A DNA stretch of 64,000 nt from Leptodactylus fallax (Eukaryota > Chordata > Amphibia > Anura > Leptodactylidae), in NCBI GenBank assembly GCA_947044405.1, contig CAMRHE010000167.1:1-64000 (forward strand), written 5' to 3'. Below the pieces are notes generated by a model that saw nothing but the letters and a program-made list of their open reading frames with translations, had not been told where the DNA came from and did not search any database. Shown here piece by piece: positions 1 to 64,000 of the stretch (within the stretch, counting starts at the first letter, position 1; the number at the start of each line of letters is the position of its first letter). Both the position numbers and the translations under genes were made by a program.

Positions 1-116
1 ACACACTTCACATTGCAAGAAAGTTGAAGCACCATCAAAATGAAAACACAACACTTGCTGATGTTTGCTGGATGCATTTTAATAATATGGACCTGGTTTG
101 AACTTTACAGGAGAAT

Positions 117-1058
117 ATGATAAAGATATCGACTGGGGCAGTGGCAAGAGCAGAATTGTGTTTCAAATTTTCATGTAATAAAACAACAATACCTAATTGC
201 AATCCTATAATGAATAAAGGGCAGTTTCCACAAATCTGCAATAGAACTGACAACGATTGTCAAACCCTGAGGGAAGGGAAGAGGATGCAATGTAACAGGA
301 CACTTATTGTCCCGTCACTAGATTTACATGTACCCTTGCCACCTGGCTGGGTTCTAGCGTGTGGTAATAGCAGCTACACCTATATACCTGCCAATATAAC
401 TGGAGGCATATGTGCCTTGTCTAGATTAGCATTGACTATGATACCCACACCATATGAACAGAGTTCACAGAAATCGCATGTACATATATTACACAAAAGA
501 AGTATTATCCCACTGCCTGAGGATTGTAATTATGATGTGAAACTCTTATCAAAAGCAGAATACATAAGCCTAGCTGTGTCACTGGTAGGAGTACCAGGTT
601 TGTCTGTATATAATGCTAAGACAATATCACGTATTGCTTGCTTTATGGTAAAGAACATAAACACTACTAGCGCTATCATTAAAGATGTTGTATTAGATTT
701 GCAATCACATAAAAAAGCAATATTGCAGAATAGAGCGGCTATAGATTATTTACTGCTTAAACATGGTTATGGGTGCAACACTTTTGCGGGAATGTGCTGT
801 TTTAATTTGTCTGACCATTCAGAAGATGTGCATGATAAGTTGAAACAGTTGCAGGAAATGGTAACACATATTAAACAAGATGTCAACCAAGGATGGTGGG
901 ACTGGCTGTTAGCTTTCCTACCTGTCTTGGGATACCTCCAACAAATCGTAGGTATAATGCTTTGTGTAATCATTTTTATGGTATTAGGATGTTGTTGTAT
1001 CCAATGTATTCCTTCGCTATGCAATCTCATGAGGGACAATACTCAGTATGTAAGGTAG
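117..1058 (+). pseudogene. Endogenous retrovirus env (short surface part, complete-looking transmembrane part)
   Basis: This open frame of 313 codons reads as the C-terminal part of a retroviral envelope glycoprotein. A basic cleavage-type site (HKRS) near residue 128 separates a short surface part with N-glycosylation sites from a transmembrane part. The latter has a hydrophobic segment after the cleavage site, an LQNRAAIDYLL stretch like the immunosuppressive-type heptad region, a CX6CC motif, and a C-terminal membrane span rich in L, I, V and C. CX6CC places it with gamma-, alpha- or epsilon-type envelopes. The surface part is far shorter than usual. A signal-peptide-like start lies at 40 in another frame and stops at 118-120, so the 5' half is deleted or out of frame. 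The host gene is unknown and the element is an old, incomplete provirus. No function is inferred. Confidence 0.85.
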
Positions 1059-1435
1059 GATTATTATTTTTAACATTTTCAATGGAGAATCCATCACAGA
1101 TGGCACACAGATAGTGTGAATGTATTCATTGAATATTGATTAAAAATAAAGTCCTAAAATGGGGGAATTGTAAGGGTTAAAACATAACTTGCACTATATT
1201 CTATGTCACAGTATACAGAAAGCACAAGAGGGTGGAATGTTCTGTAAACAAGACTGCGTAGTTGATAAGGACAGACTTGGAGTCTGGGGGAGATATCAAC
1301 AGTTCTGCTGATCTCAGCAGAACTGGTATTCTCGGGAAGATAAGAAGGGCATTCAGATAAGGTGAAAAGGAAAACATCTGGGGTGATGGGTAACCGAACA
1401 AATTTGTCTGGTAATGGAACTGGAAAGACCATATA

Positions 1436-3081
1436 CAGTCATATGAAAAAGTTTGGGCACCCCTATTAATCTTAATCATTTTTAGTTCTAAATATTTGGG
1501 TGTTTGCAACAGCCATTTCAATTTGATATATCTAATAACTGATGGACACAGTAATATTTCAGGATTGAAATGAGGTTTATTGTACTAACAGAAAATGTGC
1601 AATATGCATTAAACCAAAATTTGACCGGTGCAAAAATTTGGGTACCCTTATCATTTTATTGATTTGAATACTCCTAACTACTTTTTACTGACTTACTGAA
1701 GCACAAAATTGGTTTTGTAACCTCACTGAGCTTTGAACTTCATAGCCAGGTGTATCCAATCATGAGAAAAGGTATTTAAGGTGGCCAATTGCAAGTTGTT
1801 CTCCTATTTGAATCTCCTCTGAAGAGTGGCATCATGGGCTCCTCAAAACAACTCTCAAATGATCTGAAAACAAAGATTGTTCAACATAGTTGTTCAGGGG
1901 AAGGATACAAAAAGTTGTCTCAGAGATTTAACCTGTCAGTTTCCACTGTGAGGAACATAGTAAGGAAATGGAAGACCACAGGGACAGTTCTTGTTAAGCC
2001 CAGAAGTGGCAGGCCAAGAAAAATATCAGAAAGGCAGAGAAGAAGAATGGTGAGAACAGTCACGGACAATCCACAGACCACCTCCAAAGAGCTGCAGCAT
2101 CATCTTGCTGCAGATGGTGTCACTGTGCATCGGTCAACAATACAGCACACTTTGCACAAGGAGAAGCTGTATGGGAGAGTGATGCGAAAGAAGCCATTTC
2201 TGAAAGCACGCCACAAACAGAGTCGCCTGAGGTATGCAAAAGCACATTTGGACAAGCCAGCTTCATTTTGGAAGAAGGTCCTGTGGACTGATGAAACAAA
2301 GATTGAGTTGTTTGGTCATACAAAAGGCGTTATGCATGGCGTCAAAAAACACAGCATTCCAAGAAAAACACTTGCTACCCACTGTAAAATTTGGTGGAGG
2401 TTCCATCATGCTTTGGGGCTGTGTGGCCAATGCCGGCACCGGGAATCTTGTTAAAGTTGAGGGTTGCATGGATTCAACTCAGTATCAGCAGATTCTTGAG
2501 AATAATGTACAAGAATCAGTGACGAATTTGAAGTTACGCCGGGGATGGATATTTCAGCAAGACAATGATCCAAAACACAGCTCCAAATCTACTCAGGCAT
2601 TCATGCAGAGGAACAATTACAATGTTCTGGAATGGCCATCCCAGTCCCCAGACCTGAATATCATTGAACATCTGTGGGATAATTTGAAGCGGGCTGTCCA
2701 TGCTCGGCGACCATCAAACTTAACTGAACTGGAATTGTTTTGTAAAGAGGAATGGTCAAAAATACCTTCATCCAGGATCCAGGAACTGATTAAAAGCTAC
2801 AGGAAGCGACTAGAGGCTGTTATTTTTGCAAAGGAGGATCTACTAAATATTAATGTCACTTTTCTGTTGAGGTGCCCATACTTTTGCACCGGTCAAATTT
2901 TGGTTTAATGCATATTGCACATTTTCTGTTAGTACAATAAACCTCATTTCAATCCTGAAATATTACTGTGTCCATCAGTTATTAGATATATCAAATTGAA
3001 ATGGCTGTTGCAAACACCCAAATATTTAGAACTAAAAATGATTAAGATTAATAGGGGTGCCCAAACTTTTTCATATGACTG
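1436..3081 (+). mobile_element. Tc1-like transposon, family A copy 1 (1646 bp)
   Basis: The ends CAGTCATATGAAAAAGTTTG and its reverse complement are flanked by TA at 1434-1435 and 3082-3083, the expected Tc1/mariner duplication. The inverted repeats extend about 200 bp at each end and carry internal repeats, as in long-IR Tc1 elements. It lies inside the retroviral LTR, so it is younger than the provirus. A second, truncated copy of the same family is at 35035-36126 on the other strand. Confidence 0.95.
1834..2853 (+). pseudogene. Tc1 transposase, family A, two frameshifts
   Basis: The product begins MGSSKQLSNDLKTKIV, with a paired-like helix-turn-helix, then a GRPRK AT-hook-like motif near residue 70 and a DDE domain (WTDETKIELF, QQDNDPKHSS, SPDLNIIEHLW, DD34E spacing). 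Compared with the copy at 35035-36126 one A is missing in the A-run near 2325, and another near 2829, just before the final AKGGSTKY-like end. Both lesions are single-base losses in short homopolymers. The start is chosen at the ATG of the conserved N-terminus, not the upstream in-frame ATG at 1789. Confidence 0.9.
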
Positions 3082-3270
3082 TATGTATGTTGATCACATG
3101 ACTGTTATGTAACTGAGCTTGCTTTTAAAACTGTATTGAACTACGCAATAAAGTAGAAACTGTTCATACACGATATCTGTGTACGTCTTGTTTCCCGAGC
3201 GCTCGAAACTGGTTATCTATTTAATTAGGCTTACGGTGACATCCATCCCAGGGGAGATTAACCCCCGACA

Positions 3271-3576
3271 CCTGTATCAGTAATATTCCCCCTTATCAGT
3301 AACAGTCACCCCATAAAAATAATACTGCTCCCTTATAAATAATAGCCCCCTCATAAATAATAGTTACCCTTATAAATAATAGTCCCCATTATCACTAATA
3401 GCCCCCTTTATAAATAAGCCCACTTAACAATTATACTCCCATTTATAAATAGTTCCCCTCTTATAAACAATAGCCCATCTTATAAATAATAGTTCCCCTT
3501 ATAATAGCCCCCTCATACTTAAATTTCCCAATTATATATAGTAACCCACCCTTATATATAATAGTTCTCCGTTATA
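3271..3576. repeat. Degenerate short tandem repeat (CCCTTATAAATAATAG-like)
   Basis: A run of about 300 bp is built from diverged units near CCCTTATAAATAATAGT. Unit length drifts between roughly 17 and 23 bp. No coding frame of interest is present. It separates the retroviral LTR from a hAT-like end at 3577. Confidence 0.7.
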
Positions 3577-4350
3577 CAGTGTCGGACTGAAGGGCCTTAG
3601 GCCCACCAAAGGAACTTGTTCTGGGGCCCCACCCAACAGCTTCCTGCTAATAGCCTACACCACGGCTCCTTCACTGAAAAGTCTTACATATGTGCTGACT
3701 ATCTGGCATTACTGAGTATGTTCCCAGTATAGTCAGCCCCTATAGCACTGTGCAGGTCCCAATAACTCCATGGCCAGTTCATGCACAGTACTGTATGGGG
3801 AATGACATGGCCATGGGGCACTACACGTATGTGCAAGATTATAGTGAGGGAGCTGTGAGGCAGACATAGCACACAGGGCTGCCAGCAGGAATTGTGAGCC
3901 CCCCCCACAGTATAATGCTCTACATGGTATATAATGCTCCACAGTATAAAATGCTCTCCTGAGCCCTCCAGTCTCCCCACATGGTATATAATGCTCCACA
4001 GTGACACCACACAGTATAAAATGCTCCCCTGAGCCCCCCATAGTGGCCCCACATGGTATGTAAGGTTTCCACACAGTATAATACTCCACAGTGGCCCACA
4101 CAGTATAATATGCTCCCCAGCAGCCCCACACAATATAATATGCTCCATACACTATAATATGCACCCCACAATGCCCCCCCAGTATAATGCTCCACAGTGG
4201 CCTAACACAGTATAACATGCTCCATAATGACCTCCACACAGTATAATATACTCCCCAGAGGGGTTCCCCCAGTATAATGCTCCACAGTGGTCCCCCACAG
4301 TCCCCCCCCAGTATAATGCTCTACAATGGCCCCACAGAGTATCATATGCT
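3577..4350. repeat. hAT-like end plus left half of a CAGTATAATGCTCCACAGTGG minisatellite
   Basis: Position 3577 begins CAGTGTCGGACTG followed by GGCCCACC and GGGGCCCCACC, a style of hAT-type nonautonomous terminus. From about 3900 to 4350 the DNA is a diverged minisatellite with units near 'cagtataatgctccacagtggcccca'. The same array resumes at 11519 after the Ty3/gypsy insertion. Long open frames on the minus strand here are repeat artefacts. No matching right end or 8-bp duplication was found, so the hAT assignment of the left end is tentative. Confidence 0.6.
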
Positions 4351-5327
4351 TGTAAGAGACAGCCAATGTTGTCTTAAGCTTCATTTGTCTGTATAAACTG
4401 TTAATGTTGAATGTATTTCTGTGATTCTGTTCCTTTAAGACAGCAGCCACTGTAATTGTGACATGATGCTGGAGTGAGACCCCCCCCTTTTATGTCAGCC
4501 TGCCTGTTCTGCAGACAGAGTGTGAGCAGAGAAGCAGGAAGTGACGAGACAGAGAGCAGCAGCCATCTTGGCAAGTGTTGTATTGAACTGGTGTGGAGAT
4601 TTTTCTGTACAGCTAAGCTGTATCTTGGTCCAGAGACAAACAGAGTGTAAAGAGACAACAGGACTAGTGAGTCCACGTGAAAGGAACTGTGCTCAGTGGC
4701 TGATCAGTGAGACTGACATTGTGACTGTGTATATGGATACCACAGATAGAGACTCGCAGTGCTGTTGATGTACTGGACGGCACCTGCTAAATCCCGGCTT
4801 ACATCCCAGCTCAGTGTATGGATTCTGCAGGACTGTCAGTGTGCTGAGTGGAATCTGCTGTTGGATTACATTGCCTTCAGTTGGTTTCCCTGTCTGTTAA
4901 AGAGGACTTCATTTCTCCCAAGATCCTGATAACCGTGAGGAGAGGACGCTTCACTATAAAAGAAAGGACCGACTTTGGGCCCCACCGCGCGCTTCTACAG
5001 ACTGTAAGCGGTCCACCTGGACCACTGGGGAAAAGGGGGTGCACCCAAATGTGAAGTCAGGGTCAGTTAGGGATAGTTTTGAGTATATTGTTCATTCAGT
5101 GTCCATACTGCAGAAGTGGACAGAGTAAAAGTAGAAACCATTGCAGAATTTGCCTTGAAATTGTTCATGCTATATTGTATATTTTGCTTGTCTTTAGCCC
5201 TGTCATTTTACCTTTAACTAGCTTTTATTAACTTATAGTAAATATATTTTTTTTTTTCTTGAACTACCGCGTGTGCGTTCATTTCTGGTTGCGGAGTCCA
5301 AACCACCTGCCTTGCTCTCGGTTCACA
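4351..5327 (+). repeat. 5' LTR of the Ty3/gypsy element (977 bp)
   Basis: It starts TGTAAGAGACAGCC and ends GCTCTCGGTTCACA, immediately before AAT and the primer-binding site. It matches 10541-11518 almost base for base. Visible differences are one C in the C-run near 4480, a T/C change near 5223, and the A/T-run near 5240. Confidence 0.95.
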
Positions 5328-5360
5328 AATTGGCGTAGTCGGCAGGATCCGCTTACCAGA

Positions 5361-6387
5361 ATGGACGGTGACGCACCCGTTCGGGAGAATGGTGCTGGAG
5401 GAAGAATGCCAGCAGGGGCTATAATGAGTCAGTTAGCTAAATTTGATGGCAATAATATGTCAGTGAGTATGTGGGTGGAACAGATACGAATGATACAGCG
5501 AATGTACCAGACCGCACCAGAAGTACTAGTAGAGCTAGCAATATTGACATTACAAGGGGATGCTAAGACCACGGTGATACTGAGGCCATTTGAACAAAGG
5601 CAGACATTTGAGCAAGTAGTCCAGATTCTAGAAACCATCTATGGAGAAACTGCATTGCTGGGGTCTCTGCAGGCTCGGTTCTTCCAGAGGGTACAACAGG
5701 AGAATGAAAGCCTTCCCCAATATGCAAATGCCCTACAAGAACTGCTCCGAGATATTCAAAGGAAGGAAAGAGGGGGGCTCGCCAGCCTTCTGTAACCCTG
5801 ATCGGACTCTCCGTGACCAGTTTGTCCTGGGGATACGTGACGGCAGTTTAACTGTGACTATGCAGGATTTTATACGACGAGAGACTGATGCTAAATTCCA
5901 TGATGTACAGGTAGAGGCCATCTCCCGTGCCAATAGTATGGTCCCGAGGCCGCAGACCGCAGTTGGAGTTACTTTGTCACAGGGGGCTAGTTCTGGCTCA
6001 GAGACAGTAGAAAAAGGGACGGTTAAAGAAATTCTCACAGTAATGCAGAAACTGCAAGAACAAATGGAACACTTGCACACTCGTTGTGATGAGCAGTCTA
6101 TGAAAATTGCAGACTTCCAGAAGACTGGAGATGAAAGGGTGAGCCATCCACACCCAGCAAGTCAGAATCACCCACCACCCCGCTGGAGGGGTGAGGATAG
6201 GACCTACCGAAGGGGTCCAAATCATTTAGTGCAGTGCTCAGGAGAAATCGAAGGGGCTTACCGAAGGGGCCCAAACAGATGGCCAGAACGACGGGGGATA
6301 CGCTGCTGGGAGTGTGGACGGATGGGCCACGTTGCTGCTAGATGTCCAGAGCAGCGACAAACTTATGAGAGACCGCCGTTAAACTGA
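5361..6387 (+). pseudogene. gag: Ty3/gypsy gag, one-base frameshift in a G run
   Basis: The first 140 codons (from MDGDAPVRENGAGG, just after the primer-binding site) carry a retrotransposon capsid domain with SMWVEQIRMIQRMYQ and a Q-rich helix series. A run of six Gs at about 5772-5777 shifts the frame so that the upstream part stops at 5795. One G fewer would join it to the downstream frame, which continues the capsid and ends in a CCHC knuckle (CWECGRMGHVAARC, about 6301-6342) and the stop at 6385-6387. The lesion is either a real mutation or an assembly error in the G-run. All else looks intact. Confidence 0.9.
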
Positions 6388-6420
6388 AGTCCCCTGCTGC
6401 TGAAGGGCGTGTAGTAGGGG
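6378..6420 (+). promoter_or_regulatory. Predicted -1 ribosomal frameshift signal between gag and pol
   Basis: The heptamer GTTAAAC (6378-6384) is phased as G TTA AAC in the gag frame and is followed directly by the gag stop TGA (6385-6387). A -1 slip puts ribosomes exactly into the pol frame, which is open from here into the protease. Six bases downstream, CCCCTGCT (6391-6398) can pair with AGTAGGGG (6413-6420) to form an 8-bp stem with one G-U and a 14-base loop. Slippery heptamer, short spacer and stem are the standard layout. GUUAAAC is the heptamer known from equine arteritis virus. Activity is inferred. Confidence 0.7.
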
Positions 6421-6437
6421 AGACTGACAAGGAGACT

Positions 6438-9400
6438 ATGTGGGGAGAATGCCCTGATGATGACCTGATCGCTGCAAGTCCTGTCATACAGGTGGAAATG
6501 GAGGGTATTCCGGTTACCGGGATGATTGACACGGGTTCCCAAGTAACGACCTTGAGTAGAGACTGTTATGAACGGTACTTCCGGCAACATGTGAAATATG
6601 ATCCCCATACATTCGTACGAGTGGTCGCAGCTAATCAGTTACCAGTTCCGGTCGTGGGAGTGGCCTGGATGAATGTCCGGGTATGTGGCCAAGATCTAGG
6701 TAGGAAAGGCATTGTGGTGGTACAGGAGTCACATGAAGTAAAGGTCCCTGTCATTTTGGGGATGAATGTGTTAAAAGAATTAGATCAGATCCTCTTTGAA
6801 AAGAAAGGTCACGGTTATTGGAAAGAAACCACCACCCATCGGCCTACTCAAACAGCTTTCCAGCGGCTGATCCGGACATGTGGCTTACAGAAAAGTTCAG
6901 ATGCACAGCGTCCTCTGGCTCGAATTTCAGTTCCTTTGCATACAAAAGTTACACTGCCACCCAGTCGGGAGACAATAGTGTCCATGCCCGTAGGCACCTG
7001 TCGGAAACTAGAGGGCATAGCTGTGTTGGTAGAACCACTGCAGGCAGCCGAAGGAGGTGTTGATCCGCTAGTGGCCCGTTCCTTGGCAATAGTTCGCAAT
7101 GGAAGAGTACCACTTCGATGTGTAAACACTCAGGACCAGAGTGTGGACCTGACCCCAGGGAGGCTGCTGGCTAACATCTATGTGACTCCGGAGGAAGTAA
7201 GGAAAGTAACTCCAATGCAGCTGAAGCTGACTGAAAAGGATGAGTGGACCGTAACTGTGTCCATGGGAGAAGATGAGGAACCCACCTCTGAATGGAATGG
7301 CTGTGCAATTCGAGAACAGATGAAGATGGATGTAAGTTCATGTTCTCTGGAATGGGTGCAGAAGGTAGATGAGCTGTTGTGGGAGAACCAAGCCACCTTT
7401 GCACGGTATGCTGAAGATTTTGGATGTACCACAGGGATCTACCATGAGATTCCCACAGGAGACACCCCTCCAATTAGAGAGCGCTACCGACAAATTCCTC
7501 CACAGTTGTATCAGGAAGTGAAAGAACTGTTAGCTAAGATGCTACAGGGTGGGATCATCCAAGAAAGCCAGAGTCCCTGGGCGGCTCCTGTGGTGTTAGT
7601 AAGAAAAAAAGATGGGTCCATCCGATTTTGCGTAGACTATCGGAAGTTAAACGCTTGCACCGTACGAGATTCCTACCCCTTGCCACGGATTGAGGAGTCC
7701 CTCTCAGCGCTAGGGAGAGCCCGGTACTTCTCCTCACTAGATCTGGCTAGTGGGTATTGGCAGGTGCCGATGGCCACAAAAGACAAGGAGAAGACGGCAT
7801 TCATCTTGCCCATGGGACTATACGAATTTAACCGGATGCCCTTCGGGTTGACAAATGCACCCGGAACGTTTCAGCGGTTGATGGAGAAATGTCTCGGTGA
7901 CTTCAACTTTGAGTTCACTCTCATCTACTTGGATGACATTATAGTGTATTCTGCGACCTTTGAAGACCATCTCCACCAGTTGGGGCAAGTATTTCGAAGA
8001 TTGCGGGAACATGGGCTCAAATTGAAACCCAGTAAATGTCGGTTGTTCCAATCTGAAATTGATTACTTGGGTCACCGCGTATCAGGAGAAGGGGTGAGAC
8101 CATCAAGAGACAAGATAGCGGCTGTTCAAGATTGGCCGATACCAACTACCCTGCGAGAAGTGAGGGCGTTCCTTGGAGTAGCCGGTTACTATCGACGGTT
8201 TATTAAGGATTTCGCCAAGGTAGCAGCACCACTTAATGCTCTCCTACGAGGCACATCCGGTGGTCCAAAGAACCGGTCCGTGAAGTGGGGACCTGAACAG
8301 GAACAAGCCTTCCAGGCATTGAAGGATGCACTGACAACAGCCCCAATCTTGGCATATGCTGATTACCACTTGCCGTTCCAGCTATATACAGATGCAAGCC
8401 TGTATGGTCTTGGAGCAGTGCTTTCCCAGCTTCAGGATGGCCAGGAGAGGGTCATAGCGTACGGCAGCCGGTCTTTGAGAGATTCTGAAAGAAACCCCGA
8501 GAATTATAGTTCATTTAAATTGGAGCTGTTGGCACTGGTATGGGCCATGACCGAGAAATTCTCTGAATATTTGACCGGTGCTGAAGTTTTGGTACTGACT
8601 GACAACAACCCACTAGCTCACCTGGAAAATGCCAAGCTCGGGGCGTTAGAGCAGAGGTGGATAGCCCGAATGTCTACATTCAATTACCGCATTAAGTATC
8701 GGTCCAAGACAGAGAACCAGAATGCTGACGGACTTTCTAGGGTAACTGCCCAGACCCCCACAGAAGACGTGGATCATGAGTTGGAGCATGTGGAGGTGCC
8801 CGATTTCAGCAGATTTTCACAGGCCTTGACCGCCACTAATCAGTTTGAGATGGAGGGGACTGAAATGGCTCCTTTCTTTGGTCCCTCACGACAGGAATGG
8901 GCACAGATACAACAGACCCATGAGGGGCTGGCGCAGATGATCAAGTGTGTTGAGAAAGGCCAGAAGCCCTGTAGAGAGGAAAGAGAACGACTGACACGTG
9001 AGATATTATCTGTTTTGAGTCAGTGGGAAAAGTTGGAGATGAAAAATGGAGTGCTATGCCGAAAGGTCTATTTACCTTCTGAGATCGACATTCGATACCA
9101 AATTGTGGTGCCTAGTGAACTGGCTCGCTCCTTGGCAGTTGAGGCTCATAATAAGAATGGACATTTTGGTCATGAGAAGACCTTTCGTTGGTTACAGCGA
9201 CTGATTTACTGCCCTGGTCTTCGTCAAATGGTCGAAGAAGTATGCCGCAGCTGTCGAACTTGTGAGATCCATAAGGCAATAGAACAGAGAGCTCCCCTGC
9301 AAACCATCGTGACCCAGGAACCTTTAGAAATCGTCATGATAGACTATCTAATGGTGGGCCCATCCAATAGCGGACACCAGTATTGCCTCGTAATGGTGGA

Positions 9401-10526
9401 TCACTTCACCAAATTTGCGGTGGTAACCGCCACCAAGGACCAGACAGCTGAGTCAGCAGCTCGTGCTCTGTGCCAAGATTTCATTCGAGTATATGGGTGC
9501 CCCCAACGCATCCACTCCGACCAGGGCGCCTGCTTTGAGGGACACGTAATGAAAGAAGTTCAACGTATCTACGGGATAAAGAAGTCGCACACGACTCCAT
9601 ACCACCCTCAGGGAAATGGGGCCTGTGAAAGATTCAACAGAACTCTGCTACAGATGCTGCGGACTCTGGAGGAAGACAAGAAGTTACAGTGGCCTCAGTT
9701 CTTGTCTGAAATGGTGTGGGCCTATAACAATCAGGTCCATTCTACAACGGGGTACTCTCCTTATACACTTCTCTTTGGGCGGTCTGGGCGAAGTATAGGA
9801 GAATTACAGTTGAATGATGTGGATGGGCTCCCTCCGAGGGATCCAACCTCTTGGGTGCGGGCGCATCGGCAGAGACTTGAGACGATCCATCGATTGGTGC
9901 GGCAGCGCCTGCAAGAACATCCCCATCCTGATAAGACCCCAGTGCAAGAAGCACCATTGCAACCAGGCGACCTGGTGCTAGTTCGTGTCAAGAAACCCCA
10001 AGGGAAATTGGAAAGCAGATGGGAGGCTTTGCCGTATCGTGTTGTTGGCCGCAAGTATGCGAATGGGCCAGTGTACCAGGTCCAGAAAGAAGGAACTGAT
10101 TGTGTTCGAGTACTTCACCGAAATATGTTGCGCCTGTGTCATTCTGAAGGGACAAATCACGATGGGCCTGCCAATGTGAATGAGCTCCCACAGTCAGAGA
10201 ATGGAGGTGCGGAATGGGCCTCAGACGAGGAGGATGATTGTTGGCCGATCCCTGCTCCTGGGGATGTTCCACCTGTGACTACTGTATCTCCGGCCTGTGC
10301 CCCCTCTGGTGCGGAATCCGCTGGTCCTTCTCAGCCCATAGCTGCAGCACCCCATAATATACCACCGGTCCTCAGACGGACCACTAGGCCAAATGCTGGT
10401 ATTCCCCCTGTTCGGTATGCGCAGGATGAGTTTGTTTGGCCTGCCATACATCGGTATACTACCACCCTGTGCATAAAAGTACAACCCTCTGGATATACAG
10501 TCATAGGCAGGGACTGCCAATCTTAA
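6438..10526 (+). CDS. pol: Ty3/gypsy Pol polyprotein (protease, RT, RNase H, integrase)
   Basis: 1362 codons from the first ATG are open without interruption. In life pol is probably made as a Gag-Pol fusion entering at 6384. Domains in order, in residues from 6438: aspartic protease with IDTGS near 31; reverse transcriptase with SSLDLASGYWQV and the YLDD catalytic box near 497; RNase H with YTDAS near 650; integrase with an HHCC zinc site near 900-950 and a DDE core (MIDYL near 968, HSDQG near 1026, CERFNRT near 1062); and a C-terminal chromatin- or DNA-binding tail. All catalytic motifs are present, so pol may be functional. The frame stops 14 bases before the 3' LTR, which leaves no room for env. 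Confidence 0.95.
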   Translation: MWGECPDDDLIAASPVIQVEMEGIPVTGMIDTGSQVTTLSRDCYERYFRQHVKYDPHTFVRVVAANQLPVPVVGVAWMNVRVCGQDLGRKGIVVVQESHEVKVPVILGMNVLKELDQILFEKKGHGYWKETTTHRPTQTAFQRLIRTCGLQKSSDAQRPLARISVPLHTKVTLPPSRETIVSMPVGTCRKLEGIAVLVEPLQAAEGGVDPLVARSLAIVRNGRVPLRCVNTQDQSVDLTPGRLLANIYVTPEEVRKVTPMQLKLTEKDEWTVTVSMGEDEEPTSEWNGCAIREQMKMDVSSCSLEWVQKVDELLWENQATFARYAEDFGCTTGIYHEIPTGDTPPIRERYRQIPPQLYQEVKELLAKMLQGGIIQESQSPWAAPVVLVRKKDGSIRFCVDYRKLNACTVRDSYPLPRIEESLSALGRARYFSSLDLASGYWQVPMATKDKEKTAFILPMGLYEFNRMPFGLTNAPGTFQRLMEKCLGDFNFEFTLIYLDDIIVYSATFEDHLHQLGQVFRRLREHGLKLKPSKCRLFQSEIDYLGHRVSGEGVRPSRDKIAAVQDWPIPTTLREVRAFLGVAGYYRRFIKDFAKVAAPLNALLRGTSGGPKNRSVKWGPEQEQAFQALKDALTTAPILAYADYHLPFQLYTDASLYGLGAVLSQLQDGQERVIAYGSRSLRDSERNPENYSSFKLELLALVWAMTEKFSEYLTGAEVLVLTDNNPLAHLENAKLGALEQRWIARMSTFNYRIKYRSKTENQNADGLSRVTAQTPTEDVDHELEHVEVPDFSRFSQALTATNQFEMEGTEMAPFFGPSRQEWAQIQQTHEGLAQMIKCVEKGQKPCREERERLTREILSVLSQWEKLEMKNGVLCRKVYLPSEIDIRYQIVVPSELARSLAVEAHNKNGHFGHEKTFRWLQRLIYCPGLRQMVEEVCRSCRTCEIHKAIEQRAPLQTIVTQEPLEIVMIDYLMVGPSNSGHQYCLVMVDHFTKFAVVTATKDQTAESAARALCQDFIRVYGCPQRIHSDQGACFEGHVMKEVQRIYGIKKSHTTPYHPQGNGACERFNRTLLQMLRTLEEDKKLQWPQFLSEMVWAYNNQVHSTTGYSPYTLLFGRSGRSIGELQLNDVDGLPPRDPTSWVRAHRQRLETIHRLVRQRLQEHPHPDKTPVQEAPLQPGDLVLVRVKKPQGKLESRWEALPYRVVGRKYANGPVYQVQKEGTDCVRVLHRNMLRLCHSEGTNHDGPANVNELPQSENGGAEWASDEEDDCWPIPAPGDVPPVTTVSPACAPSGAESAGPSQPIAAAPHNIPPVLRRTTRPNAGIPPVRYAQDEFVWPAIHRYTTTLCIKVQPSGYTVIGRDCQS

Positions 10527-10540
10527 AGTGGGGGGGAATA

Positions 10541-11518
10541 TGTAAGAGACAGCCAATGTTGTCTTAAGCTTCATTTGTCTGTATAAACTGTTAATGTTGA
10601 ATGTATTTCTGTGATTCTGTTCCTTTAAGACAGCAGCCACTGTAATTGTGACATGATGCTGGAGTGAGACCCCCCCCCTTTTATGTCAGCCTGCCTGTTC
10701 TGCAGACAGAGTGTGAGCAGAGAAGCAGGAAGTGACGAGACAGAGAGCAGCAGCCATCTTGGCAAGTGTTGTATTGAACTGGTGTGGAGATTTTTCTGTA
10801 CAGCTAAGCTGTATCTTGGTCCAGAGACAAACAGAGTGTAAAGAGACAACAGGACTAGTGAGTCCACGTGAAAGGAACTGTGCTCAGTGGCTGATCAGTG
10901 AGACTGACATTGTGACTGTGTATATGGATACCACAGATAGAGACTCGCAGTGCTGTTGATGTACTGGACGGCACCTGCTAAATCCCGGCTTACATCCCAG
11001 CTCAGTGTATGGATTCTGCAGGACTGTCAGTGTGCTGAGTGGAATCTGCTGTTGGATTACATTGCCTTCAGTTGGTTTCCCTGTCTGTTAAAGAGGACTT
11101 CATTTCTCCCAAGATCCTGATAACCGTGAGGAGAGGACGCTTCACTATAAAAGAAAGGACCGACTTTGGGCCCCACCGCGCGCTTCTACAGACTGTAAGC
11201 GGTCCACCTGGACCACTGGGGAAAAGGGGGTGCACCCAAATGTGAAGTCAGGGTCAGTTAGGGATAGTTTTGAGTATATTGTTCATTCAGTGTCCATACT
11301 GCAGAAGTGGACAGAGTAAAAGTAGAAACCATTGCAGAATTTGCCTTGAAATTGTTCATGCTATATTGTATATTTTGCTTGTCTTTAGCCCTGTCATTTT
11401 ACCTTTAACTAGCCTTTATTAACTTATAGTAAATATATATTTTTTTTTCTTGAACTACCGCGTGTGCGTTCATTTCTGGTTGCGGAGTCCAAACCACCTG
11501 CCTTGCTCTCGGTTCACA
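10541..11518 (+). repeat. 3' LTR of the Ty3/gypsy element (978 bp)
   Basis: This is a near-identical repeat of 4351-5327, beginning TGTAAGAGACAG after a G-rich polypurine tract (10528-10537). It ends GGTTCACA at 11518, where the interrupted minisatellite resumes after TGCT. Confidence 0.95.
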
Positions 11519-12690
11519 TGCTCCCGAAAAGCCCGACACAATATAATATACTCCACAGTGGCCCCACACAGTATAACAGGCTCCTCACACTGTCCATTCC
11601 CCCAGTATAAAACTCCACAGTGGCCCATAGTATAATATGCTCCCCAGAGGGCCCCCGCTAGTATAATGCTCCACAGTGCCCCCTCCAGTATTTTGCTCCA
11701 CAGTGGCCCCACGCAATATATTATGCTCCCCAGAGCGTCCCCCCACCATAATGTTCCACAGTAGGCCCCACGCAGTATAATATGCTCCCCAGAGGGCCCC
11801 CTAGTATAATGCTCATTAGTCCCCCCCAAATAATGCCCCACAGTGGCGCCACGCAATATAATATGCTCTGCTGATGCCCCCCCCCAGAATAATGCTCCAC
11901 AGTGACCTTACTCAGTATAACATGCTCCAGAATGGCCTCCACACAGTATAATATACTGCCCAGAGAGGTTTCCCCAGTATAATACTCACAGTGGCCCAAA
12001 ACAGTATAATATGCTCTTCAGAGCCCCCCCCCAGTATAATGTTCCACAGTGGCCCAAAACAGTATAACATGCTCTCCAGAGCACCCCCCCAGTATAATGC
12101 TCCACGGTGGCCCCGCACAGTATAATATACTGGGGGCCCCTCTGGAGAGCATATTATACTGTGTGGGGCACAGTGGAGCATTATACTGGGGGGGCTCTGG
12201 AGAGCATATTATACTGTGTGGGGCCACTGTGGAGCATTATACTGGGGAGGGGGCCCTCTGGAGAACATGTTATATTCTGCGGGGCCTCTATGGAGTATTA
12301 TAAAGTGTGGGGGGGGCTCTGGAGAGCATGTTATATTCTGTGGGGCCACTTTGGAGCATTATACTGGGGGGCCCCTCTGGAGAGCATAATGCTCCAAAGT
12401 GGCCCCACAGAATATAACATTATCTCCAGAGGCCCCCCCCACACACATTATAATTTTCCACAGAGGCCCCACAGAATATAACATGCTATCCAGAGGGGCC
12501 CCTTCCCCAGTACAATGCTCCACAGTGGCCCCAAACAGTATAATATGCTATCCAGAGGGGGCCCCCAGTATAATATGCTATCCAGAGGGGGCCCCCCAGT
12601 ATAATATGCTATCCAGAGGGGGCCCCCCAGTATAATATGCTATCCAGAGGGGGCCCCCAGTATAATGCTCCACAGGGGCCCTACAGTGCT
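11519..12690. repeat. Right half of the CAGTATAATATGCTCC minisatellite, with internal inversions
   Basis: Units resemble 'cagtataatatgctccacagtggcccca' (about 26-32 bp). At about 12130-12390 the units run in the opposite orientation, then flip back, so the array contains an inverted block and can fold on itself. From 12535 to 12660 a tighter subarray repeats 'tatgctatccagagggggccccccagtata' about four times. Open frames across the array on both strands are repeat artefacts. Confidence 0.85.
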
Positions 12691-13161
12691 ATTATTATAT
12701 TATATTCTGGGGTCTCTTCAGACCCCAGAGTATAATAATCGAAGGCCCGAGGTAAGTAAGGTAAAATAACAAACAGTTATACTCACCTTGACTTACCTCT
12801 CCTGGGCCTCCTCGCGCTGCTCCGCTATCCCCGCCGGCGCTGGCTTCTTCTTCTCTGCGGCTGACGTCACGCATTCTGGACGTCACCGCTGAGGCCTGTG
12901 ATTGGGCCTCAGCGATTACGTGAGGCATGCCCCACGTGACCGCTGAGGCCAGGCCTCAGCAGTGATGTCCGGAACGCCAGAAGATGACGTCGGACGCCAA
13001 GGACAGGTGAGTAAAAATGTTTGTTATTTTTACTCTGTTATTGCTTTGGCCGGGCCTGACTCCGGGATCCGGAGTCATCAGGTTCTGGATCCCGGGGGCC
13101 CCTTTGGGGACGGGGCCCTGGGCAATTGCCCAGTTTGCCCCCCCCCCTAACGCCGGCCCTG
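12691..13161. repeat. Hairpin module and right end of a hAT-like element
   Basis: 12691-12740 is an inverted repeat (TATTCTGGGGTCTcttcAGACCCCAGAGTATAA). Next come a CTCACC...CTCTCCTGGGCC segment, two TGACGTCA-type sites and an inverted CTGAGGCC/GGCCTCAG block with GATTGG and CACGTG. The DNA ends CGCCGGCCCTG at 13161, a hAT-style terminus when read from the minus strand (CAGGGCCGGCG). The module recurs at 49182-49560, 57378-57806, 58553-58810 and in weaker form elsewhere. The palindromes and cAMP-element-like sites are visible; any regulatory role is speculation. Confidence 0.6.
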
Positions 13162-13851
13162 CCTATGGACAGACTCTCCCACCTCAGCTGTAGATCTCTG
13201 CAGTTCATCCAGAGTGATCATGGGCCTCTTGGCTGCATCTCTGATCAGTCTTCTCCTTGTTTGTGATGAAAGTTTAGAGGGACGGCCGGGTCTTGGTAGA
13301 TTTGCAGTGGTCTGATACTCCTTCCATTTCAATATGATCGCTTGCACAGTGCTCCTTGGGATGTTTAAAGTTTGGGAAAGCTTTTTGTATCCAAATCCGG
13401 CTTTAAACTTCTCCACAACAGTATCACAGACCTGCCTGGTGTGTTCCTTGGTCTTCATGATGCTCTCTGCGCTTTAAACAGAACCCCGAGACTATCACAG
13501 AGCAGGTGCATTTATACAGAGACTTGATTACACACAGGTGGATTATATTTATCATCATCAGTCATTTAGGACAACATTGGATCATTCAGAGATCCTCACT
13601 GAACTTCTGGAGTGAGTTTGCTGCACTGAAAGTAAAGGGGCCGAATAATATTGCACGCCCCACTTTTCAGTTTTTTATTTTTTTACAAAAGTTTAAAATA
13701 ACCAATAAATTTTGTTCCACTTCACGATTGTGTCCCACTTGTTGTTGATTCTTCACCAAAAAATTTAAATTTTATATCCTTATGTTTGAAGCCTGAAATG
13801 TGGCAAAAGGTTGAAAAGTTCAAGGGGGCCGAATACTTTTGCAAAGCACTC
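13162..13851 (-). mobile_element. Truncated Tc1-like element, family B (N-terminal transposase half)
   Basis: On the minus strand the end reads GAGTGCTTTGCAAAAGTATT with TA at 13852-13853. A transposase start at 13458 (MKTKEHTRQVCDTVVEKF) gives about 95 codons: a helix-turn-helix of the paired type (GYKKLSQTLNIPRSTV), a GRPSK linker and the start of the second helix bundle. It then runs into the hAT-like terminus at 13161. The catalytic domain and other inverted repeat are missing, so this is a dead half-element. Confidence 0.85.
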
Positions 13852-13853
13852 TA

Positions 13854-14035
13854 ATTATATATGTACAGCTGGTATACGTTATACATCTTCTTGTATATAG
13901 TGATATGGGCCATGCTGGTATAACCTGGGTATCTCCTGTATACAATTATATATGTACAGCTGGTATAAGTTATACATAGTCTTGTATATAGTGATATGGA
14001 CCATGCTGGTATAACCTGGGTATATATCATGTATC
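13854..14035. repeat. Outlying units of the ATATATGTACAGCTGGTATAA minisatellite
   Basis: About two copies of a compound unit (ATTATATATGTACAGCTGGTAT, ATACATCTTCTTGTATATAGTG, CCATGCTGGTATAACCTGGGTAT) lie here. The same unit forms the large array at 49021-51750, 35 kb away. That implies dispersal by transposition or duplication rather than local slippage. Confidence 0.8.
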
Positions 14036-14310
14036 TGTAAGGTAATTGGTAGTTGTACAATTCCCTAGTCTTGCTGCTAAAACAAGGAAGAAGGGAAAGA
14101 CAGAGACAGTGAGTCCTAAACTCGACCCAGCCCCTGGCCCTACCTACTGTAATTGCCACAACTGTCCTAATGGCACATATAACTGGGCTGCAATCCCTTC
14201 TCTGAATAAGTGTAACACAGAACAAGACAAAACTAAACAGAAGAGGAGTCAGCAAGCCAATGGTCAAAGGCAGAGAATCAAAGCAGTACCAAATATCTAA
14301 GCTAATGGCC
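14036..14310 (-). mobile_element. Truncated gypsy-type LTR fragment
   Basis: Read on the minus strand this matches the 3' part of the LTR at 38043-38698: shared blocks include CAGAGACAGTGAG, TAACACAGAACAAGACAAAACT-like and CAAAGCAGTACC. It begins at the LTR terminus TGTAAGG (14036) and fades near 14300. No internal region is attached. Confidence 0.6.
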
Positions 14311-15002
14311 AGTACTGCATCTGATATTTAGGCATGAGTGACACATTTTGCTAGAGAAAGAAGCCTGTCTACAGAAGCGATGTTTGGTACTGGGATTAGG
14401 CAAGGGAGGGGGCATTTTGGCTTTCAGGAAGAACACTGTGGCTTTCTTGGAGGTTATTATTTAGCACGTGCAACATTGTGGTTGGCATAATATATAAGGG
14501 GATAACACTTCCTGTTTATATAGTTTTGTAGTTCATCTGTTATCAGGATAGGTATTAGTCCAGCCAGACATTTGTGTGCATTTATGACTGTGACTCTGAA
14601 TGTAAGTGAGTAGTGACAGGTGGGTGTGTAGCTGCCATCTTAACAGCATCAGCCTATATGTGAGTGACAATAGATCACACTGCATGGGCTAATGTCTGGA
14701 GATGGGTGAACCTCTCAGGATTTGTTTTGTTTCAGGTTCCAGTTGCTCGGGTCCAAGATTTTTTTTCAGGGTGAACTAGTTTGGTAGAAACCACACCTTA
14801 AAATGGCTTAAAAAATAGTGTAGAATTCTCTTAGGGCTCCTAGGGACCTATCTATAAAACATAGTGTAGAATACTTCATAATCAACATTTACAGAAATAA
14901 AACACTTGAAATAGAACACTCTGTGTGTAAAGAATCTAGAAAATATAGGAGGTCACTTTTTTAATTTAATGACTGAAATAAACGTTTCAATATATATATA
15001 TA
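14311..15002. other. No gene seen; short piece of a TATAAAACATAGTG minisatellite at about 14815-14890
   Basis: This interval is unremarkable, moderately AT-rich DNA. At 14815-14890 two units of 'tcttagggctcctagggacctatctataaaacatagtgtagaata' occur, the same unit as in the array at 46590-47740. A short TA run is at 14991-15002. Confidence 0.5.
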
Positions 15003-15745
15003 TGTACATGTATGAGAAGATCACAATAAGGACATCATGGCTGGTTATCAGGAGGACACTACATGTATGAGAAGATAACCCGACCACAATAAGGACATCA
15101 TGGTTGGTTATCAGGAGGACACTAAATGTATGAGAAGATAACCCGACCACAATAAGGACATCATGGCTGGTTATCAGGAGGACACTAAATGTATGAGAAG
15201 ATAACCTGATCACAATAAGGACATCATGGCTGGTTATCAGGAGGACACTACGTGTATGAGAAGATAACCCGACCACAATAAGGTCATCATGACTGGTTAT
15301 CAGGAGGACACTACATGTATGAGAAGATAACCTGACCACAATAAGGACATCATGGCTGGATATCAGGAGGACACTACACGTATGAGAAGATAACCTGATC
15401 ACAATAAGGACATCATGGCTGGTTATCAGGAGGACACTACATGTATGAGAAGATAACCCGGCCACAATAAGGACATCATGGCTGGTTATCAGGACGGACA
15501 CTACATGTATGAGAAGATAACCCGACCACAATAAGGAGATCATGGCTGGTTATCAGGACGGACACTACATGTATGAGAAGATAACCTGACCACAATAAGG
15601 ACATCATGGCTGGTTATCAGGAGGGGACACTACATGTATGAGAAGATAACCTGACCACAATAAGGACATCATGGCTGGTTATCAGGAGGGGACACTACAT
15701 GTATGAGAAGATAACCCGACCACAATAAGGACATCATGGCTGGGT
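15003..15745. repeat. 62-bp-unit minisatellite, about 12 copies
   Basis: The unit contains TACATGTATGAGAAGATAAC, CCACAATAAGGACATCATGG and CTGGTTATCAGGAGGACAC. Copies are 90% or more alike, with small length variation (GAGGACAC, GACGGACAC, GAGGGGACAC). The 196-codon minus-strand frame here is the repeat translated and not a gene. Confidence 0.95.
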
Positions 15746-15829
15746 TTATGACAAGTTTCAGACCATAGAAAGTTCCCACATTCATGGTCTTATCCATTGG
15801 TAATTGCTCAAGAAAGGAGCTCTCACTAC

Positions 15830-16030
15830 TAAGGCTAGGTTCATATGTGCTCCGGTCTCACATCTGAGACGGACTGCTGTTTTCGCGGTTACAAGCAGTG
15901 TCTGTCGGGCTTCTGCCATTTCAAAACTGAAACCAGTGGAGCGAAAAGTCTTCTGCACAGGACTTTTCTCTCTGCCAATTTTTGGCTTTTTCCAACAGAG
16001 ACTCCAGCACAGATGTGATCTAAGGCTAAG
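15830..16030. mobile_element. Foldback MITE (GCTAGGTTCA family)
   Basis: It begins AAGGCTAGGTTCATATGTGC and ends CACAGATGTGATCTAAGGCT, an imperfect inverted repeat. Inside, GGACTTTTCTCTCTGCCAATTTT matches 25738-25975, another copy of the family. It has no coding capacity. Confidence 0.65.
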
Positions 16031-17650
16031 AGAAAATCTTGAAAACCTCAGAAAATTATTAAATTATTTATATTTGAAAAATGTTTCATTTTTATTTGTC
16101 TCCAAACTTATTTATAATTCTGTATAATTATGTAAAACCCTTTGAAAACATTTCCCTGAGACACTGCTCTATAGAATAAACACTGTGGGATTCCATGATA
16201 CGGGCTGAGTGCCATCTGGTGGAAGGATCTAGTATAATTCACAGTAATTTTCTTGGAAAGGTGGTTTATTTTTCGTTAAGTATTATTTTATCTTTCTTTT
16301 AGCTTTTGTGGCTCCTTACATTGTCTTATTCCCCAATGACTGGTTTGAGAAGAATTCTTTACCTTGTTGTGACCTACAGTAAAATGAGTAGACGTTATAC
16401 GAGTATGAGGTAGATGAGATTACTTTCTTATGTGTTGTGTTTTTCATGAAATGTTTTTGTTTTATTTATTTTTTTTGCTGCACTTTTTTCCATTCATGGG
16501 GTAAATGCAGTTTTGGGTTGAAGTGATTTCCCTATTAGAATAGTGAAGGAGATGTGGAGGGGCAATAGGATGTTAGTTGATTTTTTTTTTAATTAATTTT
16601 CCGTCTGCCATCTTTCCCTGGGTAATGATGGTGGCTCCAATTGACGTTGTGTTACTACTCCCAGTGGGCACGGTCACCTCATCAGCTTGGTTTCTCGCCA
16701 TACGTGTTTCTCTATGTGACCATCCTCCTGCTGCTGATGCACCTCGATCAGCGACCTCTGTCAACCCTTCGGCCAATCCCAGAATACTCTTTTTGATTTT
16801 GACCTGTTTAGTGCTCTGCACTGCACTAGAGCTCCACGGGTTCTTGGACATCCAGTTCCTGTGAGGGTCTCGTGTTTGTATTCCTGCTTTTTGTCCTCTT
16901 TCCTGACTCTGCTTCTGTTCCTGTTCCTGATCTGCTGTTACTCTGTGTATGATCTTTTTGACTTGCAAATCCATTGCCTCACTCAACCATTCTCTTACTT
17001 GACCCCTTGGTGCTTCACACTGGAATCATTCTGGCCTTTGGGTGACCTGCCACCTACCCAGGGACTACTCCTAGAGATACAGAAAATCAAGGGACCGCTT
17101 GGACATCTCCCTCAAGAGTAGCCCAAAGTCCAACCAGTAAGGTGGCACAGTGGGACTATGATCGGTGTCCTTTACAGTCTGTTTATAACAAAAAGATCAC
17201 AGGGGACACCGATGAGGAGAAGGATGAAGTGGGTGATTTTCTGCCTTTCCTTTATGGGAGCTTTTATATTCTAAGACAGTTTTTTCATTTGTAACTGAAA
17301 AGAGGAAATAGTGTCCACAAGTGACGGTATATAAGAAATGGGATCAGTGGCACCATTATGTCATACTGTTTATGAATAGACAAGCTCTTTACTTTATCTT
17401 TCTACCTGTTGAGGGTATTTGTTAGAACTTGACAATTAATCGGACATTTTATCTTCATGGTGATTATTTTGGCCTCTCCCCTTTTAAACCACTCCCCCTT
17501 TACAGTATGATGAAGTGTTGGGCGAACCCGTGAGATTCATCTCCCCTTGTTTTTTTTTCTGTCATTTCACGGCACCTTGCTAAATTATAATAGTGAAAGG
17601 CAACAAATCAGACACTGAGAATGTCTTTTTTTAATTTTCAAGAAAATAGC
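16031..17650. repeat. Dispersed repeat related to 54560-54800, with an inserted pyrimidine-rich block; no gene seen
   Basis: 16175-16260 (TGAGTGCCATCTGGTGGAAG, then TTCTTGGAAAG) and 17325-17400 (AAATGGGATCAGTGGC) both match 54560-54800, where they lie together. About 1 kb (16260-17290) is therefore extra here. That block is C/T-rich on the plus strand and resembles a decayed gypsy LTR tail, ending in 'caaagtccaaccagtaaggtgg'. The 137-codon minus-strand frame at 16573-16986 has no recognisable domain. Confidence 0.45.
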
Positions 17651-17654
17651 AAAG

Positions 17655-17935
17655 CAAAGACCCCATGTAGCGGGCCACAGCTAAAAAGCGCTGCAGCAAA
17701 AACTGCCATGGAAAGCATAACGGTTTTTCCCGCAGCCCTTTTCACAGAAAGTCCACAGAGTTTTCCTCTGCGGACTATCTGCTTCCATTAAACCTATAGA
17801 GAAACCACAATCATTTCTGTAGGTATAATTGACATGCTGCGATTTCCAAAACCACAATGGTTTTGGAAATCGCAACATTTCCACTGCATGTATTTTTCTG
17901 CAATGTGTGAATGGGATTCCATATTGGGTAACCAA
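17655..17935. mobile_element. MITE (CCCCATGTAGCGGGCC family)
   Basis: It contains CCCCATGTAG, GCTGCAGCAAAAA, AGAAAGTCCACAGAG, TATAATTGACATGCTGCG and a strong inverted repeat GATTTCCAAAACCA..TGGTTTTGGAAATC. Relatives lie at 26900-27125 and 60420-60990. No coding capacity. Confidence 0.6.
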
Positions 17936-18266
17936 AAAAAAAAAACAAACCCTATTGTTAGAGCAATAAAAATATTTTTTTCACATTATCAGGCTGCATC
18001 ACTGTTTATTGGGTAAAAAAAAACCCTAAATAACGGAGATCAGGCTGTGAGACTGCTTACTGGGTGAGCAACAAAAAAATAACACAAATTATAGGCAGAA
18101 CCAGTGTTTTTCTGTTAGACCAGCAGTTTGTATTTATTAACCCTTTCGCTGCCCGGAGTTTTTGAATATTTTGCCAGGACAATTTTCACAATTTTGAGAT
18201 GTACTGTACAAATAAAACGCAAAATTGCAACATTAAAAAATCATACTATTCCCCCATACCTATATA

Positions 18267-19594
18267 TAGTTGTGCTAAAAAGTTTACATACCCCGGCAGA
18301 GTTTTTGTTTTTTTTGGCCTTTTTTCAGAGAATATGAATGATAACACAAAAACTTTTTCTCCACTCATGGTTAGTGGTTGGTTGAAGCCATTTATTGTCA
18401 AACTTCTGTGTTTTCTCTTTTTAAATCTTAATGACAACCAAAAACATCAAAATGACCCTGTTCAAAAGTTCACATACCCTGGTGATTTTGGCCTGATAAC
18501 ATGCCCAGAAACCAAACCACGCTCAGGTAGACCAACCAAAATTTCGGCCACAACTGCCTGGAAAATTGTTCGGGATACAAAGAAAAACCCACACATAACA
18601 TCAGCTGAAATACAGGACTCTCTGAAAACTATCGGTGTGGCTGTTTCAAGATGCACAATAAGGAGGCACTTGAAGAAAAATGGGCTGCATGGTCGAGTTG
18701 CCAGAAGAAAGCCTTTACTGCGCAAATGCCACAAAGAATCTCGCCTTCAATACGCCAAACAGCACAGAGACAAGCCTCAAAACTTCTGGAACAAGATAAT
18801 TTGGAGTGATGAGACAAAAATCGAACTTTTTGGCCACAACCATAAACGTTACATTTGGAGAGGTGTCAACAAGGCCTATGATGAAAGGAACACCATTCCT
18901 ACTGTAAAGCACGGAGGTGGATCACTGATGGTGTGGGGATGTGTGAGCTTCAAAGGCACAGGAAACTTGGTCAAAGTTGAAGGAAAGATGAATGCAGCGC
19001 GTTATCAGCAAATACTGGAGGCAAATGTGCCCTCATCAGCCAGGAAGCTGCGCATGGGACGTACTTGGACGTTCCAACACGACAACGATGCAAAACACAA
19101 GGCCAAGTGGACCTGTGATTGGCTACAGCAGAAGAAAGTGAAGGTTCTGGAATGGCCATCTCAGTCTCCTGACCTCAATATCATTGAGCCGCTCTGGGGA
19201 GATCTCAAGCGCGCAGGACATGCAAGACAGCCCAGGAATTTACAGGAACTGGAGACTTTTTGCCAAGAAGAATGGGCAGTTTTGCCATCTGAGAAAATAA
19301 AGAGCCTCATCCACAACTACCACAAAAGACTTCAAGCTGTCATTGATGTTAGAGGGGGCAATACACGGTATTAAGAACTGGGGTATGTGAACTTTTGAAC
19401 AGGGCCATTTTGATGTTTTTGGTTGTCATTATGATTTAAAAAGAGAAAACACAGAAGTTTGACAATAAATGGCTTCAACCAACCACTAAACATGAGTGGA
19501 GAAAAAGTTTTGTGTTATCATTCATATTCTCTGAAAAAAGGCCAAAAAAACCCAAAAAAATCTGCCGGGATATGTAAACTTACTAGCACAACTG
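18267..19594 (+). mobile_element. Tc1-like transposon, family C (1328 bp)
   Basis: Termini are TAGTTGTGCTAAAAAGTTTA (left) and the complement of CAGTTGTGCTAGTAAGTTTA (right), with TA at 18265-18266 and 19595-19596. Inner inverted repeats of about 200 bp match (for example CCACTCATGGTTAGTGGTTG and its complement). The element is about 250-300 bp shorter than a full Tc1 because the transposase N-terminus is deleted. Confidence 0.95.
18502..19374 (+). pseudogene. Tc1 transposase, family C, lacking the first helix-turn-helix
   Basis: The frame is open from the left inverted repeat through to TAA at 19374. The recognisable protein starts at KPRSGRPTKISATTAW (AT-hook-like GRPTK), then the second DNA-binding helices (RCTIRRHLKKNGLHGRVARR). 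An uninterrupted DDE domain follows: WSDETKIELF, QHDNDAKHKA and SPDLNIIEPLW, with 34 residues between the second D and the E. The first 60 or so residues, including the initiator Met and first helix-turn-helix, are absent, so the protein could not start or bind ends normally. No stops interrupt the catalytic domain. Confidence 0.85.
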
Positions 19595-20599
19595 TATTTT
19601 CTGAAAGTAGACACCTGCAACTTTGTCAAAATGCCACTTGGTACTGTATATGAACCTTCATGCAATTTTGATTTAAAATGTATGTTTTATAAAAAATACA
19701 TGCAAATAAATTTATATTAGTTGCTAAAAGTGTAAACCAAACAAGTTATATGCACCAAACCTCCTAAAAAAGAGAGTTCAACATGTTCAGAGTTCATTCA
19801 TATCACTAAGGCCTACACCTGCATGCACATGTCTTCATAAAATCATCAGAACTGGAAGGAACAAAAATCTGCTTTTATGCTTGAAAAAAGTATCATCCTA
19901 TAAAACGTAGGTATTATACACTGTTCTGCCCAATGGATCAGAATCTGATGTTAAAAGTGTATAATCTCATTTTACATACTTGTGTTAATGTATAGTCTAA
20001 TTAGGTTATAGCACCATGTAGTGGCCTTTCAGTTACATTACCTGTTGAATTCTCCTTATGAAGCTATTGCATTATGGGAGCTACAATGCACTCTGGGTAA
20101 AGCAAGGCATTCTGGGAGCAAGAAACCTGCCCACAAGACATTGGGATGCCATGGGATGCTTGCACTACTCCACACTTGAGCTCCATTATCCTTGTGCAAG
20201 CATATCTGTTTTACCAGAACATATCAACATATCATATCAATATCATCATCACATTACCATATTTACAACCTGTTGACCAATAAATTCTTAGACTACAGAA
20301 AAAACAGTCTGTTTATTTGGAAGACAGAGAAGGTTTATGCTGTATGTCAGACTGCACACTGAGAGAACGTGTAAGAAGACAGAACAGTAAAACAGATGCT
20401 AGTCACAAGCAATAGTGGATTAGACTATACGGAGCCGCTATCACCCACATGGTCGTACATACGGGTATTGCAGCAGCCGCCATACAGTCACAAGTAACGA
20501 GTGTGCAACCCTCCAACACAATTCAGACCACGCTGAAATCTGTTTCTATCTGATTGAGGTGCACACAGAGACATTCAGTGGTCAGCAAGCAGACACGCA

Positions 20600-22420
20600 A
20601 TGTCTATCAGCAGGGCATCTTCACTCAGGACGAGGTCCCGAACAAGCTGTTCCAGCAAGTCTTCAATAAAAGAATCTGCTGCTCTCGCTCGTGCAGAAGC
20701 TGAGGCGGCAAAAGTAAGATTGTCCTTTGCTTCACAAGAAATGCAACTGAAGCTAAGACAAGCAGATCAAGAAGCAGAGAAATCACGCTTGCAAGCAGAT
20801 CAAGAAGCAGAGAAAGCGCGTTTGCAAGCAGAAGGCGCACGTTTGCAAGCAGATCAAGAAGCAGAGAGAGCACGCTTGCAAGCAGATCGAGAGGCAGAGA
20901 GAGCACGCCTGCAGGCGACTCTGGAAAAACTGGCCGCAGAGAAAGAGGCAGCAGCCGCAATAGCCAAAGCAGAGTTCCTGGAAACCGTGGAGTTCCCCAA
21001 ATCTGAGAAACACAGCAGTGTACTGGGGCCAGACCTAGATCAACAAGATCCAGCACGGCGCGTCTCAGAATACGTCCACCAGCATTCCGGAACAGGCAAC
21101 AACCATGATTCACTTCATCAACCAGCCTATGCAGATTACAAGAGATCCAACCCTGATGAACTGCAGTACCGCAAACAGGAAAGTATGCAACAAAGCGATG
21201 TCGACCACAACTACCGATCTACAGAGCAGAAGACACAGCCTCAGCTACAATTAAAAGGGTCACCCTTCGCTTCAGAACGATATTATACAGACTATCCTAG
21301 GCCAGAAGCTCCCAAAAGGTATGGTGATACACCTCACTCACACCACATCAGCACACCAGCTCATATCGGCAATAACCAAGCCTCCATGGACTTTGCTAAG
21401 TTCTTTGCTAAACAAGAGCTGGTTACCAAAGGACTTGTAAAGTTCACTGACCGCGCTGAGAGCTACAGGTCATGGCGAGCCTCTTTCCAGAACGCCATCA
21501 AAGACTTGGATCTTTCTTGTAGTGAGGAGTTAGATCTCATGATAAAGTGGCTTGGGAGTGAGTCTGCTGAACACGCCAAAAGAATAAGAGACATTAACGT
21601 AAATTATCCTGACACGGGCCTAAAGATGGTATGGGAAAGGCTTGATGAGTTATTATGGGTCAATAGAAGCTATAGAAAATGCTTTATTTAAGAGAATTGA
21701 TAATTTTCCCAGAATAGTGAGTAAAGGAGGTTACCAGAAGCTCAGGGAGCTGAGTGACTTGTTAATGGAGGTATGGGTTGCTCAAGCAGAAGGAGATCTA
21801 CCAGGCCTGGCATTTCTGAACACTGCCAGGGGTGTCAATCCAATTGTTCAGAAGCTCCCATATAACCTACAGGAGAAGTGGATCATGCATGGATCCCGTT
21901 ATAAACAGGTTAACAATGTACCATTCCCTCCTTTCTCTGTGTTTGTAGACTTTGTCAGACAACAGGCGAGAATTAGGAATGATCCTAGCTTTGATTTTAC
22001 TTTGTCATGTTCCACTGCCCCTGGTGTCAAATCTTATAAAACACCGGTGGCAGTTCACAAAACTAATGTTACCTCCACAGGTTCTTCTTACAGAACGTTC
22101 AAGTCTTCTCAAGAAGAGAACAGACCTAAGGATCTCAGCAAGCAGTGTCCCTTACATAAGAAACCACATCCTCTACTAAAATGCAGAGCCTTCAGGGAGA
22201 AGTCTCTGGAGGACCGGAAGAGTTTCCTCAAGGAAAACAACATCTGCTTCAGATGCTGCGCTACAACGTCACACTTCGCCAGGAACTGTGAGGTCAGTGT
22301 CAAATGCACAGAATGTGGTAGCACAGAACACAACACGGCTTTACACCCTGGACCACCCTCACAGATGTCATCGCAAGCTGAGGAGCCATTAGTACAGCAG
22401 ATGGACACTGACGCAATAGA
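20600..22420 (+). pseudogene. gag: BEL/Pao gag with coiled coil and zinc knuckles, one frameshift
   Basis: The product starts MSISRASSLRTRSRTS. Residues about 25-120 are a long charged coiled coil with a repeated LQADQEAE/ARLQAD unit (repeat expansion visible at DNA level, 20750-20910). A capsid-like region follows (ITFSD-type core around 21420-21900). The frame shifts by one base at about 21650, where the first frame ends at 21691 and the next starts. Downstream are C/H-rich motifs (CPLHKKPHPLLKC, CFRCCATTSHFARNC, CTECGSTEHNTALH) typical of BEL gag. Confidence 0.85.
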
Positions 22421-22439
22421 CACCCCGATAGTCAGCTCT

Positions 22440-23204
22440 CATTGTACAGAGATCTGTAAAGGATTTGTAGGAGGAAAGTCCTGCTCAAAAATCTGCCTTG
22501 TGAGAGTCTATCCGGCAGGTCACCGAGATAAGGCTATTAAGATATATGTAATCTTGGATGACCAAAGCAATAGGTCTTTAGCTAAGTCCACCTTCTTTGA
22601 CACCTTTAACATAGTAGGCCCCGGTTCTCCCTACTCCTTAAGGACATGTGCAGGTACTGTCGAGACGGCGGGGAGAAAGGCGACTGGATACAAAGTAGAA
22701 TCCATGGACGGTCAGACCTGTTTATCTCTGCCAACCATACTGGAGTGCAACCAGATTCCCGACAACAGGTCAGAGATACCTATATCGGAGGTAGCAGCAC
22801 ACCACCCTCATTTGAAGCGTATAGCTCACCTGATACCACAACTGGACCCAGAGGCTCCAATAGTCCTACTCCTCGGAAGAGACATACTACGAGTCCACAA
22901 GGTTAGGGGACTAATTAACGGTCCCCAGAACGCTCCATATGCCCAGAGACTGGACCTAGGGTGGGTCATTGTAGGAGATGTCTGTCTAGGAGGAGCACAC
23001 AAGCCGACTTCAGTCAACAGTATGCTCACTTGCACACTTGAAAAGGGACGTCCTTCTCTCTTCCAGCCTTGTCCGAGTAGTTTCCTGGTAAAAGAGTTGC
23101 CACACAGTGCTCCCCTGCCTTGTCCTTTCGCAGGGTCTTACAGAGTCTTACAAGTCGAGCTTACCTACGGGACAGAAACCCTGCAAAGGTTGGCATCACT
23201 GTAG
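22440..23204 (+). pseudogene. BEL/Pao protease region, truncated before the reverse transcriptase
   Basis: Continuing in the gag downstream frame, ILDDQSNRSLAKSTFFDTF is the aspartic-protease active-site region, followed by the conserved LLGRDILRVHKVRG and GWVIVGD blocks that precede reverse transcriptase in BEL elements. At about 23130-23200 the sequence jumps to the linker before integrase, and this frame stops at 23204. About 2 kb expected for reverse transcriptase and RNase H is missing. Confidence 0.8.
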
Positions 23205-24621
23205 ACATGCTTTTACTGCTCCCAACTTAGAGAGGTCCAAGAACTTGATAATTCGCACAGTACAACATGAGTGTTATGCCAAAGAAATAGACCACCTCAA
23301 TAAAAAGCAATCCATTCCTAAGGACAGTGCTTTGAAGAAGCTTGATCCAATCATCGACCAAGATGGGTTGCTCAGAATAGGAGGCCGTCTTCATGAAGCC
23401 AAAGTGGAATTTATGGAAAAACATCCACTAATAATTCATGGACATCATCATGTCACAACGTTGCTTGTGCAACACCACCACATTCAAGTGAAGCACCAGG
23501 GCCGATTGTTTACTGAAGGGAATCTACGAGCTGCTGGACTGTGGATAGTTGGAGCAAAGAGATGTGTGAGCAAACTTATCTTCAACTGTGTTACTTGTCG
23601 CAAACTTCGTGGCAAGTTTCAGAATCCGAAGATGGCCAATCTCCCACCTGACAGACTCAGTACAGATCCTCCTTTCACTAACGTAGGTCTGGATGTATTC
23701 GGTCCTTGGTCTGTAGCTACACGGCATACTAGAGGAATCCATGTCAGTGCGAAACGCTGGGCAGTTCTGTTTACTTGTATGTCCAGCAGAGCTGTCCATA
23801 TAGAAGTGATTGAATCGATGGACACTTCAAGTTTCATAAACGCACTTCGACGGTTTATCGCCATCAGAGGGCCTGTAAAACATATTCGTTCTGACAGAGG
23901 TACAAATTTTGTTGGTGCAGTGAAAGAACTTCAAATTCCCTCCAACTTAGACACTACTAATGTGGAGAGATACTTAAGTGAGCAAGGATGCACCTGGACT
24001 TTCAATCCACCACATTCTTCTCACATGGGAGGTGCCTGGGAGAGAATGATAGGGATAGCACGCAGAATCTTGGACTCAATCTTCTTGCAAGTGGGGAGTA
24101 CAAGACTCACCCATGAGAGTTTAATGACATTCTTGGCAGAAGTTTCAGCCATCATGAATGCCAGACCATTAACTACGCTATCTAGCGGCTCTGGAGATTT
24201 GACTATTCTCACTCCTGCCATGTTGCTGACCCAGAAAACCAGTGTTCTGAGTGCACCATCTGGAGATTTTGGTGACAAAGACCTTTACAGACGACAATGG
24301 AGGCAAGTGCAAAGTCTCTCCAATGCTTTCTGGGACAGATGGAGGAAGCAGTACATCTCCACCTTACAACCAAGGAGGAAGTGGCAGACTAACAAGCGAA
24401 ACATTAGACCTGGAGACGTCATGCTCATGAAAGACAGCCAGTTGCACCGGAATGAGTGGCCACTGGGCCTCATCACTCAAACGATCCCAAGCAAAGATGG
24501 GAATGTACGTAAAGCTGAGGTCAAAGTGTGGAAGCTTGGCGAGAGTAAGCTATTCCTCAGGCCAGCAGCTGAGCTTGTTGTATTGTTTTCACAAGAGGAG
24601 CCTAATAGTGGCATCTCTTGA
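23107..24621 (+). CDS. BEL/Pao integrase-region frame (504 codons)
   Basis: After about 30 junction residues the protein reads NLERSKNLIIRTVQHECY, an HHCC zinc domain (HPLIIHGHHHVTTLLVQHHH ... CVTCRKLRG), and an integrase core with GLDVFGPW, HIRSDRGTNFVGA and GGAWERMIG as the D, D and E motifs. It ends in the DUF5641-type C-terminal domain (RRQWRQVQSLSNAFWDRWRK, RPGDVMLMKD). No stops interrupt it. It could supply integrase only if expressed as part of a polyprotein. Confidence 0.85.
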   Translation: MLPCLVLSQGLTESYKSSLPTGQKPCKGWHHCRHAFTAPNLERSKNLIIRTVQHECYAKEIDHLNKKQSIPKDSALKKLDPIIDQDGLLRIGGRLHEAKVEFMEKHPLIIHGHHHVTTLLVQHHHIQVKHQGRLFTEGNLRAAGLWIVGAKRCVSKLIFNCVTCRKLRGKFQNPKMANLPPDRLSTDPPFTNVGLDVFGPWSVATRHTRGIHVSAKRWAVLFTCMSSRAVHIEVIESMDTSSFINALRRFIAIRGPVKHIRSDRGTNFVGAVKELQIPSNLDTTNVERYLSEQGCTWTFNPPHSSHMGGAWERMIGIARRILDSIFLQVGSTRLTHESLMTFLAEVSAIMNARPLTTLSSGSGDLTILTPAMLLTQKTSVLSAPSGDFGDKDLYRRQWRQVQSLSNAFWDRWRKQYISTLQPRRKWQTNKRNIRPGDVMLMKDSQLHRNEWPLGLITQTIPSKDGNVRKAEVKVWKLGESKLFLRPAAELVVLFSQEEPNSGIS

Positions 24622-25260
24622 TACCAGACGGGGAGTGTTCTGCCCAATGGATCAGAATCTGATGTTAAAAGTGTATAATCTCATTTTACATACTTGTGTT
24701 AATGTATAGTCTAATTAGGTTATAGCACCATGTAGTGGCCTTTCAGTTACATTACCTGTTGAATTCTCCTTATGAAGCTATTGCATTATGGGAGCTACAA
24801 TGCACTATGGGTAAAGCAAGGCATTCTGGGAGCAAGAAACCTGCCCACAAGACATTGGGATGCCATGGGATGCTTGCACTACTCCACACTTGAGCTCCAT
24901 TATCCTTGTGCAAGCATATCTGTTTTACCAGAACATATCAACATATCATATCAATATCATCATCACATTACCATATTTACAACCTGTTGACCAATAAATT
25001 CTTAGACTACAGAAAAAACAGTCTGTTTATTTGGAAGACAGAGAAGGTTTATGCTGTATGTCAGACTGCACACTGAGAGAACGTGTAAGAAGACAGAACA
25101 TACACAGTGAAAAGTATGTGAAACCCTATATAAACCCTATATATTTTTTGGAAGTAGACTGCCTGAAGATTACATGTGTCTCAATGGGTTATCAATAGCC
25201 ACGTACACCTTCATGTAACTTTGTGACAAACACAAATTATCTTTTTTAAAAATACATTAA

Positions 25261-25476
25261 GGCTGAGGCCCCACCTTGCGGAAACGCAGCTTTTTTTGTT
25301 GCAGAATTTGCTGCATTTTTTTGAGCCAAAGCCAGCGTGGATTGAGAAGGGAGAAGTATAAGAAGCTTCCTATATATTTACAATTCCTTTTGCAGCCATT
25401 CTTGGCTTTGGCTCAAAAAACTGCAGCAAAATCTGCAACAAAAAAAGCTGTGTTTCCTCAATGTGGGGCCTCAGCC
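25261..25476. mobile_element. MITE with GGCTGAGGCCCCAC ends (216 bp)
   Basis: The ends GGCTGAGGCCCCAC and GTGGGGCCTCAGCC are perfect complements. Inner GCAGCTTTTTTTGTTGCAG pairs with CTGCAACAAAAAAAGCTG with small differences, so almost the whole element folds. The flanks are TTAA on the left and TAAA on the right, suggesting a piggyBac-type target site with one change. Confidence 0.75.
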
Positions 25477-25737
25477 TAAAACACATATTTGCACCTCAAA
25501 CTCCTATTCAATAGTACATTCACACAAAGCACATATAAAATAATAGATCAAGGCGTACACAATTTATATATACCACAAACCTCAACATCAACAAGAACTC
25601 GTACTCTCAAAAACACTGAAACAGAGGCCAAGTCGTATTTTATTGTCATCCTCCAATGTGTTAAAAATATATACTGCATATAGACTGTTACTGTGGTACT
25701 GAGTTCACAGAATACCGTATATAAAAATACAACTTAT

Positions 25738-25975
25738 GCTAGGTTCACACTAGTGTTTGGTTGTCCGTCATTTGGGTCCACATGGGGACCTGAATGACGG
25801 AGAGCCTGTCTACTTAAAAGGCGGTTACCTGACGACACCCACAGACCCCCTAGACTATAATGGGGTCCGTCGGGTGTCCTTGCAGGACTTTTCTCTCCGC
25901 CAATTTTAGACGGAATCTGCGGTGGAGTCTCCTATGTAGACTCCAATACAAATGTAAACCTAGCCTTAAAATTTC
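25738..25975. mobile_element. MITE (GCTAGGTTCACAC family)
   Basis: It starts TGCTAGGTTCACACTAGTG and ends AATGTAAACCTAGCCTTA. It is the same family as 15830-16030, sharing GGACTTTTCTCTCCGCCAATTTT. No coding capacity. Confidence 0.7.
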
Positions 25976-26894
25976 ATATATACAAAACTCAGCTTTTTTG
26001 TGATACCAGGACCATTTTTCTAGGTGATATAAAACCAGAGATACAGCCATTTAAAGTGACAATTCCCCTTTGGTAAATGCTTCAGCTCTTTCCCTAGTAA
26101 CAGCTCAATTAGGGGGTCTCTAGGGAGAATGTAACAGCATTTAAAAAAAAAAATAAAATAGGATAGGAAGATAGTATAATAAAGCATATTATAAAAATGG
26201 TCAACAAACACCCCCCAAAACAATAGTGAAAAAAGTTAGTTAAGGGAGTTACACGTTAATGAAAAAATGTAAACTCTTGCTCAAAAAAACACATATGAAA
26301 GATTTTTCGCTAACAGGACTGACTGTCAGTAAAAATTATGTTTAAACACTTAGACAAAATTAGATTATTGGCAATGAAAGGGTTAACTGTCCTTTGTCTG
26401 TATTACTGTAGCAGTCAGGCTCGCTCAGCACAGATATTCTCCTTCACTCCTATCTATGATTTCTATCACTAAACTGTGTTGTAACTCTCCTACTCCTAAG
26501 ATTGTCTAGCTCTATTGCAATTTGTAAGTTCTCTATATCATACGGTGAGACTAAAAACACATCCGTTCCCATCACGGAAATTCTTAGCATCCAATTCAAG
26601 TCCAATCTGTACTGTGTGAGCTCCTGAACCTCAACATATGCAGCAGAAGCAGGAACCGATCACAATTCTCAGAGTCTAATAAACTCAGTCTGTATTTTAT
26701 CTGTACAAAGAGACCAAGAACAGATAATTTAGTCACGGCATAGGCTCTCTTTTTGTACGTTTTTAGAATAATTTTATTTTATATTCACTTGACAAAATTC
26801 AACACAACCCTGTGAAGTAATGTACACTAGCAGCAGAAGTTACAATAACCTGCAGGTATACTGATGGTACCAATTAACAACACCAAAAAAATTA
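25976..26894. other. No gene seen
   Basis: AT-rich intergenic sequence. I saw no convincing coding frame, terminal repeat or tandem array here, only short A-runs near 26140 and 26280. Confidence 0.4.
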
Positions 26895-26899
26895 ATTTA

Positions 26900-27125
26900 A
26901 GGCCGTTGTGAAAACACGGTGTTTTGGCCTTGGCGTTTTACAGTACCTGCAAAGTTGATGGGATTCTGGCTAATCCCATCCACACCTTGCAGAAAAAAGT
27001 CCGCAACAGAAATACTGCGATTTCAAAAACGCTCGAGTTTTTGTAAATCGCAGCATGTCAATTATACCTACGGAAACGCTGCCTGATAGTAAACGAGGAT
27101 TTGGAGTGCGTAAATTATTACACCA
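26900..27125. mobile_element. MITE fragment (CCCCATGTAG-related)
   Basis: CGCAGCATGTCAATTATACCTACGG and the adjacent GATTTCAAAAACGCTCGAGTTTTTGTAAATC inverted repeat match the core of the elements at 17655-17935 and 60420-60990. The outer ends are diverged. Confidence 0.5.
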
Positions 27126-28519
27126 CAGTCTAAGAACTGACAGTAATATTAGTTGAGGATTGAGTGAATTAAACTACGTAGTATCCCAATACCGACTAAG
27201 AAGAGCTGGTGTGTATAGTGCTTCTATAGGAAGATGTGTTATTGAAGGCACTTTGGCTACAATAATGCCCAGGGTGTGCACATTTGTATTTCTTTTTAGC
27301 CCTTCTATGCAATATACAAATATTAGCCTCACCATTAAGAGAGTTGGAATGTAAATAATTTCTTTCCTCCTCCGGTGACATTGCTTTTGCATTATATATA
27401 AAGGTAGCCTGATATCCCCCATAATCAAACCTATTGGGTGGACAGTTTGTAACCCGTTTTTTTTTTTTTTAATATCTAATAAACTTTGTTTTTATAGTGT
27501 CTAACCAGGCACTTAATTTATACTTATGGTACTTTTTATATTTCCTTATACGGAGCTGTATAAGGTGTCTTTTTTGTGGGGCAAGTTGTACTTTTTATTT
27601 ATATAATTTCGGGGATTGTCGGCTGTTTTGATCACTGTTTATACAATTTTCTTTTGGGGGAGGTAAAAATGTAAATAAAAAGTGGTTTCTCCATTTTGAT
27701 TTTTTTCCTGCTACCGCACTCACTGTATGGGAGAAATATTTTATATGTTTATAGTTTAAGCATTTTCAGATAAGGAGATGCTTAATTTATTTATGCTTCT
27801 TTTTATTTGTGATCTAGGGAAAGGGAGATGATTTTAATATTTTTTTTTTTTATTTTGTTTATTTTCATAAAAAATTTTTTTATTTATTTTTATTTATTTA
27901 TTTTATTTATTTATTTATTTATTTTACTTTTTTATTATTTTTATTTCCTACCCCCTAAGGGGCTTGAATTTTAGTTGGTCTAAAAACCAGTACAATATAC
28001 TGCTATACTTTTATAGAAAAAAAAAGAGGTAGTATTAGTGTATATTACTTCACTGGGTTTTGGTTTGAAAGGGAAAAAAATAGCCAAATTACATTAGAAA
28101 TGTATAAAAAGAGTACATTAAATTAAATTTAAGTCATCTTCACCGCTCCTTACTATAATAGACACATTTCCCCGATTGTATTATCTGTGTATTATTTCCT
28201 ATTTATCATATCAATATGACTGCCTGAGACCCTATCTCTCTAATCTCTCCCCAAAATGGACATCAGTGACCTGAGACCTTCAGTCCATACAAGTGGCTGT
28301 CCCTTATCATGAGGGCTGCTGTAATGCATTATCAGTGAACCTGCCTGATCCTCAAGGTGATCCCTTTACTGTGCCTTCTCCATCCATTTATATGGGGGCA
28401 GCCATTTTAGTCCATAATTTGGAATGAACCAAAGCAAAATGGTTCACTCCTCTCTACTCTGAACACTCTATTATGTCTTTATTTTGCACAAGTGCCCAGT
28501 GCTAAACATAATATGCCAT
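27126..28519. other. No gene seen; AT-rich DNA with a TTTA microsatellite
   Basis: A long T/A-rich stretch (27835-27945) includes TTTATTTATTTATTTATTTA. The rest has no open frame or repeat structure I could support. Confidence 0.5.
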
Positions 28520-29110
28520 GTATAGTCTGACAAGTGATTTGTAAAGTGGTATAACTATGTTCACAGCATGCATATCCATGCCTCTTTTGATAAACCCCAT
28601 GATCTGATTTGCCTTGGTAGCAGCTACCTGGCACTGACTGCTACAGTTAACCTTACTTTCAATTACATTTTTTTGTCCTTTCCGTATGATTTTTGCCCAG
28701 CGTTATCCCATTTAGTAAGTAATATTGGCTTTCATTCTCCATTCCCATGTGTACAACGTTACATTTATCAGTATTAAACCTCACTTGACACTTCTCTGTA
28801 TCACTTTACTATCTTTTTCGTGTTAATCGCTTTATACAGTTTAGTATCCTCTGAAAAAGTTTACATTTTACTTCTATCAGGTCATTTCTAAATGTATATT
28901 GGAGAACAGGGCCCAATAATGCCCCCTTGTGGATCCCCACTAGAGTATCCCACATAACACTGCCAGCCACGTAGTGCCGCCAATTAGTACCAGACGGTAG
29001 TAAGTAGTAGCTATATGACTTATCTCTGCTGGCCCCTCTTCTCTCTGACATGGAAGATAAATGTGAACAGTCCCAAGAGTCACCCATATATATCTTCCAA
29101 GACAAGCGCT
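28520..29110 (-). pseudogene. CR1/Rex-like non-LTR retrotransposon fragment (reverse transcriptase)
   Basis: On the minus strand an interrupted frame reads a VTSGVPQGS-like block (HYVAGSVMWDTLVGIHKGALLGPVLQYTF), then NDLIEV and, further down, a YYLLNGITLG-type block and an IxLYKSLVRPxLEY-like end. These are the late reverse-transcriptase motifs of CR1/Rex-type LINEs. Many stops and shifts show it is old. A plus-strand relative is at 32041-32830. Confidence 0.65.
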
Positions 29111-29289
29111 GATATCTATGCTCTGCACAAGCAACAGAGGATTACGTTGCCCTTGTTTTCCTGCATTTAACCCCAAACTACAGATTTTGCACTGTGAAGT
29201 ATAGTAGAGAATGGCCAAGAAGAGAAAAATGGTGTCTGGTGTCTTGTCTTGCACACAAGAACATACAAGAACATTGTATATAACACCAT

Positions 29290-29340
29290 GTCTGAAGAAG
29301 AGAGCTAGACTCTCGAAAGCTTACTATCAAATATACTCAG
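29290..29340 (+). other. Hammerhead-like core in a repeat end (weak)
   Basis: CTGAAGA (29292-29298), then a GAGAG/CTCTC stem with a 5-base loop (29300-29314), then GAAA (29315-29318) resembles the hammerhead ribozyme core CUGANGA-stem II-GAAA. There is one extra A (29299) before stem II, and I could not draw a firm stem III or cleavage site. Degenerate hammerhead cores are known in amphibian repeats and Penelope-like elements. Confidence 0.25.
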
Positions 29341-29739
29341 TTAGCCTCTAAAAGGTATCGCCTGATTTCTTCACTCTTCCACTACTTTCTATGGCTAATA
29401 TGCTACAACATTATACTACAAATAAAATCATAGTCATTGATTTTCATTGGAACTACTGCTGATATGGGGTGGGGACACCAAATGTAGGACCACCCATGAG
29501 GATCTGGTCACGATTAAAAAAGCTCCATGTACATAAGAAGACCCCAATATTATAAATGGCATATGGTAGATGGGGAGTCCTATTACAGATGTTTGCTTAA
29601 CATGTCTCTTCTACTCAAGATTTTCTGTTCTTCAGATTTGTAATAGTGCGTAGTCAACTTTATAAAGAAAACTTTTTTGCCTCACTATTCTAATACTATG
29701 GACATGCCATAAATACTTTAGATAGGAATAACCCTTTAA

Positions 29740-29883
29740 AGTGGTTGTCCACTCCTGTCTATGTGTCCTGTCTGGTATTAGAGTTCAGTTCCGATGTAGT
29801 GAAGCAAAACTGCAATACCAGACACAATCCTTGGAGATGTGGAAGCAGCCATGTTTTTCTTTTCATTTAACACGCATATTTCT
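29740..29883. mobile_element. Short MITE-like repeat between TTAA sites
   Basis: TTAA at 29736-29739 and 29884-29887 bounds a 144-bp segment starting AGTGGTTGTCCACTCC with GCAATACCAGACAC inside. It resembles a common amphibian TTAA-flanked repeat. Terminal symmetry is weak. It lies just past the predicted polyadenylation site of gene 1. Confidence 0.4.
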
Positions 29884-29910
29884 TTAAGAGAATGGAACAC
29901 AATAAGCAAT

Positions 29911-30069
29911 GTGCTGATCTATTCTACTTTATTGGTTGTGAGACATGGAAAGAAGTGAAATCATTGTCAGAGAATATGAGGATTCATGTAAGAAGAGGAG
30001 GCAAAATCATCAGGGGGGAAATTCAGTCCGAGGACTCCTCATATCCTGGTCAGGAATCCATTGCTGAGC
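29911..30069 (-). other. Predicted terminal (3' UTR) exon of secreted-protein gene 1
   Basis: On the minus strand a pyrimidine-rich tract ending TTTTTTATCCTCTAG at 30070 makes a good splice acceptor. About 140 bases on, AATAAA (29933-29928) is followed by a CA some 17 bases further and then a TTGCTTATTGTG GU-type element, the arrangement of a vertebrate polyadenylation site. It pairs with the donor CCAG/GTAAAA at the end of exon 3 (33245/33244). It carries no coding sequence because the stop is in exon 3. The link between exon 3 and this exon is inferred. Confidence 0.55.
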
Positions 30070-30149
30070 CTAGAGGATAAAAAAGAAGATGAAACTGTAA
30101 TTTATTTACTATTAAAATGTGTGAAAAAAATGGATTAGTGTGGGTGTGG

Positions 30150-32036
30150 CTTAACTGAGGAGGATATAGTGTAATATTACAGAGGAGGATATAGTGTAAT
30201 ATTACATAGGAGGATACAGTGTGATATTACAGAGGAGGATACAGTGTAATATCACAGAGGAGGATACAGTGTAATATCACAGAGGAGGATATAGTGTAAT
30301 ATTACAGAGGAGGATATAGTGTAATATTACAGAGGAGGATACAGTGTAATATTACAGAGGAGGATACAGTATAATATTACAGAGGAGGATACAGTGTAAT
30401 ATCACAGAGGAGGATATAGTGTAATATTACAGAGGAGGATATAGTGTAATATTACAGAGGAGGATACAGTGTAATATTACAGAGGAGGATATAGTGTAAT
30501 ATTACAGAGGAGGATATAGTGTAATATTACAGAGGAGGATATAGTGTAATATTACAGAGGAGGATATACTGTAAAATTACAGAGGAGGATATAGTGTAAT
30601 ATTACAGAGGAGGATACAGTGTAATATTACAGAGGAGGATATAGTGTAATATTACAGAGGAGGATACAGTGTAATATTACAGAGGAGGATATAGTGTAAT
30701 ATTACAGAGGAGGATACAGTGTAATATTACAGAGGAGGATACAGTGTAATATTACAGAGGAGGATATAGTGTAATATTACAGAGGAGGATATAGTGTAAT
30801 ATTACAGAGGAGGATACAGTGTAATATTACAGAGGAGGATATAGTGTAATATTACAGAGGAGGATATAGTGTAATATTACAGAGGAGGATATAGTGTAAT
30901 ATTACAGAGGAGGATATACTGTAAAATTACAGAGGAGGATATAGTGTAATATTACAGAGTAGGATATAGTGTAATATTACAGAGGAGGATATAGTGTAAT
31001 ATTACAGAGGAGGATATACTGTAAAATTACAGAGGAGGGTATACTGTAAAATTACAGAGGAGGGTATAGTGTAATATCACAGAGGAGGATATAGTGTAAT
31101 ATTACAGAGGAGGATATAGTGTAATATTACAGAGGAGGATACAGTGTAATATTACAGAGGAGGATACAGTATAATATTACAGAGGAGGATATAGTGTAAT
31201 ATTACAGAGGAGGATATAGTGTAATATTACAGAGGAGGATATAGTGTAATATTACAGAGGAGGATATAGTGTAATATTACAGAGGAGGATATACTGTAAA
31301 ATTACAGAGGAGGGTATAGTGTAATATCACAGAGGAGGATATAGTGTAATATTACAGAGGAGGATATAGTGTAATATTACAGAGGAGGATACAGTGTAAT
31401 ATTACAGAGGAGGATACAGTATAATATTACAGAGGAGGATATAGTGTAATATTACAGAGGAGGATATAGTGTAATATTACAGAGGAGGATATAGTGTAAT
31501 ATTACAGAGGAGGATACAGTGTAATATTACAGAGGAGGATACAGTATAATATTACAGAGGAGGATACAGTGTAATATCACAGAGGAGGATACAGTGTAAT
31601 ATTACAGAGGAGGATATAGTGTAATATTACAGAGGAAGATATAGTGTAATATTACAGAGGAGGATATAGTGTAATATTACAGAGGAGGATACAGTGTAAT
31701 ATTACAGAGGAGGATACAGTGTAATATTACAGAGGAGGATACAGTGTAATATTACATTGGAGGATATAGTGTAATATTACAGAGGAGGATATAGTGTAAT
31801 ATTACAGAGGAGGATACAGTGTAATATTACAGAGGAGGATATAGTATAATATTACAGAGGAGGATATAGTGTAATATTACAGAGGAGGATATAGTGTAAT
31901 AATACAGAGGAGGATATAGTGTAATATCACAGAGGAGAATACAGTGTAATATTACAGAGGAGGATATAGTGTAATATTACAAAGGAAGATATAGTGTAAT
32001 ATTACAGAGGAGGATATAATGTAATATTACAGGAGG
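30150..32036. repeat. 25-bp-unit minisatellite, about 75 copies
   Basis: The unit is AGGAGGATATAGTGTAATATTACAG, with recurring variants (ATACAG, TATAATATT, TACTGTAAAATT, ATATCAC). Each unit contains the perfect 12-bp palindrome TGTAATATTACA. Identical variant strings recur 250 bp apart (31041-31180 and 31291-31430), which shows higher-order duplication of 10-unit blocks. The array lies in the predicted last intron of gene 1. Confidence 0.97.
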
Positions 32037-32040
32037 ATTC

Positions 32041-32830
32041 AGGGAAGTTAGAAGCTTGGGCAGAGAACTAGCACATGAGTTTTAATGTGAATAAATGTAA
32101 ATTTCTTCTAAATTTTTGCCGAGTGAAGAAGTTCTACAATTATGTATTAAATAAAATCCTGCTGATATACTACTGCTGAATAAGACTCTATATTGCCTCT
32201 ATACAAAACACTGGTAAGGTCATATGTAGAATAAAGTGCACAGTTTTGGGCACCAATATATAGGAAGGATATATCTGAACTGGATCGGGTGGAGAGTAAG
32301 GCGCCCAAGGTAGGTAAGGGATGGGTGGATTAGAGTCTAAAGAAAAGTTATTAAACTTGGGATTGTTCAGCCTGGAAAAAAGATGGCTTAGGGGTGACCT
32401 AATAACAATATACAGATAAATGAATGGACAATACAGAGATCTGTCCAATGATCTCTCTAAACCAAGGTCTGTAACTGTGACAAGGGGGCATTCTCTACGT
32501 CTAGAGAAGAAAGCTTTTACCGCCGTCATAGGTGAGGTTTCTTTACAGTAAGAGCAGTAGCAATATGGAACTCACTGCCACATGATGTGATGGCTGATAC
32601 TTGTACGAGTTCAAGAAGGACCTGCGTGCCACTCTTATAGGTAAGAATATCATAGGTTATGGGAGCTAGAAATTTTTGGGATAGGATGCTGACCCAGGGA
32701 CCAATTGCCATATTGGCGTCTACCTCTTGGGGGGATTTACACTCCCCTGGATCAAGTTGGCAGGTTTAAGGGATGGACTTGATGTACTTTGTCTTTATCC
32801 AACCTTATCTTTAAAAAAATATATATATAG
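32041..32830 (+). pseudogene. CR1/Rex-like LINE 3' end
   Basis: Plus-strand interrupted frames read a YKTLVRSYVEYCAQFWAP-like block, RKDISELDRVESKAPK, then LFSLEKRW(L/M)RGDLI, TRGHSLRLEKKAF and AVRIWNSLP-like remnants, the C-terminus of a CR1/Rex-type reverse transcriptase. It ends near 'ctttatccaaccttatct' plus A/T-rich tail. Many stops; the copy is old. It lies in the same predicted intron of gene 1 as the minisatellite. Confidence 0.65.
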
Positions 32831-33262
32831 ACCAAACCCCAAAACACATACTAATCCCAGATCCCCAAACTAATAAAGACCTCCGAGGAGACTCCCCATA
32901 GATAAAGAACTTATTTCAGAACTACCCTGAATCAGACCTAAGAGTAAACTTTCACCCATTAGTGTAATGGAAAGAGAATGGGGAGAAATGTTGGGACATG
33001 TTCAATTTTCTGTGGATATTGTGGAGGAGTTGATGAGTATTATTACATGGAGGATCATTACATCCTATGAGGACACGGGGAGAACTTGTAGACTCCAGCT
33101 AGATGTTGTCCCTAGTATGCTGAGCGCTGCCCCACCATGCTGCCCTTTACTGCTCCTTTATATTCTCCTCTATTTTACTTCTAGTCATATTCATTTGTAG
33201 CAATCACTTTACATAAAAACTGCAAAGAAATCTTCAGATTTTACCTGGATTTGTGCAGGAAG

Positions 33263-34264
33263 TTAGTGATCTTCTTCACATGTATCGCAAGGTTCAGAAG
33301 GTTCTTCATCATTTCCATAACCATAATTGCCCTGTATATATACAAACAATATCTAGTATTAAACTCCCATCATGGATACCTCACTATATACAGAGCTGAG
33401 TTTGTCATCTGGCACAACTTACTGTGACACTACAATGTCTGACTACTATTACTACTGCTGTATAAAGCACTAGGTACAGAAGCTCCCGCTACACCCATCC
33501 CAGGATAGGAGGGAGAGCTGGACAACAGGGTTACCCTAGGGCCAGGAATGATGGAAGGGGATGTGACAACCGACCATCCTATGGATGAATACACTATAGA
33601 TACAACGTCATCCATTGTGGTACCAGAAACTGCTCTACAATATATTTTTATAGGGTGTGTAGTGACATTTTTCTGTTGTTATATACAAAACCAATAGTAA
33701 CATGATGAATTGTGTCTGCATGTGTCCACCACTAGGGGGAGAGAACTACATATAAATGTGTACAGAGTCCACTGACCCCAGCTAGCATTATTAGTCCTCC
33801 AAGGCTTGATGTGGAATAATAGGGCAATGTGGACACTTACTTCTACAGGTTTGGTAGAACCTTCATTATTTTCACCACCTTCAGAGTCAGTTGAAGAGTC
33901 GCTGCCTTCTTCTGTATCATCAGTATCTTCTGGAGTATGGCTGTCATCTTCTATAGCATCATCGTTGTCGTTACCCTGAGCAGCAACTGCAACATAGTGG
34001 GAAAAAAGCACCAGAAATATCATAACATATTCAAAATCCTTTTGAAGTTTACAGTTATATCTGTTTCTCGGAAAGCTGGGTGTCAACCAATATGGCTTTT
34101 ATGACTACGAAAAGATCCAACAAATTTCACTGTATAACTTTGGCTTCTGAGGCATGGAAAGCTGGGTGACAGACAATGTTCTAGAAAGGGTTCTAACAAT
34201 AATGTCTGTACTTACCAAAGAAGCTGATGAAGAGCACAAGGAGGAGAAGAGCGGCCGCCTTCAT
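33263..34264 (-). CDS. Secreted-protein gene 1: short, very acidic, unknown family
   Basis: Three coding exons are predicted: 34264-34216, 33986-33841 and 33331-33263 (exon 3 continues to a donor at 33245). All junctions are GT/AG with good consensus (TTTG/GTAAG, TTGCAG/TTGC, GTAGAA/GTAAGT, ATATACAG/GGC); introns are phase 1 then phase 0. The 87-residue product starts MKAAALLLLVLFISFFVAAQ, a clear signal peptide probably cut after VAA. The mature 68 residues have about 26 D/E, one K and no R, with runs such as EDTDDTEEGSDSSTDSEGG, ending EPCDTCEEDH. The stop is 18 bases before the exon end, so decay would not be triggered. It is paired with gene 2 at 38694-40802. I do not recognise the family; a calcium-binding or mucosal secreted protein is only a guess. 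Confidence 0.7.
33333..33550. repeat. Duplicated noncoding block (intron 2 of gene 1), paired with 38845-39065
   Basis: TATATACAAACAATATCTAG, CCCATCATGGATACCTCAC, ATGTCTGACTACTAT and CACCCATCCCAGGATAGGAG occur in both blocks with about 90-95% identity. The second copy has a 22-bp extra segment near 38905. This shows that genes 1 and 2 arose by tandem duplication including intron sequence. Confidence 0.9.
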
Positions 34265-34299
34265 GGTGGGAATGACTGGGGTGAAGTCTATTCCTGAAT

Positions 34300-34360
34300 A
34301 ATCTCAGCTCAGGTGTGGATACCTGCACCAGATGATGGCGCACTATATATAATACTAGGA
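34300..34360 (-). promoter_or_regulatory. TATA promoter of gene 1
   Basis: TATATATA lies at about 34344-34351 on the minus strand, some 80 bases before the ATG at 34264. Transcription would start near 34320, giving a 5' UTR of about 55 bases that ends TTCCCACC before ATG. The TATA box, UTR (TGAGCTGAGATTATTCAGG) and ATG context are repeated almost unchanged ahead of gene 2, which supports them as functional sequence. Confidence 0.6.
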
Positions 34361-34564
34361 TACAGCGCACAGAGACGCCTTCTGCACCTGTTTGGCACCT
34401 GACAAAGAATTAAAGATGCCAAGAATGTAAATTGCAAATGTCAAACCTTGAAGACATTTTCTCTCTTGGGACAATAGTTTTTATATGATGTTTGTTTTAG
34501 TTCCAGTTTTGCAAATGATGTGGATAATAATTCTAACTCTATATGATCTATAGACTAGAGCTAT

Positions 34565-35030
34565 ACTCCGATCAGCCATAACATTAACACCACTCACCCG
34601 GAGCTGACAATGTGAGAGCTTATTTTCGAGGTCTAATGTCAATTGAGCACCTGTAGCTGGACGTCTGGTTCATAGCCCAATGTTCTGCAAACCCCTTCTC
34701 ATGGTTTGTGTCCACACTGCTTTGTCGCCCTAGTCTTGGCTTTTGATGTCCAGATTCACTCGTAGTACAGAACGCCACTATACGCCATCTCGGCACACCT
34801 CTTACTGTCATTCCAGTTTCTCGCTGTTTTCCCAACCACTAGGACGCACAACATTGACCAGCGCTGGCATCTCGGACTAGGAGTGTAGTGATCTGCCGCT
34901 TTGATAAACCAAGGTCTTTCATGTCAAGGATTCTGTCCTCTCAGATTGTGACAAGTGGCGATAACTGGCACGTCAGTAAACAGAAGACATTGCACAATGA
35001 TCCCGAACCGCTTGATCAAATTTTTGAGGT
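34565..35030 (-). pseudogene. Tc1/mariner relic (GATCAGCCATAACATTA ends)
   Basis: The plus-strand left end reads CTCCGATCAGCCATAACATT, the terminus of a known vertebrate Tc1/mariner group. On the minus strand fragments such as KDLGLSKRQITTLLVRD resemble the helix-turn-helix part of its transposase, heavily decayed. The end nearest 35030 is cut by the Tc1 element at 35035. Another relic of the group may be at 56703-57120. Confidence 0.5.
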
Positions 35031-35034
35031 TTTA

Positions 35035-36126
35035 CAGTCATATGAAAAAGTTTGGGCACACCTATTAATCTTAATCATTTTTAGTTCTAAATATTTGGGT
35101 GTTTGCAACAGCCATTTCAATTTGATATATCTAATAACTGATGGACACAGTAATATTTCAGGATTGAAATGAGGTTTATTGTACTAACAGAAAATGTGCA
35201 ATATGCATTAAACCAAAATTTGACCAGTGCAAAAGTATGGGCACCTCAACAGAAAAGTGACATTAATATTTAGTAGATCCTCCTTTTGCAAAAATAACAG
35301 CCTCTAGTCGCTTCCTGTAGCTTTTAATCAGTTCCTGGGATCCTGGATGAAGGTATTTTTGACCATTCCTCTTTACAAAACAATTCCAGTTCAGTTAAGT
35401 TTGATGGTCGCCGAGCATGGACAGCCCGCTTCAAATTATCCCACAGATGTTCAATGATATTCAGGTCTGGGGACTGGGATGGCCATTCCAGAACATTGTA
35501 ATTGTTCCTCTGCATGAATGCCTGAGTAGATTTGGAGCTGTGTTTTGGATCATTGTCTTGCTGAAATATCCATCCCCGGCGTAACTTCAAATTCGTCACT
35601 GATTCTTGTACATTATTCTGAAGAATCTGCTGATACTGAGTTGAATCCATGCGACCCTCAACTTTAACAAGATTCCCGGTGCCGGCATTGGCCACACAGC
35701 CCCAAAGCATGATGGAACCTCCACCAAATTTTACAGTGGGTAGCAAGAGTTTTTCTTGGAAAGCTGTGTTTTTTGGACGCCATGCATAACGCCTTTTTGT
35801 ATGACCAAACAACTCAATCTTTGTTTCATCAGTCCACAGGACCTTCTTCCAAAATGAAGCTGGCTTGTCAAAATGTGCTTTTGCATACCTCAGGCGACTC
35901 TGTTTGTGGCGCGCTTTCAGAAATGGCTTCTTTCGCATCACTCTCCCATACAGCTTCTCCTTGTGCAAAGTGTGCTGTATTGTTGACCGATGCACAGTGA
36001 CACCATCTGCAGCAAGATGATGCTGCAGCTCTTTAGAGGTGGTCTGTGAATTGTCCGTGACTGTTCTCACCATTCTTCTTCTCTGCCTTTCTGATATTTT
36101 TCTTGGCCTGCCACTTCTGGGCTTAA
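35035..36126 (-). mobile_element. Tc1-like transposon, family A copy 2, truncated
   Basis: The end CAGTCATATGAAAAAGTTTG (TA at 35033-35034) and 200-bp inverted repeat match 1436-3081. On the minus strand the transposase runs from the GRPRK linker through WTDETKIELF, QQDNDPKHSS and SPDLNIIEHLW. An extra G near 35337 shifts the frame shortly before the C-terminus. Homology to copy 1 stops at 36126, where gypsy gag sequence begins, so the N-terminal domain and other end are lost. Confidence 0.9.
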
Positions 36127-36343
36127 ACTCCCTCCAGGGGCTGAGGAGTGGACTGACTTTAAAAATTTTTTTTTGTCTTTGGGGTCTATATATGCTGAGC
36201 CAGACCACATTGGTCTTGCGGAATCGCAACTCCTCGCCATGCGGCAGGGCAAACGCTCTGCTGAGGAATATTGCGCAGAATTCCGCAAGAGCAGCGTGAC
36301 TGCAGGTTGGTGTGAGTCAGCTCTAAAGGCCCACTTTAAACAA

Positions 36344-37037
36344 ATAATAATAATAGTCCTTTAATAGTCCCACAGTGGGGAAATTCAGTGTGTTACAGCA
36401 GCAAAGATAAGATAAGATAAGCAGATACAAATACAAATACAACATGTACAGGAATGTTCCAAGGTGAGAGGCATTACAATAATAGCAGACAGACAGATAG
36501 GACGTAGCAGAGGGGGGGGGGGGGGATTTAACAGGCAGAGAGATATTTCAGTTCTCTGTATGTAATGATCTCCGCTTAGGTCGGTGTTGGTTGTACAGCC
36601 TAACCGCGGTGGGGAGGAAAGACTTCCGATAGCGCTCCTTCTCACACCTAGGGTGGAGCAGTCGGTCACTGACAGTACTGCCCAGCGCAATCACAGTCTC
36701 ATGCATGGGATGGGAGTTATTCTCCCGCATGGAGCTCACCACGGACAGTATCCTTCTGTCACCCACCACCTGCACTGGGTCCAGTGGGCTCCCCAGGACA
36801 GAGCTGGCCCTTCTAATCAGCTTGTCAAGTTTATTTCTGTCCCTGGTTGATATACTGCTCCCCCAGCAGGCCACTCCAAAGAAGATGGCTGATGCCACTA
36901 CCGAGTTGAAGAAAGTCCTAAGAAGTGCCCCCCGGATTCCAAAGGCTCTCAGCTTCCTAAGCAGGTAGAGCCTGCTGTGGCCCTTCCTGTACAGGGCCTC
37001 CATATGATCTGCCCAGTCCAGCTTATTATTAAGGAGC
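36344..37037 (-). mobile_element. L2-like LINE, 5'-truncated, inserted in gypsy gag
   Basis: Minus-strand frame 37039-36548 reads LDWADHMEALYRKGHSRLYL, RTFFNSVVASAIFFGVACWG and RKSFLPTAVRLYNQHRPKR, the C-terminus of an L2/Rex-type reverse transcriptase protein. The 3' end carries TGAATTTCCCCACTGTGGGA then AATAAA-like and ATTATTATT tails. AAACAA at 36338-36343 and 37038-37043 looks like the target duplication. A GATAA tract (36405-36420) and a G-run (36512-36526) are internal. Confidence 0.8.
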
Positions 37038-37108
37038 AAACAAGGCTAGGTGACCGTGTTAAGGAGCTCTGGGTTGGTCACCCAGATCCTCCCACTCTTG
37101 AGTAGGCC

Positions 37109-38047
37109 ATGACTTTGGCTGTCCGTATTGACCGTAGGATCCGGGAAAATGTTAAAGAAAGAATAGGGTCTGCTTCTTCCAAGTTTTCTGTCTCTCCCTC
37201 ACTCTCTCCTGAGAAACCTGTTATTTCTCCCATGACTCCTGGTGAGAAACCAATGCAACTGGGAATTATGGATGCCAAGACGCGACGAGAGCATCGTCTC
37301 AGGAACAACCTCTGCCTGTACTGTGGTGCTTCCGGTCATTTTGTCAGTGACTGCTCGATCAGACCTCGCAGACCATCAGAAAAGCTTCAGTGCCTGAGTG
37401 GTAATCAGAAGAACCACTCAGGAAACCAGGTATTTGCCAGTAATAACAATAAGATGTTGTTATCTGTGTCTCTGTCCTCTGGGGACAGATCTGTTTCTGG
37501 CCAGGCCTTAGTTGACTCTGGGTCTGCGGCAAACTTTGTCACATTCTCGTTTGTCTCAGCTTTAGGCATTGAGCTTTTGCCACTTGACACTCCTCTGGCG
37601 GTTACTGGAGCGGATTTTGCCCCACTGGCCAGGGGTAAGGTCCGATTCAAGACCCCCTTAATAACGTTGCAAGTGGGTTCAGCTCATTCAGAGGTCATGA
37701 GCTTTTTTGTTATGGAGCATCTGTCTTCCGATATTATTTTGGGGCTCCCCTGGTTGAACTTCCATAACCCTATTTTTGATTGGGGTAAAAGGGAGTTGGT
37801 AAAATGGGGAGATCAGTGCTCATCCCACTGTATTGTTTTGCACACCTTAAATTGTGTTACTGAGGAGACTGTCTCGGCTGCAAAAGGTGGGAAACACCAG
37901 GTGAATAAAAAATGTTTGCCTGGCCCACCAGTGTCTGTGGTTGTGCAAAAAGACCCTGAATTGAAGGCAGAGAAAATACTGGGTCCTACTAAAACTGGTT
38001 TATCTGGTGAGGGTCCGGTGGCCCCTCATAAAGGGGGGATACTGTAA
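37109..38047 (+). pseudogene. Gypsy gag zinc finger and aspartic protease remnant
   Basis: The 312-codon frame has a CCHC knuckle (CLYCGASGHFVSDC, about residue 70) and a protease active site ALVDSGSAANFV with ILGLPWL further on. Upstream gag continues to about 37040 but is broken by an in-frame TAG just before the ATG and by a one-base shift. It ends at TAA within the LTR start, so almost all of pol has been deleted between protease and LTR. Confidence 0.85.
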
Positions 38048-38698
38048 CGTCTCTGCCGTTTCGGGTCTCGGCGCCGCCCTCCGCTCGCACGCTGTGGCGA
38101 AGGAGGCGTCTTCAGTTTGGTTCTTTGTGTAAGTTTCTTGATGCTCAGTCTGAACATGGTCCTAGTTCCCTTGCTGTGTAAAGCCACACCCGTGTAATTA
38201 GGAACACTTCTCTCTGGACTGCTTAGAGTTAATCTCTACCTGGCCTGTGTGATTAACAGCCTGTGTACCTATCAGCTCTGGGGCTGGTCCCAGACTTTCT
38301 ATAAACAGGTTGTCAGCCCTCACATGGTCGCCGGTTATTGCTCTGTCTTTGCCTGCTCTCCTTGTGATATACCTTACTACTTTGTTACCTGATTTTCTGA
38401 CCACTGGCTTTGACTTTGACTATTCTCTTGGATTTAGATTTTGTACTGCTTTGCTCGTTTGTTACTGACCCCTTGGCTTGCTCACACTGCTTCTGTGTTG
38501 TTTTTGTCTTGTCCTGTTCTATGTGTCACTTACCCAGTATAGGGTGTGTCTTCTGGTTGTCCTTTTACCATTTAGGGTAACTGAGGCAATAGGAAGGGAC
38601 AGTGGCTGGGGTGAGATTAGGGCTCACTTGTCTCTGTCCTTCCTCCCTGACCGCTGCAGTAGTGTCAGGGTATTGCTTCATTTGGCAAGACCCTTACA
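38043..38698 (+). repeat. 3' LTR of the truncated gypsy element (656 bp)
   Basis: It begins TGTAACGTCTCTGCC after an AAAGGGGGG purine tract and ends CAAGACCCTTACA. A related fragment is at 14036-14310. Read on the minus strand its end supplies TGTAA, which forms the stop codon of gene 2. Confidence 0.85.
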
Positions 38699-40802
38699 GT
38701 TTGTTCTTTGTTGCCTCACCAGGTTTATTCTTTGGTCTCTCACAAGGTTTATTCTTTGATTTATCATTTGGTTTATCCTTTGATTCATCACCTGATGTAT
38801 CATATTCACCAGGTTTTTCACCAGTTTCACAACATGGTCCGTCCTGCATATATACAAACAATATCTAGTATTAAACTCCCATCATGGATACCTCACTATA
38901 TACAAAGAAGTTGTAGTCAGATTGCAGGGCTGAGTTTGTCATTTGGCACAACTTACTGTGACACTACAATGTCTGACTACTATCACTACTGCTGTATAAA
39001 GCACTAAGTAGAGAAGTTCCCGCTACACCCATCCCAGGATAGGAGGGAGAGCTGGACAACTCTAGGGCCACCACTTCTCTTGTTAGTTACAAGTGTTGAA
39101 AGGAAGAACAATTGAAAATTTTACACCTTTAGGACTAATTCACACAGATATTTTTGGTCTGTGTGCTGTTCATGTGTACAATGGACAGCACACAGACCAA
39201 TAGTATTGCATGCTGCAGTGCACACCACTGTTTTGTAGCATGCACTATTTTGGTCCGTACAGCAGATGACTTGAACTTGGAGACCTTTGGAGAGAATTGT
39301 CCCAACAGTTTCCTGGTCCATCTACTCTGCAGAAACACAGATCCCACACATATGTACAGTGTGAAAAACCATCCACTTGTGATAACAAAAGCAGCTGTGA
39401 GCAACAGAGACATTTCAAGCTTTCTGCCACCAGAGGCTTAAACTAAAATGGAGCCCCCTCCCACTGAAAACCCCCCCAATAATCATATACATGTACACAC
39501 ACAAGTCTGGGAGGGTTCACGTTATGCTGCAGTATAAGTTTCATATTTCTACCATTTCTTGCTAAAGAAAATGGTAAAACCAAACTGGACAAGATGGCAG
39601 ACAGTAGAGTGACTCCCATCTCAAAAATCACAACCTGGGCAGGTCTAATTTTAAGTACTGCAGATCAATGAGAATTACTGATGAGCAATTCGGCTCATAA
39701 CAAGACAGTGTCATTCCAAATTTCCCCAAAACTTTGGATTCATTCAAAGCTGAGATTTTAAGGGTTCAGACAATAGAATATAATAATGGGAGGCCAAAGG
39801 ATGTGCAGAAAAATAATACACAGCCCATACTGAACTTCTCTTACCTCTCCGAGGCTGTGGCACAGCGTTTTCTTTACCCGTGTCTTCCAACCTCTTCCAG
39901 ACTCCTGGTGATGTGAGGAGCCATAGGGGACCTGTGTCTGGACCATGGTGTTCCCCCTGGGCCTCTGACATTACCAGGAGGCCAGAAAAAACTGGGCAAT
40001 GCTGAGGTAGAAGAGCAGAAAGGTGAAGGAAGGCAAGTATGGGCTGTTTATTACTTTTCTGCAACTTCCCAGGGCCTCTAATTATTACACTCCGAGGACT
40101 GAAGACACCCCAGAGTATAATAATGGTGCTTCTGGTTTTAACCCAAAAGTTGCAGGTGAACCTCACAAATCTTCACAAGACGAGGTGTACCCTTCACTCA
40201 TGAGAACTGATCTGACATTTCTGTTTCAGTCCATCACTATTCTTTTAGGTTTACCACCTGTATACAAAAAATGTATATGCAGCGTGACCCCAAGCAAAGA
40301 TAGTAATAATTAACCCCTTAAGGACATGGCCTTTTGTTGCCTGAAGGACGCAGCCCCATTTTTCAAATCTGACAAGTCACTTTATGTAGTAAGAACTTTA
40401 CTTACCCAAGTGATTTTGAGACTATTTCGTGATGTCACATTGCACCCCCATAAGATATTGTACAGCTCCCACTGAATACTATTCTAGTACAGTAAGTCAA
40501 CTCTGTCTTAATGTGCAATAATAGGATAATAATAGTAAAAGTTTTCACACTTACATCTTCAGGGGTTATGGTGTCATTGTAACCCCCAAGGATGGTGGGG
40601 GCTTCACGATCAATGGGTTTTCCATGAGCAGCAACTGCAAAAATAGAAAATAATGTACTGAAAATAAGATGTCCTGACATCATATTTAGTCCAATTGTTG
40701 TAATTCTGGAGTTTGGGAAAGAAGGGGCTTCCAATGATAATGTGTACACTTACCAAAGAAACTGGAAAGGACCACAAAGAGGAGAAGAGCGGCCGCCTTC
40801 AT
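38694..40802 (-). CDS. Secreted-protein gene 2: tandem paralogue with basic K/N/P-rich tail
   Basis: Coding exons are 40802-40754, 40634-40555 and 38843-38694, with the same intron phases (1, 0) and near-identical splice sites as gene 1 (TTTG/GTAAG; TTTGCAG/TTGC; GAAGAT/GTAAGT; ATATGCAG/GAC). The product of 92 residues starts MKAAALLLFVVLSSFFVAAH, almost the signal peptide of gene 1. Exon 2 is KPIDREAPTILGGYNDTITP-like and unlike gene 1. Exon 3 encodes DGPCCETGEKPGEYDTSGDE followed by repeated K-(D/N)-K-P units (SKDKPNDKSKNKPCERPKNK) with 3 cysteines. The last two bases of the CTG codon and the TAA stop come from a gypsy LTR end, so the natural C-terminus is probably lost. Intron 2 is 1.7 kb and holds repeats. 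Whether it is still expressed is unknown. Confidence 0.65.
38845..39065. repeat. Duplicated noncoding block (intron 2 of gene 2)
   Basis: Counterpart of 33333-33550. Similarity starts at the splice-acceptor side of exon 3 and does not continue into exon 3 itself. Confidence 0.9.
39066..40140. repeat. Intron 2 of gene 2: inverted repeats and a weak copy of the hairpin module
   Basis: 39175-39245 holds an inverted pair (GTGTGCTGTTCATGTGTACA / TGTACAATGGACAGCACAC). From 39775 to 40140 are pieces of the recurring module: AATATAATAATGGGAGGCC, TCTTACCTCTCCGAGG, GACCATGGTG and ATTACACTCCGAGGACTGAAG with CCCCAGAGTATAATAATGG. No coding frame is credible. Confidence 0.5.
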
Positions 40803-40829
40803 GGTGGGAATGACTGGGGTGAGGTCTTT

Positions 40830-40895
40830 ACCTGAATAATCTCAGCTCAGGTGTAGATACCTGTACCAGATGATGCCGCACTATATATAATGCCA
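40830..40895 (-). promoter_or_regulatory. TATA promoter of gene 2
   Basis: TATATATA at about 40882-40889 stands about 80 bases before the ATG at 40802, the same distance as in gene 1. The UTR and the 60 bases around it are over 90% identical to gene 1; beyond about 40905 similarity weakens. Confidence 0.6.
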
Positions 40896-41700
40896 GGAAT
40901 CAGCGTAAAGTGTGTGACTTCATCTGGATTTGTTTGTCACCTGGCAAGGGATAAATGTCAATCCTTGAGACCTTAAAGTCATTTTCTGCATCTTAAACTC
41001 AGTCTCTTGCAACAATAATGTAACAGCTTCACTGAACATCTCCTGCTTGGGGTAAACTGTAATGTACTTTGCTGAAACTCCAAGCAGAACTGTGAGGGGA
41101 TAAGCAAAGACCCGAGGGAGGTGCAGACAATATAAAAGACACTGAAACTTTCCTCACCTCTCCTGGGCATTCAGTCTGTATTCATCAGCTCTTCCATCCT
41201 CATACAGCATCTTCTCTGACATCATAAGTCAACGCTGAGGGCTGTGATTGGACCTTAGCAGTCACTTGGGATGCTCTGATATCATGTGTTTGGGTCACAT
41301 TAGGGACCCCTCTGGCATGTGACGTAGAATAACATGTCAGAAGAGGCTGCAAGAGCCAGCAGGTGAAGACCAGACGAGAGGGGAAAAAAATGGATGTAAA
41401 GGTGATAAAGCTGAGTATGAGTTTTTTATTTTGTCTGCACCTCCCCTGGGCCTTCGCTTTTTCTACTCTGGGGTCTAAAGTGACCCCATAATTTAATAAA
41501 AGCTCTTTTGTTTGGGTCTGAAACAAGACTGGTGGGCAAACCTGTTTGCAAAAAGGAATCTTGCAAGATTCATCCATCTCTATTTATCATACACTCCCGA
41601 TTGTGTCTTCAAAAACTGCATCTGAAAAACACTAAGCTGTTGAAGATGGTCCCAAGACGCCCCCAGATATCTAAAATTTTAACAATGATTTGACCCTTAT
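40896..41700. repeat. Upstream region of gene 2 with module remnants; no further gene seen
   Basis: 41150-41500 contains CTCACCTCTCCTGGGCATTC, CTGAGGGCTGTGATTGGACC, TTAGCAGTCACTTGGGATG and CTACTCTGGGGTCTAAAGTG followed by ACCCCATAAT, the same order of pieces as in the module at 12691-13010. The 125-codon minus-strand frame in it is not a recognised protein. Confidence 0.5.
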
Positions 41701-41888
41701 TAGATACAGTGATAGATGCAAACATGTTTACATAACTATAGTAAGAGAACCAAACTTACTGCATAAGAATAGTAACAGAACCAATCTTAAGACATAGATA
41801 GAGTACAAAGAACTAAACTTACTACAAAGGTATGGTAGAAGAACCAAGCTTACTAGGTATGTACTGTGTAAAGACAAAACCTACTACT

Positions 41889-42336
41889 AGAGATGAGCAA
41901 ATTGAAGCTGCAGAAGTGGAATTTGATCTGAATTTCAGGAAATATTCGATTCGCTTCGTATCCGAATTTCCTCATGCTTCATGATAACGATTCGCATTTA
42001 GTTCAAAATGGCTGCTGTACATATTAGGACATGGGGCAAGGAACTCTGGGAACACGGGATCACCAACAATGCCATGCGTGCAGCCAATCAGCAGCCAGCC
42101 TTGTGATGTCACATCCCTTTAACCCCTTCGCGAGCACCCATGGCATGTTTGACCGCTGCATCCAAGGTGTTAAATCCCCCAATCAGTTATGGAGCAGGGT
42201 GTTAGCTGTAACTAAGGGGTTCCGCAATTTTGCGGTTTTTGTTACACAATTCGTTGCAATTTAATTCGGATCAAATGGAATCATATCGCAAAATTCGGCG
42301 AAGTTGGCGAATCGAATTTTTGAATACTTCGCTCAT
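41889..42336. mobile_element. MITE with AGAGATGAGC ends
   Basis: The start AGAGATGAGCAAATTGAAGC and the end TTGAATACTTCGCTCATCCCT are inverted repeats; ATTCGGATCAAAT near 42265 pairs with ATTTGATCTGAAT near 41925. An internal piece (TTAACCCCTTCGCGAGC to CATCCAAGGTGTTAA) is related to 62780-63010. It sits inside the 31-bp minisatellite. Confidence 0.75.
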
Positions 42337-42383
42337 CCCTACTTACTACATATAGTAGGTATTGTAGAAGAACCAAGTTTACT

Positions 42384-42430
<47 letters not shown>

Positions 42431-42688
42431 ATGGGCCAAACTTACTACGTAGGTATGGTAACAGAACCAAGCTTACATAATATATACAAATATATACAAA
42501 AAAACATAATTACTATATAGGTATGGTAATAGAAACAAGCTTACTAGATAGATACAGTACAAAAACCAAGCTTGCTAGCTTACTGCATAGATACCGTATC
42601 AAAACCAAGCTTATTACAAGGATACCGCACCAGAACCAAGCTTATTAAATAGCTATAGTACGAGAACCAAGCTTATTACATAGATATA

Positions 42689-44257
42689 CAACTGTGTTCC
42701 AAATTATTATGCAAAAAGTGTTTAGGAGTGATAAGGTAAGAATTTTTTTTGTTTGTCAGTTAAACTCATTGATAGTGATGTGTGTCAGGGCTCTTTATAT
42801 CACTGAAAGCAATTGCAGACACCTGTGCTAATTAGTTTGGCAGTTGTGTCCAATTAAAGACACGACTACTTAAGAAGGCTGTGCCACATTATTAAGCAGC
42901 CTACATTTTCAGCCAAAATGGGAAAGAAAAAGGATGTGTCGGCTGCTGAGAAGCAACAAATTGTGGAGTGTTTAGGTCAAGGCATGACTGCAATCAACAT
43001 TGCCAAGACACTTCATCGTGATCATCGCACAATCAAGAAGTATGTAGCTGATTCACAGCACACACGTGTGCGTGCTGATAAGGGAAAATTGAGGACTCTT
43101 TCCAACAGGCAATTACGTCAGGTTAAAAGAGCATCTTCAAAAATGCCTTGTCATAGCAGCAGACAAGTTTTTGAAGCTGCTGGTGCCTCCAACGTCCCCC
43201 GAACAACAAGATGCAGGGTCCTTCAGAGGTTTGCAGCTGTGCGTAAGCCATCCTGCCGACCTCCTCTATCCACTGCACACAAGCAGAAACGGCTCCAGTG
43301 GGCCAAACAATACATGAAGACTGACTTCAAAACTGTTTTGTTCACCGATGAGTGCCGTGCAACGCTCGATGGTCCAGATGGATGGAGTGGAGGATGGCTT
43401 GTTGATGAACAACCCATGCAAACACGGCTATGGCGCCAACAAGGAGGAGGTGGAGTAATGTTTTGGGCTGGAATCATGCGGAGAGAGATTGTCGGCCCCT
43501 TTAGGATCCCTGAAGGGGTAAAGATGAACTCCATAATGTATGTGGAGTTTCTCAAACAGCATTTCCTGCCATGGTTCAAGAAGAAGAACCATGCATTCCG
43601 CAGAAAGATCATTTTCATGCATGATAATGCACCGTCTCATGCTGCAAATAACACATCTGCATCTCTGGCTGCTATGGGCATAAAAGGGGACAAACTTATG
43701 TGTGGACCCCATGCTCCCCTGACCTCAACCCCATTGAGAACCTCTGGAGCATCATCAAAAGGAGTGTCTATGATGGCGGGAGGCAGTTCACATCTAAGCA
43801 ACAGCTCTGGGAGGGTATTCTGTCCTCATGCAAAACAATTGAAGCAGAAACCATCCAAAAACTGACAAATTCAATGGACGAGAGAGTTCAGAAGCTTCTT
43901 TCGAACAAGGGGTCCTATGTGCAAATGTAACATCACCTCGAATAAAGTTTTAGCTTGAAAACTGTTTGATTTCAGTTTGTAATAACCTGCTAATGCTTAG
44001 AATTTCACAATAACCATTTTTTTGTTCTTAATAAAAATGAAAAGGTTGCAAATTCTGCTGTGCATAAAAATTTAAAACATGCATTTTGAGTGTTTATTTT
44101 TTTCTTAAATATACTGTTATCATAGGCAGTTTGTTCAAAAACCTTTCAATTATACTCAAATAGTTGATGACTGGAAAATTACAATGACTGCAATTCATAT
44201 AGGTAATTTTGGAAAATATGAGAAAATATCATTTGCATAATAATTTGGAACACAGTG
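42689..44257 (+). mobile_element. Tc1/mariner-superfamily transposon with D-E spacing above 34 (1569 bp)
   Basis: Ends CAACTGTGTTCCAAATTATT and complement of CACTGTGTTCCAAATTATTA are flanked by TA (42687-42688, 44258-44259). Joining the flanks restores the minisatellite unit TAGATATAGTACG exactly, so this is a clean insertion. Inverted terminal repeats are short (about 25 bp), unlike the Tc1 families elsewhere in the window. Confidence 0.95.
42918..43930 (+). pseudogene. Transposase of the 42689-44257 element, one frameshift
   Basis: It starts MGKKKDVSAAEKQQIVECLG with a helix-turn-helix (GMTAINIAKTLHRDHRTIKK), then a second DNA-binding unit, and a DDE domain: VLFTDECRATLDGPDGW, FMHDNAPSHAANN and [12 protein letters not shown]. 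The frame breaks near 43700 and resumes to TAA/TGA at 43930 (LLSNKGSYVQM). Depending on how the break is resolved there are 36 or 37 residues between the second D and E, not the 34 of Tc1. That suits the DD36E or DD37E groups described in vertebrates. Confidence 0.85.
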
Positions 44258-44600
44258 TAGTACGAAAACCAAGCTTATTACATAGATATAGTACGAGAAC
44301 CAAGCTTATTACATATAGTACAAGAACCAAGCTTATTACATAGATATAATACGAGAACCAAGCTTATTACATAGATACCGTACCAGAACAAAGCTTATTA
44401 CATAGATATAGTATGAGAACCAAGCTTATTACATAAATATAGTATGAGAACCAAGCTTATTACATAGATACCGTACCAGAACCAAGCTTATTACATAGAT
44501 ACCGTACCAGAACCAAGCTTATTACATAGATATAGTACGAGAACCAAGATTATTACATAGATATAGTATGAGAACCAGGTTTATTACAGATACAGTTCCA

Positions 44601-46589
44601 GAGTAAAACATAATAACCTTTGACAGATATGGAATTTTGTCTACATCCTGAACTAGAGGAGGAAGATGAAGAAGTATAATTGGAGGATGTAGTGGACGAC
44701 CCTTATTGTGTTGATTATATTTATGATGATAATGAAAATTATAGTGGCCAAGACCGAAAATGGCAATGTGGGTAAGATAGCCAAGCAACTGGGTCATTGG
44801 TATGTTGACAAGTATACAGTTGTGATCAAGTAAAGGGATGACTATTGGATAGCCATGCTTTTTTCTGTTTCCAAATTACAAGGTAATGCTCTATAGCCAG
44901 ATCATAAGAACTTTGGCTGAGCAGGCACCTGCCAAGTACATGTATTACCAGGAGCCCTCTGTCTCTTCCAGTGCTACCTCTACAACAAATAGCAGAAGCA
45001 GCGGACAATAAAGGTTATGTAATGTGATGCGGGGACCTGTGGTGTTGATCTTGGTGGTAGTGGTTTTCCCCTTGTGCATACGCTGTAGTGATGTCTCCTG
45101 CCTGATGGTGGTTGAGTGCCATTTGTGCAGTCAGGAGACAATGGTGCTTTTAAATAACTTATGGATCTTTACTGTAGTTAAGTGAGGCACATCAATCTTA
45201 CAAACAGTTTGCCAAACTCTTTCAGTAAAGGCCTCTGGACTGGAGAGGGAAGGGTAGAGATAATCCACCAAGGGTCAACAATCAACAGGTCTATGCTCTG
45301 GCTTTTAGATTCTTGGCTATGGTGTGTTTTTCTTCCAAACTACCTACGATGGCTTCACTGCGGGGTATAATTCTAATCAGGGGTGTTAGTCCTAGCCAAA
45401 ATCTCATAAAGACCTAGTCCTGTGAAAATTCTCCTCAAAGTCTTACCGTGCACACATCAGAATTGAGCAGACCTTGTGCAAAGTTCATCTACTGTCTCAC
45501 TGACAGATTAACTCACACTAATGTCCAGCTCTCTAACTCTACCCAGGAGTGAGAGGAACCTAATTAGCCTTTCCCTGTCCCTTCTAAACGTACTAAAATT
45601 GAGGGGAGGTCTTCTCGCGGGTGTCCAGTGGCTAAGTGACCACAGAGGCCCAATCAAAGGTTTCAGTTGTCTCCTAAGACCAGTGATCTCATTCAGGAGG
45701 CCAGAAGAGGACCAAAAGACAGGGACCCACACCAGATGCTGCAATAGAGCCCAGGAGAGGTGAGTAAGACTGCTTGTTATGATTAGGCACCTTCTCTAGG
45801 TCTCCACGTATTATACACTAAGGTCTAGCAGTGGTTTGTGGGTGGGAGACCCCCAAAATTTTTCGATAATTTGTAATGAACCAGGATCATTACAAATCAA
45901 TTTGTTATCCCAGAGTGGCCTAGATGTGACTGTTATCTCTTCAACCCCTATAACTACACCCCTGATGCTCACTCCTGAAGAATTCCAGTTTGGCCAGTGA
46001 ACAGCATGGATCTTGGACAACATCTAACATGTTGACATTCAGTACAGCAGATGGAGGATCTTACTCACCTGCAGAGCACACCTTTTCTACATAATTCCTA
46101 CATTTTCCATCCTTTGCGACTTTGAAAAAGACGAGTATCCAGGCAAAACGTCAAGTCATTGAGTCGCAGCCCCCATTACTGTTATACATTGTTTCACTGT
46201 AGACATCACATAAGTGCCTGGATCACTTATTAATGAATTTTACACCAGCAACTAAAAGGAGTGTGCAGTAATATTTCTTTACTGATTTTAATCTGTCTCT
46301 TTATAACTGGAAGACAAATAGAAGAACACAGCTGCAGGAAAAATCAAATTCTCTGCGGCATTTCTAAAGACCATCCCTTCATTCTCAAACTGGTCCTTAT
46401 TTACTTGGTCTTTATTCCCTTTTGCCTTATACCCCTCTCCATCTATACATTTCAGTCATTTCTATTCCAATAGCTTTGAGATGTGCGAACCTATTAAGAT
46501 TTGTTTTGTGGGATCCAGGAATGCATGGCTGATTCAAATACATTTGTTATGAATCACAGTTTAAATTGTCTTAAACATATTGTATGTCA
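44601..46589. other. No gene seen; scattered repeat remnants
   Basis: No frame longer than about 80 codons looks coding. 45720-45860 contains GGAGAGGTGAGTAAGACTG and TGGTTTGTGGGTGG, pieces also found near modules at 48640. 46110-46160 has GACGAGTATCCAGGCAAAAC, a repeat-end style motif. The rest is unassigned. Confidence 0.4.
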
Positions 46590-47740
46590 CTGTGAAGACT
46601 CCTGAGATTCTATATCTATAAAACATAGTGTAGATCACTGTCAGGGCTCCTAAGAACCTATCTATAAAACATAGTGAATAATACTGTCAGGACTCCAAGG
46701 ACTCTATAATAATAGTAATAAACTTTATTTATATAGCACCAGCATATTCCGTAGCACTTTACAAATCAGAGGACACATGAACAGACAATATGAGACATTA
46801 CGATGTGACAAAGAAATAAACATATCAAACAATAGGAGTGAGGGCCCTGCTTGCAAGAGCTTACATTCTATGAAGAGATAGTGAGATACAAGAGGTCAGA
46901 GGGCTTGTTTGCTACCATGGTCCAGCCATCTTTTAATAGAAACTGAAGCTGTATAAACCCGTCACCAGCCAGTATCTGTGAATATACAGATACTAAGAGC
47001 AAGGAGTGCAGTGTGACTTCTAGATGGAGGGGCCAGGATTTGAGGAATAGAGGAGGAAGAATAAAAGGTGTTATTGTTCTCCACCTCCACACACTACACT
47101 GTGATCAGGTCACGTGATAAGCCTGACCATACAGATGTGATTTTAGGGCAGTTTTGAAGCTGCTGTAGTTGGGGATTAATCAGATTGTCTGGGGTAAAGC
47201 ATTCCAGAGCACCGGTGCAGCTCGAGAAAAGTCTTGGAGACAGGGGTGGGAGTTCGGGTAACACAGGATGCAAGTCTAAGGTCATTGACAAAACGGAGAG
47301 GACGGTTAGGGCGGTAGACAGTGATGAGAGATTATATATAGGGAGGCGCAGCACCATGGATGGATTTGTGGGTGAGTGTGATAATTTTTTATTGTATTGC
47401 ATATTGTAATCTGTCTATAAAACATAGCATAGAACACTGTCAGGGCTCCTAGGAATCTATCTATAAAATATAGTGTATGACACTGTCAGGGTTCCAGGAC
47501 TCTATATCAATAGATCAGTAGATGACCCTCCTACTGGTTCATAGATGGTCCTTAGGGCTCCTAGAAACCTATCTATAAAACATAGTGTAGAATACTCTTA
47601 GGGCTCCTAGGAACCTATTTATAAAACATAGTGTAGAATACTGTCAGGGCTCCTAGGAACCTATCTATAAAACATAGTGTAGAATACTGTCAGGGCTCCT
47701 AGAAACCTATCTATAAAACATTGTGCATCCCATTGTCAGG
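46590..47740. repeat. TATAAAACATAGTGTAGAATACTGTCAGG minisatellite interrupted by a dispersed repeat
   Basis: Units are AGAATACTGTCAGGGCTCCT then AGGAACCTATCTATAAAACA and TAGTGT (about 46 bp). Three occur before 46690 and about seven after 47405. Between them (46700-47403) is a dispersed repeat. One or two units also lie at 14815-14890. Confidence 0.85.
46700..47403. mobile_element. Dispersed repeat (TTTATATAGCACCAGCATATTCC class)
   Basis: It opens AATAAACTTTATTTATATAG then CACCAGCATATTCCGTAGCA, a start shared by a very common amphibian interspersed repeat, and continues with AAGCATTCCAGAGCACCGGT and GCAGCACCATGGATGGATTTGTG. I do not know its class; it may be non-LTR derived. No transposase or reverse transcriptase is visible. 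Confidence 0.5.
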
Positions 47741-47814
47741 ACTAATGCTAGTTTAATTATACACTGAGCTGTCACTTGTTTGATCTTTTTCAAATTAATA
47801 ACACTCCTAAAATT

Positions 47815-48600
47815 ATCTAGCAGACCAACTCTGATACCTCATTGCCCGGCGCAGAGGCACACCTAGCACAGTACTACTCTATGGCCGATATTGGAATGTC
47901 CAAACCTCTACAGAGGTACATTGTTGCTTATTCATAAACTAGCAGGACAGGTCTGGCAGAAGGCGAAAAGGGCAGCGTCTTATACTAATGTGCCCACTGA
48001 GACCTCATTATGGGATAACCCCCAGTTGCCTGAACTTCTTACTCTCCCCGACGCTAGGAATTGGGAAAAGTTTGGGATTTTGTCACTGGGAGACGTCTAT
48101 GAACAGGACACCTTTAAATCTTTTGAATCCCTGAACAATATGTTCAATATCCCTCAAATGCAATTTTTTAGGTTTTTTCAGATTAGGCACATCATGTGCC
48201 CCCAATTCTCACAGCCAAAGCTACGCATTTCAACCCACCCCCTCATTGGTATACTTAGATCCTAAAGTCTCGAGGTCTGATTTTGGGCTTGTACTCCCAC
48301 CTCATACAAGTTAAGGTGTCTCATATGGATGTACCTGCCTTGGAGAACTGGCTCACCCTTATTCCTGCAATTACTGATGAGACCTTTTTAGAACTTAGGA
48401 ATCAGCGCAATATGTTTCGCCATCTGCCAACAACAAGCTGATACAGAATTATATCATACATCCAAGCTATTTAACCACTGTTCTTTTACATAAAATGGAA
48501 TGCTTAAAACACCCCAGGTGCATATGATGCTCTGGTACATACTCTGATGTGGGACTGCCCCATAATAAGAGATTTTTGGAGGGAGATTTTTTATTTTCTT
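47815..48600 (+). pseudogene. L1-Tx1-like LINE, ORF2 C-terminus
   Basis: The 124-codon frame at 47891-48265 reads SLWDNPQLPELLTLPDARNW, GILSLGDVYEQDTFKSF and FFRFFQIRHIMCPQF, followed after several shifts by a YDALVHTLMWDCPIIRDFWR block. These are the post-reverse-transcriptase domain and the cysteine region near the C-terminus of L1-Tx1 ORF2. The copy is broken. Confidence 0.75.
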
Positions 48601-49020
48601 ACACTTCCTCTGGCCTTTCACCTATTATTCTATGGGGTGTAAAGAGATTATAATAATGGTTTGTGGGTGGCAAGCTCAAAATAATTCAGGATAATCTGAA
48701 ACCTATTTTGGGGGGAAAATTCAAAACAAATGCATCTCCTTATGATCCGGTTACCTATTCCTAGTGTAGGTGCCAGGAATTTACAGAAATGCAAACCCAA
48801 GTAAAAAAAGATAGCAAAGGCAAAATTATACCTCTAAATTATACTCAAAACACCATAAAGGCAGCTCATGAAAGATTCCAAGGAAGAAGCAAAAGCTCAG
48901 TCTGCTGAAACATCTTATAAGAGCAAAAAGCAAAACCAGTTTTTGCAGACAGAAAACAAAAGCCAAAATACATAGAAGAGCCGAGACCGAGAGCAGCAGC
49001 TGAAGAGACAGATTTATAAG
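48601..49020. other. No gene seen; module remnant at 48615-48680
   Basis: 48615-48660 keeps CCTATTATTCTATGGGGTGT with AGATTATAATAATGG, a degraded copy of the hairpin module. The remainder is A-rich and unassigned. Confidence 0.4.
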
Positions 49021-49074
49021 TTATATCAGAGTCACTGAGAACATCCTGGTATAACCTGGGTATATACTGTATAT

Positions 49075-50775
49075 CAGGGGTCGGCAGCCTATCTTGGCAC
49101 GCGAGGCATATTTCCCTGGCACGGCAGCGGACTCCTCACCCAGCAGCTTCGATCGGACCAAACACGTCCGAAACGAAACTGCTATTATTATACTGTGGGG
49201 TTTCTTCAGACTCCCGAGTATAATAAGCGGAGCCCCCGGGGAGATGATCAAACATAAAAAACAATGTTACTCACTATTCCGCTCTCCGCAGCCGCTGTGT
49301 ACTCTTCAGGCGCTTCTGCCTGAAGTCAGCTGACAGGGCCTCAGGGGTCGCGTCTGCGTCTGACGTCATTACGCATAATGACGCGACGTGACCCCTGAGA
49401 CTCAATGAGCGGTCGCTGACTACAGGCAGAAGCGCCCGAAGATACAGAGCGGCTGCGGAGCGTGGAATGGTGAGTTAACATTGTTTTTTATGTTTCATCA
49501 CCTCTCTTTGCCCTGCACTTATTATACTCTGTGGTCTGAAGAGACTCCACAGTATAATAATAGCTAGTGAATGTGCAGGGGCCACTATAGAGCATAATAC
49601 CGTGTGCAGGGGCCACTATAGAGCATAATACCGTGTGCAGGTGTCCGCTATGGGACATATACCGTGTGCAGGGGCCGCTATGGGACATAATACCGTGTGC
49701 AGGGGCCACTATAGAGCATAATACCGTGTGCAGGGGCCACTATAGAGCATAATACCGTGTGCAGGGGCCACTATAGAGCATAATACCGTGTGCAGGTGTC
49801 CGCTATGGGACATATACCGTGTGCAGGGGCCGCTATGGGACATAATACCGTGTGCAGGGGCCACTATAGAGCATAATACCGTGTGCAGGTGTCTGCTATG
49901 GGACATATACCGTGTGCAGGGGCCGCTATGGGACATAATACCGTGTGCAGGGGCCACTATAGAGCATAATACCGTGTGCAGGGGCCGCTATGGGACATAT
50001 ACCGTGTGCAGGGGCCGCTATGGGACATAATACCGTGTGCAGGGGCCACTATAGAGCATAATACCGTGTGCAGGGGCCGCTATGGGACATATACCGTGTG
50101 CAGGGGCCGCTATGGGACATATTGCTGTGTGCAGGGGCCGCTATGGGACAAATACTGTGTGCAGAGGCCGCTATGGGACATAATACCGTGTGCAGGGACC
50201 GCTATGGGACAAATACTGCATGCAGAGGCCACTATGGGACAAATACCGTGTGCAGAGGCCGCTATGGGACATATACCATGTTGCAGGGGCCGCTATGGGA
50301 CATATACCATGTGCAGGGACCACTATGGGACATTATTCTGAATAACGGTGTGTTTTCTATATTAAGGATGTGTTTTTGCACAGAAAACTCAGGCTTTGTT
50401 TTTTTTTTGTGCAAAAATGCACCAGTTTTACATCGAATGAAAAAGTTCCAAATATAGCTGCATCCAGATACATAGTGTGTTTTCACCATAAGACTGCTGT
50501 CATACGGTGCTCCTGGACACATTTACCACTATTTGGGGGCTGCACATGGACTTTCATTGCTTCTAATCAGAAAGTACAGGAGCGTCCCAGGAAATAGCAG
50601 TAAGCGCATGCGTCCTAAAGCATCTGGTGGCAGCACTTCTGTGTTATGGTTTGTGGTATATGACTTTAGTTTAGGGGTCGTCAAACTTACAATTATTGAC
50701 CGGCACTCCGAGTACCTCATCTTTGATTTTTTTATTAAAATTGGCACGCCGAACAAAAAAGGTTGCCTACCCCTG
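49075..50775. mobile_element. Nonautonomous hAT element with 8-bp duplication (1701 bp)
   Basis: The ends CAGGGGTCGGCAGCCTATCT and GGTTGCCTACCCCTG are inverted repeats, and CTGTATAT occurs exactly at 49067-49074 and 50776-50783. It carries no transposase. Inside it are two copies of the hairpin module (49182-49227, 49518-49560), a TGACGTCATTACGCATAATG segment and a minisatellite (49565-50340). Confidence 0.92.
49565..50340. repeat. Minisatellite inside the hAT element (GCAGGGGCCACTATAGAGCATAATACCGTGT)
   Basis: About 25 units of 29-31 bp, alternating between CACTATAGAGCATAATACCG and CGCTATGGGACATATACCG types in a higher-order order. It is related to the arrays at 57810-58400 and 3900-4350/11519-12690. 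Confidence 0.92.
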
Positions 50776-51750
50776 CTGTATATAATTAAATATATGTACA
50801 GCTGGTATAAGTTATACATCTCCTGTATATAGTGATATGGGCCATGCTGGTATAACCTGGGTATCTCCTGTATATAATTATATATGTACAGCTGGTATAA
50901 GTTATACATCTTCTTGTATATAGTGGTATAGGCCATGCTGGTATAACCTGGGTATATACTGTATATAATTATATATGTACAGCTGGTATAAGTTATACAT
51001 CTTATTGTATATAGTGGTATGGACCATGCTGGTATAACCTGGGTATCTCCTGTATATAATTATATATGTACAGCTGGTATAACCTGGGTATCTCCTGTAT
51101 ATAATTATATATGTACAGCTGGTATAACCTGGGTATATACTGTATATAATTATATATGTACAGCTGGTATAAGTTATACATCTTCTTGTATATAGTGATA
51201 TGGACCATGCTGGTATAACCTGGGTATCTCCTGTATATAATTATATATGTACAGCAGATATAAGTTATACATCTTGTATATAGTGATATGGACCATGCTG
51301 GTATAACCTGGGGATCTCCTGTATATAATTATATATGTACAGCTGGTATAAGTTATACATCTTCTTGTATATAGTGATATGGACCATGCTGGTATAACCT
51401 GGGGATCTCCTGTATATAATTATATATGTACAGCTGGTATAAGTTATACATCTTCTTGTATATAGTGGTATGGACCATGCTGGTATAACCTGGGTATATA
51501 CTGTATATAATTATATATGTACAGCTGGTATAAGTTATACATCTTCTTGTATATAGTGGTATAGGCCATGCTGGTATAACCTGGGTATATACTGTATATA
51601 ATTATATATGTACAGCTGGTATAAGTTATACATCTTCTTGTATATAGTGATACGGACCATGCTGGTATAACCTGGGTATATACTGTATATAATTATATAT
51701 GTACAGCTGGTATAAGTTATACTGTACATCTTCTTGTATATAGTGATATA

Positions 51751-52474
51751 ATTAGATTAATGGACAGTACGAAATGCATGGTTTGTTTTCATTTTTAGCA
51801 GCTCAGGGATGGTCGCTGTCACTCAAAGAGCAATGACTAATAAACCAGTAGTAATACAGTTCAGAAAATACCACACACACTGTGAAAAAATATATTTATT
51901 ACCTCACCCACCACAGCCCTTGTTTTTATTGAAGATTTAAAAAAACAAACAAACAAAAAAAAAACATAGTGCATCAAACATGGAACTGGAAGCCCAAGTA
52001 GTCCAATAAGAAGATCTGCAAAAAACACAAAGAAAAAGAAAATAATAGTAACAAATACAAAAAGCAATACAGTTATAATACTCACCTTTCCTGGGTCCAG
52101 CATTGGGGTGACATTCAGCTCTCCTCTTTGATGATAAACTAAGCGCTGACATTGTCATTGGTTGGTTTACATCACATGGTCCCATCAAATGAGGTAACTC
52201 AGCATCATGTGATGGTAATTAACCAACAACAGCTTAGAGTTGTTACTTCTTAGTATACTTTGGGTTACTTGAGGTTATTGACTGATGACTGTAAGTACCC
52301 CTGTGAGCACAGTGACCGCTTCCATCAGTGTTAGGGATGTGCTCATTACAGGAGGCATGGGGAGCATGAGCTGGGTTAGGAATACATGCTCACAGCTATC
52401 TACCAAGCAGGGATATGGGGGCACAGGGGGAGTCATTATTCTAAAGAATGTAGGGGTGCTGAACGGGTGTATTA
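51751..52474. repeat. Module remnants; no gene seen
   Basis: 52080-52200 has CTCACCTTTCCTGGGTCCAG, then GCGCTGACATTGTCATTGGTT and CACATGGTCCCATCAAATG, a diverged version of the module's middle part. The rest has no supported feature. Confidence 0.4.
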
Positions 52475-54168
<1,694 letters not shown>

Positions 54169-54170
54169 TA

Positions 54171-55103
54171 TATAGCTTTAGGATACATGTTACTCGTAAT
54201 CATTGGTTGATGACCGCAAGTAATCCTTCCTTGGGCAGGGAGTGTTGCCTCCTTGTATTAGTGGTACATACAGTACCGATGTGTGACTGTTTATTATTTC
54301 TCTGCATCTTCTTTGGGTCTCTGATTATTATATTATTATACTCTTGGGTCGGAAGAGAATCCAGAGAACATTAGCAGTCTCAGTTTGGTGCACAATGATA
54401 CTGGTGGATGAATCTCGCAGGTATTCATGAAACAAATCTCGCACGGTTCACCCATTTCTAGTCATCAGTGTGAAGACATCTTCTGACTGATTGGAGATTT
54501 TGCTCTCCCTTCCTGCATTAACATTACATCTAATTGTGAAAAAAAGTATTTACCGAAATACTTTGACACTTCACTGTGGGTTTCTGTGAAGGATACTGAG
54601 TGCCATCTTGTGGAAGGATCTGGCCTAATCTAATTATTCATTTTCTGTTCTTGGAAAATTATTTTTTCCTCTGTTTTCTTTTTTTTAATCTGTGTCTTCT
54701 TTTTGAAAAACGGAAAAATGGGCCCAGATGACAGTAGATAAGACATGGGATCGGTGGCGCTATAATGTCACACTGAAAATGAATAAAAACAGTTTTACTT
54801 CATTCTTCTCTCTCCAAGTGGCATTTGTAGTCATGTTTGAGGTATAAGTGACAATAAATCATAAGAGACAGGGAGCCTCACCCTAAAGGGGTAACATGAG
54901 ATGTAGGCTGTATTTTGTACTTTTATTTTTTTTTATCATAAATCTACAGGGCAGATGAAGAGAATAAACTTTAGAATAGACTTCACTAAAGAAAAGTTCT
55001 GGTGTTTTTATGTATTACTCCTGTTTACTATGTATACAGTGTCAGTATTCAATGATGTCTATGAAGAAGGAGGGGGAGGAGGAGAAGCAGAGAGACAGAG
55101 ATA
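54171..55103. other. Module remnant and dispersed repeat; no gene seen
   Basis: 54225-54372 contains TTATATTATTATACTCTTGG and GGAAGAGAATCCAGAG, a degraded hairpin module. 54560-54800 matches 16175-16260 plus 17325-17400 (TGAGTGCCATCTTGTGGAAG; GACATGGGATCGGTGGC). No credible coding frame. Confidence 0.5.
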
Positions 55104-56700
55104 CAGTGGGGAAAAAAAGTATTTACTCAGCCACCAATTGTGCAAGTTCTCTCACTTAAAAAGATGAGGCCGGCCTGTAATTGTCATCATAGGTAGACCT
55201 CAAATATGAGAGACAAAATGCGAAAACAAATCCAGAAAATCACATTGTCTGATTTTTAAAGAATTTATTTGCAAATTATGGTGGAAAATAAGTATTTGGT
55301 CACCTACAAACAAGCAAGATTTCTGGCTCTCACAGACCTGTAACTTCTTCTTTAAGAGGCTCCTCTGTCCTCCACTCATTACCTGTAGTAATGGCTCCTG
55401 TTTGACATTGTTATCAGTATAAAAGACACCTGTCCACAACCTCAAACAGTCACACTCCAAACTCCACTATGGTGAAGACCAAAGAGCTGTGGAAGGACAC
55501 CAGAAACAAAATTGTAGCCCTGCACCAGGCTGGGAAGACTGAATCTGCAATAGGCAAGCAGCTTGGCGTGAAGAAATCAACTGTGGGAGTAATAATTAGA
55601 AAATGGAAGACATACAAGACCACTGATAATCTCCCTCCATCAAGGGCTCCAGGCAAGATCTCACCCCGAGGGGTCAAAATGATCACAAGAACGGTGAGCA
55701 AAAATCCCAGAACCACACGGGGGGACCTAGTGAATGACCTGCAGAAAGCTGGGACTAACAAAGGCTACCGTCAGTAACACACTACGCCGCCAGGGACTCA
55801 GATCCTGCAGTGCCAGACGTGTCCCCCTGCTTAAGCCATACATATCCGGGCCCATCTGAAGTTTGCTAGAGAGCATTTGGATGTTCCAGAAGAGTATTGG
55901 GAGAATGTCATATGGTCAGATGAAACCAAAGTAGAACTGTTTGGTAGAAACACAACTCGTCGTGTTTGGAGGAGAGTGAATGCTGAGTTGTATCCATAGA
56001 ACACCATACCTACTGTGAAGCATGGGGGGGCAACATCATGCTTTGGGGCTGTTTCTCTGCAAAGGGACCAGGACGATTGATCCATGTACATGAAAGAATG
56101 AATGGGGCCATGTATCATGAGATTTTGAGTGCAAACCTCTTTCTATCAGCAAGGGCATTGAAGATGAAACGTGGCTGGGTCTTTCAGAATGACAATGATC
56201 CCAAGCACACCGCCAGGGCAACGAAGGAGCGGCTTCGTAAGAAGCATTTCAAGGTCCTGGAGTGGCCTAGCCAGTCTCCAGATCTCAACCCCATAGAAAA
56301 CCTTTGGAGGGAGCTGAAAGTCCGTGTTGCCCAGAGACAGCCCCAAAACATCCCTGCTCTAGAGGAGATCTGCATGGAGGAATGGGCCAACATACCAGCA
56401 ACAGTGTGTGCCAACCTTGTGAAGACTTACAGAAAACGTTTGACCTCTGTCATTGCCAACAAAGGATATATAACAAAGTATTGAGAGGAACTTTTGTTAT
56501 TGTCCAAATACTTATTTTCCACCATAATTTGCAAATACATTGTTAAAAAATCAGACAATGTGATTTTCTGGATTTGTTTTCTCATTTTGTCTCTCATAGT
56601 TGAGGTCTACCTATGATGACAATTACAGGCCGGCCTCATCTTTTTAAGTGGGAGAACTTGCACAATTGGTGGCTGACTAAATACTTTTTTTTCCCCACTG
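55104..56700 (+). mobile_element. Tc1-like transposon, family E (1597 bp)
   Basis: Ends CAGTGGGGAAAAAAAGTATT and the complement at 56700 are flanked by TA (55102-55103, 56701-56702), with inverted repeats over 200 bp (CACCAATTGTGCAAGTTCTC; GAAAATCACATTGTCTGA). This terminal sequence is that of a well-known Tc1 group shared by frogs and salmonid fish, for which horizontal spread has been proposed. Confidence 0.95.
55469..56484 (+). pseudogene. Tc1 transposase, family E, frameshifts and a stop
   Basis: It starts [20 protein letters not shown] (helix-turn-helix with [12 protein letters not shown]), then a shift near 55757, the middle frame with WSDETKVELFGR-type text around 55918, a stop where a Lys codon is expected at 55998 (TATCCATAG), and a one-base loss near 56025. 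From 56038 the frame is clean: [45 protein letters not shown] and the end GYITKY at 56484. DD34E spacing. Confidence 0.92.
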
Positions 56701-56702
56701 TA

Positions 56703-57120
56703 TCACAATAGGGGTGGAAATGCCTTTTTTTGTTACAGGATAATATTTATGTGATGAAATTGTGAGTAAATGTGGCCACCAATACGGGGCCGAAACTAAT
56801 GAAACTGGCACCCTGGCGCATACCAGGCGCATTGTAAGCTTTCTACCGCCCATCTCCAAGGACTTGAAAGGTTCTCTTGAAGTATCTAAGTATCCACAGA
56901 AACGTCGGCTTGAACATGCCTGAATGCATCTAGAAAGATTAATAACTAAACCATGAAGCAATGGAAGAAGGTGACCTGGTCTGGTGAATCATATTTTCTT
57001 TACATTGTGTGGATGGCCGGGTGTACCTCAAGTACCTACCCCAACCTCATGAATTGGAGTTTAACAATGCCAACTGAGCACAACATAGCCTGGGTACTAA
57101 CATGTCCCCCAGTACTCAGT
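56703..57120 (+). pseudogene. Decayed Tc1/mariner transposase fragment
   Basis: Around 56955-57060 the plus strand reads KKVTWSGESYFLYIVWMAGC, matching the WSDESHF-type catalytic block of the Tc1/mariner group whose end lies at 34565. 56790-56930 resembles its preceding helix region with stops. An A-run (57153-57170) follows. Confidence 0.45.
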
Positions 57121-57377
57121 TATCCTCAGGACCCAGTAGGACTGTATCATGCAAAAAAAAAAAAAAAAAATAGGTGAATACCTAAGAAATTTGAGGCAGG
57201 CATCACAACCCTAGCAAGTAGCAAGAATGCAAGAACATAGGAAGTGCACAATAGATGACCAGACAGGATGATGATAATCAGATGATGGGGATGGTATGGT
57301 GAACAGTAGTGATGGGCGAACCTCACAAGATTCATTTAGAAAACATTTGCAAGTTTTTTCAACAAGTTTCCGGAAAT

Positions 57378-57413
57378 GCTATTATTATATTCTGGGGTCT
57401 TCAGACTCCATTC
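57378..57413. repeat. Left part of a hairpin module split by a hAT insertion
   Basis: ATTATTATATTCTGGGGTCT then TCAGACTCCATTC is cut at 57413; the continuation TATAATAAGCAGGAACG is at 58561 onwards. Joining the two sides restores one module. Confidence 0.75.
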
Positions 57414-58552
57414 CAGGGGCGTAACTACCGGGGTAGCAGTGGTAGCGACTGCCACAGGGCCCGGAACATTACGGGGCCCGGAGCCCTGTGGCAGTCACTA
57501 CCGCGAACCCCACAATCACTGCTATCGTTATACTCCGGGGTCTTTTGAGACCCCGGAGTATAACGATCGGGGGCCCAGGGGAGGTGAGCGAACATAAAAA
57601 ACACTAACTCACCTATCCACCGCTCCGCAGGCTTCGGGCCTGTTTGGTGACGTTCCAGACGTCAGCCGATGTCATTATGCGTCGCGACGCCGGCCTGGAT
57701 CGGAGCGAGGAAGAGGTAAGTTGCAGTGTTTTCTATGTTTCTTTCCTCCCCTGGGTCTCCGATCATTATACTCTGGGGTCTGAAAAGACCCCAGAGTATA
57801 ATAATCGTTCATGGGTGGTCCACTATGGGGCATAATACTGTGTGCAGGGGCCACTATGGGGCAAACTACTGTGTGCAGGGGCTACTATGGGGCAAACTAC
57901 TGTGTGCAGGGACCACTATGGGGCAAACTACTGTGTGCAGGGGCTACTATGGGGCAAACTACTGTGTGCAGGGGCTACTATGGGGCAAACTACTGCGTGC
58001 AGGCGCCACTATGGGGCAAACTACTGTGTGCAGGGGCCACTATGGGGCAAACTACTGTGTACAGGGGCCACTATGGGGCAAACTACTGTGTGCAGGGGCC
58101 ACTATGGGGCAAACTACTGTGTGCAGGGGCCACTATGGGGCAAACTACTGTGTGTCGGGGCCACTATGGAGCAAACTACTGTGTGCTGGGGCCACTATGG
58201 GGCAAACTACTGTGTGCAGGAGCCACTATGGGGCATAATATTGTGTGCAGGGGCCACTATGCTGCATAATACAATGTCCAGGGGCCACTATGGGGCATAA
58301 TACCGTGTGCAGGGGCCACTATGGGGCATAATACCGTGTGCAGGGGCCACTATGGGACATAATACCGTGTGCAGGGGCCACTATTGGGCATAACAGTGTG
58401 CACAGGAATGCGGTTTGTGTGTGTGGAGGGTTTGGGGGCGGCGGCTTGGGGAGTTGGGGGTGGCGGCTTTGGGGGGTTGGGGGCGGCGGCTTGGGGGGGG
58501 CCCCATATCAAATGTTCGCCTTGGGGCCCAGCCATTCCTAGTTACGCCACTG
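57414..58552. mobile_element. Nonautonomous hAT element with 8-bp duplication (1139 bp)
   Basis: Ends CAGGGGCGTAACTACCGGGG and complement CAGTGGCGTAACTAGGAATG are flanked by CTCCATTC on both sides (57406-57413, 58553-58560). It contains two hairpin modules (57521-57568, 57764-57806), CTCACCTATCCACCGCTCCG, GACGTCAGCCGATGTCATTA and a minisatellite. It has no transposase. Confidence 0.92.
57810..58400. repeat. Minisatellite inside the hAT element (GGGGCCACTATGGGGCAAACTACTGTGTGCA)
   Basis: About 20 units of 31 bp; early and late units have CATAATAC where middle units have CAAACTAC. The open frames across it on the plus strand (up to 170 codons) are repeat translations. G-rich tracts follow at 58425-58500. 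Confidence 0.95.
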
Positions 58553-58560
58553 CTCCATTC

Positions 58561-58810
58561 TATAATAAGCAGGAACGTAGGGGAGGTGCAGACAGAATAA
58601 AAACACAGATTCTCACCTCTCCTCACCTTGGCTGGGTGTCTGGTCTTCTTTACTGGCTTCTGGTCTTCACCCGCGGGCTATTTTGGCATCTTCTGGTCTC
58701 ATTTGGCATTTTCCCTGAGGTCACCACTGAGACCTGTGATTGAGCCTTAGCAGTCACGTGTGGTGCACCATGTCATGATGCTTTGACTGCGGGACACATG
58801 ATGCCTGATA
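58561..58810. repeat. Right part of the split hairpin module
   Basis: It continues TATAATAAGCAGGAACGTAG, then TCTCACCTCTCCTCACCTTG, GGTCACCACTGAGACCTGTG, ATTGAGCCTTAGCAGTCACG and TGTGGTGCACC, in the same order as 12740-12960 and 41150-41290. Confidence 0.7.
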
Positions 58811-59007
58811 AGAAAGTGGGACAGGCCACAAAAGCCAGGTTGAAGATCACATGCTGGGAAATAAGAAGTGTAAATAAATGTGTAAATAAAAAAATGGGTG
58901 AATAAATGTGTAAATAAATAATGTGTGAATGAATAAAAAATGTATAAGGTGCAAGTGTTATAAATAATAAATATAAAAAAGCAAATAAATACAAAAAAGA
59001 TAATATT
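58811..59007. other. AT-rich AAATAAATG-type short repeats
   Basis: GTGTAAATAAATGTGTAAAT and similar strings recur imperfectly; no gene. Confidence 0.6.
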
Positions 59008-59466
59008 AGGGTATTTTCACACGGAGTTTTTTGCAGGCAGAAAAAATCAGCTTCAGGAATTAGGAAATGGTTTTGGGACACGTTTTTTGATCTGACACAG
59101 TTTTATGACGCATTTTTTTGACGTGGATATATGATGTAGTTTACGCCCCTTTTGGTGTGGGCGTAGGAACTCAGCTTCAAAAAACCGCGTCGCGGTTTTG
59201 GATGCGGTTTTTGCAAATACTGCATCCAAAAACCGTATTGCATTTTTTTCCGCCTCCCATTGAATTCCATTGTTTTTTCCAGGCAGAATCCGCCTGAAGA
59301 TAGGTCATGTCGCTTTTTTTTTCAGCTAGCGGAAAAAAAAAACGCTAGAGGAAAAAAAAATGCTACTGCCTCCCATTGAAATGAATGGGAGGCGTTTTTC
59401 AGGCGGATTTTGAGGCGGATTCCACGTCAAAATCTGCTGCCAAAAAACTCCGTGTGAACACAGCCT
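59008..59466. mobile_element. Foldback MITE (TTCACACGGAG ends)
   Basis: AGGGTATTTTCACACGGAGT at the left pairs with ACTCCGTGTGAACACAGCCT at the right; the inverted repeats extend inward with TTTTTTGCAGGCAGA against TCTGCTGCCAAAAAA. Internal CCGCCTCCCATTGAA appears as an inverted pair too (59250 and 59370). No coding capacity. Confidence 0.8.
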
Positions 59467-60330
59467 TAATGGTTTGCAGAACCTCTTTCCAAAAATTCAG
59501 GAGTAGAGGACACTGCCACCAAATATGGAGAAGGGTGCCTTTATTTATTTGGAATTTCCAACAGCTGTCAGATATACATGGGTTAATAGATTGGAGCCAA
59601 GTGGGGGTTTGTACCAGCACATTAGCAATTTAAAGGAATTTTCCTTTATACAAATGCACCTACAAAACCCATGTGCGTTGGCCAATTTTTGTTTATGTTT
59701 TGTGGTTGTGAGAGATAGGTTTAGCTCCTCTTCCCATCTCTCTAAAAATCCAGGTCGGAGTTCACCATGTCATAGGTGTCTTTTCAGAGTTGTGTGATAG
59801 GTATGCATTACTGGTTATTATAAAATCTTGTTCTTGCAGAGAGTCTGAGAGGATTAGTCCCGTCTTCTGCAGTAACCAGGAGGAGGTTGGTGTAGTGTTG
59901 CCATCAAAGAAGGAGGAAAGGGTGTGATGTTCAGCTGTGCCAAAATGTATGTTGCAGATGCCACTGCGGATTATTGAGGTAGGGAAGCATCAGTTGGTAG
60001 CGTTGGTTCTGGAGGGGCACAGTAGATTGTATTTGGTCTTGAGCCTATTCCAGGTGAGGGTGACACTTTGGAGAAGTGAGCTGCTAGTATTAGTAGGCGG
60101 CAGTATACCCCTTCAGGCTAACTTGTCAGATTGGGACATGAGTTGCTGTTCTGCTGTATTGTTAAGTTATCGCTCATTGGAGTTGAGAGAAGAGACCATC
60201 TTTCTAACCAGTGTGCATGGTAGTAGGTGAGTAAGTCTCGTTGGCCTATACCTCCCAATGTGAGTGGTTGTGTGAGTTGGCTATATTTAATTTGGGGTCT
60301 TTTTTTTTCCCACTAGAAGGTTGCAAACAT
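59467..60330 (-). pseudogene. L1-Tx1-like LINE, ORF2 C-terminus
   Basis: On the minus strand, 59620-59399 reads CWKFQINKGTLLHIWWQCPL then NFWKEVLQTI, the cysteine-rich tail of L1-Tx1 ORF2. Upstream (higher coordinates) shifted frames give GGI/VGQRDLLTYYHAHWL-like text. It is abutted by the MITE at 59466 and full of stops. It is on the opposite strand to the fragment at 47815. Confidence 0.7.
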
Positions 60331-60419
60331 ACTCTTGCTTTATATAAAAAAAAAAAGAACTAGGCAGCCATATAGGTAAGGTTCGCAGCAGGAACAAAAG
60401 TTTAGACAGGATATAAGAT

Positions 60420-60990
60420 TTAGACTAAAACCCCACATAGCAGGCAGCAGCAAAAAAGTGCTGTGGGAAAAACCGCGACGACAACGCATCACGTTCAAAG
60501 AAAGTCCGCAGAGGTTTCTCTCTGCAGGCTTTCTGCTTCCATTATACCTATAGGGAAACCTCCGGCATTTCTGTAGGTATGATTGACATGCTGCGATTTC
60601 CAAAACCGCAACCGTTTTGGAAATCTCAGCATGTCCGTTGTACGTATTTTTCTGCACCTTGGGGATGAGATTCGCTACGTTTTTTTTTATGCCAAATCCG
60701 CCACATGGGGCCTGAGCCTTAGGTTAGGGCCCCATGTAGTGTCCCGCAGCAAAAAAACATATTGCGTTTTTTCCCAAAGCGCTTTTTACAGAAAGTCTGC
60801 AGAGGTTTCCTATAGGGATACATCTGTTGTTTCCGTAGGTATAATTTACATGATGCGATTTCCAAAACCGTGACTGTTTCTGAAATCTCATCGTGTCCGC
60901 AGTGCGTAATTTCCCACACTGTGGGGATGGGATTCGCTAGAAAAAAAACGCTGTGTTTGCACTACATGGGGCCCCAAAAATATTTTTTTA
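60420..60990. mobile_element. Two adjacent MITEs (CCCCATGTAG family)
   Basis: 60425-60715 and 60725-60975 each start CCCCA(C)AT/CCCCATGTAG and end ACATGGGG. Each has AGAAAGTC(C/T)GCAGAGG, TGTAGGTATGATTGACATGC-like and GATTTCCAAAACCG strings. They are tandem copies of the family seen at 17655-17935. Confidence 0.7.
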
Positions 60991-61142
60991 AAAAAGGTCT
61001 GTTAGTGCTATTAATGGGTTAATAAGTGCATCCAAATACCTTTAGCAGTGTTTTAGCAGTGATTTCTGGGTTTCTCTGGGAGCTCCTGGTATCTTCTGCA
61101 TTTGTTTACATGGTGTAGCTTCCTGTTGTCTTAGCTAATGCA
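60991..61142. other. No feature seen
   Basis: Short unassigned interval before a tandem duplication. Confidence 0.4.
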
Positions 61143-61740
61143 ATGCATAATGGTAGTTGTAGGCTTACTCACACTACCTCCCTCTCACTCCCTCCCCCTT
61201 CCTCTCTCACACCCTCTCCCTGTCTCCCTAGCTATCCCACCCACTACTAGCCCTTCCCAACTAACTCACCACACCGCTCCCACCCCATCATACTTACCTG
61301 TCTTCCTTCCAGACTTCCTTCTGCTCTCCTTTTCTTTGACTCTGTGAGCTCGTGTGCAAGCCGGAGGTGCCTCCGACGCCTGCGCAGTAGAGATGGGTAG
61401 GTGTAGAAGGGAAGCCTGGAGAGGAAGACACGTAAGTATGATGGGGTGGAGTGGGGGGGTATAGATAACATTCCGTTCCGGCATCATGATAGTTGTAGGC
61501 TGGCTCACACTACCTCCCTCTCACTACCTACCCCTCCCTCTCTCACTCCCCCTCTCTGTCTCCCAAGCTGTCCCGCCCACTACTAGCCCTTCCCAACTAA
61601 CTCAGCACATCCCCCCCAAGGCTCCGGTGGCCCGCTGATGTCACAGAAGAGGAGGAGCCATCCCACAGAAGGAGGTCTGGAAAGAAGACACATAAGTGTA
61701 ACGGGGTGGAGGGGGGTATTGGTGACATTCTGTTTCTGGA
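61143..61740. repeat. Tandem duplication of a C/T-rich block (about 342-bp period)
   Basis: 61150-61275 (TAGTTGTAGGCTTACTCACAC; CACTACTAGCCCTTCCCAAC) is repeated at 61489-61612 with about 90% identity. The pyrimidine-rich core CTCTCACTCCCTCCCCCTTCC could form triplex or H-DNA. The interval between copies includes an inverted match of GGAAGACACGTAAGTATGATG with CATCATACTTACCTGTCTTCC. Confidence 0.65.
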
Positions 61741-61880
61741 AACGGGGAAATGGAATGTCACCGGATAACCAGAAAATGTCCCTATGAGTTACTATACATT
61801 TTTGCTAAAGTATGTCATTTAGAAAGTAGGCGGGGGAGGGTGTTTAGATTAGTGTAGGAATTCCATTTTATCCCCTTTAA

Positions 61881-62374
61881 AGGGAATCTGTCAGGGCAAT
61901 TTTGGACACTAAACCACCCACACGTCCATATGGACCTGGGGTTTAGTGTCCCAAATCACCCTGTTATAACGCAATCCATGGCCGCATTAAAAATAAAAAA
62001 GCTTTATACTCACCCTGCCGCTGTACTCCCCGCGCCTGTGCAGTTCTTCAGTGAAGCCAGAGGAGTACACCTCGGCTTCAGTGCGCATGCCCCTACCTCT
62101 GGCAATTACGCAGTGAAGCCGGGGTGTCCATCTTTGGCTTCACTGAAGAACAGAGCAGGCGCCGGGAGGCGTGCCAACAAAGAAGCTCATGAATAAGCCA
62201 GACTGTTCTAGCCGAACAGCGTTCATCGGACCCTTCTCTAGGTAAGTATAAAGGTTTTTTATTTTTAATGCACCTGCGGATTGCATTACAACAGGGCGAT
62301 CTGGGACACTAAACCCCAGGTCTATAAGGACCTGTGGGTGGTTTAGTGTCCCAGATTGACCTGACAGATTCGCT
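61881..62374. mobile_element. TTAA-flanked MITE with long inverted repeats (494 bp)
   Basis: TTAA flanks both sides (61877-61880, 62375-62378), the piggyBac-type target. AGGGAATCTGTCAGGGCAAT pairs with ATTGACCTGACAGATTCGCT, and the fold continues for about 95 bases (GGACACTAAACCACCCACA / TGTGGGTGGTTTAGTGTCC). No transposase. Confidence 0.85.
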
Positions 62375-62493
62375 TTAAGCAGGTTTTTCCTACCAAACCA
62401 GAACAGAAGTGGAGTCCTAAGGTCTTTAAGTTGTATTTGTATCTTCAGAAGTAGTGGGAGGTAGTTGTATGTGTAAAGATTCTTGGGGTCTTG

Positions 62494-62780
62494 GCAGTGG
62501 CGTAGCTAGCGCTCCCACCCCCGGGCTGCCATTGATACATGCTTTACTATTTACTAGACCCGTGTCTGCAGACACCGATTTAGTTAAAATAAATTCTGAA
62601 AATAACTGTCTTGTAAACCGCAAGCCACTTTAGGCCTGCGGTTTACAAGACACTGAGATCACAGACAGCGGATGTCTGCTTCTCAGCACAGGCGGGCACG
62701 AGACGTCACAACATTGCGTCTCCTGTGCTGAGACGCAGATGTCCTGTGTGTGGACAGGGAGGAGGCGGCGGCTCCATTCA
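62494..62780. mobile_element. hAT-like end and inverted repeat remnant
   Basis: CAGTGGCGTAGCTAGCG at 62495 is close to the hAT terminus CAGTGGCGTAACTAGG at 58552 (minus strand). Further on, TTGTAAACCGCAAGCCACTT and GGCCTGCGGTTTACAAGAC (62610-62652) are an inverted pair. No matching far end could be identified. Confidence 0.5.
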
Positions 62781-64000
62781 TTAACCCCTTGCCGACCTTG
62801 GACGTACTATTACATCCTGGGCGCTAGGTACTTCGCGCACCAGGGCATAATACTACGCCCGAGGCCAGCCGCCCACTCACTATCTGAGCGGGCGGCATCG
62901 GAACCGGGTGTTAGCTGTAACTGACAGCTAACACCCTACTCCATAACCCCTGGTCGGAACTGAGTTCCGATCGGAGGTTTTAACCCCTTGGATGCCGCGG
63001 TCAAACAAGATCGGGGGGTCCCGATATGTATAATCTGCAGCCCAGGGTCTGCCCAGTGACCCCAGGCTGCCTGGAGCCCCCACTACCTGGTTGATCCTGC
63101 CGAGACCTGCGGAAGTCAGTGCTGTGTTTCCATAGCGCTGACTTCCTGTATAGGCTGCAAGACACTTGCATGCTCGTGTCTTGCAGTCTATAGTACTGAG
63201 CCAGAGATCACAGCATCTCTGGCTCAGGTGTCCTAATGGGACACATGAAAAAGTAAAAAAAGTGAAAAAAAAAAAAAAGTATGTGAAAAAAAATTAATAA
63301 AAGAATAAAGCCCCAAAAATTCCCTTTTCCTATATAAAATGAATTATATAAAAAAATAAACCTAAAAATTAATAAAAACAATACATATTTGGTATTGCCG
63401 CGTCTGTAACAACCTGTACAATAAAACTGAAATCATATTTAATGTACAAGGTGAACGCCAGGAAAAAAAAACCGGAAAAAACCCGCCAAAAGTAATGATT
63501 TTTCGTCATCTCACCTTACAAAATATGCCATAAAAAGTGATCAAAAAGTCATATGTACCCCAAAACAGTACCAATAAAAAGCACAGGTAGTCCCACAAAA
63601 AATAAGTCCTAAACCAACTCTCTAAACTGAAAAATAAAAATGCTACGCATCTTAGAAGATGGCGATGCAAAAAAAATTGATTTATGTCCCCAAATGGGTT
63701 TTTGTTCTGCAAAATTGGTATCGCATAAAAAAACTGTATAAATGAGGTATCGCCGTAATCGTACTGACCCCTAGAATAAAGGTAACATGTTACTTACGCT
63801 CTTTGCTGCATGGTGAAAGATTTAAAAGGTAAAACGCAGTGCCAGAATTGATGGGGTTGTTTTTTAATCCACCAAGAAAGAGTTAATAAAATTTATTTAA
63901 TATGTTGTAGGCACCTAAAAATTATGTCATTAAAAAATACATCTCATACTGCAAACAATAAGCCCTCATATGGCTACATCACCAGAGAAATAAAGAAAAT
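62781..64000. repeat. Dispersed amphibian-type repeat, noncoding
   Basis: It begins TTAACCCCTTGCCGACCTTG and contains GGGTGTTAGCTGTAACTGAC with its inverse GTCAGCTAACACCC, GGTCGGAACTGAGTTCCGATC, TTAACCCCTTGGATGCCGC, TGGTATTGCCGCGTCTGTAA and ATAAAGGTAACATG. A shorter relative is inside the MITE at 42110-42200. The longest frames are 61-68 codons and not convincing. It runs off the window end. Confidence 0.5.

Follow-up and report, generated by a model that had tools for sequence, protein, structure and literature searches.

The analysed window comprises the first 64,000 nucleotides of Leptodactylus fallax contig CAMRHE010000167.1 (assembly GCA_947044405.1, forward strand). Within it lie two neighbouring minus-strand genes (here gene 1 and gene 2), which have a TATA promoter and a secretion signal in common and whose predicted small secreted products are very unlike (Table 1). 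When spliced, the coding parts of exons 1-3 translate cleanly into 87 aa (gene 1) and 92 aa (gene 2), and the intron phases are 1 and then 0 in each gene. All ten splice borders named in the original prediction (five donors and five acceptors) carry GT/AG, and its claim of a common TATA box, 5' UTR, signal peptide, splice sites and phases 1 and 0 holds by alignment, splicing and translation.

Table 1. Features of the gene pair and of the inferred LTR, in window coordinates
Feature	Position	Strand	Remarks
Gene 1 TATA box	34344..34351	-	TATATATA; 87 nt upstream of ATG
Gene 1 exon 1, coding part	34216..34264	-	signal peptide MKAAALLLLVLFISFF; ends phase 1
Gene 1 exon 2	33841..33986	-	146 nt; acidic low-complexity mature region; ends phase 0
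Gene 1 intron 2, conserved end	33332..33526	-	near-identical to gene 2
Gene 1 exon 3, coding part	33263..33331	-	CxxC and stop; exon runs on to 33245
Gene 1 predicted exon 4	29928..30069	-	3' UTR only; AATAAA at 29933-29928
Gene 2 TATA box	40882..40889	-	TATATATA; 87 nt upstream of ATG
Gene 2 exon 1, coding part	40754..40802	-	signal peptide MKAAALLLFVVLSSFF; ends phase 1
Gene 2 exon 2	40555..40634	-	80 nt (gene 1: 146); ends phase 0
Gene 2 intron 2, conserved end	38844..39060	-	alignment with gene 1
Gene 2 exon 3	38694..38843	-	in-frame alignment with gene 1 over first 63 nt; repeat tail follows
Gene 2 repeat tail	38699..38794	-	four 24-nt units (8 residues each), K/N/P-rich, up to LTR edge
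Inferred LTR	38043..38698	+	656 nt, TGTAA...TTACA; antisense to gene 2, cuts its exon 3
Purine-rich tract	38030-38042		AAAGGGGGGATAC; just before inferred LTR
Aspartyl-protease ORF	37109-38047	+	same strand as inferred LTR; Pfam

Both strands of the window were scanned for an ATG followed by a hydrophobic stretch and a splice donor, with thresholds chosen with the gene pair in view. This revealed four places, two of which (gene 1 and gene 2) have a TATA box at most 200 nt upstream and a CCCACC start context; no further signal exon with an upstream TATA box was found in the window. When 12 pieces of both genes were searched against the window (E up to 0.05), only the two copies were recovered, together with two short, weak extra matches (14 and 38 nt).

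To judge from its sequence, gene 1 is probably intact and would encode an acidic protein. Counting from residue 20, its mature part contains 26 D/E in 68 residues, matching the original estimate (about 26 of 68), as well as one Lys, no Arg and one Gln (Gln counted by eye). Read from this composition, the product is perhaps a cation-binding or mucus-swelling polyelectrolyte. Exon 4 is predicted from splice consensus and a poly(A) signal, without a paralogue, and no second copy of it was found in the window (E up to 0.05). The stop codon lies 18 nt before the last predicted junction and, because mRNA decay is not expected with a stop codon so near the last junction, it is not expected for gene 1.

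Alignment of the two copies revealed high identity in the TATA-to-ATG segment (81/87 nt), the coding part of exon 1 (42/49 nt) and the end of intron 2 (188/195 aligned nt, with an additional 22-nt indel), and none of 300 shuffles equalled the score of any of these segments. Conservation between the copies is poor in intron 1 and towards the 5' end of intron 2, with weak similarity in each (0/300 shuffles as good for intron 1, and 1/300 for the first 110 nt of intron 2). According to the original prediction, the mature parts barely align. This is true of exon 2, which aligns chiefly at its ends (67 gap columns; score above all 300 shuffles, z 3.3), but not of exon 3, where 37/63 nt are identical in an in-frame alignment equalled by 16 of 5000 codon shuffles. 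The restriction of the exon 2 alignment mainly to its ends would suit an unrelated coding body that had recombined with the neighbouring gene and so gained its promoter, UTR and signal exon. A precedent has been proposed in salamanders, where PRF would have acquired its signal peptide and 5' UTR from PMF (cited passage of PMC8904931). Such a capture is nevertheless very improbable here: homology returns at the end of intron 2 and runs in frame into exon 3, and the weak similarities in intron 1, exon 2 and the first 110 nt of intron 2 also speak against it. Because exon 3 is homologous in frame over 63 nt, whole-gene duplication is favoured, and gene 1 and gene 2 look like whole-gene duplicates.

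The mature part of gene 2, which contains an N-D-T glycosylation sequon in exon 2, is Lys-rich and lacks Gln (by eye). It was originally described as having a K/N/P-rich basic tail; a pI of 9.5 is indeed found, but it is confined to the repeat tail, the whole mature part having a pI of about 5 (16 acidic residues vs 13 Lys/Arg). The nature of this tail, a 24-nt tandem repeat ending at the inferred LTR edge, had been missed in that description. All TRF rows for the repeat fall within 38699-38803, and period-24 matches occur at 62/79 positions before the LTR edge vs 13/59 after it.

The putative LTR was identified by its ends, the purine tract and the adjoining protease ORF; a search of 29001-38042 for a second (5') LTR and for a target-site duplication turned up neither. 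The last Leu codon of gene 2 spans the inferred LTR edge and the stop codon is placed within the LTR, while the first AATAAA/ATTAAA on the gene 2 strand is located at about 36835, 1.9 kb beyond the stop. Since the tail stops at the LTR edge and no last exon for gene 2 was found in the window, this gene is probably 3'-truncated, and it may be dying. The C-terminal contrast between the two products thus seems to have, in part, an ordinary cause, namely repeat expansion and LTR insertion in gene 2. In other words, a transposon that has cut one of two paralogues can account for part of a striking difference between them.

The seemingly LTR-cut gene 2, without a recognised last exon, invites the further explanation that both copies are decayed, with neither yielding a working protein and the open frames being remnants of a recent duplication. 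Divergence indistinguishable from neutral (see below) is in line with this, as is the surrounding sequence, in which six of the seven window ORFs submitted to Pfam are transposon or retrovirus genes, two of them sitting between gene 1 and gene 2. Set against it are the intact promoter, start context, splice sites and reading frames of both genes, and the plausible last exon of gene 1 with its favourably placed stop codon, and we regard decay of both copies as unlikely. As to gene 2, this explanation overlaps the one that we prefer. Open frames could also persist by chance in a recent duplicate.

Diversifying selection, assumed in the original prediction, is not borne out by the substitution rates, which compare one gene pair over few sites. 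In exon 3 (21 aligned codons), pN is 0.44 and pS 0.32 (nominal dN/dS 1.6; rounded counts of 22/49 nonsynonymous vs 4/14 synonymous differences, Fisher P = 0.36), and in exon 1 (16 codons) the values are 0.14 and 0.17 (nominal dN/dS 0.76, P = 0.66). The nominal ratio in exon 3 leans to positive selection, without significance. Fast diversifying selection (as in a defence peptide, pheromone or gamete protein) would favour change in the mature part and keep the shell. A conserved promoter and signal exon beside dissimilar mature parts would fit such a process, as would this nominal ratio and the divergence of exon 3, which far exceeds that of the adjacent end of intron 2 (26/63 vs 7/195 differences at all sites, P about 1e-12). 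However, divergence at the silent sites of exon 3 also exceeds that of the intron end (4/14 vs 7/195, P = 0.003), a pattern that amino-acid selection alone would not produce, and the exon-intron contrast hangs on one island, given the poor conservation of intron 1 and of the 5' stretch of intron 2. With pN and pS not differing significantly in one pair and few sites, diversifying selection appears an unlikely main cause, about on a par with decay of both copies; it is compatible with the truncation of gene 2 in the preferred reading.

Searches of Pfam, PDB sequences and protein homologues with both genes returned nothing above the curated cut-offs, and Rfam gave no matches in 29900-41300 at gathering thresholds. 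One run of the homologue search returned three candidates, none at E up to 1, and the other returned no candidates; this search relies on shared 5-residue words and has low sensitivity for such sequences. As a control, residues 330-780 of a gypsy pol from the same window were searched against the same collection, which includes frog proteins, and 7882 of 8000 scored candidates matched. The four best of the 120 matches listed were from Eleutherodactylus coqui (74%), Leptodactylus fuscus (83%), Anomaloglossus baeobatrachus (75%) and Pseudophryne corroboree (62%), with fish and others lower among the matches listed; the control speaks for frog proteins generally rather than for small secreted ones. 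Of the small lineage-restricted family originally proposed, the tandem secreted-protein pair is well supported by the anatomy, while lineage restriction is compatible with the finding of no homologue by a search that is weak for such sequences. Searches of the open-licence literature found no description of the gene pair.

Several candidate families were rejected. Sub-threshold Pfam matches of gene 1 to GRP (E 0.0047; 18 vs 30 bits) and DNA_pol_phi (E 7.6) were read as composition. Cystatin (prompted by an LGGY stretch in gene 2), WFDC and Kunitz inhibitors, and secretoglobin gave no Pfam match at E up to 10. In secretory calcium-binding phosphoprotein (SCPP) genes every intron is in phase 0, contrary to the phase 1 of intron 1 in both genes.

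With moderate confidence, we explain the locus by tandem duplication of a gene encoding a small, low-complexity secreted protein, with coding exons drifting in a conserved shell and gene 2 cut by an LTR. Duplication in the frog genome would have given two copies of a gene whose probably disordered product may be secreted from a gland or epithelium, driven by the promoter and signal peptide; tissue, function and disorder are read here from composition. If what counts in the mature part is chiefly its charge and composition, weak constraint would let the coding exons drift through slippage, indels and substitution while constraint persists on the promoter and signal exon. As for the end of intron 2, it may have been homogenised by gene conversion, or may itself be constrained. 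Should gene 1 prove to be expressed, it would be a frog gene for a secreted protein of no recognised family. In a pair that keeps its shell and not its product, the effects of repeat slippage, gene conversion and transposon insertion could be told apart from those of positive selection.

Secretoglobin genes have a signal exon ending in phase 1, a next junction in phase 0 and a short last coding exon. The pair shares this layout, but its products are acidic or Lys-rich low-complexity sequences without a helical domain. Precursors of frog skin active peptides (dermaseptin/caerulein type) combine a conserved signal, an acidic stretch and a variable end, as the gene pair does; however, neither product has a Lys-Arg processing site, and the signal peptide and exon layout differ. 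Amphibian SPF is a three-finger protein. In SPF and in the plethodontid courtship pheromones PMF and PRF, all secreted, the signal peptide and 5' UTR can be kept or reused beside different mature parts, PMF being a three-finger protein and PRF mainly helical (cited passages of PMC8904931), whereas the products of the gene pair have 2-3 cysteines, low complexity and no Pfam match above cut-off.

The pair would work most like the mammalian REST (semenogelin/SVS) genes, a likeness drawn from published descriptions of gene structure. REST genes are also characterized by location between Matn4 and Kcns1 and by homology of exon 1 and the last exon to PI3. Their mature proteins are relatively Lys/Gln-rich (transglutaminase substrates), unlike those of gene 1 and gene 2, although Gln is scarce in two of the four REST genes of the kangaroo rat (in the parts of PMC7556508 cited here). 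The rest of a REST protein lies on a single exon, whereas in both predicted genes exons 2 and 3 together encode the mature part; mouse and rat Svs6, with an extra intron, are an exception (same source). The last REST exon is 3' UTR only, as is predicted from consensus sites for gene 1, and a gene 2 counterpart was not found. Truncated REST genes and pseudogenes are on record (PMC3209443 and PMC7556508, in the passages cited). That the pair is a frog counterpart of independent origin, with a fixed promoter/signal/intron shell, coding exons remade by repeat slippage, secreted partners of opposite charge (gene 1 acidic, the gene 2 repeat tail basic) and a gene 2 stop supplied by the LTR, is quite improbable. 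On that reading, exons 1-2 of gene 2 could also join exon 3 of gene 1 in frame, because the phases are kept, and a hybrid spliced onto that exon and its 3' UTR would save the truncated copy. The resemblance itself lies in gene structure. By definition, REST genes have the signal peptide on exon 1 and a second exon beginning in phase 1 (PMC3209443, definition as cited), and this signal exon followed by a phase 1 junction, common to REST genes (semenogelins and rodent Svs2-Svs6) and their PI3/WFDC relatives, is found in both frog genes. REST genes conserve their signal and last exons but not the middle one, which changes via repeat expansion and splice-site choice (cited passages of PMC3209443 and PMC7556508). 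In REST genes and in the frog pair alike, the promoter, the signal exon and stretches of intron are conserved around a coding body that differs between paralogues and is altered by repeat expansion.

The two minus-strand genes predicted to encode secreted proteins (gene 1 and gene 2) are a real tandem pair. They are placed as in the original prediction, with spliced frames that translate unbroken (into 87 residues for gene 1 and 92 for gene 2), phases 1 (intron 1) and 0 (intron 2) in both genes and GT/AG at 10/10 predicted splice borders. Judging from the nucleotide comparison, their shared shell (common TATA promoter, 5' UTR, signal exon and intron phases) is real and not due to chance: identity reaches 81/87 nt (ungapped) from the TATA box to the ATG, 42/49 nt in the coding part of exon 1, 188/195 aligned nt (plus a 22-nt indel) at the end of intron 2 and 76/105 aligned nt in the ~110–130 nt upstream of the TATA box, with scores equalled by 0/300 shuffles in each case. 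Similarity is only faint in intron 1 (0/300 shuffles reach the score) and in the first 110 nt of intron 2 (1/300). A mechanical scan of both strands, with thresholds chosen by the analyst with the pair in view, found an ATG, a hydrophobic stretch and a donor at 4 places in 64 kb, among which only gene 1 and gene 2 have a TATA box within 200 nt upstream and the start context CCCACC.

Features of the gene pair and other elements in the window
Feature	Position	Remarks
Gene 1 (minus strand)	34264-34216, 33986-33841, 33331-33263	exons 1–3
Gene 1 predicted exon 4	29928-30069	3' UTR only
Gene 2 (minus strand)	40802-40754, 40634-40555, 38843-38694	exons 1–3
Intron island (conserved end of intron 2)	33332-33526 (gene 1), 38844-39060 (gene 2)	near-identical between genes, sharp edges
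Minisatellite	30157-32037	25-bp unit, about 75 copies, 95% matches; inside gene 1 predicted intron 3
Tc1-like transposon	35324-36229	between gene 1 and gene 2; transposase Pfam matches
ORF, 313 aa	117-1058	retroviral envelope family TLV_coat (PF00429, E 1e-17)
Gypsy-type pol ORF	6438-10526	uninterrupted, 1362 aa; Pfam
ORF, presumably of a BEL/Pao-type element	23107-24621	DUF5641 match, integrase match just below cut-off (Pfam)

The mature regions had been described as unrelated and under diversifying selection, a claim that must be reduced. Exon 2 (146 nt in gene 1 versus 80 nt in gene 2) aligns chiefly at both ends, with 67 gap columns and a score above 300/300 shuffles (z 3.3), and 21 codons of exon 3 can be aligned in frame across a single codon gap (37/63 nt identical; 16/5000 codon shuffles reach this). 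With such similarity, the pair looks like the product of a whole-gene duplication. Shell capture, a rival drawn by analogy from the accessible portion of the account of salamander PRF/PMF (PMC8904931), is disfavoured because homology resumes downstream of the shell. Past the aligned exon 3 codons gene 1 stops and gene 2 continues as a 24-nt tandem repeat (8-residue units GDESKDKP, NDKSKNKP, CERPKNKP and GEATKNK+L).

Positive selection on a protein raises replacement sites, not silent sites. The aligned exon 3 codons give a nominal dN/dS of 1.6 in its favour (pN 0.44, pS 0.32) and those of exon 1 give 0.76 (pN 0.14, pS 0.17), neither difference being significant on rounded counts (P 0.36 and P 0.66, respectively). 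Against it, the silent sites of exon 3 also exceed the adjoining intron island in divergence (about 4/14 versus 7/195, P 0.003). Exon 1 is more divergent than the island (7/49 versus 7/195, P 0.01) and does not differ significantly from the 5' segment (7/49 versus 6/87, P 0.22). The pattern fits a homogenised or constrained island beside weakly constrained, drifting coding sequence, which is a lean and not proof, because sites are few and the exon 3 alignment adjoins the repeat; positive selection is the less probable reading. The island has no other copy within the window and no Rfam match; it may be a product of gene conversion or, alternatively, a constrained element within the intron.

The period-24 match of gene 2 holds at 62/79 positions up to 38699 and then at 13/59, about chance. 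The gene-strand bases directly after the repeat, TGTAAGGG, are the end of a 656-nt plus-strand stretch (TGTAA...TTACA). Ahead of that stretch lie a purine-rich tract, AAAGGGGGGATAC, and an ORF that matches an aspartyl-protease family in Pfam (PF13650, E 7e-7, a score passing the family cut-off). Arranged like this, the features match the 3' terminus of an LTR element that lies antisense to gene 2, whose last Leu codon spans the LTR edge and whose stop codon is LTR sequence. A search of the window at E up to 0.05 gives no further match to the predicted exon 4 of gene 1. On the gene 2 strand, the first AATAAA/ATTAAA past the stop lies at about 36835. It is therefore very probable that gene 2 was cut short by the LTR; this falls short of proof because neither a second LTR start nor a target-site duplication was found in 29001-38042. 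Truncation is common to several readings, the odds of which are not exclusive. Among the other elements, the Tc1-like transposon between the genes is probably young, since this element and another copy, at 1994-3083, share 98.7% identity across 1094 aligned nt, and residues 330-780 of the gypsy-type pol share 83% identity with an uncharacterised Leptodactylus fuscus protein.

Gene 1 is probably intact and has no match in the collections searched. Homologue searches, which depend on 5-residue words in common and would overlook members that have diverged, yielded 3 candidates for gene 2 (none at E up to 1) and none for gene 1 in the same protein collection, which does include frog proteins; PDB and Rfam gave no match for the pair, and Pfam none above cut-off. 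The TATA promoter, short 5' UTR and signal peptide suggest secretion from a gland or epithelium. The gene 1 product is probably a polyanion and disordered: 26 of the 68 residues in its mature part are acidic, and it has a single CxxC. That of gene 2, if made, would be secreted, with the predicted acidic start, N-glycosylation sequon and short basic repeat tail.

As far as the available portions of two reports go (PMC7556508; PMC3209443), mammalian REST genes conserve the promoter, signal exon, intron parts and last exon, the body being remade by repeat expansion; truncated genes and pseudogenes occur among them, and low rather than strong positive selection is offered as a possible cause. Unlike REST genes, the pair has neither a single body exon nor Lys/Gln richness, although the same portions record exceptions to both among REST genes (PMC7556508). 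REST genes are the nearest working model in print for the pair, the likeness being one of mode and any shared ancestry hypothetical.
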